Shown piece by piece: positions 1 to 64,000 of a DNA stretch of 64,000 nucleotides. The DNA is taken from NCBI GenBank assembly GCA_951799445.1, contig OX637295.1:496001-560000 (forward strand). Direction: 5' to 3'. How positions within the stretch are numbered: position 1 is the first letter of the stretch; each line of letters begins with the position of its first letter. The stretch is from Pseudisothecium myosuroides. Its lineage: Eukaryota > Streptophyta > Bryopsida > Hypnales > Lembophyllaceae. The notes under the pieces were generated by a model. The model made no database searches. It was not told where the DNA came from and worked only from the letters and a program-made list of their open reading frames with translations. The translations under genes were made by a program, and so were the position numbers.

Positions 1-2690
1 TTCTATTTTCATTCACAATGTGGCGATTTCATCCAAGATTTTTCTTGAACTTGAAGTTTTTTGGCGATTTCATCCAATATTTTACTAAAAATTTCCTATA
101 GGCTTGGTGCTAGGTCAAAAATTTTGGTGCAATTTTGCACCAAATCGCCGGAAAAAAAAACATTGTTGTATGGGAAGACAAGAATTCTCTCGTCACGGCA
201 TGGAAGTCCAAGGTCAAGAAGGACACTATAGAGTGTGTCTTTAAAATCCCTTCCGCTCAAGTTGATGTCATCAACGGGAGTTTGTCTTCGTACAATTCCG
301 ATTGAGCATGTAGCGGGTATTTTAGAGATGTTTTGTAGTATTCGAAACTAAGTTTTTTGGTTCTTCTACGGTAATGTTATTGCAGAACCATAGACGTATT
401 CATATGATTTTGTATTGCCTATTGTCGAGTAGATGGTGTGGTTTCATATATTGTGATTGGTTTTGTTTTGTAGAATTGTATTGGGACTACTTCTATACTT
501 AATTTGTATGTAGTCACTTGCTCAGCAAGTGCACTTCTTTATAATATTTAATATATTTATGATTACATTATAATACAGATAATATTGTATACTTTGGCAG
601 CATTTCAATATTTATTGATTTTCTCAAAAAATTATTTTTGAAAATAGGGTTTAGGGTCTTAAAAATTTGTAGTGGGTAAGACCACTTTTTATTTTGTTGA
701 TGTGTGAAGCACTTGTCACAATTTTGGGGTAGGGGCCGGTTGGTTGTTGTAACTTTCCTGCCTGCAAAGCTCACTCAGCAACACCAAGTCATGTCTATCT
801 CATTGCCGCTCAAACAAATTCAATGGGAATCAAACCCGGACTGTCTGAATGAGATAAATAGCTTCTTTCAACTAACCGTTCAGCTCATGACTTGGTGTTC
901 TGTGAAGATCATTCATTGCATTTATTTGGGAAACCATTGTGATCACCTGCCTCAATAAAGTATTGGACATGCTTGAATATATGAAACTGTCATTTTAGTG
1001 GAAATTGCATCTACCAATTGTAAAATTCAAGTCCTCTTCATTTAAATTTGCTTCAAGTCGACTTCAATTTCTGGGGCATAGAAATCAACAATGTTATTAT
1101 GGGAGGTCTTCCATCTCCCAAAATAATGAATATGTTGTTGTATGTGTTAATTAAGTCTTGCGCATCCAACAAGAAGCTTCAAATGAGCTATACAGTCCTT
1201 GTCCGGGATGCTTGCTCCGTCCCAACCGTTCCAAAGAAAGAATCGTAGGAGGTTACATTGCACCACAACCTCTAGCGCGTGCATTTTGGATTTGTGGGAT
1301 GCTACTTTGCAAGGGCTATCTTCAACCATTTCCAATCTGTTCCAACACAACATCTAAGGTCAAAATTTAGTATTCCAACCACATACTCAGGTACACGTCA
1401 AATTCCAATAAAATATGGTTCAAGTAGAGTAAGGAAATCCAAGTCTGGAAATTCAAAATATACCAAACCACAAAAAGAAAGAGTGAATTGCCAAAATAGC
1501 TTCTATAGGTAGGAACTCCCGAAACCATAAGCCAAAATGTGCATACATGTGATCTTGTGCACACACAATGCAGGAGAGAGAGACTACATGTGGAGAAACG
1601 ACAAGGAGCAACCAAAAATTACCTCAGACCGTTCAAAATGGCTGTTCTAAGAAATACAGAAGGTTGGTAGAATGAAGGGATTCAAGTCAACAATAGCAAA
1701 CTTGGCTAGTCGTCAAGAAAACAAAATTAAGAACAATAAAATTCCCACACAGAAACAAGCACAGAAAACCAGCAAAAGACACATATGAGGGTGCTGTTCA
1801 TCGTGTGCAATCCAAATTGGTAGACTTTATAGCACATTGACACATCTTACATTTCAATGTTGTTTCTACGTAATATTTGGTAGATTTTACAAGATGCAAT
1901 TGTCCCATATTGATTGTCAAAGGTACCATAAAGTTAAACACATAAGATTTATAAGTTATCAATATTCAATGAATTCTATTCATAGAAATCTAAAATTTCT
2001 AGAGTTTGTATGTTAGAAACCTAAGAAATTTTGTAGTATATGAAATTGTAAAATGTTCAAACAAATGAAATGTACACATTACTAACATTTTGAACTCTGA
2101 AAACCTAGAAAAGGGTCTAGATCAAGAATTCTAAAATGTACAAATCAATGAGAATGATTGGGAATTCAAAGTCTACATATTAGTTAGATATGAGCCTTCA
2201 AAATCTACAAATTGTTTTGATTATGCGCACTAAAATCTACATTCAATTTAAATTTTAGATGCATAAATCTACATTTTAGAATCTTGAATTTCATAAATTG
2301 AGTTGATTTGGAGTTAGAGACATCTTCAAATAACATTGAAAAATGCACAAATTCCCCCCTCTATAGAATTCCTTGTCCCACATTTCCATGTGACGACCAC
2401 ATTCCATGTGTGTAGAAAAAAAAAAGGGCAGTTGTCGCAGAGGATTTCATTACAATGCCTACAAGGGACTCTGAAAAAGTTCTTGAGATGACATTCTGCA
2501 GTCTTTCGAAACAAGATCAGAGACCGACTTGTGTGAGGTACAATAACTTATACTGTATATCTTGTTCAACAGAGCGGACTCTAGCAATTCCAGGATCCAC
2601 TGGCTTGATTGTAACTTACTTCTTAGCGTCAACGCCATCAGACAGAGCCTCCGTCAGAATTGCAGGGCTTCTGATCCCAACGGATGAACT
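1..2690. other. AT-rich stretch without a supported gene
   Basis: I see no convincing coding exon, RNA gene or element end here. Short open frames exist on both strands but lack recognisable motifs, and the composition is that of moss or other plant intergenic DNA. Confidence 0.5.
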
Positions 2691-2739
2691 AGCAAACTGA
2701 CCACGGCCGCTCTCACCATGAAGAAAACTAATAAGGAGA

Positions 2740-3360
2740 CCACAAAGAAAACAGACAAGCTCACTGGTGGTGCAATCGGGAGAAGGCTCAAACCCTAATC
2801 TCTCGTTGTCGCGAATTCTCGTTTGATTTAGATCTAGGATTTGAAGTGATCTGTTTTTGTTTTTACTTAGGATGCGGCTAAGGATATCCAAGGATGTCAG
2901 GTTTTCGGGTAAACAGGGGTCCACGGTTTTGTTGCGGGCCAGACACCATTTCGAGGGGCGAAGAGAATTGCTTAGCCCGTGGATTTTAGAACTTCCAGTT
3001 CTGGTGTCACTCAAGGCCTCAAGGGATCCTTGGATTCTAAAAGTCGAACTATCTGCCTTCATCAACAACAGCTATCTTGCCCGAGGCTCCTGAACAAGAC
3101 TATCAGAGTCCTAAAACGCCGGTGCAAAGTGCGACTTGCTCTGCTCAACCTCGACTGTAGAAATGGGGTCTTAGGGTCTTAGGGTTGGTTGGTGAGGCTG
3201 ACGCCTTTGGTGCCTCGCCATGTCCTCTTGCTGCACCAGATTTACCTGTCCGCTTTTTGAGTATCCATTGCCAGGTGAACCAAACTTTCAGAGCATAATT
3301 CCTCCCTGCTGTAGATGATCCTTTCTCTGCAGCATAGTTAAATTTTGAAGCCCTTTGCAT
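2740..3360 (+). other. Possible transcript leader or decayed coding fragment
   Basis: A stretch of higher GC than its surroundings begins with CTAATC/TCTCGTTG-type sequence often seen in plant 5' leaders. Near 3,045-3,165 one frame reads like a protein (LPEAPEQDYQSPKTPVQSA) before a stop, and near 3,200-3,345 another short frame reads similarly but holds stops. No family is recognised. It could be the leader or an early exon of the OSB-like gene downstream, or a pseudogene remnant. Low confidence either way. Confidence 0.25.
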
Positions 3361-3399
3361 ATGTTTGAGAGCTCGTGGGTTCTGTTCCTGCTTGGAGGT

Positions 3400-4800
3400 T
3401 TACTCGATTAGGGTTTAGCAATTCGGAGGGAAGCGCGGACAGAATTGGAAGGTGGCTGAATAACTCGAGGAGAGCGATTCTTGCATGATACTTTGAGTCT
3501 AGATTGAAGTCAAGGTTGCATTGGCTATGGATCCTATGGAGCTGCTTTGACGGAGCTATTCTTTCTGTAGTTAGGGTTTATCAATTTGGAGCTGAGAGCA
3601 GAAACAGCTGAAAGGTAGCTCAAGAACTCGCAGAGATTGATTCATGTATGATGGACTGAGGTTAGAGTGAAGTTAGATGATGGAACTTGTTGCATATATC
3701 GGGCTTTGTTCATGTGAAGCTGTTTAGGGTGATTTAGTCTCCATAGTTAGGGTTTGGCAATTTGGTGGGTAGAGTAGACGCAGTTGCAACGGGAAGAGCA
3801 TATTTAAAAAGGTTGATCTCACACGATGCTTTGCGTCTAGATTGAAGTCAATTTTTGGAAGCTCAGATATTGGGGTTATTGACGTGGAGATGTTGTGGTT
3901 TAGGTTACTTGCTTTTCATGAGTTCCAATTTTCAGTAGAATTTTCAGCAGAATTTTGTGTCTGGAAGTGCCAGTATCTGTTGCAGGGTTCTTGTCAGGGA
4001 TGGAGAATCTTAGAGATTGATACTTTCACAGTTGAACTTTCCCCTGTCTACGTTCCAGTCAAGTTTTCTGAGGCTGAAGTCACTTGAAGTTGTTCATGTC
4101 GATGTCAAGCTGCTGCAGTTATTTCTTCCTCCGTGCTTGGTGGCCTGAGTTCAGGGTTGAACAGTGTGGAGAATCGAACAGACTCAGATGAAAGGGAGCC
4201 GTATGCTATATGATAATTTTTTGACTGGAGCTTAGTATTAAGGCTCCATATGTTGGTGGTGGTTGATGCAGGGAACTAGTGAGTGTTTTTTTCCCTCAGA
4301 ATCCTGAGGGTTGAGCCATTTTGGAGGGGGTTCCAGAAAGCAGTTTACAGTTAAGGGAGCGGAAGATCTCAAGAGATGGATTCGTACATGGACCTTTTGT
4401 GTGTGACTGAATTGAACTTCTAGTCAATAATTTGGAAGCGGCAGACCTTGGAATTATTGGTGCGGAAGGCGGAGAAGGAGGTTTAAAATCAGACAAGCAA
4501 TTGGACAGACTTGAGGATATTGCCAGTCATACATGATACTTTGTGTCTCTGCTGAAGTCGAGTTTTGAAGCTTGTTGTGTTCATTGGACGTTGCTGATGT
4601 TGAGGTTGGGGTTGCTGAACCAAACTAGAATTTCTCTTCCTGCCTGGAGGTTTAGCAATTTGAGGAAGAGAACGGACTCAGTTGAAGGGAGCAGATTGAT
4701 ACTTATATGCTATTTTTGCAACTTTTACTCAAGGTTTCAGACGTTGCATGGATATGGAGGAGGAGCTCTTTTGAACTGATTGGGGACATACACTTGAAAG
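3400..4800 (+). repeat. Degenerate tandem repeat, roughly 170-190 bp unit
   Basis: Blocks beginning GTTTAGCAATTTGGAGG-like recur at about 3,410, 3,576, 3,752, a weaker one near 4,310, and 4,652. Each is followed by a purine-rich GAGCGGACAGA-like stretch and, in several, by CATGATACTTTGTGTCTAGA-like sequence and TTGAAGTCAAG. The copies have diverged heavily. The array lies just upstream of the OSB-like gene and may be in its leader or first intron. Confidence 0.6.
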
Positions 4801-4926
4801 GGGGCCGAAGAGTTGAGGAGATTCATTCATATACTTTTTCTGATTAAGAAGTTAGATTTCTATCTGTGGTGTTACTTTGTTGTTGAAGCGGAACCCGTTA
4901 GAAGATTGTAGGCACCGAGTCACAAG

Positions 4927-6069
4927 ATGTCTGCATTAATGCACCTTTTATTGCATCATAGGCAACAAACGAGAAGCTATTTGGTGCTTGGAGTTGGTGC
5001 ACGGGTGAGTGACTTATGACCATACACCTATTCTACGGAAGTAGTTGGATGACTTGTGGCTTGTCTGAACTGAACTACCGTGGTCATGCTAGCAACTTAT
5101 GTTTCCCATACATTTAGGTTCCTCGATAGTAGTATATTTGATCAATACTGTGTTACGCTTCTCCCAAACTGACAGGACGTGAACTTGGTTGGTTGGACGT
5201 TAAACATGAAATATTAGTACCGATGACTATCTTATGCCCAAATTGCTACCAGTTGAATGTGTTTTTTTGACTGACTGTCGGGGATTTGTGTGACCAGGAT
5301 GCCTGTGTGATCACACTCTTGAAGTCTCCAAGGCTTGTACACCCATGTGTATTACTTGTCTCAGCCTCCCATGGAGGAAGGAACAGCGGATCAATTAGGT
5401 GTTCATCGTCATCAACTTGGAGAAAACCCGATGCTTCAGGTATGTTTAATGTGGCCGCTCTCATGTACAGAAGCGGGCGCTTTTTGTCGCTTAGAACGAA
5501 CATGAATGACATGTCTGAAGTATTTAACAGTTGAATCAGGCGAAGTACAGACAATTGAGCAAGATTGGAAGGAGTATTTTGCGGATCCTTTGCAGTGGTG
5601 GGACAACAGATTTTACAAGGTATCACTAGAAATATATCTAAGGCTACGAATTAGTTGATGTTAGATATTTGGGAAAAGACATTGAGAGGTTATTTATTGC
5701 TTGTATAAGGTCCTGGGCACTTTGGTAAACAAGAATTTGAATTGAATTGAATTGAAAACTAATTAGATGATTCCAATGTTTAAGGACATGTGTTTCTTGA
5801 TTGTTTTTTCATATTGGATCGTGGGTTGTTGGTGTGTATAGATGAATCCCAAATCACCAGACTTTAAACATAAGGTGACAATGAAAGCGCTTTGGGTAGA
5901 TGGTTGGTCAACCCCACCATGGGTGAAGGCAATGGTCAAATTGGTGACTTTAAGCAAATTACCTTATGGTGGTTACCATACCAATGATTCTCTAGAGATT
6001 GTACAACTGAATAGGTATTGGCATGAGCATGAGTTGTCCTCCTTTGTGACAAGAAATTGGTGCAATTGA
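4927..6069 (+). CDS. OSB-like organellar single-stranded DNA-binding protein (spliced, PDF motif)
   Basis: OSB proteins bind single-stranded DNA in plant mitochondria or plastids and influence organellar genome recombination; their signature is a C-terminal PDF motif. Here that motif is split over two exons. Exon 5521-5619 ends in DWKEYFADPLQWWDNRFYK, and exon 5842-6069 begins MNPKSPDFKHKVTMKALW and continues to WSTPPWVKA, stopping at 6069. A preceding exon about 5,320-5439 reads HVYYLSQPPMEEGTADQLG and joins in phase 0 across an 81-bp intron. A candidate first exon, 4927-5004, encodes MSALMHLLLHHRQQTRSYLV, an Arg-rich, acid-free start like an organelle targeting peptide, ending at a good GTGAGT donor. 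The link between the first and second exon is not resolved and the OB-fold part may be reduced or missed. The PDF motif call is strong; the 5' structure is inference. Confidence 0.72.
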
Positions 6070-6369
6070 CTTGCTATAGGTGATGCTCACACATTGAGGA
6101 TGGATGTAATTTATAATTTGTAATATGTTTTGTTAGGTGTAGTGTGAATGATTGTGCTTTTAAGTGGTGTAAAGACTGCATATATGCATCCAAGTATTTT
6201 TAAATTGATGGAGCAAGATTTTTCACAGTACGAAGTATGAAGGGTTTTCTTATGAAGTGTGTATGGATGGGTCAGGTTACCCAAAGGCAATTTTGGGAGG
6301 AGAAACACTTTGCCCGCTAGTGCGAAAGCGTCAAAGCAAGCAGCTCAAGTTAGTGGTGGGAGTACGCGC

Positions 6370-9300
6370 ATGCAAAGCGCAACGACCGCAAGTGAAGCAA
6401 TTGATCTTTTGAAGAACCGACTACAACAGGGCATTGCAATAGACTCGTACTCCTATGTTGAAATTCTGAAGCGGTGCTTGAAGCAGGAAGACCTTACGGC
6501 AGTGAAGCAGGTTCATGAGTGCGCCATTGAGAGTGGCATGCAGCAGAATATATATGTGGCAACCAACCTATTGAGTGGATACATCAGATGTGGGAGACTG
6601 GAGGATGCATGCAGAGTGTTTGACGAACTTGCGAAGAAGGATGTTGTTACTTGGAACGTCATGATTGGAGGTTATGCTCAGCACAGTTGTGTGAAAGACG
6701 CCATGGAAGTTTTCCATCGCATGCGAAAGGAAGGTATGCAACCTAATGCAGTTACTTACTTGAGCATCCTGAAAGCCTGTGCGAGCCCATCAGCCTTGAA
6801 GTGGGTCGAGGAAGTTCATGCACATATCAGAGAGGGTGGGTTGGAATCAGATGTTCGTGTGGGGACCTCGCTCCTTAAAATGTATGCAAAGTGTGGGATC
6901 ATAGAGGAGGCAAGGAACACTTTTAATAAGTTGGCGAGTCGCGATGTGATTACCTGGAATGTGATGATTGGAGCATATGCCGAAAGTGGTGATGGTGAGG
7001 AAGCATATCGCCTTCTTCTCCAAATGAAACGGGAAGGTCTCAAACCAGACGCCTTTACATATGCGAGTATCCTGAATGCATGTGCAAGCGCGGGGGCTTT
7101 GGAGTGGGTCAGGGAGGTTCATAGCCATGCCCGTGAAGCGGGATTTGAGTCAGATGTTCGTGTGGGCAACGCGCTGGTGCACATGTATGCGAAGTGTGGC
7201 AGTATCGATGATGCGCGACTGGCTTTTGACAAGATGGAGGAACGGGACGTGATTACTTGGAACGTGATGATTGGAGGACTTGCGCAACATGGCTGTGGGT
7301 TTGAAGCATATCGACTTCTTGTCCAAATGAAACGGGAAGGCTTCAAACCAGAGGCAATCACTTATATGAGCATCTTGAATCCATGTTCAAGCGCAGGGGC
7401 TTTGGAGTGGGTGAAGGAGGTTCACAGGCATGTCCTTGAAGCCGGATTTGAGTCAGATGTGCGTGTGGGCAACGCGCTGGTGCACATGTATGCGAAGTGT
7501 GGCAGTATCGATGATGCGCGGCTGGCTTTTGACAAGATGGAGGAACGAGACGTGATTACTTGGAACGTGATGATTGGTGGACTTGCGCAACATGGCTGTG
7601 GGTCTGAAGCATATCAACTTCTTGTCCAAATGAAACGGGAAGGCTTCAAACCAGAGGCAATCACTTTTATGAGCATCCTAAATGAATGTGCAAGCGCGGG
7701 GGCTTTGGAGTGGGTCAGGGAGGTTCATGGCCATGTCCTTGAAGCCGGATTTGAGTCGGATGTTCGTGTGGGCACCGCGCTGGTGCACATGTATGCCAAG
7801 TGTGGCAGTATCGATGATGCGCGACTGGCTTTTGACAAAATGGAGGAACGGAATGTGATTACCTGGAATGTGATGATTGGAGCATATGCCGACAGTGGTG
7901 ATGGTGAGGAAGCTTATCGACTTCTTCTCCAAATGAAACGGGATGGCTTCAAACCAGACGCAATCACTTATATAAGCATCCTGAATGCATGTGCAAGCGC
8001 GGGGACTTTGGAGTGGGTCAGGGAGGTTCATATTCATGCCCGTGAAGCGGGATTTGAGTCGGATGTTCGTGTGGGCAACGCGCTGGTGCACGTGTATGCC
8101 AAGTGTGGCAGTATCGATGATGCGCGGCTGGCTTTTGACAAGATGGAGGAACGAGACGTGATTACTTGGAACGTGATGATTGGTGGACTTGCGCAACATG
8201 GCTGTGGGTCTGAAGCATATCGACTTCTTGTCCAAATGAAACGGGAAGGCTTCAAACCAGAGGCAATCACTTATATGAGCATCCTGAATGCATGTGCAAG
8301 CGCGGGGGGTTTGGAGTGGGTAAGGGAGGTTCACAGCCATGCCCGTGAAGCCGGATTTGAGTCGGATGTTCGTGTGGGCAACGCGCTGGTGCACATGTAT
8401 GCGAAGTGTGGCAGTATCGATGATGCGCGGCTGGCTTTTGACAAGATGGAGGAACGGGACGTGATTACTTGGAACGTGATGATTGGTGGACTTGCAGAGC
8501 ATGGATGTGGGTCTGAAGCATATCGACTTCTTGTCCAAATGAAACGGGAAGGCTTCAAACCAGACGCCTTTACATATGCGAGTATCCTGAATGCATGTGC
8601 AAGCGCGGGGGCTTTGGAGTGGGTCAGGGAGGTTCATAGCCATGCCCGTGAAGCCGGATTTGAGTCGGATGTTCGTGTGGGCAACGCGCTGGTGCACATC
8701 TATGCAAAGTGTGGCAGTATCGATGATGCGCGACTGGCTTTTGATAAGATGGAGGAACGAGACGTGATTACTTGGACCGTGATGATTGGTGGACTTGCAG
8801 AGCATGGATGTGGGCGTGAAGCGCTGGAAGTCTTTAAAACTATGATTGCAGACGGTGTGAAGCCCGATGAGATCTCATTCGTTGCAGTGTTGTCAGCTTG
8901 TAGTCATTCAGGCCTTGTGGACGAGAGCCGTAGACATTTTTTGGCTATGACACAAGATTATGGCATCGAACCTAGTGTGGTGCTTTGTAACTGCATGGTG
9001 GATGTTCTTGCACGAGCAGGACACTTGGAGGAAGCAAAGCTCTTGATTGACAACATGCCGGTGGAACCAAATGGTGCAACTTGGGGAGCTTTGCTTGGTG
9101 CTTGTAGAACGTACGGTCATGTGGAGTTGGGCAAATTTGCCGCTAATGAGCGTCTCAAGTTGGAACCGAAGGATGCTTCTGCATGCGTGCTTCTCTCGAA
9201 TATCTATGCTGCAGCTGGCAAGTGGGAGGAGGTGTTGTGGGTGCGCACTATGATGCAGGAGAGAGGTATACGCAAGGAGCCGGGGCGTAGCTGGATTGAA

Positions 9301-9687
9301 ATTGATAACAAGGTCCATGACTTCGTCGTAGGGGATACTTCTCACTCAGAAGCGAAGGAGATCTATGCTGAGCTGAGGAGATTGAGTGAGACAATTAAGG
9401 CCGAAGGCTACATTCCTGATACCCGGCTAGTGTTGCGGAACATTGAGGAGGATGAGAAAGAGCTTGCTCTTTGCTCCCATAGCGAGAAGTTGGCTATTGC
9501 TTATGGACTCCTGCGGACACCCCCTGGACAGCCAATTCGGGTGTTCAAGAACCTTCGAGTGTGTTTAGACTGCCATACAGCAACCAAGTTTATCTCAAAG
9601 GTGACTGAACGAGATATTGTTGTAAGGGATGCCAATCGCTTTCACCACTTCCAAGATGGTGTGTGTTCTTGTGGTGATTATTGGTGA
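6370..9687 (+). CDS. DYW-class PLS pentatricopeptide repeat protein
   Basis: PPR proteins of the PLS-DYW class bind specific RNA sites in mitochondria or plastids and carry a C-terminal cytidine deaminase-like domain for C-to-U editing. From the first in-frame ATG (6370) the protein has 1,105 residues; the frame stays open upstream to 6259 without another ATG, so an upstream exon with the targeting peptide is possible. Residues about 15-850 are PLS repeats, followed by E/E+ motifs, a PG-box-like KEPGRSWIEI, and a full DYW domain. The deaminase signature is intact: HSEKLA with His1037 and the Glu two residues on, CLDCH (Cys1065, Cys1068), and the terminal CSCGDYW. The central part is an array of seven near-identical 101-aa triplets. 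It follows the OSB-like gene on the same strand, 300 bp after its stop. The DYW tail is canonical, favouring C-to-U rather than U-to-C editing. Function in a named organelle is inference. Confidence 0.95.
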   Translation: MQSATTASEAIDLLKNRLQQGIAIDSYSYVEILKRCLKQEDLTAVKQVHECAIESGMQQNIYVATNLLSGYIRCGRLEDACRVFDELAKKDVVTWNVMIGGYAQHSCVKDAMEVFHRMRKEGMQPNAVTYLSILKACASPSALKWVEEVHAHIREGGLESDVRVGTSLLKMYAKCGIIEEARNTFNKLASRDVITWNVMIGAYAESGDGEEAYRLLLQMKREGLKPDAFTYASILNACASAGALEWVREVHSHAREAGFESDVRVGNALVHMYAKCGSIDDARLAFDKMEERDVITWNVMIGGLAQHGCGFEAYRLLVQMKREGFKPEAITYMSILNPCSSAGALEWVKEVHRHVLEAGFESDVRVGNALVHMYAKCGSIDDARLAFDKMEERDVITWNVMIGGLAQHGCGSEAYQLLVQMKREGFKPEAITFMSILNECASAGALEWVREVHGHVLEAGFESDVRVGTALVHMYAKCGSIDDARLAFDKMEERNVITWNVMIGAYADSGDGEEAYRLLLQMKRDGFKPDAITYISILNACASAGTLEWVREVHIHAREAGFESDVRVGNALVHVYAKCGSIDDARLAFDKMEERDVITWNVMIGGLAQHGCGSEAYRLLVQMKREGFKPEAITYMSILNACASAGGLEWVREVHSHAREAGFESDVRVGNALVHMYAKCGSIDDARLAFDKMEERDVITWNVMIGGLAEHGCGSEAYRLLVQMKREGFKPDAFTYASILNACASAGALEWVREVHSHAREAGFESDVRVGNALVHIYAKCGSIDDARLAFDKMEERDVITWTVMIGGLAEHGCGREALEVFKTMIADGVKPDEISFVAVLSACSHSGLVDESRRHFLAMTQDYGIEPSVVLCNCMVDVLARAGHLEEAKLLIDNMPVEPNGATWGALLGACRTYGHVELGKFAANERLKLEPKDASACVLLSNIYAAAGKWEEVLWVRTMMQERGIRKEPGRSWIEIDNKVHDFVVGDTSHSEAKEIYAELRRLSETIKAEGYIPDTRLVLRNIEEDEKELALCSHSEKLAIAYGLLRTPPGQPIRVFKNLRVCLDCHTATKFISKVTERDIVVRDANRFHHFQDGVCSCGDYW
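6805..8925 (+). repeat. Seven 303-bp tandem repeats encoding PLS triplets
   Basis: Units begin at 6805, 7108, 7411, 7714, 8017, 8320 and 8623, exactly 303 bp (101 codons) apart. Each reads V-x-EVH...DVRVG...YAKCGSIDDAR...DVITWNVMIGG...QMKREGFKP...SILNACASAG. The five or six central copies differ at only a few positions per unit, much less than is usual for PPR repeats, pointing to recent unequal exchange or gene conversion. Residues that set RNA base choice are largely the same from unit to unit. Confidence 0.93.
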
Positions 9688-11630
9688 CCAGGTTGGCAAT
9701 CTTGACCAATTGTTGACTATCTTGTTTTTTGAATCTCTTGACCATGATTTTTGCATGCAATTGTAATTTGAAAATTTTCATTGTAATTTGACATCATCTA
9801 CAAATATAGTTATCATGTTGATCATTGTTGAAAACAATTGCATTGGTTGGGAATGACTCGAGGGAGGTGTTCATAGAGGTTGTTGTCTTTGCATTTTCTT
9901 TAGTGATGGTTTTTGTGAAGAAGTTGAAATCAAAGGATGGCATATTTTAGTTAGAATTGGCCGTAGGACTTCCCCGTCTATACAATATGCATCCTTTTGT
10001 TGGCAACCTCAAAATGTATTGAGAAGACTATTCCCTGAAAAAGTGTCAAAATGATTGTTTTGAAGTTTTTTATTGAAGATGGCCATGCTAGGAGTTATTT
10101 TTTCTTAGTAGCAAGGTCACTCTTGTTGCTATTGCAGTTGATGTGCTCATAAATAGGTAATTCAATTTTTGGTCCTTGCCTTGGTGTGAATTTTGGAAGT
10201 CAATGTTGAGGCTAGGTGATTATAATTAGTGAGATTTGTGTTAGTGTAGCTTTGAGCTCTAGAGAAATAAATTGATATTGATCTTGGAGTCAAAGTTGTT
10301 AACATAGTATTGTCTTTTCCTTCATTTCTTGCTCTTCAATGTGTTGTTTGGTTGGGTTTGTCTTAGTTGCCATAAGTGCCCCATTTGCACTCTAGTTTGG
10401 GAGTTGCTTGTTTGGGAGATTTGGTGTGAATTTTAGGCTTTTCAATTGTAATAGGGGATCCATGTTTAGGAATTATGGCTTGGTTGTTACCAAAGTGATT
10501 TTTTCTATTAGTGTGGAACACTAATTATTTTACAAAAGATGCACTAGTTATAAAATATTTTCTTTCAAATTAGTGTGGCATGAAATATTGAGTGTATTCT
10601 ACTAATTCCCACAAAATCTAGTACTTGGCAAATTTGTAACCTCTGTACAATCTATAGATGTTGGGTAATGTTTGAAAAATTTGTAATTTCTTTAGTGTTG
10701 TAGTTATAGAAAATAAATTGAGATAATGGATAAATCTATAACCTCTTCTAATTTTATTGTGATTCTAATATAATTGCACACTTAGTAATTGGATGAATCA
10801 ATGGTGCTAAAATTAGAGCTAATATTACACTTGAACCTTTGTAAGGATTGTCACCTGGGACAAATGGGCTTCTAAATGAAGTTACATGTATTTGCAACTT
10901 CACATGTGGATATTGTTCAATTAGGTATATACACAACATGGCAAATTCTCTAGATAAATTGGGATTGTCTAATTACAAGATGTGCCAATAGAGAAGGTTG
11001 AAGTCATTGATTACCTCTCAAGTCTAAATCTGCCAACCAAGAAATAATTCTAGATTCTTAGTACTTCAAATGACTAGAATGTTTAGAAAGGGCTTAGGAC
11101 ATTGATTACCACCAAAGTCAAAGTTTATCAATTGACCAAGAAATTACCTTAGGATCCTTTAAATTTAAAAGATCGTATATTATTGTGTGGCAAAGTATTG
11201 TTTTGTTTGTGATGTACATTGTAGGACTCATATTTGTTTCAAGGTTTTTTGAGTTTCAATATTTCTTGACAACAACGTATACGTGGGTTTTAGGACTTGA
11301 AAGTCCTAAAAAACATAAAAAATTATAAGAGTGATAGATTAGCAAAATTGAATTTTAAACAATAAACAATTTTTCAAATACTTGAAAGCTCACCACTATA
11401 ATTATAAGGGTAACATACTAGAATCTACCTCATAATAAATTTTGGCCTAATTGGCTCATTATTTTTAAAGTTATTATATAAGATGTATCAAATGCACAAT
11501 GTATGAAGCTTATATAGTCCAAATGTTTTATGTAGTCATTCTTTCAACATATTTCTATAAGGATGTCTATAAGAGTTCATTTATATTCATTTGCAAAAAT
11601 TGTAAAAATATCATCCATCAAAAAATGTAG
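9688..11630. other. Intergenic DNA after the PPR gene
   Basis: AT-rich sequence with no supported exon. The first hundred or so bases carry the PPR 3' UTR, including TTTGTAATTTGAAAA-like stretches. I see nothing else. Confidence 0.5.
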
Positions 11631-11649
11631 ATTTCATGCTACAAGAAAA

Positions 11650-12420
11650 TGAGTGTTTTATGACTGTAAAATATGACTGTGTTGAGTCATAAAATTTGAA
11701 AATATGACTGCCAAAAATCACTATAGATGACTCGCAATATGACTGCGCCTAGTCATATTGCGCGTCAATGTGGCATATATGTTGACTATCCTTGGAGGCT
11801 TGACTTTCTCATGACCTGTCCAGGTAAATTAAAAAAAGCTTACATGGAATATGACTCTGGAATATGACTCTGTTTAGTCATATTTTTGGCTGATGTGGAA
11901 TATGACTGTAGTGAGTTATATTTTGGCCGATGTGGCATATGACTACAATGCGTAATATTTTTTATTGATGCGGAATATGACTTTTGTGAGTCATATTCTT
12001 TGTTGACATAAAAAGTGATTCTTGTAAGTCATATTTTTGTTGATGTGATGCAAAATATGACTTTTGTGAGTCATATTTTTTGTTGATATAAAAAGTGATT
12101 CTTGTGAGTCATATTTTTGTTGATGTGGGAAATGACTCATGAATCATATTTTTTGTTGATGTAGAAAATGACTCTCATGAGTCATATTCACTACTCATAT
12201 TTTTTGTTTATTTGAGTTATGACTCCTATGAGTCATATTTTTGGCTAATGTAGTAGTTCACATGGAATGTTACTAGTAATATTATGATTAAATGTAGTTA
12301 TATTTTTAAAAGTATAGAGTTACTTTTTGGCATGACTTTGAGCATTATGTGACTACAACCAATCATATTTTGGCCAAGATTTTTTGTAAAATATGACTCA
12401 AGCAAATGATATATTCCAAA
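11650..12420. repeat. Left subterminal TATGACT/AGTCATA repeats of the CACTA-like element
   Basis: TATGACTN and its complement AGTCATA recur about every 20-60 bp, often as short inverted pairs such as AATATGACTTTTGTGAGTCATATT. Dense short subterminal motifs are where CACTA transposases bind. The matching array is at 39,990-40,370. Confidence 0.8.
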
Positions 12421-13029
12421 TATAAGAGAGTCACATTTCTTAGATTTGTGTGCGTAGTTTGTAATTGGGATACGTGAGGTTTATAATAGCTTCAATCATA
12501 AATTATAGTCACATTTTTCATACATTCTAATTAAATGGACATGATGCATTGTAATTATGCATCAATATGGTTTAGTAACTAAATAAGAGAGTCCATCCAA
12601 TTAAAAATGAGTACTTATGATTTTTGAGATGCACAAGAGACAATCATATCAAAGAAATAAACTACAAGAAATAATGTGACTTTTCTCAATGACATTTATT
12701 TGTCACTAATACAAAACATATCACAATGACACTCTATAAATGTATATTTTCACACACTTATAGGACCTATATTCCTTACAAAAATGTGAAGATGTTGCCT
12801 CTTTGATGTTGCAAGTAGCCTTCAATAACTTCATTCCAACTTGGTGCCTACATGTACAATCAAGGAGGTTAATTTTTAGTGAATGAACAATGTAGTTCAA
12901 CCTTCAAAGATTTAAGGCAACACAAATATATAGCACAAGTTTAAGATAAGAAAAAGCCATAACCACTATATGTCTAGAAATCGCAAATAAATAGGAAGAA
13001 AGAATAACAATGGTTATAAAGAGAACAAG

Positions 13030-13500
13030 AAACAATAGGCGGCAAGTTTTAAGAGGTAACAACAAGCAAGAGGTAAGATACAACAAAATGCAACAAAAAA
13101 CAAGAATGAAGATGCAACAAGAAGCAACAAGAAGCACAAGTTAAGATGCAAGAAATTGCAACAAATAACAAGGAGAAGCAAGAACTAAGATGCAATAGGA
13201 AGCATGAATTAATATGCAACAACAAGAAATTAGAAGCAACAAGAGGAAACAAGAAACAAAAACTAAGAGGTAACAAGAGGTCACTAAAAGCAAAGAGCAA
13301 GAACTAAGAGGCAATAAGAGGCAAAAGCTAATAAGCAACAAGATGCAAGAATTAAAAAACAAAAAGCAAAAAGATCTAAAAGGTATTAATAAGAAGCAAA
13401 ACCTAAGAGGCAACAAGAAACAAGAACTAAGAAGCAACAAGAACAAGAATTAAAGAGGCAACAACAAACAAGAGCTAAAAGAAGCAAAAATAGCCAAATG
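13030..13500. repeat. Low-complexity AAGAAGCAACAAG array
   Basis: Purine-rich repeats of GCAACAAGAA, AACAAGAACTAAGAGG and similar words. Long open frames on the minus strand here encode only Leu/Ser/Cys-rich low-complexity peptide and are not supported as genes. Confidence 0.7.
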
Positions 13501-13534
13501 GCGGCTAGGGTTTTAAAATCCTAGTCATGCGAAT

Positions 13535-13725
13535 TGCCCTAGTCATGCATCTGACTAGCTCTAGTCATGTTACTTGTCCTAGTCATGCACATGACTTGCT
13601 TTAGTCATATAACTTGTCCTAGTCATGCACATGACTTGCTTTAGTCATGTAACTTGTCCTAGTCATGCACATGACTTGCTCTAGTCACATGGCTTGTCTT
13701 AGTCATAGGACTTGCTTCAATCATG
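13535..13725. repeat. Tandem repeat, about 40-bp unit with AGTCATG words
   Basis: Four or so copies of TAGTCATGTAACTTGTCC plus TAGTCATGCACATGACTTGC follow each other. The AGTCAT word is the same as in the subterminal repeats of the CACTA-like element, so this may be an internal amplification of them. Confidence 0.7.
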
Positions 13726-13759
13726 AAACTAACCAAATATGACTATATTAAGCAAGTAA

Positions 13760-15905
13760 GCTATTTTAAAAGTCAAATTTGATCCAAAGTGGATATATTG
13801 ATACTATAACTCTACAAAATGCATAAAGGGGAGCTGCAAAGTCTTAAGCACCCTACAATTATGGCAAAAAAAAGACATATAAGTAGATGCCATGCGTCTG
13901 TCAAAATATCTACGTCCATGTACAAAGTGTGTGTAGGAGCGAAAATATTTGATAGAGGCACTATTTAAAAGCATCTTTGAAGCAAATAAAAGTTTTATGC
14001 TTTTATAATCTATATCCTTGTAAAAACATCCAAACAACCATCTGTTCATCTTTTGATTGCATTACGAGCACGCGTACTCGCGATAAGCTTCAATCTTCAT
14101 ATAAACAATTTTGTGACTTTTGTAGGGCCTATAGAAACCCTCCATTAATGTGGCTTGTATGACATTGCTAAGAACCTTTCTCAGAAAGAAACAAACTTCA
14201 ATACATATATGTGAGCATTTTTTCTATATCCTTGAGATAAAACATGCACATTTATGTTCTTCGTTGTTGGGCTCCAAATCTTAAGTTGGATATTTAGGTG
14301 TTGTTCAACTGGCATTCTAAGCAATGAACAAGTATTTTATAATAATAAAGTATAAGTGGTTCACATCTAAACTAAAATTGATACAAATTGCTAAAGTTAG
14401 AGGTTTTTTTATGGTTTCAGCCCCGTGGAGATCATTATCGATTTTTGGAAAACTATGAGAGTTAAAAAAGAGGATTCATTTAATTCAAAGCGAAATTTTT
14501 TTATATAGTATGTAGGGATTCTATAGGGTCTATAAAATGCTATATATATATATATATATGCTATTATATGTAAATTAGGCTATATAAAAACATCATGTAC
14601 TAGTAGGAATTTTTATAAACAAGTTAGCCTTAACAAATAGAGGCCATGCAAATTTTTCACATTACGATGAGTATAGGTATAGACAAATAATTTCATGTGG
14701 ATGATGAAATGGACATAGTCAAGAAAATCAACAATGACCGGGGTTTGATTGAAAACGTACCATGGTACTAGTAGTGTATATTGATATATCAAAAAAATTA
14801 AGTGTAAATGTAAGACATTAATCAAAAGTGGCAAAACTTGTCACATTACATAAATAGGGAGGTTTACCTTAGTGGGTTCAACAAACTAAAAATTATACAG
14901 CACAAGGATAAAATTTATAGTCCATTTAACTCTAAAACTTGAAGTCATATGTGTTAATCACATTCATATTGAATGAAATATTCATAGGGTAATTTCTGGG
15001 CTAGGGATTCTAAAGTGGTCAATGATATTATCCCTTGAAGGCTAGAGGGTATTTTAAAAGAGGAAAAAATCCAAAACTGCCAATTTTTTATGCATTGTCC
15101 AAAATAAAAAAGTAATTTTTGTTTTTAATTACAACCATAAAAAAGTGCATTAAATAGTTAAGGCAATAAATTGAAAAAAATTCATCCCATTTGACCATGT
15201 GGATTGAAAGATTATAACGTTTGAAGTAAGAATTTTTTTTTTCATTCCTACAAACTAGGGTCACGGGACTTGGAGCCTTCTTGGAGTCAAATTTTTGGTC
15301 TACACAAAAATGAAGATTTTGACTATTTATAAGTATATGATGTTAGATTTACTCAAAAAAAACCTCAAAAGTAAATATGGAGCCTAGCTTACTCTAAATC
15401 AACCTGCAATGCAAGGAGGTTAAGTACATTGGCAATATACAAATCATTTTTTTGATGATTTCTTGTGCAATGAGAAATTTTTTAATTTAAAATAAAAATA
15501 GTGAAAAAATTAGAGATAAACATTTGGAATATATGGGAAAAATTTCAAAAACTTTGACTTTACATATTGCAAGATAATAGGGCTTGAGATTAGAAGAAAA
15601 TATTTTTTCTCGAAACCACCCCGACATAGCTAACAAAATTTGACTCTTCCTAGAATGTGATGTGAGAACTTAATTATTTTTTGAAAATTGTATGCCATAT
15701 TTTATTAGTTACATAAATGCCAAATTTCAATAGTTGATGAGAATTTTTACAAAAGATGCTCCAAAGATGTCCAAATTCACCAAGTTGACAAAAAAGTTTA
15801 GGGTAGAAAAAAATTAGATTCCCACTATGGGGGTACAATTTCACATCTTGTGTCAAAATTTTGTGAACATTTGACCAAAATTGACTTCATAGGATAATGT
15901 GTGTA
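13760..15905. other. Interior of the CACTA-like element, left part
   Basis: AT-rich, with a (TA)n run near 14,540-14,560. No transposase or other exon is recognised. Confidence 0.45.
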
Positions 15906-15910
15906 CAAGC

Positions 15911-15938
15911 AATTATGCCATATTTAACTACTTCTGGA
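15911..15938 (+). repeat. Left terminal inverted repeat of the 20.9 kb element
   Basis: 28 bp, exact complement of 36,826-36,853. Its inner half enters a hairpin: TACTTCTGGACT (15,929-15,940), a 6-base loop TTCAAT, then AGTCCAGAAGTA. Confidence 0.9.
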
Positions 15939-15984
15939 CTTTCAATAGTCCAGAAGTAAAGAAGCGGTGAAATCCCCTGATGTT

Positions 15985-17355
15985 TTTCTATGGATCTGGA
16001 GATCTCCTGAAATAGGAACGCTTTGCATGCATCCAATTCAGCACCCACAAGTATGTCGGGGAGTGCTTCATGTGCTTGGAAATGAAAGAAATTGTGTAGT
16101 TGTAACATAGCGGATCCGTGGTAGAGTTCACATGATTGTATTGGGAGATCTGTGGACCGGGTTTCCGTAGTTTAGGCATCCAATTTACAGCACAACTGAA
16201 GTCTCAGAACCTATCGAGAGATCCCCCGATGACCACCACTTGTTGCAAACATGGCTCCCATCCCATATTAATCCCTCAGTGAGCGCCGATCTTCACATAA
16301 TTCTATCGGGAGATCCCCTGACGGGGGTGTAGAATATGAGTCGGCTTCACTGACAATCTTGGTGTCGAAGTGGGGTACAATTTGATTCCTGTGCTAAAGT
16401 GCAAGTGATATCCGAGTTCATCAAGAATGATTCACAATAAGGCACGAGGGGGGCGATTCTTTCAAAGATATATGGTATCCCGAGAGTTCAAAGGAAGTAC
16501 ACACAAGTGGATTTGAAATTCAAACATCAGTTGACAATTACCAAATGAGCAATTGCTCTTGGGAATAAGGAGTCCGGTTCTAGGATTCACCGGGAGATCC
16601 CCCGACGGACTGCTAACATAGTGGAGCTAAGGTAGTCAGGATATGACGAAGTGACAAGGGCATATCACAGTAACTTACTCACAGTGACATTTGAAGAACT
16701 GTAGACCACTGAGTCACAGGTGCTCAGACGTTCAACATACATCTGAAGATGAATAACGGCTAAGTAAACATAATATTCCATCCGAAATAATGATAGTAGT
16801 TTCAGTTTGTGTAAAGAACATCAAGGTTCTTTCACTGCAAAAAATAGATTCGTACTTGGTTGAATGTCCGCTATATAATTGTGAAGATGCAAAACCTAGA
16901 AGACTAGAATTCCAACAGTGTAACTGTGAGAGAAAAGAAATGCATTATTCAGACTCATTTGAGTGTATGTGTGACCTGAGCAATGTATTCTGTTTCGGAC
17001 ACAAACATAAACCACTTCCATTTCAAGAGACGAGAGGAAGAAAGACATCCCGCGCTTCTGCTATCAAGTCATTGCCCCCGTGCCGCACGCAAAGAATAGA
17101 AATCATAAACATATTAATATATTCATACAGATTTATTTTACATATACAAGTCACAAAAAGCAGCTCTGAAAAACTAATCGAAGAACAGTCATACTGACTC
17201 AACGGACTGTACTTCAAAACCCCCACTTGCGGCTGCGCTACTGGATGTAGAATGCGTCGTGCGATATCACGATGGCAGTCGTGCCCCGCAGAATGCATCG
17301 TGACATCTCACGATTGCCGCGACGACCGACACAGTGCGTCGGGAGTTCCCACGAT
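15985..17355. repeat. Left subterminal palindrome cluster
   Basis: Imperfect 18-bp palindromes centred on GATC or GATATC-like cores: about 15,993 (TCTGGAGATCTCCTGA), 16,213-16,230 (ATCGAGAGATCCCCCGAT), 16,305-16,322, 16,590-16,607, 17,255-17,272, 17,297-17,314 and 17,336-17,353. They are more diverged than the internal copies. I see no supported gene in 15,940-17,380; an open frame on + at 16,790-17,197 has no family features. Confidence 0.8.
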
Positions 17356-17385
17356 GGCAGTAGCGACCCCGGACTAGGCACTCAA

Positions 17386-20300
17386 TCATGGGTCCACCAC
17401 GTTTGCCGGATTCAAATTCACTAAGGCACCCTCCCTACTCTTCTGAGGAATCGTCCGTGATTTTTGATCCACTCTCCTGGACCAATTCGCATACACTGCA
17501 GCACCCGCGTCCACCCAGGTGGGGGGACTCTTTTCAACGACCCATTTACCGTACCAGCAATTCCGATAAATCAATTCCAGACTCGTTTCGGAGTTATCGG
17601 GTCGCCAGTACTGAAGCAAGAACTTCCCGTTATTCACATCTCCTTCCAATCTGCATACAGTAGACAATGCTCTTCCCTGCCAAACAGCACATGATTCTGG
17701 GACTTCCGGTCTGACAAGTACCCAACAGCCTAGTCGTATGTCTAGCTATGGATTAAAGCTTTCCCTTGGCGCTTCATTTGCAGGGCCGCAGTAAGGCTCC
17801 GGCTCTTCTTCTTCCTCCGGAATCACGTCCATGGGATTCACCGTCGATCCTGGGTGAGGGACTCCATTACGCGCCACCCTCCAATCGTGTTGTGGCCAGA
17901 AGCCTTCCACCAACTCCGGAGGACACTCGGATAATGGTTCCTTCAGCTCATCGAGAACACACTTCCAGTAATCCACGTATGGACCGAACGCAGTTGCAAA
18001 TCCCTCGCATCTAGAAATACCGTTTTGCCAGTACTGAATGTATTTCTCGAGTCCTACCAGCATGAAACCCTTGTTCAAGGTAGCTTTCCGCGCCGCTTCC
18101 CTTGCCTTCTCTTGATTTCCATGCGGTATCGGAACCTCGCTGCTGCACATGGGCTTAAACGGAACAGGTTTTGGACAGTCGTGAGGGAGCATGGGCCGAC
18201 CATTGCTGTCTGTCTTCCAAATGCGTTCAGAAGGTTTCTTCGACAGCAACCAGTTCGAATCAACTGCTGACCTTTTGAAGTTCATGACGGGGACCCCATC
18301 AGTGTCCACGTAGAACTTGAACAGGTGCATCTCCCCCAATCCAATTAATTTTTCCCCGCGATCGCATTGGTAACCCTCCACGAACGACTTGAAATCCCCC
18401 ACCTCTTGTATGAACTCCGGCATAAATGACAGTTCTTGGGACTGCATGAAGGCTTTCATGAGGTCAGCGACGACAAAAGTGTTCTTGGTCTTCAGGGCCT
18501 TGGAAAGGTGGCTAAAATATGCATCGATGTCCTCGTGAGTGTGTCCGACTAGTAGAAACCCAACCTGAATTTCCTTGAAGACACCTCGTGCAGTGAGCAA
18601 GGATAAGAACGCCATCAAATATTTGTTCTTGTTATCCTTGGCAGAGTTGTCAAGCTGAAGATATAAATTTTCAGGAAGAAGGGTACTTCCGACCCGAGCT
18701 CCAGGTTCGGTGAGGGTTAGGCTGTCCATACATCTAGACTTTCCTCTAAGCAGTGCCTCGAACAATGAGTTAGCCGGCGGATATGGAAAGAGGTCGCCTG
18801 CCTCTCGAATAGGTGGACCCTCCAGCCGGCGCAACAACCTCGCCAAAGACGAAATGGTGAAGTTGGAGTCCGCCGGCCAGCAAGATGGAGCATAATGGGC
18901 GTAAGCATCGTCACCATGGCCATGAGCTACCATTCCAGTAACGCTCATCGGAAGCTGCCCCAAACCGGCCGTGGCCTTCGTTGTCACCCGGAGTCTGGGT
19001 AAAGCCGTCTTGGATGTATCCATCTTGTCGTGAATTATACATAAAATTCTTCGAGGATCTCGTTTGGATTCCTCACGCCAAGACGCATACAAACGACGGC
19101 AAGAAGCTTGGTGATTCAGATGATGAGTCCGCTGCTTCACGAACTCCACGTACTCGGGGCTTCCTTTCGGAGACTTCAGAATAAACTGCTGTAGGTCGTC
19201 GCACGTAGTACATTTTGCAAACGAACTTCCGACAGGCTTAATGGAGACGTTGTTGAAGTGCTCCCGCTTGAGTCTACTAATAGTCAACTGGCTCACGGGC
19301 GGCAGACCGTAGTCGGCATTCAACTGCACATCCAGAATTGGTACGCTTAAGCATCGGTACGAGCGAAGGGGAAGGAATGCAAATGACAAGCAATGCACCA
19401 GAACAGTGATCGTGATATCTCACGATCATTGATCTCGTCGGGAGATCTCACGATCAATAAAGCAGTGACAGGAGATAAGGGGCACTACCTCGTTGGCGTC
19501 TGCTCGGACTCGTTTCCAATTTCTTCCGGGAAGAAGGAATTTTAGAGTGTCCGTTTGCCCGTTCCCGATGCCGCGCATTTGGTGGGGCATTTGATCAGCA
19601 TTCTCGTCAATAATGGCTTTCATAGTCCCAGCGACCTGAACAGTCCGAGCCCGCGGGCGCTTAACCCCTGTGTTTCCGTGCGTCCCTGATACGACGCCGT
19701 CGTTGTACATCTCGATGTAACTGTGGTAAGTGGACTTCGGGATGCCGTGAATTATGTGCCACGCCTTGCCACAAACATCAACTCCCTCTAGTGTGACGTA
19801 TTTCCGCTTCCGCTCCCCGTACCTTTCGTGTAGTTGTCCTCCCACTCCAATCCCATATTCACGGCGCTCGTCAAACGACTTCAAGTAGTACTTCTGCCTT
19901 ACTAACAGCGTGAACTCCTGGTTATAATGCTGACAACACAGACGTCTGCAGCACTTCTCCGAGCTGACTTTTCGAATCTCCTCGTCTGCCATTTTGCGGG
20001 AGTACTGCGATTCCTTCAATTCCAGATTGGGTTTGCGAACTATAAACCGGTATGGTGCTTTCATTCTACCTCCGAGGTAAGCGAGAGGGTCGTCCATATC
20101 GGGAATGGCGGCAAAATGATCCACTGTCTCCTTCAACGAACGACCGTTGGGAAACCAGCACTCCGAAATTGGCCACCTGTCGTGAGACATTATGGCTTCG
20201 GTGTCACCCACAAAAACATCGAGGACTGTCACACCTATGAAACCTTCACTAAGTGTCTCCTCTTGGAAATGATCCTCCGGACTCCAACAAATGATACGAC

Positions 20301-20769
20301 CCAAGGAAACGAGGAGTCCGTCGGCGTCCTTCCGATGCACATCAAGTCCAAACCAGGCTCCTTGACGAATATACGGACATGGATCCATCGGGGGATCCCC
20401 CGACGCTCTAACAACGTCGGCGGCTCTCCACAACACTACATTCTCTTGAACATCCTCTAATGTGTTCATACCCCTCTGACAAGGAAAGCATTTCAAATCC
20501 TGGAATTTTAATTTGACAGAATGAGGTCGCACCAAAATATAAATCCAAGGCTCAACAGGTATGGGCACACCCAGCCACTGGCCCTGGGGACGAACCTCTT
20601 TAACGATTCCTGATCCAACTTCACCAAATCCAGGCACAAACAGCTTAACCCAATCACCATTCACAAACGCTTCACATCCACCGGTGGAATCCTGTGATTC
20701 ACCCTCTACCTGCGTTTCGTCCACATACAGAACTATCGCGTCAGCAGCAGACTCACAGAATGAATCCAT
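17386..20769 (-). CDS. DUF7869-like protein, candidate transposase of the 20.9 kb element
   Basis: Read on the complement: exon 1 20,769-19,489 (427 codons), a 165-bp GT-AG intron, and exon 2 from 19,323 in the same phase. Exon 1 has a Cys cluster CCRRLCC and a VCGKAWHIIHGIPKSTY segment, both typical of the N-terminal half of DUF7869 proteins. Exon 2 has CTTCDD, then three acidic stations that could form an RNase-H-like centre: IIHDKMDTSK (about residues 524-532), LQLDNSAKDNKNKY (649-662) and VGHTHEDIDAYFS (686-698). DUF7869 is a known family of unassigned function common in invertebrates, algae and mosses; a DDE-type transposase role is inference. A TAG at 17,746-17,748 ends the frame after 525 exon-2 codons, yet the same frame continues for 120 more codons with protein-like sequence (GCWVLVRPE, LLQYWRPDNS), so I extend the gene to 17,386. 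Either a 96-bp intron (17,841-17,746) removes the stop or this copy is mutated. Confidence 0.75.
19324..19488 (-). other. Intron of the DUF7869-like gene carrying two palindromes
   Basis: Donor GAG/GTAGTG and acceptor GTGCAG/TTG keep the frame (ANE to LNADYG). The 165 bp hold two adjacent palindromes, ATCGTGATATCTCACGAT and TCGTCGGGAGATCTCACGAT, at about 19,408-19,457. The minus-strand frame is closed across the intron. Confidence 0.75.
20387..20404 (-). repeat. Palindrome inside the DUF7869-like coding exon
   Basis: ATCGGGGGATCCCCCGAC on + lies within exon 1 and is read in frame as part of ASGDPPMDP. It keeps the exon-type form with five consecutive G instead of GTGGG. Confidence 0.85.
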
Positions 20770-20929
20770 TGTCAGAGTGAGCTCTATCGAATCCCGTGGA
20801 CGAGATTAAAACGATCCGTAAAACCTGTACATCATACATTCAAGGAGTTAGGCATGTCTACAGAAGAGCGCTGCATTCATGGCATTGTAACCTCACGACA
20901 TGAAGGACAAAAGCATCAACGTCTGTACA

Positions 20930-21610
20930 GTCGTGGGAACTCACGATCACACGGCAACGCAACATGAACAAGTGAATCTAGTTACTGTCAACAAGAAGTT
21001 CGAAAGCCCAGACGCGATAGTGCGATCTCAAGAAGGCCGTCCCAGAACCACTGGGAAGAAGCCAAGGCATCCAGGAAAACATCGCAGAAGTTTAGAAGAC
21101 ATTAACCAAAGAACGTTCAGTATATCGTGGGATCCCACGACACTCTTGGCGCTTAATCACTTAAACCAGAGATCGCGGTATTCCAAGATCCTCCTAAGGG
21201 ATCACATAGACCGCTACAGAAATACAAATGAAGTAGTGGGTGAAACTGAATCACTCTGATGAGTCCCCGACATATTATCAATCAATCGTGGGATCCCACG
21301 AGTTCGGTATCCTGTAAATTCCGGAAGAGTGTTTGTGAACCCCCCCGAGTAGGAGAACTTGGTGCCAACCGAAAATGTGATCGTGAGATCCCACGATGCT
21401 TATACAAGATCGAAGAGGAGTATGACGGTCATCGATAAGTAAGGCACCTAGACGTACACTAGGAAGGCCACAGCCAAGGTTCAATCGATCGTGGGATCCC
21501 ACGATGAAATGATAGAACATCCCTCGACTACCAGACTGCGATATCTCTATACTCGAAGACTGAGAGGTCTCGCCCACACTCAATAAGCGGAGATCGTGGG
21601 ATCCCACGAT
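20930..21610. repeat. Palindrome cluster upstream of the DUF7869-like gene
   Basis: Six copies: 20,930-20,947, 21,123-21,140, 21,284-21,301, 21,380-21,397, 21,488-21,505 and 21,593-21,610. The last two are the perfect 18-mer ATCGTGGGATCCCACGAT. Spacing is about 95-190 bp. Open frames that run through this stretch in both directions (repeating SWDPT or VGSHD) are by-products of the palindromes. Confidence 0.9.
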
Positions 21611-22194
21611 GCTTACGTATGTTGGATATATACATGTATTCTACTATCGTAGACCGACGTATTTACCGAAGATCGTGAAATTAGGTTTCCTGTCACTGGT
21701 TTCATGACATTCGACACTCTATAACTATTCTCAGTTACTGTACAAAAATTCTCTACTTTTAAAGTGGATTTTGTTGTAATTCAGACTCCTGAACCTCCAT
21801 GGGTACAATAAGAAACGTTCTTAGAAGTAGTTGAATTTGATGGCTGGGTTTTCCTCATGTAAGTCCGCCTAATTCCTAACGCAACCTAATTTCAGTACTT
21901 TGTGAAGACGTTCTGACCGGTTGTCATCCACGTACAAGGTTCTCATATCAACTTGCCCTCAGGGCAGTGCCGTCCCGCGATTCAAAAGGAACCTTGATGT
22001 CACCACAGCATGGTGATCCCTTAAGCACGTGAGTTTTTCGCAAAATGAGACCAATGTGCGAAGAAAATTATCGCAGACTCCGTTTCACTTTCAATCTACG
22101 ACATCCTCAGTTTGTGACAGAGTGCAGTGGCGTCAATTCGACTACAAAATCCTCAACATTCGGAATCGCATAACACTTGCAAGGGATGCATTCT

Positions 22195-22400
22195 TACCTT
22201 GCAGCAACTGGCTCGGTCAGAACTTCGTGCGCCTCCACGCCCACTCTGTCGCCAACGCCGGCAGACACCCACTCGCCACTCCGCAGCCTGCTCCACTTGT
22301 TCACGTGTGCAATCGAAAAGAGCAAGCTCCAGGTTCTTTTCGGGTTATGAACCAGGTGGCTGGTTGGAATTCTTCAGCTCTGAATTCCCGCCGCGAATTT
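22195..22400 (-). pseudogene. Possible coding exon of unknown gene
   Basis: On the complement the frame reads NPKRTWSLLFSIAHVNKW followed by a GEWVSAGVGDRVGVEAHEVL segment and then meets a good donor (CAAG/GTAAGA) at about 22,196. The surrounding GC content is raised. I could not splice it in phase to the DUF7869-like exon at 20,769, so it may be an upstream exon joined through one I missed, or a remnant. No domain recognised. Confidence 0.35.
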
Positions 22401-22924
22401 TGAAATCACCAAGCGATCCTTGATTTCGAATGTTGGATGCGTTCTTGAATGCCGTGCCACAATCAACAACGGCTGGGGGGTACGTGCGGTCCTTCACTTC
22501 GGAAGTTGATTGCATTCTCGAATTCTGCGCATCTCCGACTACAAGGAGGGAGGGCGTGGGGCTCTTGACTTTCTGACTGGAACTTTGCAAATCCAGGCTT
22601 CACTGAAATTCCGATTCTTCACTGACATTTTGAAATTCGCCGCATTCAAGGATGGTATCGTTGCACCGTTTTCTAGGAGTCAATGATGCTTTGACCAAAG
22701 CGGATCAAACTCTGAAGACTTTCACTTCACAGAATGTCACACGCTTCCCCGATCAATACTCGGAATTCTTCCCCTACACGACCTGATTATACGTATCCTA
22801 CAGAAACGAACTGTACCAAATCTCGTGAACCCAAAAGCTTGAGCACCTGAAACATGTGGAACACCTCACTTACAAAAAGAATCAACAAAAATTTTGAACT
22901 CTTGAATGTTCATATTTGTTATTT

Positions 22925-23175
22925 TCTATTCCAATGAATGCAATCTTTGGGTCTAGGGTCCACAGTCATAGGGTCTACAGTCCACGGTCATAGGGTTTAG
23001 GGTACATGTTGTAGTGTAGTGTTCACAGTTTCAAGGTCATGGTTCTTCGTTTCAGGGTTTAGGGTTTCAGGGTTTAATAGGGTTTAGGGTATACAGTGGC
23101 AGCGCTTTACATTAACGTTTTCAGGGTCTACAGTTCATGGTTTACGGCTTTTAGGGTTTAGGGTATTATGAAAAA
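22925..23175 (+). repeat. Degenerate telomere-like TTTAGGG tract
   Basis: GGGTTTAGGGT and variants (TAGGGTCTACAG, TTTCAGGGTTTAGGG) recur through about 250 bp. TTTAGGG is the plant telomere unit, but the copies here are irregular and mixed with CACAGT/GGTCAT words. Confidence 0.65.
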
Positions 23176-23426
23176 TGAAAATGACGCTGATTATTTGTTT
23201 CCAATTTTTTCCTCAATTAAGTTTACGTCATCTCAGACTGGGAACATATAAACTTAAAATTCAATCTAACTCAATATTGCTAATTAAAAATGTCAGTTAA
23301 CAGATTGATTTCATATATAATTCTTGTTATGTAGTACAACATCCTATGGTTTAATATGGGACTTTACGGATTAAACAATGATTGACACAATTTTTATTTC
23401 ATCTACGAATTTTTAAATAAAGCACC

Positions 23427-23579
23427 AGGGGCTTTTTTGCGTTTCCCTCTTTCATTTTTTCCTGCGTAAACGGCAATCCATGACTTCTCCTTGTGTCACA
23501 ATCCGTTGACACAATAAAAAGTCATAAGATTGTTGTTTACATAGGGGAAAGTAAGAGAGGGAAACGCAAAAAAGCCCCT
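23427..23579. mobile_element. 153-bp MITE-like element
   Basis: A perfect 24-bp inverted repeat, AGGGGCTTTTTTGCGTTTCC plus CTCT at 23,427-23,450, is matched by its complement at 23,556-23,579. The interior is non-coding. No clear target duplication is visible, so the superfamily is open. Confidence 0.75.
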
Positions 23580-23879
23580 TGTGAAGGACTTTGGATGTGC
23601 AATCATGATGGAACAAAGAACAAACTGAACCATTTATTTATTTTGTATTTTAAATCTCAGTCTGAATGATTTAATGAGTTAAATGCTTTCAAATTTGTTA
23701 ATGCACTTTGACGGGTGATGAATGCTTAAACCTGGAATCATGTCATTCATGAGAATATTGTAGGTCATGCAGTCTTCATCTGGATTTTTGAAATGATCGA
23801 ACGTGGTATACATCTACATCATTATTTGACAATGATGTACGTAATACTGTTATTTGTTATTGTTATTTGAACAATCTCC

Positions 23880-24860
23880 ACCGATGTGAAACAAAAAATC
23901 GGGAATGAAATGCGTGATGGCTTGAAACGGCTTAAATAATATTTAAAAAGTCATGAAATTTCATACATGCATGCATAAAATTTGATTTAGAAAAATGTAA
24001 TTGCTCCAACCTTAAATTCCACCACTATTTTCTAGTCTTGTCCGTTGAAAAATTCTAATTCACATGAAAATAAAAAAATTGGGAATGAAACGGGCCCTAC
24101 CATTGAACTATGGCTTCATTTTAAAAATGTCATGGAATTTCACACGTGCATGCATAAAATTCTACTGTGGAAGTTGGAATTGCTCTCAGGATTTAGATTC
24201 CACCACTATATTCACTTCTTGCCCATTGCAAAATTCTAATTCACGTGAAGAAAAAAAAATTGGGAATGAAACAGTCAGGCCCTGCCATGGAATGGCTTCA
24301 TTTTAAAAACGTCATGGATGGTTCATACATGCATGCATAAAATTCTATTGTGGAAGTTGGAATTGCTCTTATGATTTAGATTCCACCACTATAATTATTC
24401 ACTTCTTGCCCATTGCAAAATTCTAATTCACGTGAAGTAAAAAAAATTGGGAATGAAACGGGCCCTGCCATGGAATGGCTTCATTTTAAAAATGTCATGG
24501 ATGGTTCATACATGCATGCATAAAATTCTATCGTGGAAGTTGGAATTGCTCTCAGGATTTAGATTCTACCACTATTTTTACTTCTTGCCCGTTGAAAAAT
24601 CCATCTTAACGTGAATTAAAAAAAATGGGGAATAAAAATATTGGGCCCTGCCATGAAATGGCTTCATTTTAAAAATGTCATGGATGGTTCATACATGCAT
24701 GCATAAAATTCTATCGTGGAAGTTGGAATTCCTCTTAGGATTTAGATTCCACCACTATAATTATTCACTTCTTGCCCATTGCAAAATTCTAATTCACGTG
24801 AAGTAAAAAAAATTGGGAATGAAACGGGCCCTGCCATGGAATGGTTTCGTTTTAAAAATG
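23880..24860 (+). repeat. Satellite-like tandem array, unit about 180-188 bp
   Basis: Words GGGAATGAAACGGGCCCTGC, ATGGCTTCATTTTAAAAA, CATGCATGCATAAAATTCTA and TTAGATTCCACCACTAT recur in the same order with starts near 23,902, 24,081, 24,262, 24,450, 24,629 and 24,815. Later copies are closely similar; the first is diverged. It occupies the non-coding centre of the 20.9 kb element. Confidence 0.88.
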
Positions 24861-24888
24861 TCTGGCAATTTCATGCATAAGACAGTGC

Positions 24889-26060
24889 ATGTCGATATGG
24901 AAAAAAAGGTACAAGTTCAAAATACTCCGCTCATGAAGTGAAGAGGCATGAGCGGGAGAAGTCCATGCTACGTTTTTCCGAACTTACCACGTAACCTAAA
25001 AAGGTCCTCCTTCGCCTGCGGTTCATTCAAAGAACTCTCATTCCATAAATCATACATAAAACAGTACATGTCGATATCAAAAAAAGAATGTATAAGTTCT
25101 TAATCTTCCGCTCATGAAGTCATGAGCAAAAAAAGTCCATGGTACGTTTTCCAAAATTGCGATACATATTACATGTCGATTTAAAAACAAAAAATTGAAG
25201 TTGTAACTTAATATTAGTTTTTTTTTCATAAATTGAAGATCATTTCTGAACGTCCTTTGTTTGACATTTTTTTTTAATTTCCATTTTTTGCAAGTAATTC
25301 CAAGATCATGGGCGGCTGGGCTTGGTCATGTACTTTGGAGAACTGTCTCCAGATATGCTCCAAAACACAAGTAAATTAAATAGATTAACACCTAGTATGC
25401 CCCTAAAATCGCGGGCAATCACGCTCTTGTCCACATCTATTCAATGATCATTGCAAGACAATTAATATAGAAGACAATAAGATAATTTAGGTATTATTTC
25501 TTCATTACACATTTGCCAATCATGTTGATTGTATACATGAAAATGATTGCCTAGGAGATGAATGAGAAAGAATTATATAGGATAATCATCAACAATGTTC
25601 CCTGTACTTATGTATTCGTTACAGTCATTTCTATTTAATTAAATAATTTGGACTAATCATTTTCTAGAAAAATGACACAAGTGCAAATTAGAAATCAAAG
25701 TTCATTATGTTAAAGGCATATTTAGCGGCTTGTAAAAAAATAATAATCATCGAAACCAAAGGTTAAACCTAGAAATCAATGTAGCAATCTATGAAATTAA
25801 ACCGCTCATGATTCGTAACTAATGTTTGCATGGGCAGAGTATTTAAAATAGTAAAACTACATTTTTTTTTGTTAAAATTAACTTGTACAACATCATGCAT
25901 GATTTATGGAATGAAGGGTCTTTGAACCGCAAGACCGAGGGTTTTTTTTTAGGTTACGTGGTAAGTTTGGGAAAACGTAGCATGGATTTTTTCCGCTCAT
26001 GACTCTTCACTTCATGAGCGGAGTATTTACAACTTGTACATTTTTTTTCCATACCGACAT
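24889..26060. repeat. Fold-back structure with arms of about 165 bp
   Basis: 24,889-25,056 is matched in inverted orientation by about 25,895-26,060; shared words include CTCCGCTCATGAAGTGAAGAG, CATGCTACGTTTT and TTACCACGTAACCTAAAAA (read on +, left arm). A partial second copy of the left arm lies at 25,064-25,165. The AT-rich interior has no gene. It could be a fold-back transposon or an inverted duplication. Confidence 0.75.
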
Positions 26061-26340
26061 TTAAAATAGTATAACTAGGTTGCCTTATTTCAACAAAGTT
26101 ACTTTACAAGCCATCAAAGTAAATAAACGTTTCTACAATTATTTTTATTTGTAGACATGGAGTTTCGAGAGTTCCAATAGCAACAATACTTAAATAACAA
26201 ATAGTGCATTCTTATAGAGAAACAAAAAAAATGTATGTGGTAATTATCGAATGTCACGAAATTAGTGAGGTGCAAGTGTGCGACCTAATTTCAGCATTTT
26301 GTGTAATGAGTGATTATTTAGCTTAAGACTTCTAGTCAAG

Positions 26341-26373
26341 CCCTCCTCATGATGTCAGTAATCATGAGGAGGG
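26341..26373. repeat. Hairpin just upstream of the large rightward gene
   Basis: CCCTCCTCATGA at 26,341-26,352 and TCATGAGGAGGG at 26,362-26,373 form a perfect 12-bp stem with a 9-base loop. It lies at the edge where GC content rises toward the first exon and could be a promoter element or a leftover footprint. Confidence 0.6.
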
Positions 26374-27921
26374 TGGGCAGTCATGGCCTCCGCCGTCTTG
26401 CACCTGACAGCGCCACGTCAGCATTTCCCCCCGACGGTTTCCTCTCCTCCTGGTTTCCTTTCCTCCTCACGATGTCTGCTTGCTGTGTTTTTCTCCCGAC
26501 GTCGTGTGCTTCTCCGTTCTCCGTTTTGCTCAGTTGTGCGCTTCTCCGCTTTCCTTGTGCGTTCATTCTCAGTTGCTGCAGTTCGTGAGTTTGGGTCAGT
26601 GTCTGAAGGTTTGCATTTCGAGTGAGTTTGGTTGTTTGGAGGTTCTCTGCTTGGTTCAATATTTGTGCGCGGAGCTGAGTGCGTTGGGGGACATCGAAGG
26701 AGCGTGTTCAAATTTCGCTGGCGGAGTCTGTGTGGAGCTGCGCGGAGAACGACACTGCTATCTCGTGGTGGAGTGTGCGGAGCATTTCCTGGCGGAGGCG
26801 GTGTGCAAGCTTCCGAATCTAGTGCGCGAGAAGGACAGGGTATTGGATTTCACTCGGCTCATCCAACAGGTTAGTTTGTCGTAGTCAAGCCTCCAAAGCA
26901 GCATTTTGATTTTGTAGTTCTGACTCCATCTGTGAGGTTGATTTACTTTTTTGTTGTGGATTTCTGATTGCATAGAGCTGCGCGTTTGCTCTGGATTTCA
27001 GCTTCTAGGCTTGGAAAGAATTGATGATCCCATTCAAGCTTGTAGATTGCATCATTCTAGTACATGGATACAATGAATGTTTAGCACTCGCCTTCCTTGC
27101 AGTTGTAGGCTCTCCTCACGCATCGTAGTTCTCGGTTCATATGAACTGTAGACCCTAAAATGCTAAGTAACCTTGATGTAGTTCACAAACTAGAGTTCAA
27201 TGTGTATGGACTGCTGTGAGTGTTTGAATTGAAGCAAAGTGAAGTAAGGAATGGGAATGTTGCTCCCAAAGAGGAATGGAGCGAAGAGTTCATTGTATAT
27301 TATTTAGTTAGATAGTACTCGTTTGTGAATGATATTAGGAACATGGTTTGTGCAGGGATTTTATGACTATGATTAGACACGCTTGTTTTCTGTGCGATAG
27401 GCTACTTAGTCCGCCACTTTAGATTTAAGTTTACCTTCTCTTCAATTAAATTCACTTGGCTAGTCATGAAGAAACAAGTTAGGAGTTTGTGATTCTCAGT
27501 GAATGATTGAAGCTACAATTTCTTCTGCATTTGAATTTCATGCAACAGTCTTTCGAAGAGCGAAAGGGCATTTTTGTAGTAGCTGAAAACAAGGCCGGAC
27601 CCGTGCAAGCGGAAGCTACGATGGCAGCAGCTCCATCCCAGCGTACAGCAGACCTCCCAGTTTGGAAGGACCCGTAAGTTACTTTGAACTATATTCTCAT
27701 TACTTTCCGTTTCTTGCTTGCAATGTCTAGGTTATAAACAATAATTAGGGTATGGCTGTTTGCAATTGCATTGGTACGCACTTTGCTGAAAACGAGGGTA
27801 GTAGAGCCTCTGTCATAGTTGCTGTTATAAACATGGCCGAGAAATACGGTAGTACATATGCCGAGAAGAACACACGGTAATGAGTACGTGACTCTGTTAC
27901 GGCGGATAGTGACCCTAAAAC

Positions 27922-28600
27922 CGTGCATCGTGGGATCCCATGATAGGGCAGTCCCTGTGTAGATTCGAGCATTGTAGGATCCCTGACTTGAAACCCTAGC
28001 TGCCCACCACTGTGCGGCCACACGAGTTTTAGGGTTTGTGGCCCATCATGGGATCCCCCGATGATAAGATGTGAAGACGCAATCTAAACCCAGACCACAT
28101 ATTAGGCACAGACCAGGCAGCGGATTAGTAACCCATCGTGGGATCCCCCAATGGAGGATAGTAAAGACCGCGCCTGACCCAGACTTAACAATTAGAAGGC
28201 CACCTACATAGAGCATTCAAGTACTAAATCGTCGTGGGAAATCACGACGAGAAAGTCTAGCGTGGGTAGAGAAATTGAGATGCAGGCAGGTTAATAAGTA
28301 GCGATGATTATGTGAACAATCAATCGTGGGATCCCACGACAGACAGTAGTTTCACAGATCATCACCGATCACCTTCTAAGATATTCCAATATCCATTCTA
28401 TATTATTTGGTGCCGTTGTCATATTCCGGGACGCCTTCAGTTAGTGAGTTGAGATGCAGTAACCTCCTGCCCGCTACTGTCCGTGAATGTAACTGATCGT
28501 GATATCCCATGACAACGGTAATTTGTGAAACCAGGTCATCAAAATGATCACGAAACCATTCCTTCTCTTTCATAACATCCGTCGTGGGATCCCACGACTA
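27922..28600. repeat. Palindrome cluster in intron 2 of the large rightward gene
   Basis: Seven copies between exons 27,673 and 28,697: 27,927-27,944, 28,045-28,062, 28,135-28,152, 28,230-28,248, 28,323-28,340, 28,496-28,513 and 28,580-28,598. Spacing is about 85-175 bp, similar to the cluster at 20.9-21.6 kb. Confidence 0.9.
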
Positions 28601-30084
28601 AGGATAAAAATTAAAGTTAGAACGGGAATAATATCGCACCACCATCTGCTCTATCGGACAATGTGGAAACTAACATCTCTTTCTACCATGCTGCAGTGAA
28701 ATGCAAGTCGTTGAAGGTCCTGAAGAACTGACACCCAGGAAGCTTGGTACCTTCATCAACTGCTACATTACGTCTTTGGAGTACACAGGTCCACATCCAC
28801 CACAAGCCTTTTTCCGATGCGACGAGCAGATTACGCATTAGGGAATCGCCTGGAAAGCAGAGAGTGACAGCTCCGCCACTATTCTTCCCACGCTGGTGAA
28901 TGGGACAATGGGGCACCCAACTGCCGGACTGAAGGTACTAGAAATGAAGGGGCTTGATGACGACACAGCGCTCCTAGTTGTAGAGGAGAAGGTTCCCCTT
29001 TCCGGGGAGATCATAACGTTTGGGCTGATACTTGACTATGCGAAGTTCAGCCTCACTCTTTGCGAGTCTGTGACTGCAAGGTCACATCTGATGTGCAAAG
29101 ACACGTCTAAGCCTCGGTGGAAGCCTAAGGAGCTGAAGAACCAGTGGGACATAATCCTGGAAGACTTACGAGATACGAACGCTCCCCCCCAAGCCGTGAC
29201 AGCGGTTGCTCCCACGCCGTCCCCCCAAAAGAAGACCAGGAAGAGGAAGTCTGCAGTTGGTGCTCCCGGGGACGAAGTTGAAGCCGCAGCTGGGACATCC
29301 GGAAAGAAGAAAAAACCGGATACCCCGCTTCCGCTTCACAGGGCTGTGGCTCTAGGGGAGGCAGACGTGAAGAAGATGACACCGGAAGAGATGAATAAGA
29401 TGAGGACCCTGTACGAGAACTCTTTCGGTGGCCTGTACAATTGGGGCAGGAAACCAGTCTGTGACAGCAAAGGAGAGCTCATCCGCGTGCACTACGACTA
29501 TCTGCACCAGGCACCTGTAGCACTGCTCGTGTACAGGGGAATTCAGGCAGAGTGGCTTGATTCGCTGACGAGGAAGGCACAAATCACACCTGATTATGAC
29601 TCGGAGAACAGAGTCATAACAGTGCTTCCCCTTAAAGCGGGACCCTACGGCCCGGCGAAGGTAGTGTCGCACTATGAGAAGCAAGCGCCGAAGAAGGAGA
29701 TCTTTGAAAACCCCAAGACGCACTACTACATTATAGGGGGCCAACACACTGTCCAGGCATTCAAGGACCTGATTAGGCTTGGTGTGATTCCCGAGAAGGA
29801 CAAGAAGCTCGCCTCCACCTTCAATATTTTACCTGTGTGGACGGACAAAGATCACCACGGAGACCTAGTGCACTTCTCGCGGGCGCTGAACCAAGATGTC
29901 GTTGGCGAACAGAAGGAGCAGAACTTCACGAAGCAGCTGTTGAACGCAAGAATCAAGTGGCGGAGTATGGGAAGTCCACAGCCAGCAATATTGGGCAGAT
30001 CACACTCAATAGGGTACAATGTAAGAATGCTGCTGGAGTTGACATATTTTTTTTTGGGGGTCATCAGAGTGCGCTCTACCTAAC

Positions 30085-30405
30085 CATCGTGGGATCTCCC
30101 GATGGTCCTGCACTACATCTCAGACCTTCATTACGTTAGAACCTCGTCATCGTGGGATCCCACGACTAAGTCCTAAATTTGCGATACGGGGTAGTTCTAC
30201 GTTAGAGTGCGGCAATCGTGATATCCCACAACTTTAACATATGAAATACCAGATAGCGCTAGTTTAGTTTTTTGTGCTCGCGGTTCAGTGCGTGGTGTTT
30301 TCAAATTGTGCATGTAGAAGATAGTGGCTCATCGTGATATCTCACGACTGCCTGTTGCCTAAACGACTTCCTTGTGGTAACTGACTGATCGTGGGATCGC
30401 ACGAC
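30085..30405. repeat. Palindrome cluster in intron 3
   Basis: Five copies within the 459-bp intron: 30,085-30,102, 30,149-30,166, 30,214-30,231, 30,331-30,348 and 30,388-30,405. One further copy, 32,197-32,214, lies in the short intron 5. Confidence 0.9.
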
Positions 30406-32900
30406 TGTTTATTGGACTTCTTGTGTTCACGTGGTCTGTCTACGGATCGTGTACTGACTGTTACTCCTTTGTTGGGCAGGCGTTTCAACCGTCGGTGGCA
30501 TCAATATTTGCGGGAGCAAAGGCGAAAGACATCGCCGAACTGAGAATCCCTCTACTCTTCCTGGAGAACGACGCTGATGTTCAGAGATGGATCAAGATAG
30601 AGGAGAGATTCATGGCAGGTCTCCTTCCCGACGCGGCGGGGCTGGTCGATGTATCGGGGAGTATGGATCGCAAACCGTTGGCGGCAAACGACTTCAAGGC
30701 CCTTTACGGACTTAGACCGGAGGATATCAATTTCCTTGCGGATAAAGTTGAAGCTCAAGTTATTAGCATGAAGACCTCCGTCGCAAAGTCGAAATCACAG
30801 AGAGGTGGAAAACGCATTATCTCTCTTGCAGACGCCGGCGCCAAAATTCGGTTGGTCAGGGCGATGAAGAACGAACTCTTGTCACACTACAAGGGTCATC
30901 TGCTGCCGGCGAGGAGGGTGGAGTACGAGCCTTACCCGGACTCTTTGTGGGTCGAGTTTGCGACGGAAAGGAACATTGAGCACGAGGATGTGGAGATGTG
31001 GGTGAACAAGGCAATGGAAACCCCTGCTGGAAAGAAGTGGTTGCAGGATCGGACAAAAAATCTCAACAGGACGTTCGACCCAGCTGACCTTCCGCAGTCG
31101 GTGATCCAAATGTGGGAGTCGTATTTCAAGCTGACGGCGGAGGAGGAATCTGTGCAGGCAAATGCACGTGGTTTTTCAGAGCACTATCTCTGTAAAACCA
31201 TGGACGAAAGCAGCTGGGACATCAGCGCCACCTTGGCGGCAGGGGACGTCATAGCATAGAGGGGAAAGAAGAAGCAGCACCTGTACATCTGGTTCATGTT
31301 CGAGTCAACGTCCTGCGGGTGTCGCGCCAAAATTCTTGAAGAGCGGAAGTTGAAGAGACTCTTTGACGCTCTGGAGTACTATGATCCGCAGGACCAGACA
31401 ATCGTAGCCCGCTCTGCCGCCGTTCTCCTCACAGATGCCGAAGGGTTCCACATGATTGTGGCTCACATAGAGAAATGAAGGATGGAAGTCAAAGCTAGGT
31501 TGTGGGACTGGCACGTTGTGAACTACATGGCAGGGCCCGAAGACTTCTTCCCTCAAGCTCCGGCCGGAGACGGGTACAATGTCTTTGTTGTCTTCATTTT
31601 TGGGCACAGCGAAGAGCACGACCGGCGGACTTGCTTCAAAAGCTTCTTCCCGGGATTGGACCGCCTGACTCAGGTGTATAAGGCGGAAGATATGCCGGAC
31701 GACTACCCTTACTGGCGTCGGCAGCAGATGCCGTATTTGAAGATCAGCAGTGCGTTGATTCTATTCGAAGGACTAGCTTGCAGCGACTATGTCTTTGTGA
31801 ATGTCAACGGGGGTCCGGAGTTCACATATCTGGGCTTGGTATGCACTACAACGATTGTCTTTTCTTTTGTTCTTCTGATAATCTCCTTTCGATTTCGGGA
31901 ATTTGAATGTCACTAATTTCTGGTTGTTGTATTTCAGTATTCGGAAGGTAATAAAGTGCTGGAAGTTGTCGATTCAGCGGAAGCGAAGACGTTAAGTGAG
32001 GTCTTCGCCAAGCAGATTTGGGACGACAAACATGCGCAGGCGGCACCCCTTCCTCTTCCGGAGGCCGAACACGAGGACGAGGAAGTTGAGAGTGATGATG
32101 AAGATGCTGTACTCGAAGACATCACCCTACACAGACCGGGTTTAGGAACAAGGTCGGTTGAGCACCCTAAGGTTAGTGTGCATTATTTGCTGAACCATCG
32201 TGATATCTCCGGACGTTGGGTAGCGTATATCTCTCGCATGCTAATCTGGGAGGGCAAACTGAGCTCAATTGTGGTGGGATATTGCCTTTCTCGCAGGCGA
32301 AATCTCCGACTCCCTCCCCCCGGCGAGAGCAGCTGATTGATCCGCCAAGTGCAGCAGAGGATGCAGACGAAGTTCCCGAAGTTCATTCGGCGCAGGCGGA
32401 GCTGGCAGATCTGACAGAGGAGCATGAGAGTAGTCCAGAGCCGTTACCAGCCGAAGAAATTGTAATTCCAATATCGAGCGGGTCGTCAAGCGAAGTGAAT
32501 TCAGGGATCCAATTAACGGACCCAAGGATATCCAAGAGGAAGCCGCTAAGACGCCAATCAAGGAACCCGACACCGCAAAGGATACTGGGAGCACAAAGGC
32601 GGCCAAGCGAGCGCGGAAGACAGCAGGCGAGAATCGGAAGGGGGGGACCTCCAAGTGGACTCCAAGTAAGTCGTTGGTGCAGCGCAAACAGTCGCCAGCG
32701 AAGCCGACTGGGAGTCCCAATCCCGAAGCATCAGTCGCGGCAGAAGCGCTTCTGACTTGTGCCTTGGGACCGTTACCATCGAGGCCTGACAAGTCGACTC
32801 AGCCGCAACAGGAGGATGCGCAGGCATCTCGTGCTTCAAGAGCTGACAGACAGCTTCCAGACCTCGACTTATTAACCCTGGAAGACATTCACCGACCAGC

Positions 32901-33242
32901 ATCGGGGGATCCCACGATGACGAACGAGTCACTGGTCAAGAGCGGGGAGGATGCTGCCGACCTCAACGAGGGGAGGAAAGAGTTGAAGGGGGATGATGAC
33001 CACCTCGGATCGGGGGATCCCACGACGATCCATGCATTACCTGTCGAGACTGAGTTAGCTGTCTCTCGACGTGGTGCAGGGAAGGATGACCAAGGCCGGA
33101 CACCGGGACCTGAAGGATCGGGGGATCCCACGATCGTTGAAAAGTGAGTGGTCTCAATTCATCATGGAGATCCGGCAGAGAGCGAGGGGGGTGAACACCA
33201 GGAAGGAGTGGTTGCATTGACTTCGTCGGGGGATCCCACGAT
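32901..33242 (+). repeat. Four in-frame palindromes inside exon 6
   Basis: 32,901-32,918, 33,009-33,026, 33,117-33,134 and 33,225-33,242, all of the form TCGGGGGATCCCACGA and all read in the same frame as SGDPT followed by Met, Thr or Ile. Successive copies are 108 bp apart (36 codons). A fifth, degraded copy near 33,160-33,177 reads HHGDPAE. Confidence 0.92.
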
Positions 33243-34064
33243 TGTGCCAGAGCGATTGCTCCCGCCAATGGGCATCACAGTTGCTGTACTGAACGACACC
33301 CTTGTTGACTTGGTCCCCCTGAGTCCCAAACCTGTTCCTGGAAGGAAGAGTAAACCTGTCATAGGGCGGGCGAGGATTGTCGACATTGCTTCATTGGCCT
33401 CCAGTGTTCCACTGGAGGTTGCAGGAGAGGTGGTTCCTGATGACAGTGAGTGCAATTCTGACGAAGTGCTAGAGGCCATACCTTACGAGGCCGAAGAAAT
33501 AATGAAGTTTTGTCTTGTCGATCGTATGAGAGCATTTGGTCATTTACCGAGTCTAAACCACTATGGGAAGAAGCGTCTCGATACCAACAAGGAAATTCAT
33601 TTGGAATCCGTAAGGCGAGCGAACCGTTTCCTTTACAAGCCCGTCTTTAAATGGATATTTCAGGATGGTCCGCGTGCAGTGTATGATGGAGGGGATCCAC
33701 CTGATGCAGACGAAGAGTGGGAGGCAGTGGAAGGCGGCGTTAGAGGGAGGAGGGTGGTGCCTTCGAGCGACGACGAGCTTGAGCCGGGATCTTTGAGTGG
33801 TGACCAGGGGGAAAGAGGACCAGTGAGCGCCGACGAGAGAGGAAAGGGGCAAATGCTTGTCGAGAGGAGGGGGGAAGGATCAGTGAGTGGCGGCGAGAGG
33901 GAAAGAGGACGATTGGGCGACGAAAGGAGGGCAGAAGGGTCGCCAGCTTGTAGCGTCCGAGCTCCCGCAGGTAACATGCCTACATTATTGTCAATGTACA
34001 TACGAGATAACGAATCTTGAATTGGCCGGTCACTGACTCTGTGCTTCTCTTGTATTCTGCAGTT

Positions 34065-34715
34065 TTTCGAGTGCCTGCTGAACCGGTGGCGAAGTCGTCG
34101 AATCAGGTAGAAAGGCGGCGGTATTATGTGGTCTTTGACCTTAATGGAGTTCTTGTTCACAGGTCATTCAATGAATTGAACAAACGCATCGTAACACTTC
34201 GACCGAATGTTGGTCAGTTACTTGACTTTGTGCACAGACATGCAAACATTGCATTCTGGAGCAGTATGACACCGGCAAATGTGACGAAGATATTGAATCA
34301 AATGCTGCCAGGGACGTCTGTTAAGGCAAAGGACGTGCCTGTTCTCACGCAGGAAGACTGCACAAAGTCGTCCTACAGAGACCCCAAACACCCGAACAGG
34401 CCCTACTTCCTCAAGGATCTAAATCATTTCGCCACTTAGCTGGGTTTGAGGTCAACCGAGAATGTTCTCCTCGTTGATGACGATCCACTTAAGAACCTCC
34501 TGAACGATTGTCATAGCGCCATTTTCCCCCGCAAATTTGAAGGGGACTGGAAGGACCAGTACCTTGTGGGGGTGCTCAGTCCTTGGCTCGGAGGTCTGTT
34601 TAAGTCACAGGAAGCTGTGCCTGCGTATGTCAAGAAGCATCCGCTCCACAATGGTCTGCCACCGGCGGTCCCGTTGACCAGACCGGGGTCTGACATTTTG
34701 AGGGCAGTAGTTTAG
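34065..34715 (+). pseudogene. FCP1/NIF-like HAD phosphatase domain exon
   Basis: This last exon of the large gene holds a complete SCP/FCP1-type fold by motif order: FDLNGVLV (nucleophile loop), FWSSMT, a basic insert, then VDDDPLKN (motif with Asp pair). Family members dephosphorylate RNA polymerase II C-terminal domain or other phosphoproteins in the nucleus; many plant DLNG versions may be inactive because the acid/base Asp is Asn. A TAG at 34,437-34,439 cuts the domain between HFAT and LGLRSTENVLLVDDD. Reading resumes in the same frame to TAG at 34,713. Confidence 0.8.
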
Positions 34716-34740
34716 TTTTGGTTTCTCTTCCTCGACGAAC

Positions 34741-36790
34741 TTCATCATGATATCTCACGATCTCCTTTTGGCGTGCATATTATTGCTTGTAGCTTAAAAC
34801 TCTTGAACATACTGTAAATATTGTAAATGCATTTTCGAAATACTGGACATTCTTTGTTTGTAGGAGGCATTGATTCTGCCTCGGTAGTAAATGTGAAAAT
34901 AAATTTTTTTCCTAAATGCCTTTGATTAAGATAATTATGAGTTCGAAGGGATCACCTCGACCTTGACTATTAATCCGCGTGCATGCACATCTAGAGATCT
35001 AATGGTATACCGTGGAAGTAGATTCTATCGGTAGATCGGACTGTTCTGGGCATTTATCCTTGTCTTTTAAATCTAATGTGAATGCATTTCCGGTGCATGA
35101 TCCTCACTTAGAATTGTTTTCTTACTCTTCGTTCGCAGCTTTAATCTAAATTTGGTTCTAAAATTGTTTATCATATTACTCGAAAGAGTGGAATTTTTTG
35201 AACACCTCATTAGATTTTAACACTGGGCGTCATCATCTTGCGCGGCAAGCTTCATCAGGAGATCGCACGATACGACGTGACGTGTGAACATTGAAATGTC
35301 GTTTCCGTCCTTGTATTGTCTCGTGATATTGTTTTTGTACTTGTGGATGACAGTGAAGTTGTAGTTGTGCTTCTACTGTTTGTTTGGGAGTTCTCCTGCA
35401 GTTCCGGTTTGCTGAAGTACGGATTTGAAATTGATAATTTTGTTCTGTGTCTTCGGCTTGATCGGAAGATCTCACAATCATTTTCCCTTGCATGGAATTA
35501 TTAGTCTTAGGCGGATTATGTAATGTCCATTTTTGTTGCTTCAATCGAATGCAATTGAATTTCTGCTGCGTAACTTCCTTTGCTCGAGTATTTTCGGTCT
35601 TCTAGTATGTCACCCTAAACCTTTTTTTGTATTTGACGCGAATTCTAAATCTGCATCCCTTGTTAGTGCTGTATTCTAGGCTGCAGTGACACCGTAGATG
35701 TATTGCTAATTTCCTTGCACTATGCAGCAAATAAGACATTCAGTCGCTGTTCTTCAAATAACTACCCATGCGTATTTTCAATTAGCGGTTCTGTTGTATT
35801 GCATATTGGTCGGGGGATCTCACAATCAATTGACGTCGTTTCTGTATGTACATGTCTGCGTACTGAGGCTTACTTGGTCTTTGCAGAAGGCGATGCTCTT
35901 AGTACTAACAGGAGATCTCTGCGTGAAGGGCGGTGTGGCGGATCTCCCACAGAATATCGAAATTCGGCCCGGCTTCCGTGGTCTTCTCCGACATTTCGTT
36001 CAAGAAACTCACTGTGGTTTGTGGTCCGCAATGCAACCTTCAACACTGGCCGCTCTTCTTTGACGTATTCTACCGCCGGAAATTCTGTCAAGGTTTCTAT
36101 TTTTTGCCGGGTCTGACAATCCACGAAAGAACCAGGTGTATCCCCATCGTCATGCAATACTGAAGACTGTCTTGAACATTCCTCGGACGCGCAGGGTACT
36201 CTTGAATAACAGTGTTGTAATGCTTGTCCTAGATCCTCTTGATTGGGAACGTCCGCACTTGCTTCGACCGGCGTTGCATGTGAGGGATGATGTAGATCCT
36301 GTAGAGTTAGATCGTCCGCACATTATAGCATCGCCTTTTGATTGGTCTTGGGCCCCAAAAAACATGTAGTTGGAAGTGGACTAGCTGGGTTATATATCAC
36401 CTGTTTGTTGCATCCAAATGATTTTATAAGTGGCGAATCCACCTTTTCTATCTGACTGTGATTACACCTTACCAAATGTCTGTAATTGCATTATGTTGCT
36501 TCATCCATTCTTTTGTGTTATGTGATACTTTGGGAAGTATCTTCTGAGCTCTCCCAATCTGTGATGTCGCATATTAATGCAACCCCAGATACAAATGTAC
36601 CGCTTACAGCAAATGTCGGAGTTGACATCATCTCAAATTCATTGATTTGTTCGAACACTCTATCCCGAAGGAGTATATTTCCTTGCATCGGGAAATCTCC
36701 AGACCACTTAGCATCCCAAAGCGATTTAAATCTCCTTTGAACGGCATTACGGACTCATTGTACATACCATCGGGAAGATCTCCCGATGGA
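34741..36790. repeat. Right subterminal palindrome cluster
   Basis: Six spaced copies: 34,745-34,762, 35,254-35,271, 35,461-35,478, 35,810-35,827, 36,687-36,704 and 36,769-36,787. They are less perfect than the internal ones and favour the AGATCT core, as in the left subterminal cluster. Confidence 0.8.
35870..36757 (-). pseudogene. Third element gene, remnant near the right end
   Basis: Two protein-like blocks on the complement. Block 1, about 36,757-36,518, reads FKSLWDAKWSGDFPMQGNIL, then FEQINEFEMMSTPTF and VSGVALICDITDWESSED; a GTAAGC donor follows TFA. Block 2, about 36,370-35,870, reads DDLTLQDLHHPSHATPVEA, PNQEDLGQALQHCYSRV and FVDCQTRQKIETLTEFPAVE and ends after AEFRYSVGDPPHRPSRRDL. 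A TAA interrupts block 2 near 36,326, and a TGA precedes block 1 near 36,748; both could come from CAA and CGA by C-to-T change. A palindrome copy lies in block 1 (SGDFPMQ). No family recognised. Gene limits are uncertain. Confidence 0.5.
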
Positions 36791-36825
36791 CAGGACCTTC
36801 ACAAAGTCCAGAATTCCCCGTAAAT

Positions 36826-36853
36826 TCCAGAAGTAGTTAAATATGGCATAATT
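36826..36853 (-). repeat. Right terminal inverted repeat of the 20.9 kb element
   Basis: 28 bp matching the left end without mismatch. Just inside, a second TCCAGAA at 36,807-36,813 makes a direct repeat rather than the hairpin seen on the left. Confidence 0.9.
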
Positions 36854-36859
36854 ACTACC

Positions 36860-39800
36860 TCTTTTGAGGTGATAGTGATAGTGATAGTGTAAAACCATGC
36901 ACAAATGCAATAGTAGGGTAGTCAAAGAATAATTTTTGTACATGTGGCACACCATAATTGGTCAGAAATGATTTTCATTTCCTTATATTGCATCACACGT
37001 ATAACACAAAACACGAGAAGTGTTTCAATGATCATAATTACACTAAAAGACTATTGAGCAATCTACTGCAACTTGTAGCCTAAACAAGAACGATAGCTCC
37101 TTGCAAATAAAAGAACCTCAACTCAAACTTAATGCTCAAATCTTCATTGCATTTAGTGCTCTTTGATCTTCTCAAGTCTTCTTGAGACTGGCTGTGAAAA
37201 GTCCGCAAAATTGTCACTCATAAAACCTCTTTGCAAACTGAAGGCTAAAATCCCATATTCAAACAAAAGAAAAGCTTTGAATAAAGCAATAAAAGAAAAA
37301 GAAAAAGAAAAAGTAGATTGTAGTTAATATCCATATATGTCTACTGGTTGTTGAGGCACATCCTTGTATAAAACTTGAATATTTTGGAATTGAATTTCAT
37401 TGCTTTATTCAAGTTCATTGCAACAAGGAGAGCACATTTGCCACAATTAAGTTCAGTGGACTCCGTCGGCCCAACATTTAGAAACCAACATTCTACAAAG
37501 CCACAATCAAATCCTAGCCAACTGTGCCTAATTTTTTATCACAAGTACCAATAGCTAAAAAAAATTCTCTTAAAAGATAAAGAATCAGAAGAAATAATGC
37601 ATCCATGTCTTTAAATCACTCATGCTTCAATTCAATCTATTTTTTATTCAATTGTTGTATAATTTTTTTAATAAACTATTTACAATAAAAAGAAGTTTTA
37701 GCCTCACTATAGCTACTTGGAATTGACAGAAATCCAACTTGAAAAAGATTGAAGAAGAAAGATGAAACTTTGATAGGAAAAATTAAGCCAATGAATCTCG
37801 TTCATGGGAAGCACTTGCTTGCGCTCCTGGATGTATCCATCCGCAGTGCCTTTGATCTTCAATGATAGTGCCACAATCAATGTCACCATCTTCTCGTGCC
37901 CATCATTGTCAAATTTCAGAGCAACAGAAAGCAACATGATGGAATTGAATACACTAATTAGGTTGCAAGATTGCAAGATTGTATCACTAGAGACCCCATT
38001 CATAAGTTTCTTGGAATTTTCGTTGTTTTGGTTGCCTTTGAACTTTATAAAGACTTATAAAATTCAAAAAACTTGCAAGCAAGGCGCAAACTCAAGTGCA
38101 ATCTCCTAAGCCACCTTATTGCACAATTTCTTCAAATCACAAGTGCAAAAATTTCTTGTCTATATACATCATCCTGTCTATTCACATGGACTCTCTCTGA
38201 ATTCTCCGAGACACTCAAGCAATTGCATCAATTCACTATGAGGCGCAAAGATATACATGTGCACATGTCTATTATTCCATTTGTACTAATGGTTTTTTCC
38301 TCAAGTCCAATCGCACGGCACTAAGGGCATTGTTTTCTTTTCGAATTGCACGGTTGTTGATTTTGCAAAAAGGGGGTTATTGTTTTTTTTCAAATCTCAC
38401 GGTTATTGATTTATCAGAGGGGGGATTTTTGGGGCGAAGGGTGGTCATCCTTCTTTTTACTTCATAGACAGTTTTTTTTTATTCGCATCGCATGAGGGCA
38501 AAGGGTGGTCTTCCTTCTTCTTACTTCATCGACAGTTTTTTTTATTTGCATTGCACGGTAGCAAAGAGTGATCTTTTTTTTTCTTAAACTAATTGCATGG
38601 TCGCAGATTTTTCGCTTGAGGAGGGGAATCCAAGGCAGAGTTGCCTATATCTTTTCAGGAGATAGGAACCTACCCAAATTTTCAGTTGTTTGTTCAATGG
38701 ACAATTGGCCTTTAGAGGTTAAAAACTGCCACTTGGTCAATAACACTTGAATTCAATTGATCATTGTTAGTTTCATGGTGTATACACTATATACATATGT
38801 AATAGAGGGAAGGAAAAATTTGTGAAGAAGGGTAGAAGCAGGAAAAAATTTGGCACTTAAAGTTTTTTTGTAAGATAGCTCCACTTAAAAAACTGTAGGA
38901 ATGAATTTATAAAAACCATAGGGTATTAGAAATATGCCCCTCATAACTTTTTATATAAAAATATGGTCATCTTAAATGCAATAATTAAGGTAAATAGCAC
39001 CACATCAAATACCCTCTTAACTGAGGTGTATACTTTAAATTACAAAGAGTGATCTCCTCGGGGTTTTGGCTAATTGAGGCCAAAACTCTAAACTTCCAAA
39101 TTCAAGTTGAGAAATTCAAAGAACATGTTAGCTTAAAATGTAGAGCATTGCATGCCTATTCTAAAATAATAAAAATCTTTATAATGGAATATTTTTAGCA
39201 AAAATTACAGATGGATGAAGTTTCAATGTCTCTAATTTGTTCTTCAAGATTTCATCCAACATTTTCTTCTAGCCTATAAGGGTATAAATGGATTCATAAG
39301 AGCCAATGGCGATGGTGAAAAGGTTCTTTTTGGAGTCCTTTTTGAAATGTTAATGGAATGTTCTACTCAAAGACTTCAGTAATTTCATCAAAATTAGATG
39401 TTAAAATTATTCAAAGTTGTCAACAATGACAAATTCTATTCAATTTCGTACTTGTACGACACACCAGCCACTAAATCTGCTTATGCACAAATTCAACAAG
39501 TGATCATGTCCTGTGTTTGTTAAACAATGAACCCTCTATGTAATTAAAAAATTCAAGAATTTGTATATTTGAACCACTACATTTGAAGAAAGCCTCTTTC
39601 ACCAAATATATATGTCAACCTCAAAAAAAATAAAAAATAAAAAACCAAAACATCTTTAACATATATGCATTTTGAGACCTTTCCTCCCGTCCCTTCCAAT
39701 ACGACGGTTGAGAATGATCCATCAATTGTCTCCTATTGTTATTTGCTTCATTTTTCTCTACTTTCCTTGTAAATTTTACAAAAAAATTGATTAATTAATT

Positions 39801-39980
39801 ATAGAAAAAACATGTGCCACCTAAAGATATTTAACACCAATTGTATAATAGATACAACATCCAAAAATATATATATATATATTTAACACATATTTAATCA
39901 ATTCACACTTACCCAAAGGAATATAAGAGGGCCTTCTTAAATTGCCCACCTTTTGCTTGTGCTGTCTAAAAAAAAAAATT
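36860..39980. other. Interior of the CACTA-like element, right part
   Basis: AT-rich sequence without a recognisable transposase. Near 38,330-38,600 the words GCACGG, GGGCAAAGGGTGGTC and TACTTCAT(C/A)GACAG recur two or three times. Confidence 0.45.
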
Positions 39981-39989
39981 ACTAGCAAA

Positions 39990-40380
39990 AAAATGTGACT
40001 ACAAAATACAACTAATAATAAAAATATGACTACAAAATACGACTGAGGCAAAAATACGACTGCCCGCCCAAATTTCCCTTTGGTTGCCCCCTTCAAAAAA
40101 ATGTCACTATCATGGAGATATAACTGCAAAATATGACTCAACCAAAAATATGACTAGCAAATATGACTAGCAAATATGACTTGCCATTCCCCAAACATGT
40201 TCCTTGTCGCTCCCTATGGCATTCCCAATGGGCATACACTATACGCCCGTGAAGTAAAATGGAAAAATATGACTAGAAATCATATTTGCAGTCATTTCTT
40301 CCAAGGTCTTGGCCTCCAAGAATATGATTGCATGCAATTGCCAGTCATCCCCAGTCATATTTTTGCAGTCATAAAATATC
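39990..40380. repeat. Right subterminal repeats of the CACTA-like element
   Basis: AAAATATGACTA, AATACGACTG and complementary CAGTCATATT words recur up to the CACTA terminus at 40,395, mirroring 11,650-12,420. Confidence 0.8.
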
Positions 40381-40398
40381 CGTTTTCTTGTAGTGTCA

Positions 40399-41050
40399 AT
40401 ATCATTGTATTTGTAGTAATATCAATCAACAATGAATTTTTAGAAAAAAATAAACTTAATAGTATGATGAAATATTTAAAAGTATCAAAAAAAGGGCTTG
40501 CTGTCTTGTATATATTTAATCCCTTAAGTTCCAATGCAAATATAGTGCTTTGAGGGATATTTAGAGAACCTTTTCATTCTCATTGAATCATGAAGGACTA
40601 GGGATATGTGAGATGAAAATTGAACCATAAAAAACAGAAGAGCACTTGGATACAACTAATTGTGCAAAGTGTTGTAGTGATCTATCGTGTAGATTGAAAA
40701 AAGTTTACGTATACAAATGGCATATTATTTGCTTGTTAGAACAATCTCATTGTTGGGATTATTGTGTTTCAATTCCATCTTAGAGCTATTAACAGCTGAG
40801 TTTTTTCTTCAATCTTGAACCTATTTCTATTTAATAATTTTTTAATGAGTGAAAATTAAATATGATTATTTATAGAATTTTTTCCTAGATTTTCAACTCA
40901 ATTCTTCAATATAAAAAATTAGAAAATCAAAATCCGTATTGCAAAAAATATAAATTAAAAAGATTCAAAGTCAAAAAATCTACTCAAGCAAGGTCCAAAA
41001 ATATTATTTTGTTTTCTTCAATATAAATTAAAATATCTTACAATCTATGC
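40399..41050. other. AT-rich spacer
   Basis: No gene or element end is recognised between the CACTA-like element and the retrotransposon nest. Confidence 0.45.
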
Positions 41051-41059
41051 AATCAAAGT

Positions 41060-43785
41060 TTTTTAAATTTCATAAAAAACTCTACAGTGTTTTCGGAGTA
41101 CTTTTGGCTCTATTGTTGTTGTATTTCAAGCTTTAAAGGTCTTTTGGGGGTCCTTCTATCTTGCCTTGTGTACTCTTTGTGTACTTTTGTGTACTTTTGT
41201 GTACTCTTGTTGTGAGTTGAGAGTCTTTCTATACTTTGTATATCCTCGTGAGCTAACTTGTGTGGTTTAGGAGTCTTTTTGGAGTCTTGCACTAACCCTA
41301 GAGTAATCCCCCACCGTACCTTGGCAATGCTGCTTTGGGAGGCCTTTAGCGTGTGAGTTTTTGTATTATTATTTTTGTCCTAACTTGTTTGGTCTCTTCC
41401 TTGAAGCGTTTCACCTTCTTCTAACGTTTCCCTTGTTGAATGGACCCCCCTCCGGGACTACAAAGCTTTGACTTTGTTTTGTTTTTTCTTTAAGTGTGTT
41501 TTTGTTATCTTTTTCTAAAGTCTCCCTTGTTGTGTGAACCCCCCTCGGAGACGGCAAAGCTTTGAACCTGTGACATGAAAGAAGTCCTACAATGTGTATT
41601 AAACGGTTCCGGATAGAGGAGCTTTAAACCCCTGGAGTGCCACAAAGTCCTAAAGTTGGTGTTAAACCCAACTTTAAGGCAAAGCTTTGAACCTCCACGG
41701 TACTTAGTTCCAAAGTATAGTTTCCAAGACCTTTTTAGAAACGTTCAAAGTTTAGCTTCTAAGATATTTAGTTTTAGCCAGTTCTGTATTAGCCAAGTTT
41801 AACAAAATCCAGTTTCTACCCAAGTTGTAGCAAAGTCCAAGTCTTTCCTTCAAGTTTTAGCAAAATCTAGTCTCTATCCAAGTTTAGCAAAGTCCAAGTC
41901 TTTCCCCAAGTTTTAGCCAAATCTAGTCTTTATCCAAGTTTTAGCAAAATCCAGTCTTTTTCTAAGTTTTAGCAAAAATCCAATTTTTTCTAGGTTTTAG
42001 TAAAATCCAGTTTTGCTCAAAAGAAAAAAAACAGTTCAAAAAACAGTCGAACCAGCATCTGTCCAGAATCGAAACCTAATTAAAAAAAAACTAGTTGGAC
42101 TAGCAAGTCCAATCAAATCAGAAGGATCGGAAAAAAAAAATTAATTTAAATAAAAAATAAAAAAGCCCGACCCCCCCAACCAACCAACGAGCTAGGGGAA
42201 TCCGGTAGGTAGTAGGCAGCTCGGGCCGGTCCAAGGTAGACAAGCAGCTTGGGGTCCGAGGGGCCTAGGGGCTCTCATACATTTTTTTGGGTTTTTTTTC
42301 CTTCCCAAAAATGGGGGATTAGGACTCTATTAGGCTAGGGGTTAGAGTAGGGGAATAGAGCTTTAGGAAAAGGGAGAAAGAGAAAAAGGGAAGGTGGAGA
42401 ATAGAAGCAACACCTCCATGCGTCACACCTGCACACAAGCACTCTCATCCTAACACTCTCACCAATAGAACGGAAATGACAAGAATGGAAGGAAATTAGG
42501 GAACAAGGAGATGAAATAGGCGGGAGGAAGGGAGAGACGATAAATAGTGTTTAGACTTAGGATTAGGTAGGCTTAGGGAGGAAATCCACAAGAATTTGCG
42601 GTGACCGTTAGGACGAGGATTGGGATGACTCAAAGGTGGGGATGTGTGAGAGGGTAGGAGGCACCATTAACTCTCTCTCGGAGTTTGAGACCATAGTGCA
42701 AGATACCATAAAGACATTTGGTAGAATAGTTTTAGAGTAGAAGAAAAGGGGAGAAAGAAAAAGAAAGGGGAAGGGAAGGAAGAGAGTTAGATCATCAAGC
42801 GTGTAATATTTTCTATAAATTAAGCAGTGAGCTTTGGAGATACAACCAATTAAACAAGTGACTACCATAGAGCACGAGGATGCGTATGCAAAGATGGACG
42901 AGGTTATTTCCAATTCCAACAGTGACAAGGTAAGTCATTGAACTAATCCTTGGTGTTTTCCCTAATTAGCTCTTGATTATTTTAATTAGTGTTTAATCCA
43001 TGTTAGCAAGTAGAGATTAGTTAAAGATAGAAATTTAGATTTGAAAGTTCATAGATTAGGATTAGAGGTTTTCGGAAATATATTAAACTTAAGATTTGAC
43101 TTTGATTTGACCACGTTAAGCTGGATGAGCGGTAACGGATAGAACGGATGAAGGTTAGTCAACTTCATCCAAAAAGAATAACGAATCAAATTTAGAGTTA
43201 ATTTTAGGAAGTAGAATTTAGACTTAGATTTAGGAGGTGAAAATTAGAGTTGAAAGTATGAAGTAAATTTTAGAATAAAACTCAGAGGGTAGAATTTAGA
43301 GGGAACTCTAGAAAATAAATTAGAATTAATTTTAGAAAGTAGAATTTAGAGTTAATTTCAAGAAGTAAAATTTAGAAGGTTAAATTTCAAGAGTAGAATC
43401 TAGAATTGGAAATAGGAGTTAAATTTTAAAGTTAATTTAGAAGTTAAAAGTTAGAGTTAGATTTAAAGGTTAAAACGTAGAGTAATTTTAAGAGGTTGAA
43501 ACTTAGAGTAGAAGTTAAAACTTAGAGTTACTTGGAGATTCAAAACTTAGGGTTCATTAAGAAGTAGAAACATAGAGTGAATTTTAGAAGTAAAAATTTA
43601 GAATTAACCTTAGAGGTTAAAACTTAGGATTGTACCAGAAGCTAAAACATAGAAGATAGTCTCAAGGGGTCATGGAAGGAACATAGGGGATCCCATTCTA
43701 ATCAATTAGGATTGAAGAAATGGCCCCAACTACCCTTGACATAGGATAGATAGTTAGGACGGTAAAATTTCACCCTTGGATCACC
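41060..43785 (-). mobile_element. Element F (old LTR-like element), part left of the gypsy insertion
   Basis: Read on the complement this stretch matches the nested element at 52,913-57,548. Examples: 41,640-41,700 (CTAAAGTTGGTGTTAAACCC) against 55,570-55,600 inverted, and 41,110-41,170 (GGGGGTCCTTCTATCTTG) against about 56,100-56,160 inverted. Its continuation, including the other end, is at 58,496-58,715. Similarity is patchy, so F is older. Left limit is uncertain. Internal tandem blocks occur at 41,155-41,215 (TGTGTACTTT), 41,790-42,010 (about 36 bp, AAGTTTTAGCAAAATCCAGT) and 43,190-43,660 (TTAGAGTTAATTTTAGAAG). Confidence 0.6.
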
Positions 43786-45208
43786 TGTCGCAGTGTAAAT
43801 TTTTGGTTTTTCTAAGTTACCTGAAATATGGAACGGAAACCGTAAACTAGGGATCCGGATTCAAGCAGGAGATAACAAAAAACTAAAAATTAGTCACGGA
43901 ACGGAATTAGTGGACAATCCGGATTCGATCGGAATCTAACTCGGATTAGGGTTGGAACGGATCTGAGTTGGAATGGATCAAGGAGTAGATCCGGGTATGG
44001 TAGAATAGTTAGAATGTAGTTTTGTAAATTTGTTAGGATGGACCGGATCGGATTTGATCCGGTTTGTCTGGTTCGGATCGGGTTTTGTCCGGTCTGATCG
44101 GACCGGCAGGGACCGAAAGTTCCGCACAAACTTTTGGGGGCCCTTTTTGTTGACTTTGAGATTTTAAAATGTATATAAGTCAGTCTCTGCGAAGGAGACT
44201 GGGAGTCTTTTCTTCTGAGTTTTCTTGTATTTTCTATTAGTTTCTTGTTGTGCATCTTTCCCGAGTGTGGAAGAGTTGTATGGTGAGAAGTTAGGAGGGC
44301 GCAAGTTGGTTTGGGAGTGATTTCTCCCCTTGGTGTTACTGTTTTGCTCTTATGTGCAAGTGAGTGGGTAGAGAAAGAGTTGGGAGTGGGTTTTCAGTTC
44401 CTCAGCACTTCTACAGTTCAGGATTCCGGGCGAGAAAGCCGTTGTTAGGCTAAGCGGATAGGGAGGGATTCCTTAGTCGCGCTAGAGCTCTTGGGTAGGA
44501 AATCCGGTTGAGTGTCCGATCTCCTGTGAGGTCTCGCTGCCTTAGTTGGTAAACGGAAGAACTTTAGCTGATGTTGGAACGGACGGGTTCACTTGTAACC
44601 ACCTAACTTTGTACGGGAGGGAATTTGGCGTCAAGGTCGTTGTAGTATGAGAGGATCGTACGGGGGGTCTTTGTGTGACCTGCAATCCGGATTGCTATCC
44701 GGGTGGCTGTGAGAGATCAAACCGGATCTGGGTTAGTATAAGAAGTAGCAGAATAGAGAAGTGGGTCTTCAGCCACTATAAGTCACGGAAGGAGTGGCGG
44801 GCCTGCCACTTTCAAAAACAAGCGGCAAACCCTCTGATGGTAAAACAGAGGCTAAACTAAACCGGATTGGAGTGATAGTATGTGTGAGAGGACCGGAACG
44901 GATCGGTCCAGAGAAGTACCGGGATCGGAAGTTAGAAGATCCTGGATTGTGGTAGTTTTACAAGACCGGATAGTTGGAAAGACCAGAAGAGATAGAGAGA
45001 GGTCTGGTCGTAGTTTTCTGTGTTTTGGTGTTTCCGGTTTTAGAAGTAGGACCGGAAAGTGGAAGTGGGATATTGATTGAGTTTAGGAGCGAAATAGAGC
45101 TAGACACTTCATAGAATCTCGTGGGTTCGATCTTTAGAGTCATTTTGTTATGCTTTAGAGTGGTTTTTGGAAGTATAACAGGGAATTTACTTACTCTGTG
45201 CTGCGACA
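43786..45208 (+). repeat. 5' LTR of the gypsy element
   Basis: 1,423 bp, TGTCGCAG...CTGCGACA, with an 8-bp perfect terminal inverted repeat. A TATA box (TATATAAG) is at 44,172-44,179, so transcription likely starts about 30 bp downstream. Rich in CCGGATC words. Confidence 0.9.
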
Positions 45209-45218
45209 CGCAAAAATC

Positions 45219-45236
45219 TGGTGCCGCTGCCGGGGA
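45219..45236 (+). promoter_or_regulatory. Primer binding site
   Basis: TGGTGCCGCTGCCGGGGA, ten bases after the LTR end, resembles the tRNA-Asp-type site (TGGCGCCGTTGCCGGGGA) of plant Tat/Athila-like elements. Confidence 0.75.
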
Positions 45237-45355
45237 TTCTAAAGCTGTCAGTTTTTATTTTTATCTCTAGTAGCTAAGTCAGTAGTTGTTTTGTTTTTTG
45301 TCTTGTCTTTTTCGGATTGAGTTTTGGTTTTTGAAGAAAACCGGATTTCGTACTC

Positions 45356-46950
45356 ATGAGAAGAAATATAAGGAGCGAGAGAAGGTCTGAACGATTGAAG
45401 AAGAATCAAGGAGAATCGTCTGGACCTGGTTTTAGTGATCCGGATAACTCTGATCCGGGTGACCAACCCATCTTTGTACCCGCGCCTGGAGAGCAGATCG
45501 AGAGTCCGAGATCGGAAAATACTTCGTCAACTTCTGAACGAGGATCGAAACCGGAAGGAGAAGAACCTGAATCAGAAGAAGAAGACGTCATGACCCGGTT
45601 GAGGTACAAGCGTTTCAAGGGCGACGGAAGCCAAAATGCGGATGAATGGCTATGCGAGTTTGAGTCAACTGCACTCGCCAACCAAGAGAATGAGGCGGCC
45701 CAGCAAAGAATCTTCCAAGGATTGCTGAAGGGGGAAGCTCTCAATTAGTACCAAGATGTTCCGGATCTGATCTGGAATAACTGGGATCAACTGAGAACGG
45801 ACTTTCTGCAAGCGTTTCGGGAAGTTGGTGGAAAAGCCAGAGCTTTGGGCCGGTTGAGTACACTCACGATGAAATCGTCCGAATCCGTGAGGAAGTATGG
45901 GCAGAGAGTGAAAGCTCTCATGCAGAAATTAACCACTGAGATTGCTCCTAGTTTGCAGGTGGAGTGGTACGTTGCCGGATTACCCGAGTCTATGGGGTTC
46001 CTGATCCGACAAACGCGCCCAAGGACACTCCGAGAGGCCATGGATGCTGCAACCAATTACGAGAATTTAGCACAGTCACTCTGGAAGTCCCTGAAACGAA
46101 GCGAAGAGCAAGCCAGAGGAAAGGGTAAGAAGATCGACCGGAAATCGAAGCATCGAAAGAAGGTCTCAGACTCGGAAAGTACTTCTGAGTTGACCGGATT
46201 GGAAGTTTCCGATCCGAGTTCATCCAGTTCGGATGCAGAACGGAGTATTTCACCTCCCCGACATTCGTCCAAGAAGGGGCAGAGTCGAAAGACCGTTGTG
46301 AAAGTGAAGGCAGAGAAGACGGATTCTAAGAAGGCAATCAAGAAACTCCAAGACACTTTGGAGGCGATCAAGGTCAACATCGCGGAGAACAGGAGACCAA
46401 GACGGATTGTTCCGACTTCCCGATCCAACGTCTGGTGCAGAAGGTGTGGAGAACCGGGTCACTATCTGAGTGAATGCCAAAGAACCCACCCAAAGCACGT
46501 TCATTTTGTATATCCAGAAGAAGAAGAGGTTTACTACACCATGGCACTTGAGGAAGAAGAAGAAGTTTATCAGATTCAGCCGACATATGCAAGAGGGAAG
46601 GGGATTGCTGTTCCAATATGCTGAACCGGAACTTTTTACCAGGACCTAGTCAAGGGATCATGATGTAGCAACCGATGCGAGCAGCTGGATATCTGGAAAG
46701 ACAAGTGGTGATTTGTTATGGTTATGGAGAATTGGGACACTATTCCAATAACTGTCCTAACAAGGGAGTAGCACAAGGTGCGCCACGGATTCTTCCATGC
46801 CAGAACTACCAAGAGTATGGACATCCGGAGTTTCAATGTCCAAAACCAGTACAGCCGAGACCGGTTTACAAGCAAGTCCAGATTCTTCCCAGGGAGCAAA
46901 CCGCACTCAACTACGGTCACTCAGCTGGAACGGAGAATACGGAAAAATGA
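45356..46950 (+). pseudogene. Gag of the gypsy element, interrupted
   Basis: Gag forms the retrotransposon particle and packages RNA. The frame from ATG 45,356 has the usual acidic start, then MTRLRYKRFKGDGSQNADEW and the capsid-like helix region, a basic/Ser-rich linker, and a zinc knuckle WCRRCGEPGHYLSECQ near 46,433-46,480. A TAG at 45,746-45,748 stands where related Gag proteins have Trp (GEALN, stop, YQD). The frame ends at 46,624 and knuckle-like sequence (CYGYGELGHYSNNC, CQNYQEYGHPEFQC) continues in another frame to 46,950, so an indel near 46,600-46,675 is likely. These second and third knuckles are degenerate. Confidence 0.8.
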
Positions 46951-49900
46951 CGGTGCGAGGTGGAGCTGCCAGAAGGAGCGGAGAGCGTGGTCAACCGAGT
47001 ATCGACCCGCAGTTCCACCAGGAACCAATCCGGTCGGACTAGTAGGAGTAGTAAGAAGAAGTCGAGAAGGAAACCGGAATCAAGTAGTGATTCGGATCGT
47101 CTTCCTCCAGAGCCAAGACCGGAACCGGAGTTAGTTCACTCTGAGGAAGGGGTAGGCAGCAACCAGATTCCAATAGATATCGGTGCAGAGATACAAACGG
47201 AAATCTCTAGATCGGGTATGGAACGGAATCAAAAGAAAGTTAGTTTTAGTGATACACCAGTGATCATTAATCCGGATGTGAATACACATGAGTATAGCAT
47301 CATCCAGGATATCAAGGATCAGAAGGCAAATGTGACTATCGGACAGCTCCTGCATGACAACGTGATGTATCAAAAGCTAATCCGAGACGTCTGGACACGG
47401 AAACGGAAGAAGAAAGTAAAGCTGCCAGCGGTTGCAGTCAACTTCTCTCAACCGGAAGATTCCGGAGCTCCAGAGGTCACTGTGGAGATAGAAGGATGTG
47501 CGATTCCCAAAGTTACGATCGATGGCGGATCGGGAGTTAACTTGATGCTGGAGGACACAGCATTTGACTTGGGATTCACCACATTTGAGGCCACGGAACA
47601 AGTTCTCCGGATGGTGGACCAGTCTCGAGTACATCCGGTCGAGAAGCTTTCACAAGTTCCAACCCGGATTGGAGAAAAGGACTACCTGCTGAACTATGTT
47701 ATTATACGTGTTCATAAAGGTAGACCCTTTCCGATGCTACTCGGTAGACCCTGGTTATATTTCGCTCGAGTACTTGTGAATTGGTGAGCCAAGGAACTGG
47801 TGGTAGGGAAACCTTCCAACCGGATTCCTTGGGCCACTGAGAAGCATTTAGGAGAGACCAGTGATTCGGATGGCTACACGACGGACTGGTCAGAACCGGA
47901 AGATTCCGCCACCAGTTATTACGTGGATTCGTTCGAGGACCAATTCGAGGCGAACTATGGATTTTCCGATGCTGTGTTAGAGCATCATCTGGAAGAAATC
48001 CAGGGACCAGTAGTAGAAGATCGATCTTTGGGAGAGTCGAGTGTTCCGCTCACAGCCGAGTGGGTCGCTCAACAGATCAAGATCGAAAATCTACCAACTA
48101 GTCAGAGTGAAACAAGAAAATCCGGTTGGGGTAATTTAGCTTCCTTTCCTGAGGAAGTATATGCAGAAAAAGTCAAACCGGTTGTTTCACCCACTGAGTA
48201 TGAGAAGGAGAGTATTGAACCCAACAGGAGTTTTTACCTTAGTAAACTCTTGAAGGATACGGAGAAATTCGGTTATACTAAACTTCTAAAGGAGTATCTC
48301 GACGTGTTTGCTTGGGAGCCATCCGATCTAAAGGGTATTCCCCCTCATTTAGGAGAACACCGCATCGACCTGACGGAAGGATCTGTTTCGGTTCGACAGC
48401 GACAGTACCGGCTCAACCTCAAGTATTCGTTGATGGTTAAGGAGGAAATCGATCGGTTGCTGGAAGCAAGATTCATTTATCTGGTCCACAACTCTGAATG
48501 GGTTTCTCCTATTGTGGTGGTTCCAAAGAAAATTGGAGTGGATGGGAAAGTCAAGATTCGAGTTTGCCAAGATTTCCGGAAATTGAACGCAGCCACGAAG
48601 AAGGATTACTTTCCTCTTACGTTCACCGATCTCATTTTGGACCACGTTGCTGGCCATGATTGTTACAGTTTCTTAGACGGATTTTCCGGTTACAACCAGG
48701 TGTTCATCTGGTGGTGCAATCAGTTGAAGACCACATTCACGACAGAATGGGGGACTTATGCTTTCACCCGGATGCCGTTCGGCCTGTGTAATGCACTCGG
48801 AACGTTTCAGCGACTGATGATGGACATTTTCAAGGATTTCCTTTGGCATTTCCTTGAGGTATTCATAGACGACTTTGCAGTTTTCAGTGACCAGGAAAGT
48901 CATCTCGAGTGTTTGTGGAAGACATTCCAAAAATGCCGAGAAACCGGTTTGAAGCTACATCCGGGCAAGTGTTTTTTCGGAATGGGATCCGGAATCTTAC
49001 TTGGTCATGTAGTGAGCAAGACCGGATTACAGGCTGATCTGGAGAAAGTGAGAGTGATGCTCACTTTGCTACCTCCAACCTGTGTTAAAGAAATCCGTGG
49101 ATTTCTTGGATGTGTGGGATACTACCGGCGATTCATCGACGGATATGCCAAGAGGGCTATTCCACTCACGGAACTTCTGAAGAAAGATACAAATTTCGTT
49201 TGGACGGAAAAGAGACAACAGGCCTTTGAAGATCTAAAGACCCAGTTAGCTAAAGCTCCAATCCTTTCGGTTCCGGATTGGACAAAGGAGTTCCATATTA
49301 CTCTCGATGCATCCGGTTGGTGTTTGGGTTCCATTCTTTGGCAGTTTGACGCAGAGAGGCGTGAGAATCCGATTTACTATGCGAGCAGACAAATGAGTTT
49401 GGCGGAACGGAATTACACAACCATGGAACGAGAGGCGTTAGCGGTGGTGTATTCTTGTAAGAAGTTCCGACACTATCTACTCGGATACAAGGTAATTTTC
49501 CACACGGATCATGATTCTTTGAAGTACCTTGTCAACAAACCGGATTTGTCAGGCCGAATTGCTAGATGGATTTTGCTTTTACAAGAATTTGACTACGAAG
49601 TTGTAGTGAAATTAGGAAAGGCAAATGTGAATGAGGATTACCTGTCGAGACAGAGAGGACAGAAATCCGTAGCGGATATTTCCGCTCACTTTCCAGATGA
49701 GTTCCCGGATACTGTGGAAGATCTAGTTTTTGTAGAAAACCTGGATCCTCCTTTGGCAAAGGTCTTTCACCTCAACAATGAGACTGTTTCAGAGTATCAA
49801 GATATCATAGATTACCTAGTCGAGTTTAGATACCTGGAACAGATGAGTATAGAGGAAAAAGAAATCTTCCAAAGAAAAGTAGCTCCTTATACCCTAATTA

Positions 49901-51063
49901 GAGGAGTCCTTTTTAAGTTAGGAATGGATGACATTCTTAGGCGATGTTTGGAGTCTGCGGAACGGAAGAAAGTGATCCGAGCTCTTCATGCCGGAGATTC
50001 AGGAGGGCATTTTGCCTTTGTAAATACAGTGAAACGGATCCGATCAACCGGATACTGGTGGCTGTATTTACACCGAGATGTTAGAAATTTTGTTAAAAGC
50101 TGCGATCAGTGTCAACGGACAGGAGCACCATCCTTCCGGAATCACTGGCCGTTGACTCCTATCATTCCCCTAGCACCGTTTGAGAAATGGGGGATAGATT
50201 TTATTAGACCTATTTTTTCGGTCAGTGCACGGAAAAAGAGGTACATTATTCTAGCCACGGATTATGCAACCAAATGGGTAGAGGCCAAAGCGACACAAAA
50301 AAACAATGCGGAGACTTCAGCAAACTTTCTGTTTGAAGACATCCTCATGCCGTTTGGTCACCCATTGGAACTGGTCAGCGACCGGGGAACCCATTTCCTC
50401 AATGATGTCATTGTCGACCTAACCAACAAGTATCTTACCAAGCACCAGAAGACGACTCCCTACAACCCGAAAGCGAACGGATTGACGGAGCGGGCGAACG
50501 GAATTATTGGTAAGATCTTGAACAAGATGGTTTCCGCTCACAAAACGGATTGGGACCAGAAACTACCTTCAGCAGTTCACGCGTACAACACCACAGAAAA
50601 GACCACAACCAGAAAGACACCGTACTTTTTGGTTTTTGGTCAGGAAACAGTCTATGGAGTGGAGTTGGAAGTGGAAACATTTCGAGTCATGGCAGCTCGA
50701 AGTGCAGTGTCAAGGATGGATACACTTTCAAGACTTCTCGCCATTGAAGAACTGGAAGAGATCCGGAATGGAGCCCTGAAGAGAACCCTGGGAGTGCAGA
50801 ACAAGCGCAAGGAAGACTACGACCGGAAACTTCTAGCGGATCACAGAATCTGAGAAGGAGGACTGGTTCTTCCCTATGATAACCGTTATAAAGATTTTCC
50901 AGGTAAGTTACATACTCAGTGGATGGGACCTTTCCGAGTCAATCAAGTTTTCTAGAACGGATCTCTACAACTCCAGAATCTGCAAGGACAGTGGTTGGAT
51001 TCTCGTATGAATGGATTGAGAATGAAGAAGTATACCGAAGCTTCTTCATCAGATGAAGATTGA
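46951..51063 (+). pseudogene. Pol polyprotein of the gypsy element, interrupted
   Basis: Order: aspartic protease with VTIDGGSGVNLML (47,514-47,552); reverse transcriptase with CQDFRKLNAATKKDYFPL, DGFSGYNQ, MPFGLCNA and the catalytic VFIDDF (about 48,858-48,877); RNase H from LDASG to TDHDSLKY; integrase with a His-His-Cys-Cys knuckle ending CDQCQ and catalytic Asp in GIDFI, Asp in SDRGTHF and Glu in GLTERANG. Downstream, LPYDNRYKDFPGKL and GPFRVNQVF match the usual integrase tail. In-frame stops: TGA 46,948, TGA 47,785 (between protease and RT), TGA 50,851 and TAG 50,953. The core of 1,017 residues from 47,800 to 50,853 is uninterrupted. The catalytic residues are present, so decay is recent. 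Confidence 0.9.
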
Positions 51064-51088
51064 TAGTGTTCGCGAGGACGCTCACAGA

Positions 51089-51102
51089 TGAGAAAGGGGT
51101 AA
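51089..51102 (+). promoter_or_regulatory. Polypurine tract
   Basis: GAGAAAGGGG lies directly before the 3' LTR start at 51,103, where plus-strand priming would occur. Confidence 0.75.
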
Positions 51103-52387
51103 TGTCGTAGTGTAAATTTTTGGTTTTTCTAAGTTACCTGAAATATGGAACGGAAACCGTAAACTAGGGATCCGGATTCAAGCAGGAGATAACAAAAAAC
51201 TAAAAATTAGTCACGGAACGGAATTAGTGGACAATCCGGATTCGATCGGAATCTAACTCGGATTAGAGTTGGAACGGATCTGAGTTGGAACGGATCAAGG
51301 AGTAGATCCGGGTATGGTAGAATAGTTAGGATGTAGTTTTGTAAATTTGTTAGGATGGACCGGATCGGATTTGATCCGGTTTGTTTGGTTTGGATCGGGT
51401 TTTATCCGGTCTGACCGGACCGGCAGGGACCGAAAGTTCCGCACGAACTTTCGAAGGCCCTTTTTGTTGACTTTGAGATTTTAAAATGTATATAAGTCAG
51501 TCTGCGAAGGAGACTGGGAGTCTTTTCTTCTGAGTTTTCTTGTATTTTCTATTAGTTTCTTGTTGTGCATCTTTCTCGAGTGTGGCAGAGTTGTATGGTG
51601 AGAAGTTAGGAGGGCGCAAGTTGGTTTGGGAGTGATTTCTCCCCTTGGTGTTACTGTTTTGCTCTTATGTGCAAGTGAGTGGGTAGAAAAAGAGTTGGGA
51701 GTGGGTTTTCAGTTCCTCAGCACTTCTACAGTTCAGGATTCCGGGCGAGAAAGCCGTTGTTAGGCTAAGCGGATAGGGAGGGATTCCTTAGTCGCGCTAG
51801 AGCTCTTGGGTAGGAAATCCGGTTGAGTGTCCGATCTCCTGTGAGGTCTCGCTGCTTTAGTTGGTAAATGGAAGAACTTTAGCTGATGTTGGAACGGACG
51901 GGTTCACTTGTAACCACCTAACTTTGTACGGGAGGGAATTTGGCGTCAAGGTCGTTGTAGTATGAGAGGATCGTACGAGGGGTCTTTGTGTGACCTGCAA
52001 TCCGGATTGCTATCCGGGTGGCTGTGAGAGATCAAACCGGATCCGGGTTAGTATAGGAAGTAGCAGAATAGAGAAGTGGGTCTTCAGCCACTATAAATCA
52101 CGGAAGGAGTGGCGAACCTGCCACTTTCAAAAGCAAGCGGCGAACCCTCCGATGGTAAAACAGAGGCTAAACTAAACCGGATTGGAGTGATAGTATGTGT
52201 GAGAGGACCGGAACGGATCGGTCCAGAGAAGTACCGGGATCGGAAGTTAAAAGATCCTGGATTGTGGTAGTTTTACAAGACCGGATAGCTGGACAGACCG
52301 GAAGAGATAGAGAGAGGTCTGGTCGTAGTTTTCTGTGTTTTGGTGTTTCCGGTTTTAGAAGTAGGACCGGAAAGTGGAAGTGGGATA
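51103..52387 (+). repeat. Direct 3' LTR, truncated
   Basis: Nearly identical to the 5' LTR up to GTGGGATA (5' LTR position 45,072) and then lost; the last 136 bp of the LTR are missing. It differs from the 5' LTR by scattered single-base changes and a small deletion after the TATA box. Confidence 0.88.
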
Positions 52388-54879
52388 CTAACCCAGATTT
52401 TTGCGTGTCACAGCACAGAGTAAGTAAATTCCCTGTTATACTCCCAAAAACCACTCTAAAGCATAACAAAATGACTCTAAAGATCGAATCCACGAGATTC
52501 TGTGAAGTGTCTAGCTCTATTTTGCTCCTAAGCTCAATCAATATCCCACTTCTACTTTCCGGTCCTACTTCTAAAACCGGAAACACCAAAACACAGAAAA
52601 CTACGACCAGACCTCTCTCTATCTCTTCCGGTCTGTCCAGCTATCCGGTCTTGTAAAACTACCACAATCTAGAATCTTCTAACTTCCGATCCCGGTACTT
52701 CTCTGGACCGATCCGTTCTGGTCCTCTCACACATACTATCACTCCAATCCGGTTTAGTTTAGCCTCTATTTTACCATCAGAGGGTTTGCCGCTTACTTTT
52801 GAAAGTGGCAGGCCCGCCACTCTTTCCGTGACTTATAGTGGCTGAAGACCCACTTCTCTATTCTGCTACTTCCTATACTAACCCGGATTCGGTTTGATCT
52901 CTCACAGCCACCTGTGAGCGCTTGTTTACCCACCCTTGGTAAAGAAGCGAGCACAACCAGGCTCTCGGTAATTAACCGTTCTGACTCGATCTATGGGTGT
53001 CTAGCGCCAATCCATTGTGCCTTCCAAGCAATGGATCTTTTCTATACTCCTAAGACTCGCTAATTTGGGTAATGAAGAAACAAAACAAAACCCTAATTGG
53101 AATTGCTATAACTGCTAAGTTTGAATCAAAGCCTAAAAGGGCTTGGTGGCTTAGGAGAAGAGTTGATTTTAGTCTAAGCTTATCTATCCTAAATGAAAGA
53201 GTACCTCATGCCATTTCTAAAAGTATAAAGCTTGTTTGATTTGGACTCTCCTACAGAGAGTTATAGACGAATGAAGTTTGACCGCTACTCAGTCCCTCAA
53301 ACTTCATCCATGCTTTTCTATGGACTCCAGATTTCGATTTGACTTGGGATTTGGGCTATGAGCCTGACCCCCTAATGTTAACCTAATTACCAAGTCTTGA
53401 CTCAAATGGATGAAATCTTCTAGGGTTCATCCATTACTTGTTCCAAACTTCATCCCTTTTTAACTGCTTGGGGTTTAGGTATTTCCTTAAGCTAGGTTTA
53501 GTTTTGGGTTACCCTAAACTTGTTCTAAGATGTTCTAAATCTATACTTAACCTAACCTTAATCTTAAAAGCCCCTAATCCGCCTTCTAATCTTACTTAAG
53601 GATTTTAAGTGTGGTTACCAATGTACTAATCATAGAACTTAAGACTTGTTCCGAGAAGATCTTGATTTTAGCTTTCTACTTTGACTAATCACATTAGATT
53701 TGAGTTTTCCTATCAAAAGTTATCCATGGATGAAGTTTGACCGCTAATCGGTCCTTCAAACTTCATCCGCCATTTACGGCTAGCCCTAATTTCAAAACTA
53801 ACTTCTAATTTCACGGTTGGGTTCCTAATCACTTTATCTTTTCAAATACTATTTCTTGTTCCTCTTAGATGAATTTTGCTAAGTTTCATCCAACATGATT
53901 CCCTAACTTCATCTGCCCATAACTCCTTCGTTTTAGCTTGGATTTGGATGAATGATGACTTTTGGGAATCCCGGGAACTTCTAATACAATGTTCTAAACT
54001 TAGTTTAACCCTGACTTTGGTTCTTCCCTACTCTAGCTCTCGGCCTCCTTCTAATTATCTTGATAAAACAAAGTTAAACACGGAAGAGTGGAGTGTTTAG
54101 GGGCCCACCTCATATTGGAGGTCTTGGATCAAACGGTCGAGGTTCCCCCCCTCGGCCATGTCCCTTCCTCTTGGATTCTTGGCTCCTTGAGTGATTCTTG
54201 AATCGGGGAAGATTTGAGAACGAAGTGGTAGAGGCGGTGGAATTTCTTTCTTCTCTTTCTTTCCACCCCTTCTTACACCAACCAACTTGTCTTCCAAAGT
54301 TCTTACGTGTTGACTTCGTTCTTACACCTCTTGCACCTTGGCCTTCCCAAGTGCTTACGCGATTGACCTTTTTTTTACGCCCAAGGGCACGCTCTTTTTT
54401 ACTCTTACGCTCACCCTTTTAGTGGTCCAAATTGGTTAGTTGAGATTTCCCCCAATCCATCCACTAGCACACCCCTCTCCTATTTCATCTTCCTCCTTGT
54501 TTGTGATGCTCAAGGTTTTTGGTTATGGTGTGTGGAGAGCTTGGGTGAGTTGTGCGTGGAGTGATTGTGTGAGCTTTTGCAGATTTTTGTGTGCTTTTAA
54601 TGATAATTCCTACTACAAGGTGTACCCCCAAATCTTTTTTCCTACTTTTCTTCCTTCTACTTCGAAGATATCTCTACTTCTACCACCCTAGCTTTCCACT
54701 TCTACTATCCTAATCTCCTATTTGGTCTACCCCTTTTCTTTCCTACCTCTACCACCCTAATTTCCCATTCATTCTATCCCTCCTTTCCCCATTTAGTCTA
54801 CCCCTTTTTTCCCCATTTTTTCTTCCTAAAAAGGAGAATCAAAAGGAACAAAAAAAAAACCCAACACGAACTGGCCGGA

Positions 54880-55255
54880 GGCGCGGCCTGGAGGCGCGGC
54901 TGCAAGCACGGGACCAGGCGCGGGTACGGGCTGCGGATATCGAGCGCGGGTACGGGCTGCGGGTACTGGGCTGCGAATACCGGGCTGCAGGTACCGGGCC
55001 GCGGGTATCAGGCTGCGGGTATGGGCTGCTGGTGCCGAGCTGCTGGTGCCGGGCTGCGGGTACCGGGCCGCGGGTATCGGGCTGCGGGTATCGGACTGCG
55101 GATATCGGGCGCGGGTACGGGCTGCCGGTACAGGCTGCGGGTGCCAGGCCGCGGGTATCAGGCTGCGGGTATGGGCTGCTGGTGCCGGGCTGCGGATACC
55201 GGGCCGCGGGTATCGGGCTGCGGGTACCGGGTCGCGGGTATCAGCTGCTCCGCTT
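54880..55255 (+). repeat. GC-rich minisatellite, CGGGCTGCGGGTAT-type units
   Basis: Units of about 12-15 bp, CGGGCTGCGGGTAT and CGGGCCGCGGGTAC, repeat more than twenty times. The surroundings are AT-rich. All frames are open through it and give Gly/Arg/Tyr/Ala peptide repeats, which I do not regard as genes. Confidence 0.9.
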
Positions 55256-55340
55256 GGCTGCTCCGCTTGGACTGGCTCTGCTTGGGCTGGCTCCCGCTTG
55301 GGCTGGCTCTTGCTGGGGCTGGCTCTCGCTGTAGGCTAGC
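55250..55340 (+). repeat. GGCTGGCTC tandem repeat
   Basis: About 18-21 bp units of GCTTGGGCTGGCTC(C/T) follow the minisatellite directly. Confidence 0.75.
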
Positions 55341-58300
55341 TCGGCTCGGTTTTTTCCCTTCCTTTGGACGTTTTCTGAACTTTTGGTAAGTGCCAAAAAT
55401 AATGACCGAGGCCACTTAAACCAAAGGAAAGCCAAAACTAATCCTAGTTCTACATGAATTTTTGCCTATAACGTTTTCCTAAGTTCTTGGATGCTAAACT
55501 TTGAAGGTTTCCAAGAATCTCTTGGAAACTAAACTTTGAACCGAGTTCTTTGGGGAGATCAAGGCTTCGCCGTCGAGTTGGGTTTAACACCAACTTTAGG
55601 ATTTCTCCCTACCCGTAGGTTCAAAGCTTCGCCGTATGGCGGATTTTTTTTAACACGCACTCTAGGACTAGGGGGGGATAATAGTCAAAGCTTCGCTGTC
55701 AACAAGGAGGGCCTACGTGACCACAAGCAATTTCAAAAGAGGAGGAAAACCGTTAGGACATAACCATCCTGGGGGGCCCACAACTCCATCGTACGGGGGG
55801 AGGACTACACGCCAAGGGTTCTTAGAGAGAGCAAAAGAGTTCCTCGACTGAGAGAGAAACACTCGGAGGTTAATCTAGACACGTGGGTTGGAAAACACAA
55901 TTCTTAAACACTAAAGACCTTCCAGTGGGCGGCAAAGCCAAGGCGCTGCGAGGGGAGCTTTAGGATCAGGACAAAACTCAAAGAACTCCCAAGCAAGTTA
56001 ATGCTTCAAGCAAAGTACTTCAATTGACAAGTTAGTGACCAAAGTGACTCAAAAATAAGCCAAATAATACCCAAGACTACTCAAAACTCATAGACACAAA
56101 AGAAGAAGGACCCCCAAGACCTTCAAAAGCTGAAAATAGAACAACAACGGAGCACCACGTGCTCAAAACACCGTGGAAGTGCCTTTGGCTAAAATTGCCA
56201 AAAAATCCAACATAAGTTGGACCCACGGACCTAAAACATGAATGGGGGTGGTTTTGGAGAGAAATGAGGGCCCTTTTATAGGTTTCCCAAGGCCCTCACC
56301 TCCCCTCTTTTAACCTAGGTAACCCTATCAACTTGGATTTTCATCCTTATCTTTTAGGATTTTCACGTAGTTTGGGTTTTACGTTGGTCCAACACTCTAA
56401 CTATTGGAGATTAACTCCAAATCAAAAATCAATTGCGCCATTGGCTTCAGAAGGCCATTTTTAGTCCTAAGGTCCTCCTATCCCCTATTCCAACGCCAAA
56501 ATCCCACCGTAAGCTATCGCCAACTAGAGTTAGTAAAAGAGGTAAAAATCTACTTTTTGGAGGTTACCTTTTCTGACAAAGGTGACTAGCCAGGGTGGTC
56601 TGGGAGGTCTCAGGGAGTAAGAAAAGACCCTTCGTTGACTTTGTTCTGACTTTGTGTGCTCCCGAGACGCCGGTCAACTCCACGTAAATCTCGCCGCGTG
56701 GATAATTCGAAGGAATGTCGGTGATTCGGCCGTCTCCCGCTATCGAAACACCATGAAACTCGTCAGGGCGTGTTATTAGCATAAAAGAAACTATCCTAAT
56801 TTTTAGTAAGATTTTACCGCTACCTGGGTAATTATCGTGAATTTTCCCTTGTGGTTTTAGGCGGTTGACCGTCCGGAAGGAGTATTTCTTCAATCCAGAA
56901 AATTCCGAAACTTCTTGGGGAACCTCTCATGGGGTTTCCCAAGAGATTTGCAAGGTCACATCTTGATCTTGCATGTCTTGGTACGGAGGGCAAAAAGATA
57001 CCTCCGTTGGTTTACCAGCAGTCAGGGAATCTTTCGCATACGGGAGAATCTTGGCGAATGGATTTCGCTTTTGACTTCCCGGTACGGTTTAGAACCAAGA
57101 TCACAATCCGGTGACCGTAGATTCCTCCACTGGCCTGTCTTGCGAAAGTGACACCTGCAAGCTAACAATTGGGGTTTCTACTATTCGTCGATGGGATGGG
57201 GAAACTGAAACCTCTCTTGGGGAATCTACCTAAGAATCTCCCTAGACTTCCCTCAGACCAATTTAGCCCAGCTTGGTCACTTGCATAGTGATTTTAGGCT
57301 ATTTTAGGTAAGAACCCTCAAACCTTCTAGTTCCCACTACTTCTATGGCTCCAACCTATTTACAAGTGGATTTTAGGACTATTCTAAGGAGAAAAGGCTA
57401 TTTAGGACCAAAGGGCATATTGGTATGTAACATGTCCATTCTGGTTTTACACTCTTTTTAGGGCTTTTTGTGTATAATTATGACTTAATTTGTACAATCT
57501 AAAAAAAAAAAAGACTATAAGTCCCAAGTGACGAATTGGGAGCTCACACCACCCGGATAGCAATCCGGATTGCAGGTCACACAAAGACCCCCCGTACGAT
57601 CCTCTCATACTACAACGACCTTGACGCCAAATTTCCTCCCGTACAAAGTTAGGTGGTTACAAGTGAACCCGTCCGTTCCAACATCAGCTAAAGTTCTTCC
57701 GTTTACCAACTAAGGCAGCGAGACCTCACAGGAGATCGGACACTCAACCGGATTTCCTACCCAGGAGCTCTAGCGCGACTAAGGAATCCTTCCCTATCCG
57801 CTTAGCCTAACGACGGCTTTCTTGCCCGGAATCCTGAACTGTAGAAGTGCTAAGGAACTGAAAACCCACTCCCAACTCTTTTTCTACCCACTCACTTGCA
57901 CATAAGAGCAAAACAGTAACACCAAGGGGAGAAATCACTCCCAAACCAACTTGCGCCCTCCTAACTTCTCACCATACAACTCTGCCACACTCAGGAAAGA
58001 TGCACAACAAGAAACTAATAGAAAATACAAGAAAACTCAGAAGAAAAGACTCCCAGTCTCCTTCGCAGAGACTGACTTATATACATTTTAAAATCTCAAA
58101 GTCAACAAAAAGGGCCCCCGAAAGTCCGTGCAGAACTTTCGGTCCCTGCCGGTCCGGTCAGACCGAATAAAACCCGATTTGAACCAGACAGACCAGATCA
58201 AATCTGGTCCGGTCCATCCTAACAAATTTACAAAACTACATCCTAACTATTCTACCATACCCGGATCTACTCCTTGATCCGTTCCAAATCTGATCCGTTC

Positions 58301-58495
58301 CAACTCAGATCCGTTCCAACCCTAATCCGAGTTAGATTCCGATCGAATCCGGATTGTCCACTAATTCCATTCCGTTCCGTGACTAATTTTTAGTTTTTTG
58401 TTATCTCCTGCTTGAATCCGGATCCCTAGTTTACGGTTTCTGTTCCATATTTCAGGTAACTAAGAAAAACCAAAAATTTACACTGCGACATCACC

Positions 58496-58715
58496 GTGAT
58501 CATTGATAATTGACCGTTAGCTTGAAAGTCACATCACTTGCATTTCTAGGCATTTCTTTTGCCCATCCACGACACTTGGGAAATATTAGTAAGATCCATT
58601 GCTTGGAAAGCACAGTGGATCGCTTACAACACCCCTTAAATCAAAAAGTGGATAAAAGCTAAAAACCTAGTCGTGTTCACTTCATTACCAAGGGTGGATA
58701 ATCAAGCCGCCCACA
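58496..58715 (-). mobile_element. Element F, part right of the gypsy insertion
   Basis: On the complement the end at 58,715 reads TGTGGGCGGCTTGATTATCC followed by ACCCTTGGTAATGAAG, similar to the start of element N (TGTGAGCGCTTGTTTACCC, ACCCTTGGTAAAGAAG). GATCCATTGCTTGGAAAGCA at 58,591-58,610 also matches N near 53,010-53,035 inverted. Confidence 0.6.
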
Positions 58716-61500
58716 AGGGCCAATATAAATTTGAGCAGATAACATCAGTCTTGGAAGGAACACCGCCTGTGGACCGAGGTCCTTCTCTAGAAATTGAAGA
58801 TGTGGTGGATAGGGTCTTGGATTATGTTGAACTGCAAATTCCACCTGAGATTCTCATAATATTTATTGCATGACTTGTAAATAGTGCAAAGGGGGAAGAC
58901 ATATGATGTCAATCTTCCAGAATAATTGTAGATGCTAGAGTCACTAAATTAGTGGAGTAGTCACTTTTTTCAAAAATAAAAATTTGAAATTGGTTTTCGA
59001 GAGTTATATATACATGGAAAGCTTTGAATCATTCCATTTCGACCAATGAGTCAAAAATTATGAGGATTTTTAGTTTGTGGGCAGTTATGGATTCTCTACT
59101 TTGAAATAAACTTTGAAGTTGTTTATTTAACTCAATTTTTAATATTTTTTGAAAAAAATAAACTCATAGGATGTAGGTTGTTTATTACAACATTACAACC
59201 ATTGGAATTGACATTTTTCAATTCCATAATTAAATTTTTAACAATTTAGTATTTGGGATCATTCTCTACTTCTTTCTACTTACTATTTTTTTTTGTATAT
59301 GTTGTACAATTCGAAATGATTTGAAATTTTTTAAGGATGTAGCCAACTTGTTTAGAAAAAAAATTCAAAGAAGCACTACCATTTTGGACATTTTTTCATA
59401 CAAATGTGACCTTGTGAGGTGCAGCTGCCCTGTTTTTTGCAGGGACAAAAAAAAAATTTTGCCAATTCAAATGCTAATATCTTCCAATCTGCATGGTGGA
59501 AAATTCTGAAATTTTTTCTACATCTTCTAAAACTAGTTTACTATAAGATCCTATGATTACATGTGTCAAAAAAGTTTTTTTTTCAAGAATTTGGTACTTG
59601 TACTAGAAATGGCAGTTTTTGAGTGTTTTTGGCGAAAACATAGTCATGGAACTTTAGGGGTTAACAACACTAAAGGTTTTTTTTTTTGTGATGACTACTT
59701 TGTTTTACTTTTGCAGTTGAATGATAATAAATCAATGGTGTGCTATTTTTCAAACTTAGTTCAAATTTTTCATAATATTATGTGGGTGATCAAAAGTAAA
59801 TGAAGTGAACAAGGAACATGGTAGTGATCTATTATGTAGATTGAAAAAAGATTATGTATACAAATGGCATATTTTGCAATCATCAATGAAGTCTATGAAA
59901 ATACACAATTTTGATGTACAAAATGCATGAGTATCAAATTATAATCAACAAAATATATGAGCCTAAAGTTTTTGCATTCAATGTATCAACAACTAATCCT
60001 CAATTGATGGCAAAATCTACAACAATTACACCCAACTTTTCTTTCAAGTGCATGCCTTTATACATAAAAACTATATGAGAAGTATATTTGGAATCTTCCT
60101 TTTTACAAGCCACAATTCCATGTGTACAATTCCAACTCAGAATCTACTAACTACTTAAGGTGCTCCATGTGCTTACATACCCTTGCGTTACAAATTTACA
60201 ACAAGAAATTTTCCTATAATATACTAGGCCCAATTATACAAGAAAAACTCTAAGTTGGTATCACAGTTATTCTTGAAGTGCCTATTTTTTTGCTACAATG
60301 GCCTTGACAATTTAAATATCTCTTGATCCAATCGTCATAAAATATGCCCTTCAACCTCCACTCCACTTCAATAAAGGCATCACAAAAGTCCCTACCACTT
60401 ACGAAGCTTCTAAAGTGAAGTTTCTATTCTATTTGCAAATTTTGAAAAAATTCTTAACCCCTAAAGAACCAGCCTTGTGTTTTCTAGTTTGTGTAGTAAA
60501 ATTTTCAGATCAATCCAAAATGTCTTGATTTTTTGGAAGTCAATCGAAGTTTGCAAGTTCCAAACTTGAGGATCAAATTGCATTCAATGGCTACAACTTG
60601 AGGGGCTTGTATCTCCTTCATCCAATGTTTGTTTTCAATAAAAATTTGTTGGGTTATATTTCCCTTCAAGTCTAGTTATTGTGGTAAAATTTTCATGTCA
60701 ATCCAAGTTGTTTTGAATGTTTGGGAGCACTTTGAAGTTCAAAATCCCAACATTTTTGGACCACAATGAACTTCGGCGGCTTGTTTCTTCTTCATACAGT
60801 GTCCATTTCCAATAAATATTTTTGGAAAGTTGTGCACATTAGTCTAATTTGTGTGTCTAAAATTTCATATCAATCCAAAAATTAAAGTTATGAGTGACTG
60901 AGAAGCATTTTAGTAGAAGGAGACCTTCAATGTGTTTCTTGCAACTTTTCTTGCAACAATTCGGTGGACACTTCTCTAGCATCCACTTAGTTCCAAAATA
61001 GACCCACACTGGCTCTTATTCCATCCATTGACGAAGTATAAACCAATGTCTGACAAATCTTAATATGCTCTCACATTATGGCTTACTCTCTATTTCAGAG
61101 CTTCTTGTAGTGACTCTTTGAAGAAGAGGGTTGTGATAAGAGCCCACTAAGGTAGGCATCCCAAATGTGCCACTGACCTTAAAGCGCCATCTTTAGTATG
61201 TGTACATCTCCAAAATCAGTTATGTACCTTTGTGAAAGAAATGCTTTTAGAACCAAACTTTGTTCCTTCATAACTTTTGCATACAATATCCAAATGTTGC
61301 GTTCTTTAGTACATTGGAACCTTCTTTCCCTTGTTAATAATAATATATAAGAATTTGAACAGTCTAATAGTAGTAAGGTAGAATTGCCCAATACTGTCAG
61401 TTTCCCAATTACATCAGTAGACCATCCCAATTTTGTTAGCCCCACTTTGAGCCTAATTCCACCCCACTGACACTTTGAGTCCAACTCCATCCAAAAAACA
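58716..61500. other. AT-rich stretch without a supported gene
   Basis: Only short open frames without recognisable motifs. A TGTAGATTGAAAAAAG(T/A)TTA(C/T)GTATACAAATGGCATAT stretch near 59,836 also occurs near 40,690, so part of it is a dispersed repeat. Confidence 0.45.
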
Positions 61501-61514
61501 TCTAAATCCGTTCC

Positions 61515-61590
61515 TTTTATGACAAAATCAGAGAACCTTATGACAAAATCAGAGAATCTTATGACAAAATCAGAAATTTTATGACAACAA
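61515..61590 (+). repeat. Short tandem repeat, 21-22 bp unit
   Basis: TTATGACAAAATCAGAGAA recurs three times with a fourth partial copy. Confidence 0.8.
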
Positions 61591-62334
61591 GGGGTAACGT
61601 GTCACTCCATTAATAATGAATGTTTAGTACTTGACTTGGTGGTTATGGGTGGTTGATGAGACGTTTATGACTCTAGTCTATGGGCGGTTTTGTAATTTCA
61701 AGGCTGAATACTTCAAAAATTCATAGAAATACACTTTTAATCGGAAAATTATAATTCCACTTGAGTTTGATTCATGAAACATGTGCACACCTCTGAAAAA
61801 TATATGCCCGTCTTGGAGTTGGCCCCAACATAATCAGATTACAAATCAGGGTGGTGATAGGCAGTTCTACCTTAATTAGGCATAGTAGCAGTTAGTTGCG
61901 GTTTTGGGATACCTACCTTACTATAGTGCGTCCTTCGGGAGTTAACTAAATAGAATTGGAGAGAATATTCAGAGAGCAACGACTCGCAAACATTCATCCC
62001 TAAGTATCGCAGACATCACGTATTTAGTACGGACCAGCGATCCCAGAATCTAAATGGCCTTATTCGCCGAGAGGCTATTGCCGTGCCCTAGGAGGAGCTA
62101 TCTCCGCGACCCGTCCTTCTGTTGGTGGAAACAGGGAGATAATTTTGAATTTCAAATGTCGACTTTTATATATTTTTTTTTCTGCTGGTAGACTGGAAGT
62201 GGCTACGTGGTGGGGAAGTCTCTGCAAGACTGAAAGCTATTTCTTTGTATTGCATATGGCGGAATTGCTAAGTGGAAGAACAAAAGATTGTTTAATGGCG
62301 ATTTTTTTTTCAAAAAGCAAAAACAGTTGTTGCA

Positions 62335-62530
62335 TTACAATTCAATAGAATCGATACATACATTGATATGATAGAATTGATACATACTAAGATACAATAC
62401 ACTTCAACAATACAATTCAAAAGATTTGAACAATACAATTCAAAAGACTTGAACAATAGAATTCAATGCAATTGAACAATAGAATTGAATACAATTGAAC
62501 AATAGAATTGAATAGAATTTACTAAAATTG
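62335..62530 (+). repeat. AATTGAACAATAGAATTGAA-type tandem array
   Basis: Irregular units of about 20-24 bp such as GAACAATAGAATTGAATACA repeat through about 200 bp. Confidence 0.8.
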
Positions 62531-62587
62531 ATACATTCTTTCAAAGGCAAAACAAGTTTTCTACATGTTTGGAGAAAATTTGCGTTT

Positions 62588-62638
62588 CACTGACAAGGGA
62601 TTTGAACCCTTGTAGCCTGCCCAATTGCAATGTCAGTG
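62588..62638 (-). other. Truncated tRNA-like stem and T-arm
   Basis: On the complement the 51 bases start CACTGACA and end TGTCAGTG (8-bp stem), enclosing a perfect T-arm CAAGG-GTTCAAATC-CCTTG. A GCAATTGGGCAGG stub takes the place of the D and anticodon arms. It could be a tRNA pseudogene or tRNA-derived repeat fragment; it is not a complete tRNA. Confidence 0.4.
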
Positions 62639-62903
62639 TTCTGCATATCACAAGACAAACAAGACACATTAGAGGGTTAGGAAAAGCAGTTAGAAACAAC
62701 GCCAAGGCTCCAATACTCCTCCAGTGTCACACCTCAATCGCAGCAGTCTTGAGCAGCACATCGTAGCAGGTCGCAGCAGTCTCATGCAGCAGGGGCCGTT
62801 GTTTCTTGTGTCAAAGAGAACTTGAGTTGCAAGGAAGGCCTAATCTCATGAAAACTAAGGAAAAAAAATTCCATGGTGAGGATACTAGTGCTGCTGCTAT
62901 GGT

Positions 62904-63530
62904 TTAGACATCCCCTTGCCGGCCAAACGAAGCAGCACTTTTCCAAGATTGAATGGCATCCTTGTAAGGGAAATCCTCAAGTGAAAAGTACTTTTGGCCA
63001 AACATCCGCACAAGGGGTAAGTGCTTCCCTAACCTATTTCTTTGGCAAGATTTGAGGAATTTAAGAGTAGAGAAACACCTCTCATCTTCCACTGAACCAA
63101 GAACTATGCAACACCCTATTTCAGCCACCTTAAAGTACTCTGAGATAATCTTACTCAAATGGCGTGATTGGGATAGTTTACGCCAAAGTTTGATCATGGG
63201 GTTGATGTTGAAGGGCGGCCCATAGGCAGCCTCGGCATTTGCCTTCATTGAGACCTTGAAGAGCCCCTGTTGGTTCTCCAAATTTGACGCTAAGAGCAGC
63301 TCTGGAACAGTATAGGGCTTACCACCAACTGCAGCAGGTTGACCTTGGTTTACAGCTTTGGCCGTTGTATAGAAATCCTTAAGCACCGCCAAGTGATGCT
63401 TGGAACTCTCATTAGCACCTTCTTGACGCCAATACTGGGGATATATGATCCCAAATGCATCAAGTAGCTCTTGTTGTGGGAACTTGCGGTCAAGTTCATC
63501 ACAAAGACTTTGGGCAATCTCTGCAGACAT
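62904..63530 (-). pseudogene. hAT transposase C-terminal part
   Basis: hAT transposases cut and paste DNA elements; their C-terminal dimerisation region is the most conserved part. On the complement, 208 codons contain YFKVAEIGCCIVLGSVEDER followed by CFSTLKFLKSCQRNRLGKHL, the hAT C-terminal signature with the usual E-R-x-FS core. Upstream residues (FGIIYPQYW, KPYTVPELLLAS) match the family's helical insertion region. The frame begins at ATG 63,530 but a CTGCAG acceptor-like site lies at the same place, and the N-terminal zinc finger and first catalytic Asp are not in view, so it is either a 3' exon whose start lies beyond the window or a truncated copy. It resembles the ZNF862-like/hAT genes spread through plant genomes. 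Confidence 0.75.
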
Positions 63531-63539
63531 AGAACCACA

Positions 63540-64000
63540 AGCATTAGATCATAGCATTATATTCAACAACATGTACTTGTGATTCACAAGCATTAGATTC
63601 AACAACATTTACTTGTGATTCAGTTTGAGGCATTTAGTTATGATTAAGTTGTGATTCGGTTTGAATTACCCAGTTCAGTTGTGATTAAGCATTCAACATT
63701 CAGTTTCAAGCATTGGGGTGTAAGCATGAAGTACTGCATTGCTAAGTCACTTACCATTCAGTTCTAAATCCAAAACAAGAGAGACCAAAAAAATTGGGAA
63801 ACATTACTAACAGTGAACCAAAACCAGTTTTCCCGGACCCTAACGGCACTGCAAACCTGCCGCAGCAGTCACCGCCATAGCACTCACCGCCACAACAACC
63901 AAATAGCACCTAGTAAAGCAAGAGCATTTTTAATCTTCAATAAACCTACACATATAATCTAATCCAACCATTTAGACATAAACAACAAACACAAAGCCAA
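63540..64000. other. Window end, possible intron or upstream part of the hAT-like gene
   Basis: AT-rich with CATTCAGTT/GATTAAGTTGTGATT repeats at 63,590-63,700. No exon recognised. Confidence 0.4.

What the first reader, a model, noticed from the sequence alone, without database searches (positions are those of the whole stretch)
15911..36853. A 20.9 kb TIR element with three genes, inserted in a CACTA-like transposon
A perfect 28-bp inverted repeat bounds an interval whose GC content, gene content and palindromes differ from both flanks. Few plant DNA transposons are this large, and I do not know a named family combining a DUF7869-like protein, a ParB-like/FCP1-like giant protein and a third unknown gene. 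The nesting in a CACTA-like element gives two independent sets of borders that agree with each other.
Basis: partly seen in the sequence, partly recalled or inferred. Interest (0 to 1): 0.92.

Follow-up and report, generated by a model that had tools for sequence, protein, structure and literature searches.

The report
Giant moss transposon with ParB-like protein
A plant genome, probably of a moss, carries many copies of a 21-kilobase jumping gene that encodes its own likely transposase plus a large protein with a fold known from bacterial DNA-partition proteins, and is studded with about forty copies of one short palindrome that look like docking sites.

Summary
Bases 15,915-36,849 are one transposon: 24-bp perfect terminal inverted repeats, AATT duplication, inserted in a CACTA-like element with its own TCA duplication. 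In the same 388-Mb genome the repeat occurs 1,157 times (up to 3 mismatches; control 0). Twelve further copies read in full have the same borders; 22 of 23 copies checked have equal 4-bp duplications. Eight relatives of the CACTA flank, read from 40 found, show the empty site.

Two genes show coding signal. Gene 1 is a DUF7869 protein, modelled as a DDD transposase. Gene 2, on the other strand, has a ParB-like domain and a NIF/FCP1-like last exon. Of five segments tested, the ParB-like exon is most constrained.

New: 40 palindromic 18-bp sites (ATCGTGRGATCYCACGAT) inside, none in the flanks, retained in other copies and changing less than nearby DNA. I infer a ParB/parS-like cis system; binding is untested. 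Closest precedent: 21.5-kb Sola1-1_Ec32 of Ectocarpus. The window copy is broken in both genes.

The parts
11634..11636 (.). TSD (TCA) of the outer CACTA-like element, left
   Evidence: matches 40396-40398
11637..11671 (+). left TIR of the outer CACTA-like element (TGCTACAAGAAAA...)
   Evidence: inverted match of 11639-11671 with 40361-40393, 28 of 33 bases; AGTCATATTT-type repeats near both ends
40361..40395 (-). right TIR of the outer CACTA-like element (CACTACAAGAAAA... on the minus strand)
40396..40398 (.). TSD (TCA) of the outer element, right
15911..15914 (.). 4-bp TSD (AATT) of the inner element, left
   Evidence: a single AATT (3) or AGTT (5) in the 8 empty CACTA relatives read
15915..15938 (+). 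left TIR, 24 bp perfect; second TTCTGGA motif at 15949-15955 (minus)
36826..36849 (-). right TIR, 24 bp perfect; second TTCTGGA motif at 36807-36813 (minus)
36850..36853 (.). 4-bp TSD (AATT), right
19481..20769 (-). gene 1 exon A: N-terminal part of the DUF7869 protein (splice ends inferred)
   Evidence: no stop in the majority of 13 copies
17389..19360 (-). gene 1 exon B: DUF7869 / RNase-H-fold core with conserved D, D, D, and a C-terminal small-barrel domain (BAH- or MazF-like)
   Evidence: (PF25273, E 2.5e-44), model, one search matches, acids
17746..17748 (-). in-frame stop (TAG) before the C-terminal domain, seen only in the window copy
   Evidence: no stop at this codon in the 12 other copies
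28674..30019 (+). gene 2 exon 1, ParB-like (true start not determined); in-frame stop at 28839-28841 in this copy only
   Evidence: pN/pS 0.10 for shared variants
29448..29903 (+). ParB-like fold (residues 203-354 of the ORF, GGQHTV motif)
30481..31837 (+). gene 2 exon 2, 452 codons, conserved in relatives, no Pfam match at E up to 10
31939..32170 (+). gene 2 exon 3 (inferred)
32298..33968 (+). gene 2 exon 4, low-complexity; holds four palindromic sites that read as GDPT in frame; frameshifted in the window copy
34063..34715 (+). gene 2 last exon: NIF/FCP1-like HAD phosphatase-like domain (DLNGVL motif)
   Evidence: PF03031, E 4.2e-9 in the window; E 1.7e-15 in copy L029
15994..16606 (.). palindromic sites near the left end: 15994, 16213, 16305, 16589
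17256..17355 (.). palindromic sites 3' of gene 1: 17256, 17297, 17338
19409..19454 (.). palindromic sites in the inferred intron of gene 1: 19409, 19437
20387..20404 (.). palindromic site in the coding part of gene 1
20930..21610 (.). palindromic site array upstream of gene 1 (8 sites, 48-113 bp apart)
27927..28598 (.). palindromic site array upstream of gene 2 (7 sites, 85-173 bp apart)
   Evidence: all 7 kept in 2 of 3 divergent copies
30086..30405 (.). palindromic site array in the inferred first intron of gene 2 (5 sites)
   Evidence: all 5 kept in 3 of 3 divergent copies
32197..32214 (.). palindromic site (weaker) between inferred exons 3 and 4 of gene 2
32901..33242 (.). four palindromic sites exactly 108 bp apart in coding sequence of gene 2
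   Evidence: one copy has an insertion here that carries a further site
34744..36704 (.). palindromic sites toward the right end: 34744, 35254, 35461, 35809, 36687
21611..27926 (.). site-free middle, GC-poor in part, with 183-bp tandem repeats; present in the 12 other copies, so part of the family

Best explanation
A multicopy 21-kb TIR DNA transposon family with 4-bp TSDs, consistent with a giant Sola-type cut-and-paste element. Gene 1 is most likely its DDD transposase, which should act on the TIR with its paired TTCTGGA motifs. Gene 2 makes a large ParB-like protein, probably with a phosphatase-like C-terminal domain. Shown by computation: borders, copies, TSDs, empty sites, open frames under purifying selection, folds by model, and a conserved array of about 40 palindromes that is specific to the element in this window and in the flanks of 12 copies. 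Inferred: the ParB-like protein, or a protein that works with it, recognises these palindromes on its own element, as bacterial ParB does at parS, upstream of both genes, in introns and near both ends. Most likely use, inferred: it builds a nucleoprotein complex that holds a 21-kb element together so that distant ends can be paired, and regulates both promoters. Transposon family about 0.97; site array functional about 0.85; ParB-like protein is the binder about 0.55; compaction or end-pairing rather than silencing control about 0.3.
Confidence: 0.6

Rival explanations
1. The palindromes are binding sites of the transposase itself (as TnpA sites in En/Spm, recalled), and the ParB-like protein does something else.
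For: Four sites lie within 700 bp of the left end and one within 170 bp of the right end; the gene-1 protein has cysteine-rich stretches that could bind DNA.
Against: Sites spread over upstream regions, introns and coding sequence rather than only the ends. The ends have their own repeated TTCTGGA motif, two per end and only two elsewhere in the element, which is a better candidate transposase site.
Confidence: 0.2
2. Gene 2 is an anti-silencing or chromatin-marking factor: it coats the element through the palindromes and keeps the host from silencing it, as proposed for algal ParB-methyltransferase accessory proteins.
For: PMC12477816 section 5 proposes that such proteins bind and modify their own transposon. 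Copies show many C>T and G>A changes, 2,445 of 5,006 differences from the majority base, which fits methylation after insertion.
Against: No methyltransferase domain found in gene 2 by Pfam at E up to 10 (exons 1, 2, 4 and the last); a phosphatase-like domain is present instead.
Confidence: 0.3
3. The palindromes are sites for a host transcription factor or replication/insulator protein captured by the element.
For: Arrays sit upstream of both genes; 8 of the 50 listed exact palindromes lie away from any listed TIR (my reading).
Against: 42 of the 50 listed places lie in or near this family; a host factor would be expected to have sites at host genes too. The 8 others may be relics; not examined.
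Confidence: 0.12
4. The array acts in RNA as hairpins, or is a passive repeat.
For: Many sites lie in introns or coding sequence.
Against: Sites also lie upstream of both genes and at the ends; flanks unrelated; substitution is reduced.
Confidence: 0.06
5. Not one element: two unrelated TIR arms or an assembly artefact.
For: None found.
Against: 12 full copies with the same structure and equal 4-bp TSDs, and empty sites.
Confidence: 0.01

Closest known systems
Sola1-1_Ec32 of the brown alga Ectocarpus (PMC12477816, section 5 read)
   Same: Giant DNA transposon (21.5 kb against 20.8-22.4 kb in the copies read here), a transposase gene and an opposite-strand gene with a ParB-like domain.
   Different: Its accessory protein is 1,104 aa with a DNA methyltransferase domain; here about 1,750 aa by exon sums, with a NIF/FCP1-like domain and no methyltransferase detected. 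No palindrome array is mentioned in the section read. Sequence relationship of the transposases was not tested.
Sola superfamily of DNA transposons (PMC10741241, passage on Sola read)
   Same: DDD transposase, 4-bp TSD, some over 15 kb, variable TIRs; found in the moss Physcomitrella and said to be uncommon in flowering plants.
   Different: Membership by transposase phylogeny was not tested; no call linked DUF7869 to Sola.
ParB/parS partition systems of bacteria (biology recalled; folds compared)
   Same: ParB-like fold and an array of short palindromes on the DNA that encodes the protein.
   Different: Eukaryotic transposon; no ParA seen in the ORFs scanned; DNA-binding domain, CTP use and binding not shown; sites are dispersed over 21 kb.
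CACTA/EnSpm transposons with subterminal TnpA sites (recalled)
   Same: Repeated short motifs of protein-site type inside a DNA transposon; the element into which this one is inserted is of this type.
   Different: Inner element has 4-bp TSDs, no CACTA termini, a different protein family, and sites across most of the element.
KDZ giant transposons (Ectocarpus, Chlamydomonas; PMC12477816 passages)
   Same: Very large, accessory genes.
   Different: KDZ TSDs are 8 bp (recalled), and Pfam names the protein here DUF7869.

Membership tests
Sola superfamily | 4-bp target-site duplication | tested here: met
   22 of 23 copies (window, 12 full copies, 9 of 10 end pairs)
Sola superfamily | DDD transposase | tested here: met
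Sola superfamily | TIRs of 11 to 1124 bp; most 2-9 kb, some over 15 kb | tested here: met
   24-bp TIR, 20.8-22.4 kb in the copies read; ranges quoted from PMC10741241
Sola superfamily | transposase groups with Sola1, Sola2 or Sola3 in a tree | not testable with these tools
   No Sola reference sequence was on hand; Pfam calls it DUF7869 only
ParB family | ParB N-terminal fold | tested here: met
ParB/parS system | central DNA-binding helix-turn-helix | tested here: inconclusive
   Not covered by the model (exon border); no Pfam match in exons 1, 2 and 4
ParB/parS system | cognate palindromic sites clustered on the encoding DNA | tested here: inconclusive
   40 palindromic sites inside, 0 outside in the window; that they are cognate to the protein is not shown
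ParB/parS system | site-specific binding, CTP switch, partner ParA | not testable with these tools
   needs protein work; no ParA family among the Pfam matches of the ORFs scanned
Algal ParB-methyltransferase accessory proteins | methyltransferase domain in the same protein | tested here: inconclusive
   No Pfam match in exon 2 at E up to 10; a degenerate domain cannot be excluded
CACTA/EnSpm (inner element) | CACTA termini and 3-bp TSD (recalled) | tested here: not met
   Termini ATGCC..., TSD 4 bp
CACTA/EnSpm (outer element) | CACTA termini, 3-bp TSD, subterminal repeats (recalled) | tested here: met
   (left terminus reads TGCTA)
KDZ (Zisupton and relatives) | 8-bp TSD (recalled) | tested here: not met
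   4-bp TSD in 22 of 23

The most novel reading that the evidence does not exclude
A eukaryotic cut-and-paste transposon has built its own ParB/parS-like system: an element-encoded ParB-like protein loads on about 40 palindromes carried by the element, gathers the 21 kb into one nucleoprotein complex, and so makes transposition of a giant element possible and specific to DNA that carries the array. This would also explain why no short copies were seen among the exact-ended pairs that could be viewed.
Probability: 0.3. Interest if true: 0.92.

Novelty: new variant of a known kind. Interest (0 to 1): 0.74.

Why it matters
ParB-like accessory proteins in giant eukaryotic transposons have been noted in algae with the suggestion that they bind their own element (PMC12477816, section 5), but the section read names no binding sites. 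This family offers a candidate for the missing half: a precise, abundant, conserved site, concentrated in the element, in many near-identical copies. It makes the question of what bacterial-type partition folds do in eukaryotic transposons directly testable by gel shift, DAP-seq and deletion of site arrays, and gives a route to how transposons above 20 kb pair their ends. It also suggests a function, transposase, for DUF7869.

Tried and rejected
Third gene: six candidate ORFs, 35873-36322 (-), 16757-17194 (+), 26408-26881 (+), 36064-36366 (+), 22017-22400 (+) and 35236-35601 (-), show pN/pS on shared variants of 0.53-2.27 (on singletons 0.38-0.99), against 0.10-0.48 for the gene segments. Of four checked for frame, three are broken in 6 to 11 of 13 copies; 35873-36322 is open in 12 of 13 and is not excluded.

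Nested insert as the cause of the site-free middle (21.6-27.9 kb): rejected, because the 12 other copies share it. One of the 12 copies (C3_33400096) lacks about 1.5 kb of gene 2 and carries an insertion of about 1.8 kb.

Helical phasing of the sites: none. Viral-contig relatives by protein, TIR and palindrome: none (records of this genome may be left out there). Rfam: nothing at gathering scores. PDB by sequence: nothing for the gene-1 ORF, the ParB-like ORF or the phosphatase-like part. DUF7869 in the paper library: 0 papers. For a ParB-bearing plant transposon or a parS-like array in a eukaryotic transposon I ran; in the rows listed (20 of 33, 10 of 10, 12 of 212, 12 of 50) I saw only PMC12477816 as pertinent, and read none of the others from those lists except PMC10741241 in passages; PMC9033089, which mentions Sola, was not read. 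PMC12730594 was not read (one search failed). A profile scan of bacterial genomes with the ParB alignment could not be run as given and was not repeated. Sola membership by tree could not be tested. A count of gene 1 in the genome was not obtained.

P0032 and P0132 (gene-1 and gene-2 relatives) have the same longest-contig length, 68,570, which suggests linkage in another genome; not verified.
Full report
OBSERVATION. The 28-bp perfect inverted repeat is real: 24 bp of TIR plus a palindromic AATT at each side. The element proper is 15915-36849 (20,935 bp), TSD AATT. The DNA around it is a CACTA-like element, 11637-40395, with TIRs of CACTACAAGAAAA type (left start TGCTA; 28 of 33 bases match), AGTCATATTT-type repeats near both ends and a TCA duplication. 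A 195-base query made of the two flanks with one AATT finds 40 places (all 40 scored of 1,226 candidates) that match over nearly its whole length; 8 of them were read, with AATT in 3 and AGTT in 5 at the junction and a 6-base difference in a nearby short repeat.

FAMILY. The window lies in a 387.9-Mb genome. The 23-mer TIR with up to 3 mismatches occurs 593 times forward and 564 reverse, against 0 in the reversed control. Of 100 listed exact ends (contigs C1 to C6), 39 adjacent +/- pairs can be formed; 28 are 20-24 kb apart, 3 are 24-30 kb, 8 longer, and the shortest is 20,786. Twelve of the 20.8-22.4 kb pairs were read in full: all have both TIRs and equal 4-bp TSDs of varied sequence, and with the window copy they are 94.8-99.2% identical to each other; 11 of 12 cover the whole window element, one lacks about 1.5 kb. 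Of 10 further pairs 9 have equal TSDs, one has AATT/TATT. The ParB-like ORF has at least 101 matches of 88-100% identity (101 of 409 candidates scored).

STATE. The window copy has an in-frame stop before the C-terminal domain of gene 1, and several stops and a frameshift in gene 2; other copies have lesions elsewhere, most of them in one copy only and a few stop positions in two copies. Both exons of gene 1 are open in 2 of 12 other copies, and all six segments of gene 2 that I tested in 1 of 12. Differences from the majority base are mainly C>T and G>A, 2,445 of 5,006. Variants shared by two or more of 13 copies show purifying selection: pN/pS 0.10 (ParB-like exon), 0.19 (exon 2), 0.22 and 0.48 (gene 1 exons B and A), 0.39 (last exon); singletons give 0.40-0.64. 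These counts are small (12 to 22 nonsynonymous shared variants per segment), gene 2 exons 3 and 4 were not tested, and CpG decay can create shared variants.

SITE ARRAY. They lie near both ends, 3' of gene 1, in inferred introns of both genes, upstream of both genes at steps of roughly 100 bp, and in coding sequence, where four sites are exactly 108 bp apart. The 12 copies have 37-41 sites each and none in their 600 bp of flank. The matrix was trained on the window copy, so counts in near-identical copies are not independent; the stronger tests are these. Substitution in sites is lower than outside in each of four context classes (CpG 69 of 2,157 against 1,119 of 24,816; CHG 14 of 490 against 873 of 22,596; CHH 29 of 2,530 against 1,373 of 73,523; A/T 16 of 4,129 against 1,511 of 139,723). 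In two copies that differ by 6.6% and 11.9% in noncoding DNA, all 12 local sites are kept at about half that divergence; a third, damaged copy keeps 9 of 12, with 40 of 216 against 254 of 1,020 differing (3 of 12 wanted copies could be fetched). Flanks of different sites are unrelated. Genome-wide the exact 16-mer occurs at 905 places, control 0, where 0.09 is expected (my arithmetic); of the 50 listed places, 34 fall in five intervals between listed TIR pairs, 8 within 21 kb of a single listed TIR end and 8 elsewhere (my reading).

INTERPRETATION. The ends have their own repeated motif, TTCTGGA, twice per end and twice elsewhere in the element, which suits the transposase. A second, dispersed, palindromic site together with a ParB-like protein under stronger constraint than the transposase suggests a ParB/parS-like partnership. 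The absence of pairs shorter than 20.8 kb among the visible exact ends hints that internal sequence is needed in cis, but only the first 100 ends could be seen. I propose compaction and promoter control; protection from silencing is the main rival. None of this was tested by experiment.

KNOWN. PMC12477816 (section 5 read, other passages seen) describes the closest element, Sola1-1_Ec32. PMC10741241 (passages) gives the Sola features that this family meets. PMC10294476 and PMC4455052 were seen in passages only. Sola membership by sequence is untested.

Noticed in passing
window 43786-58620: A Ty3/gypsy-type element (gag, RT, RNase H, integrase matches in ORFs at 45749-50853) with LTR-like repeats near 43.8-45.2 kb and 51.1-52.9 kb and an inverted copy at 57.5-58.5 kb, perhaps a rearranged or nested retroelement.
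   Followed up: no
window 6256-9687: A PPR-DYW gene in a 1,143-codon open frame, the clearest sign that the host is a land plant.
   Followed up: partly
window 24901-26047: A pair of 102-bp inverted repeats (91%) 943 bp apart inside the element; the 12 other copies show cross-matches of the same kind.
   Followed up: partly
window 23939-24862: 183-bp tandem repeats; the match patterns suggest that their number differs between copies and accounts for part of the length variation.
   Followed up: partly
C1 copy at 43643304 (L015-L017): The most divergent of the 12 full copies has an insertion of about 108 bp in the coding array of gene 2 that carries a further palindromic site.
   Followed up: partly
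P0092, P0094, P0096 (Branchiostoma): DUF7869 together with a Ulp1-type peptidase domain (PF02902) in amphioxus proteins.
   Followed up: no
window 11637-40395: In the 7.8 kb of the outer CACTA-like element no open frame of 150 codons or more was listed, while its flank query gave 1,226 first-look candidates, so it is probably a large non-autonomous family.
   Followed up: partly
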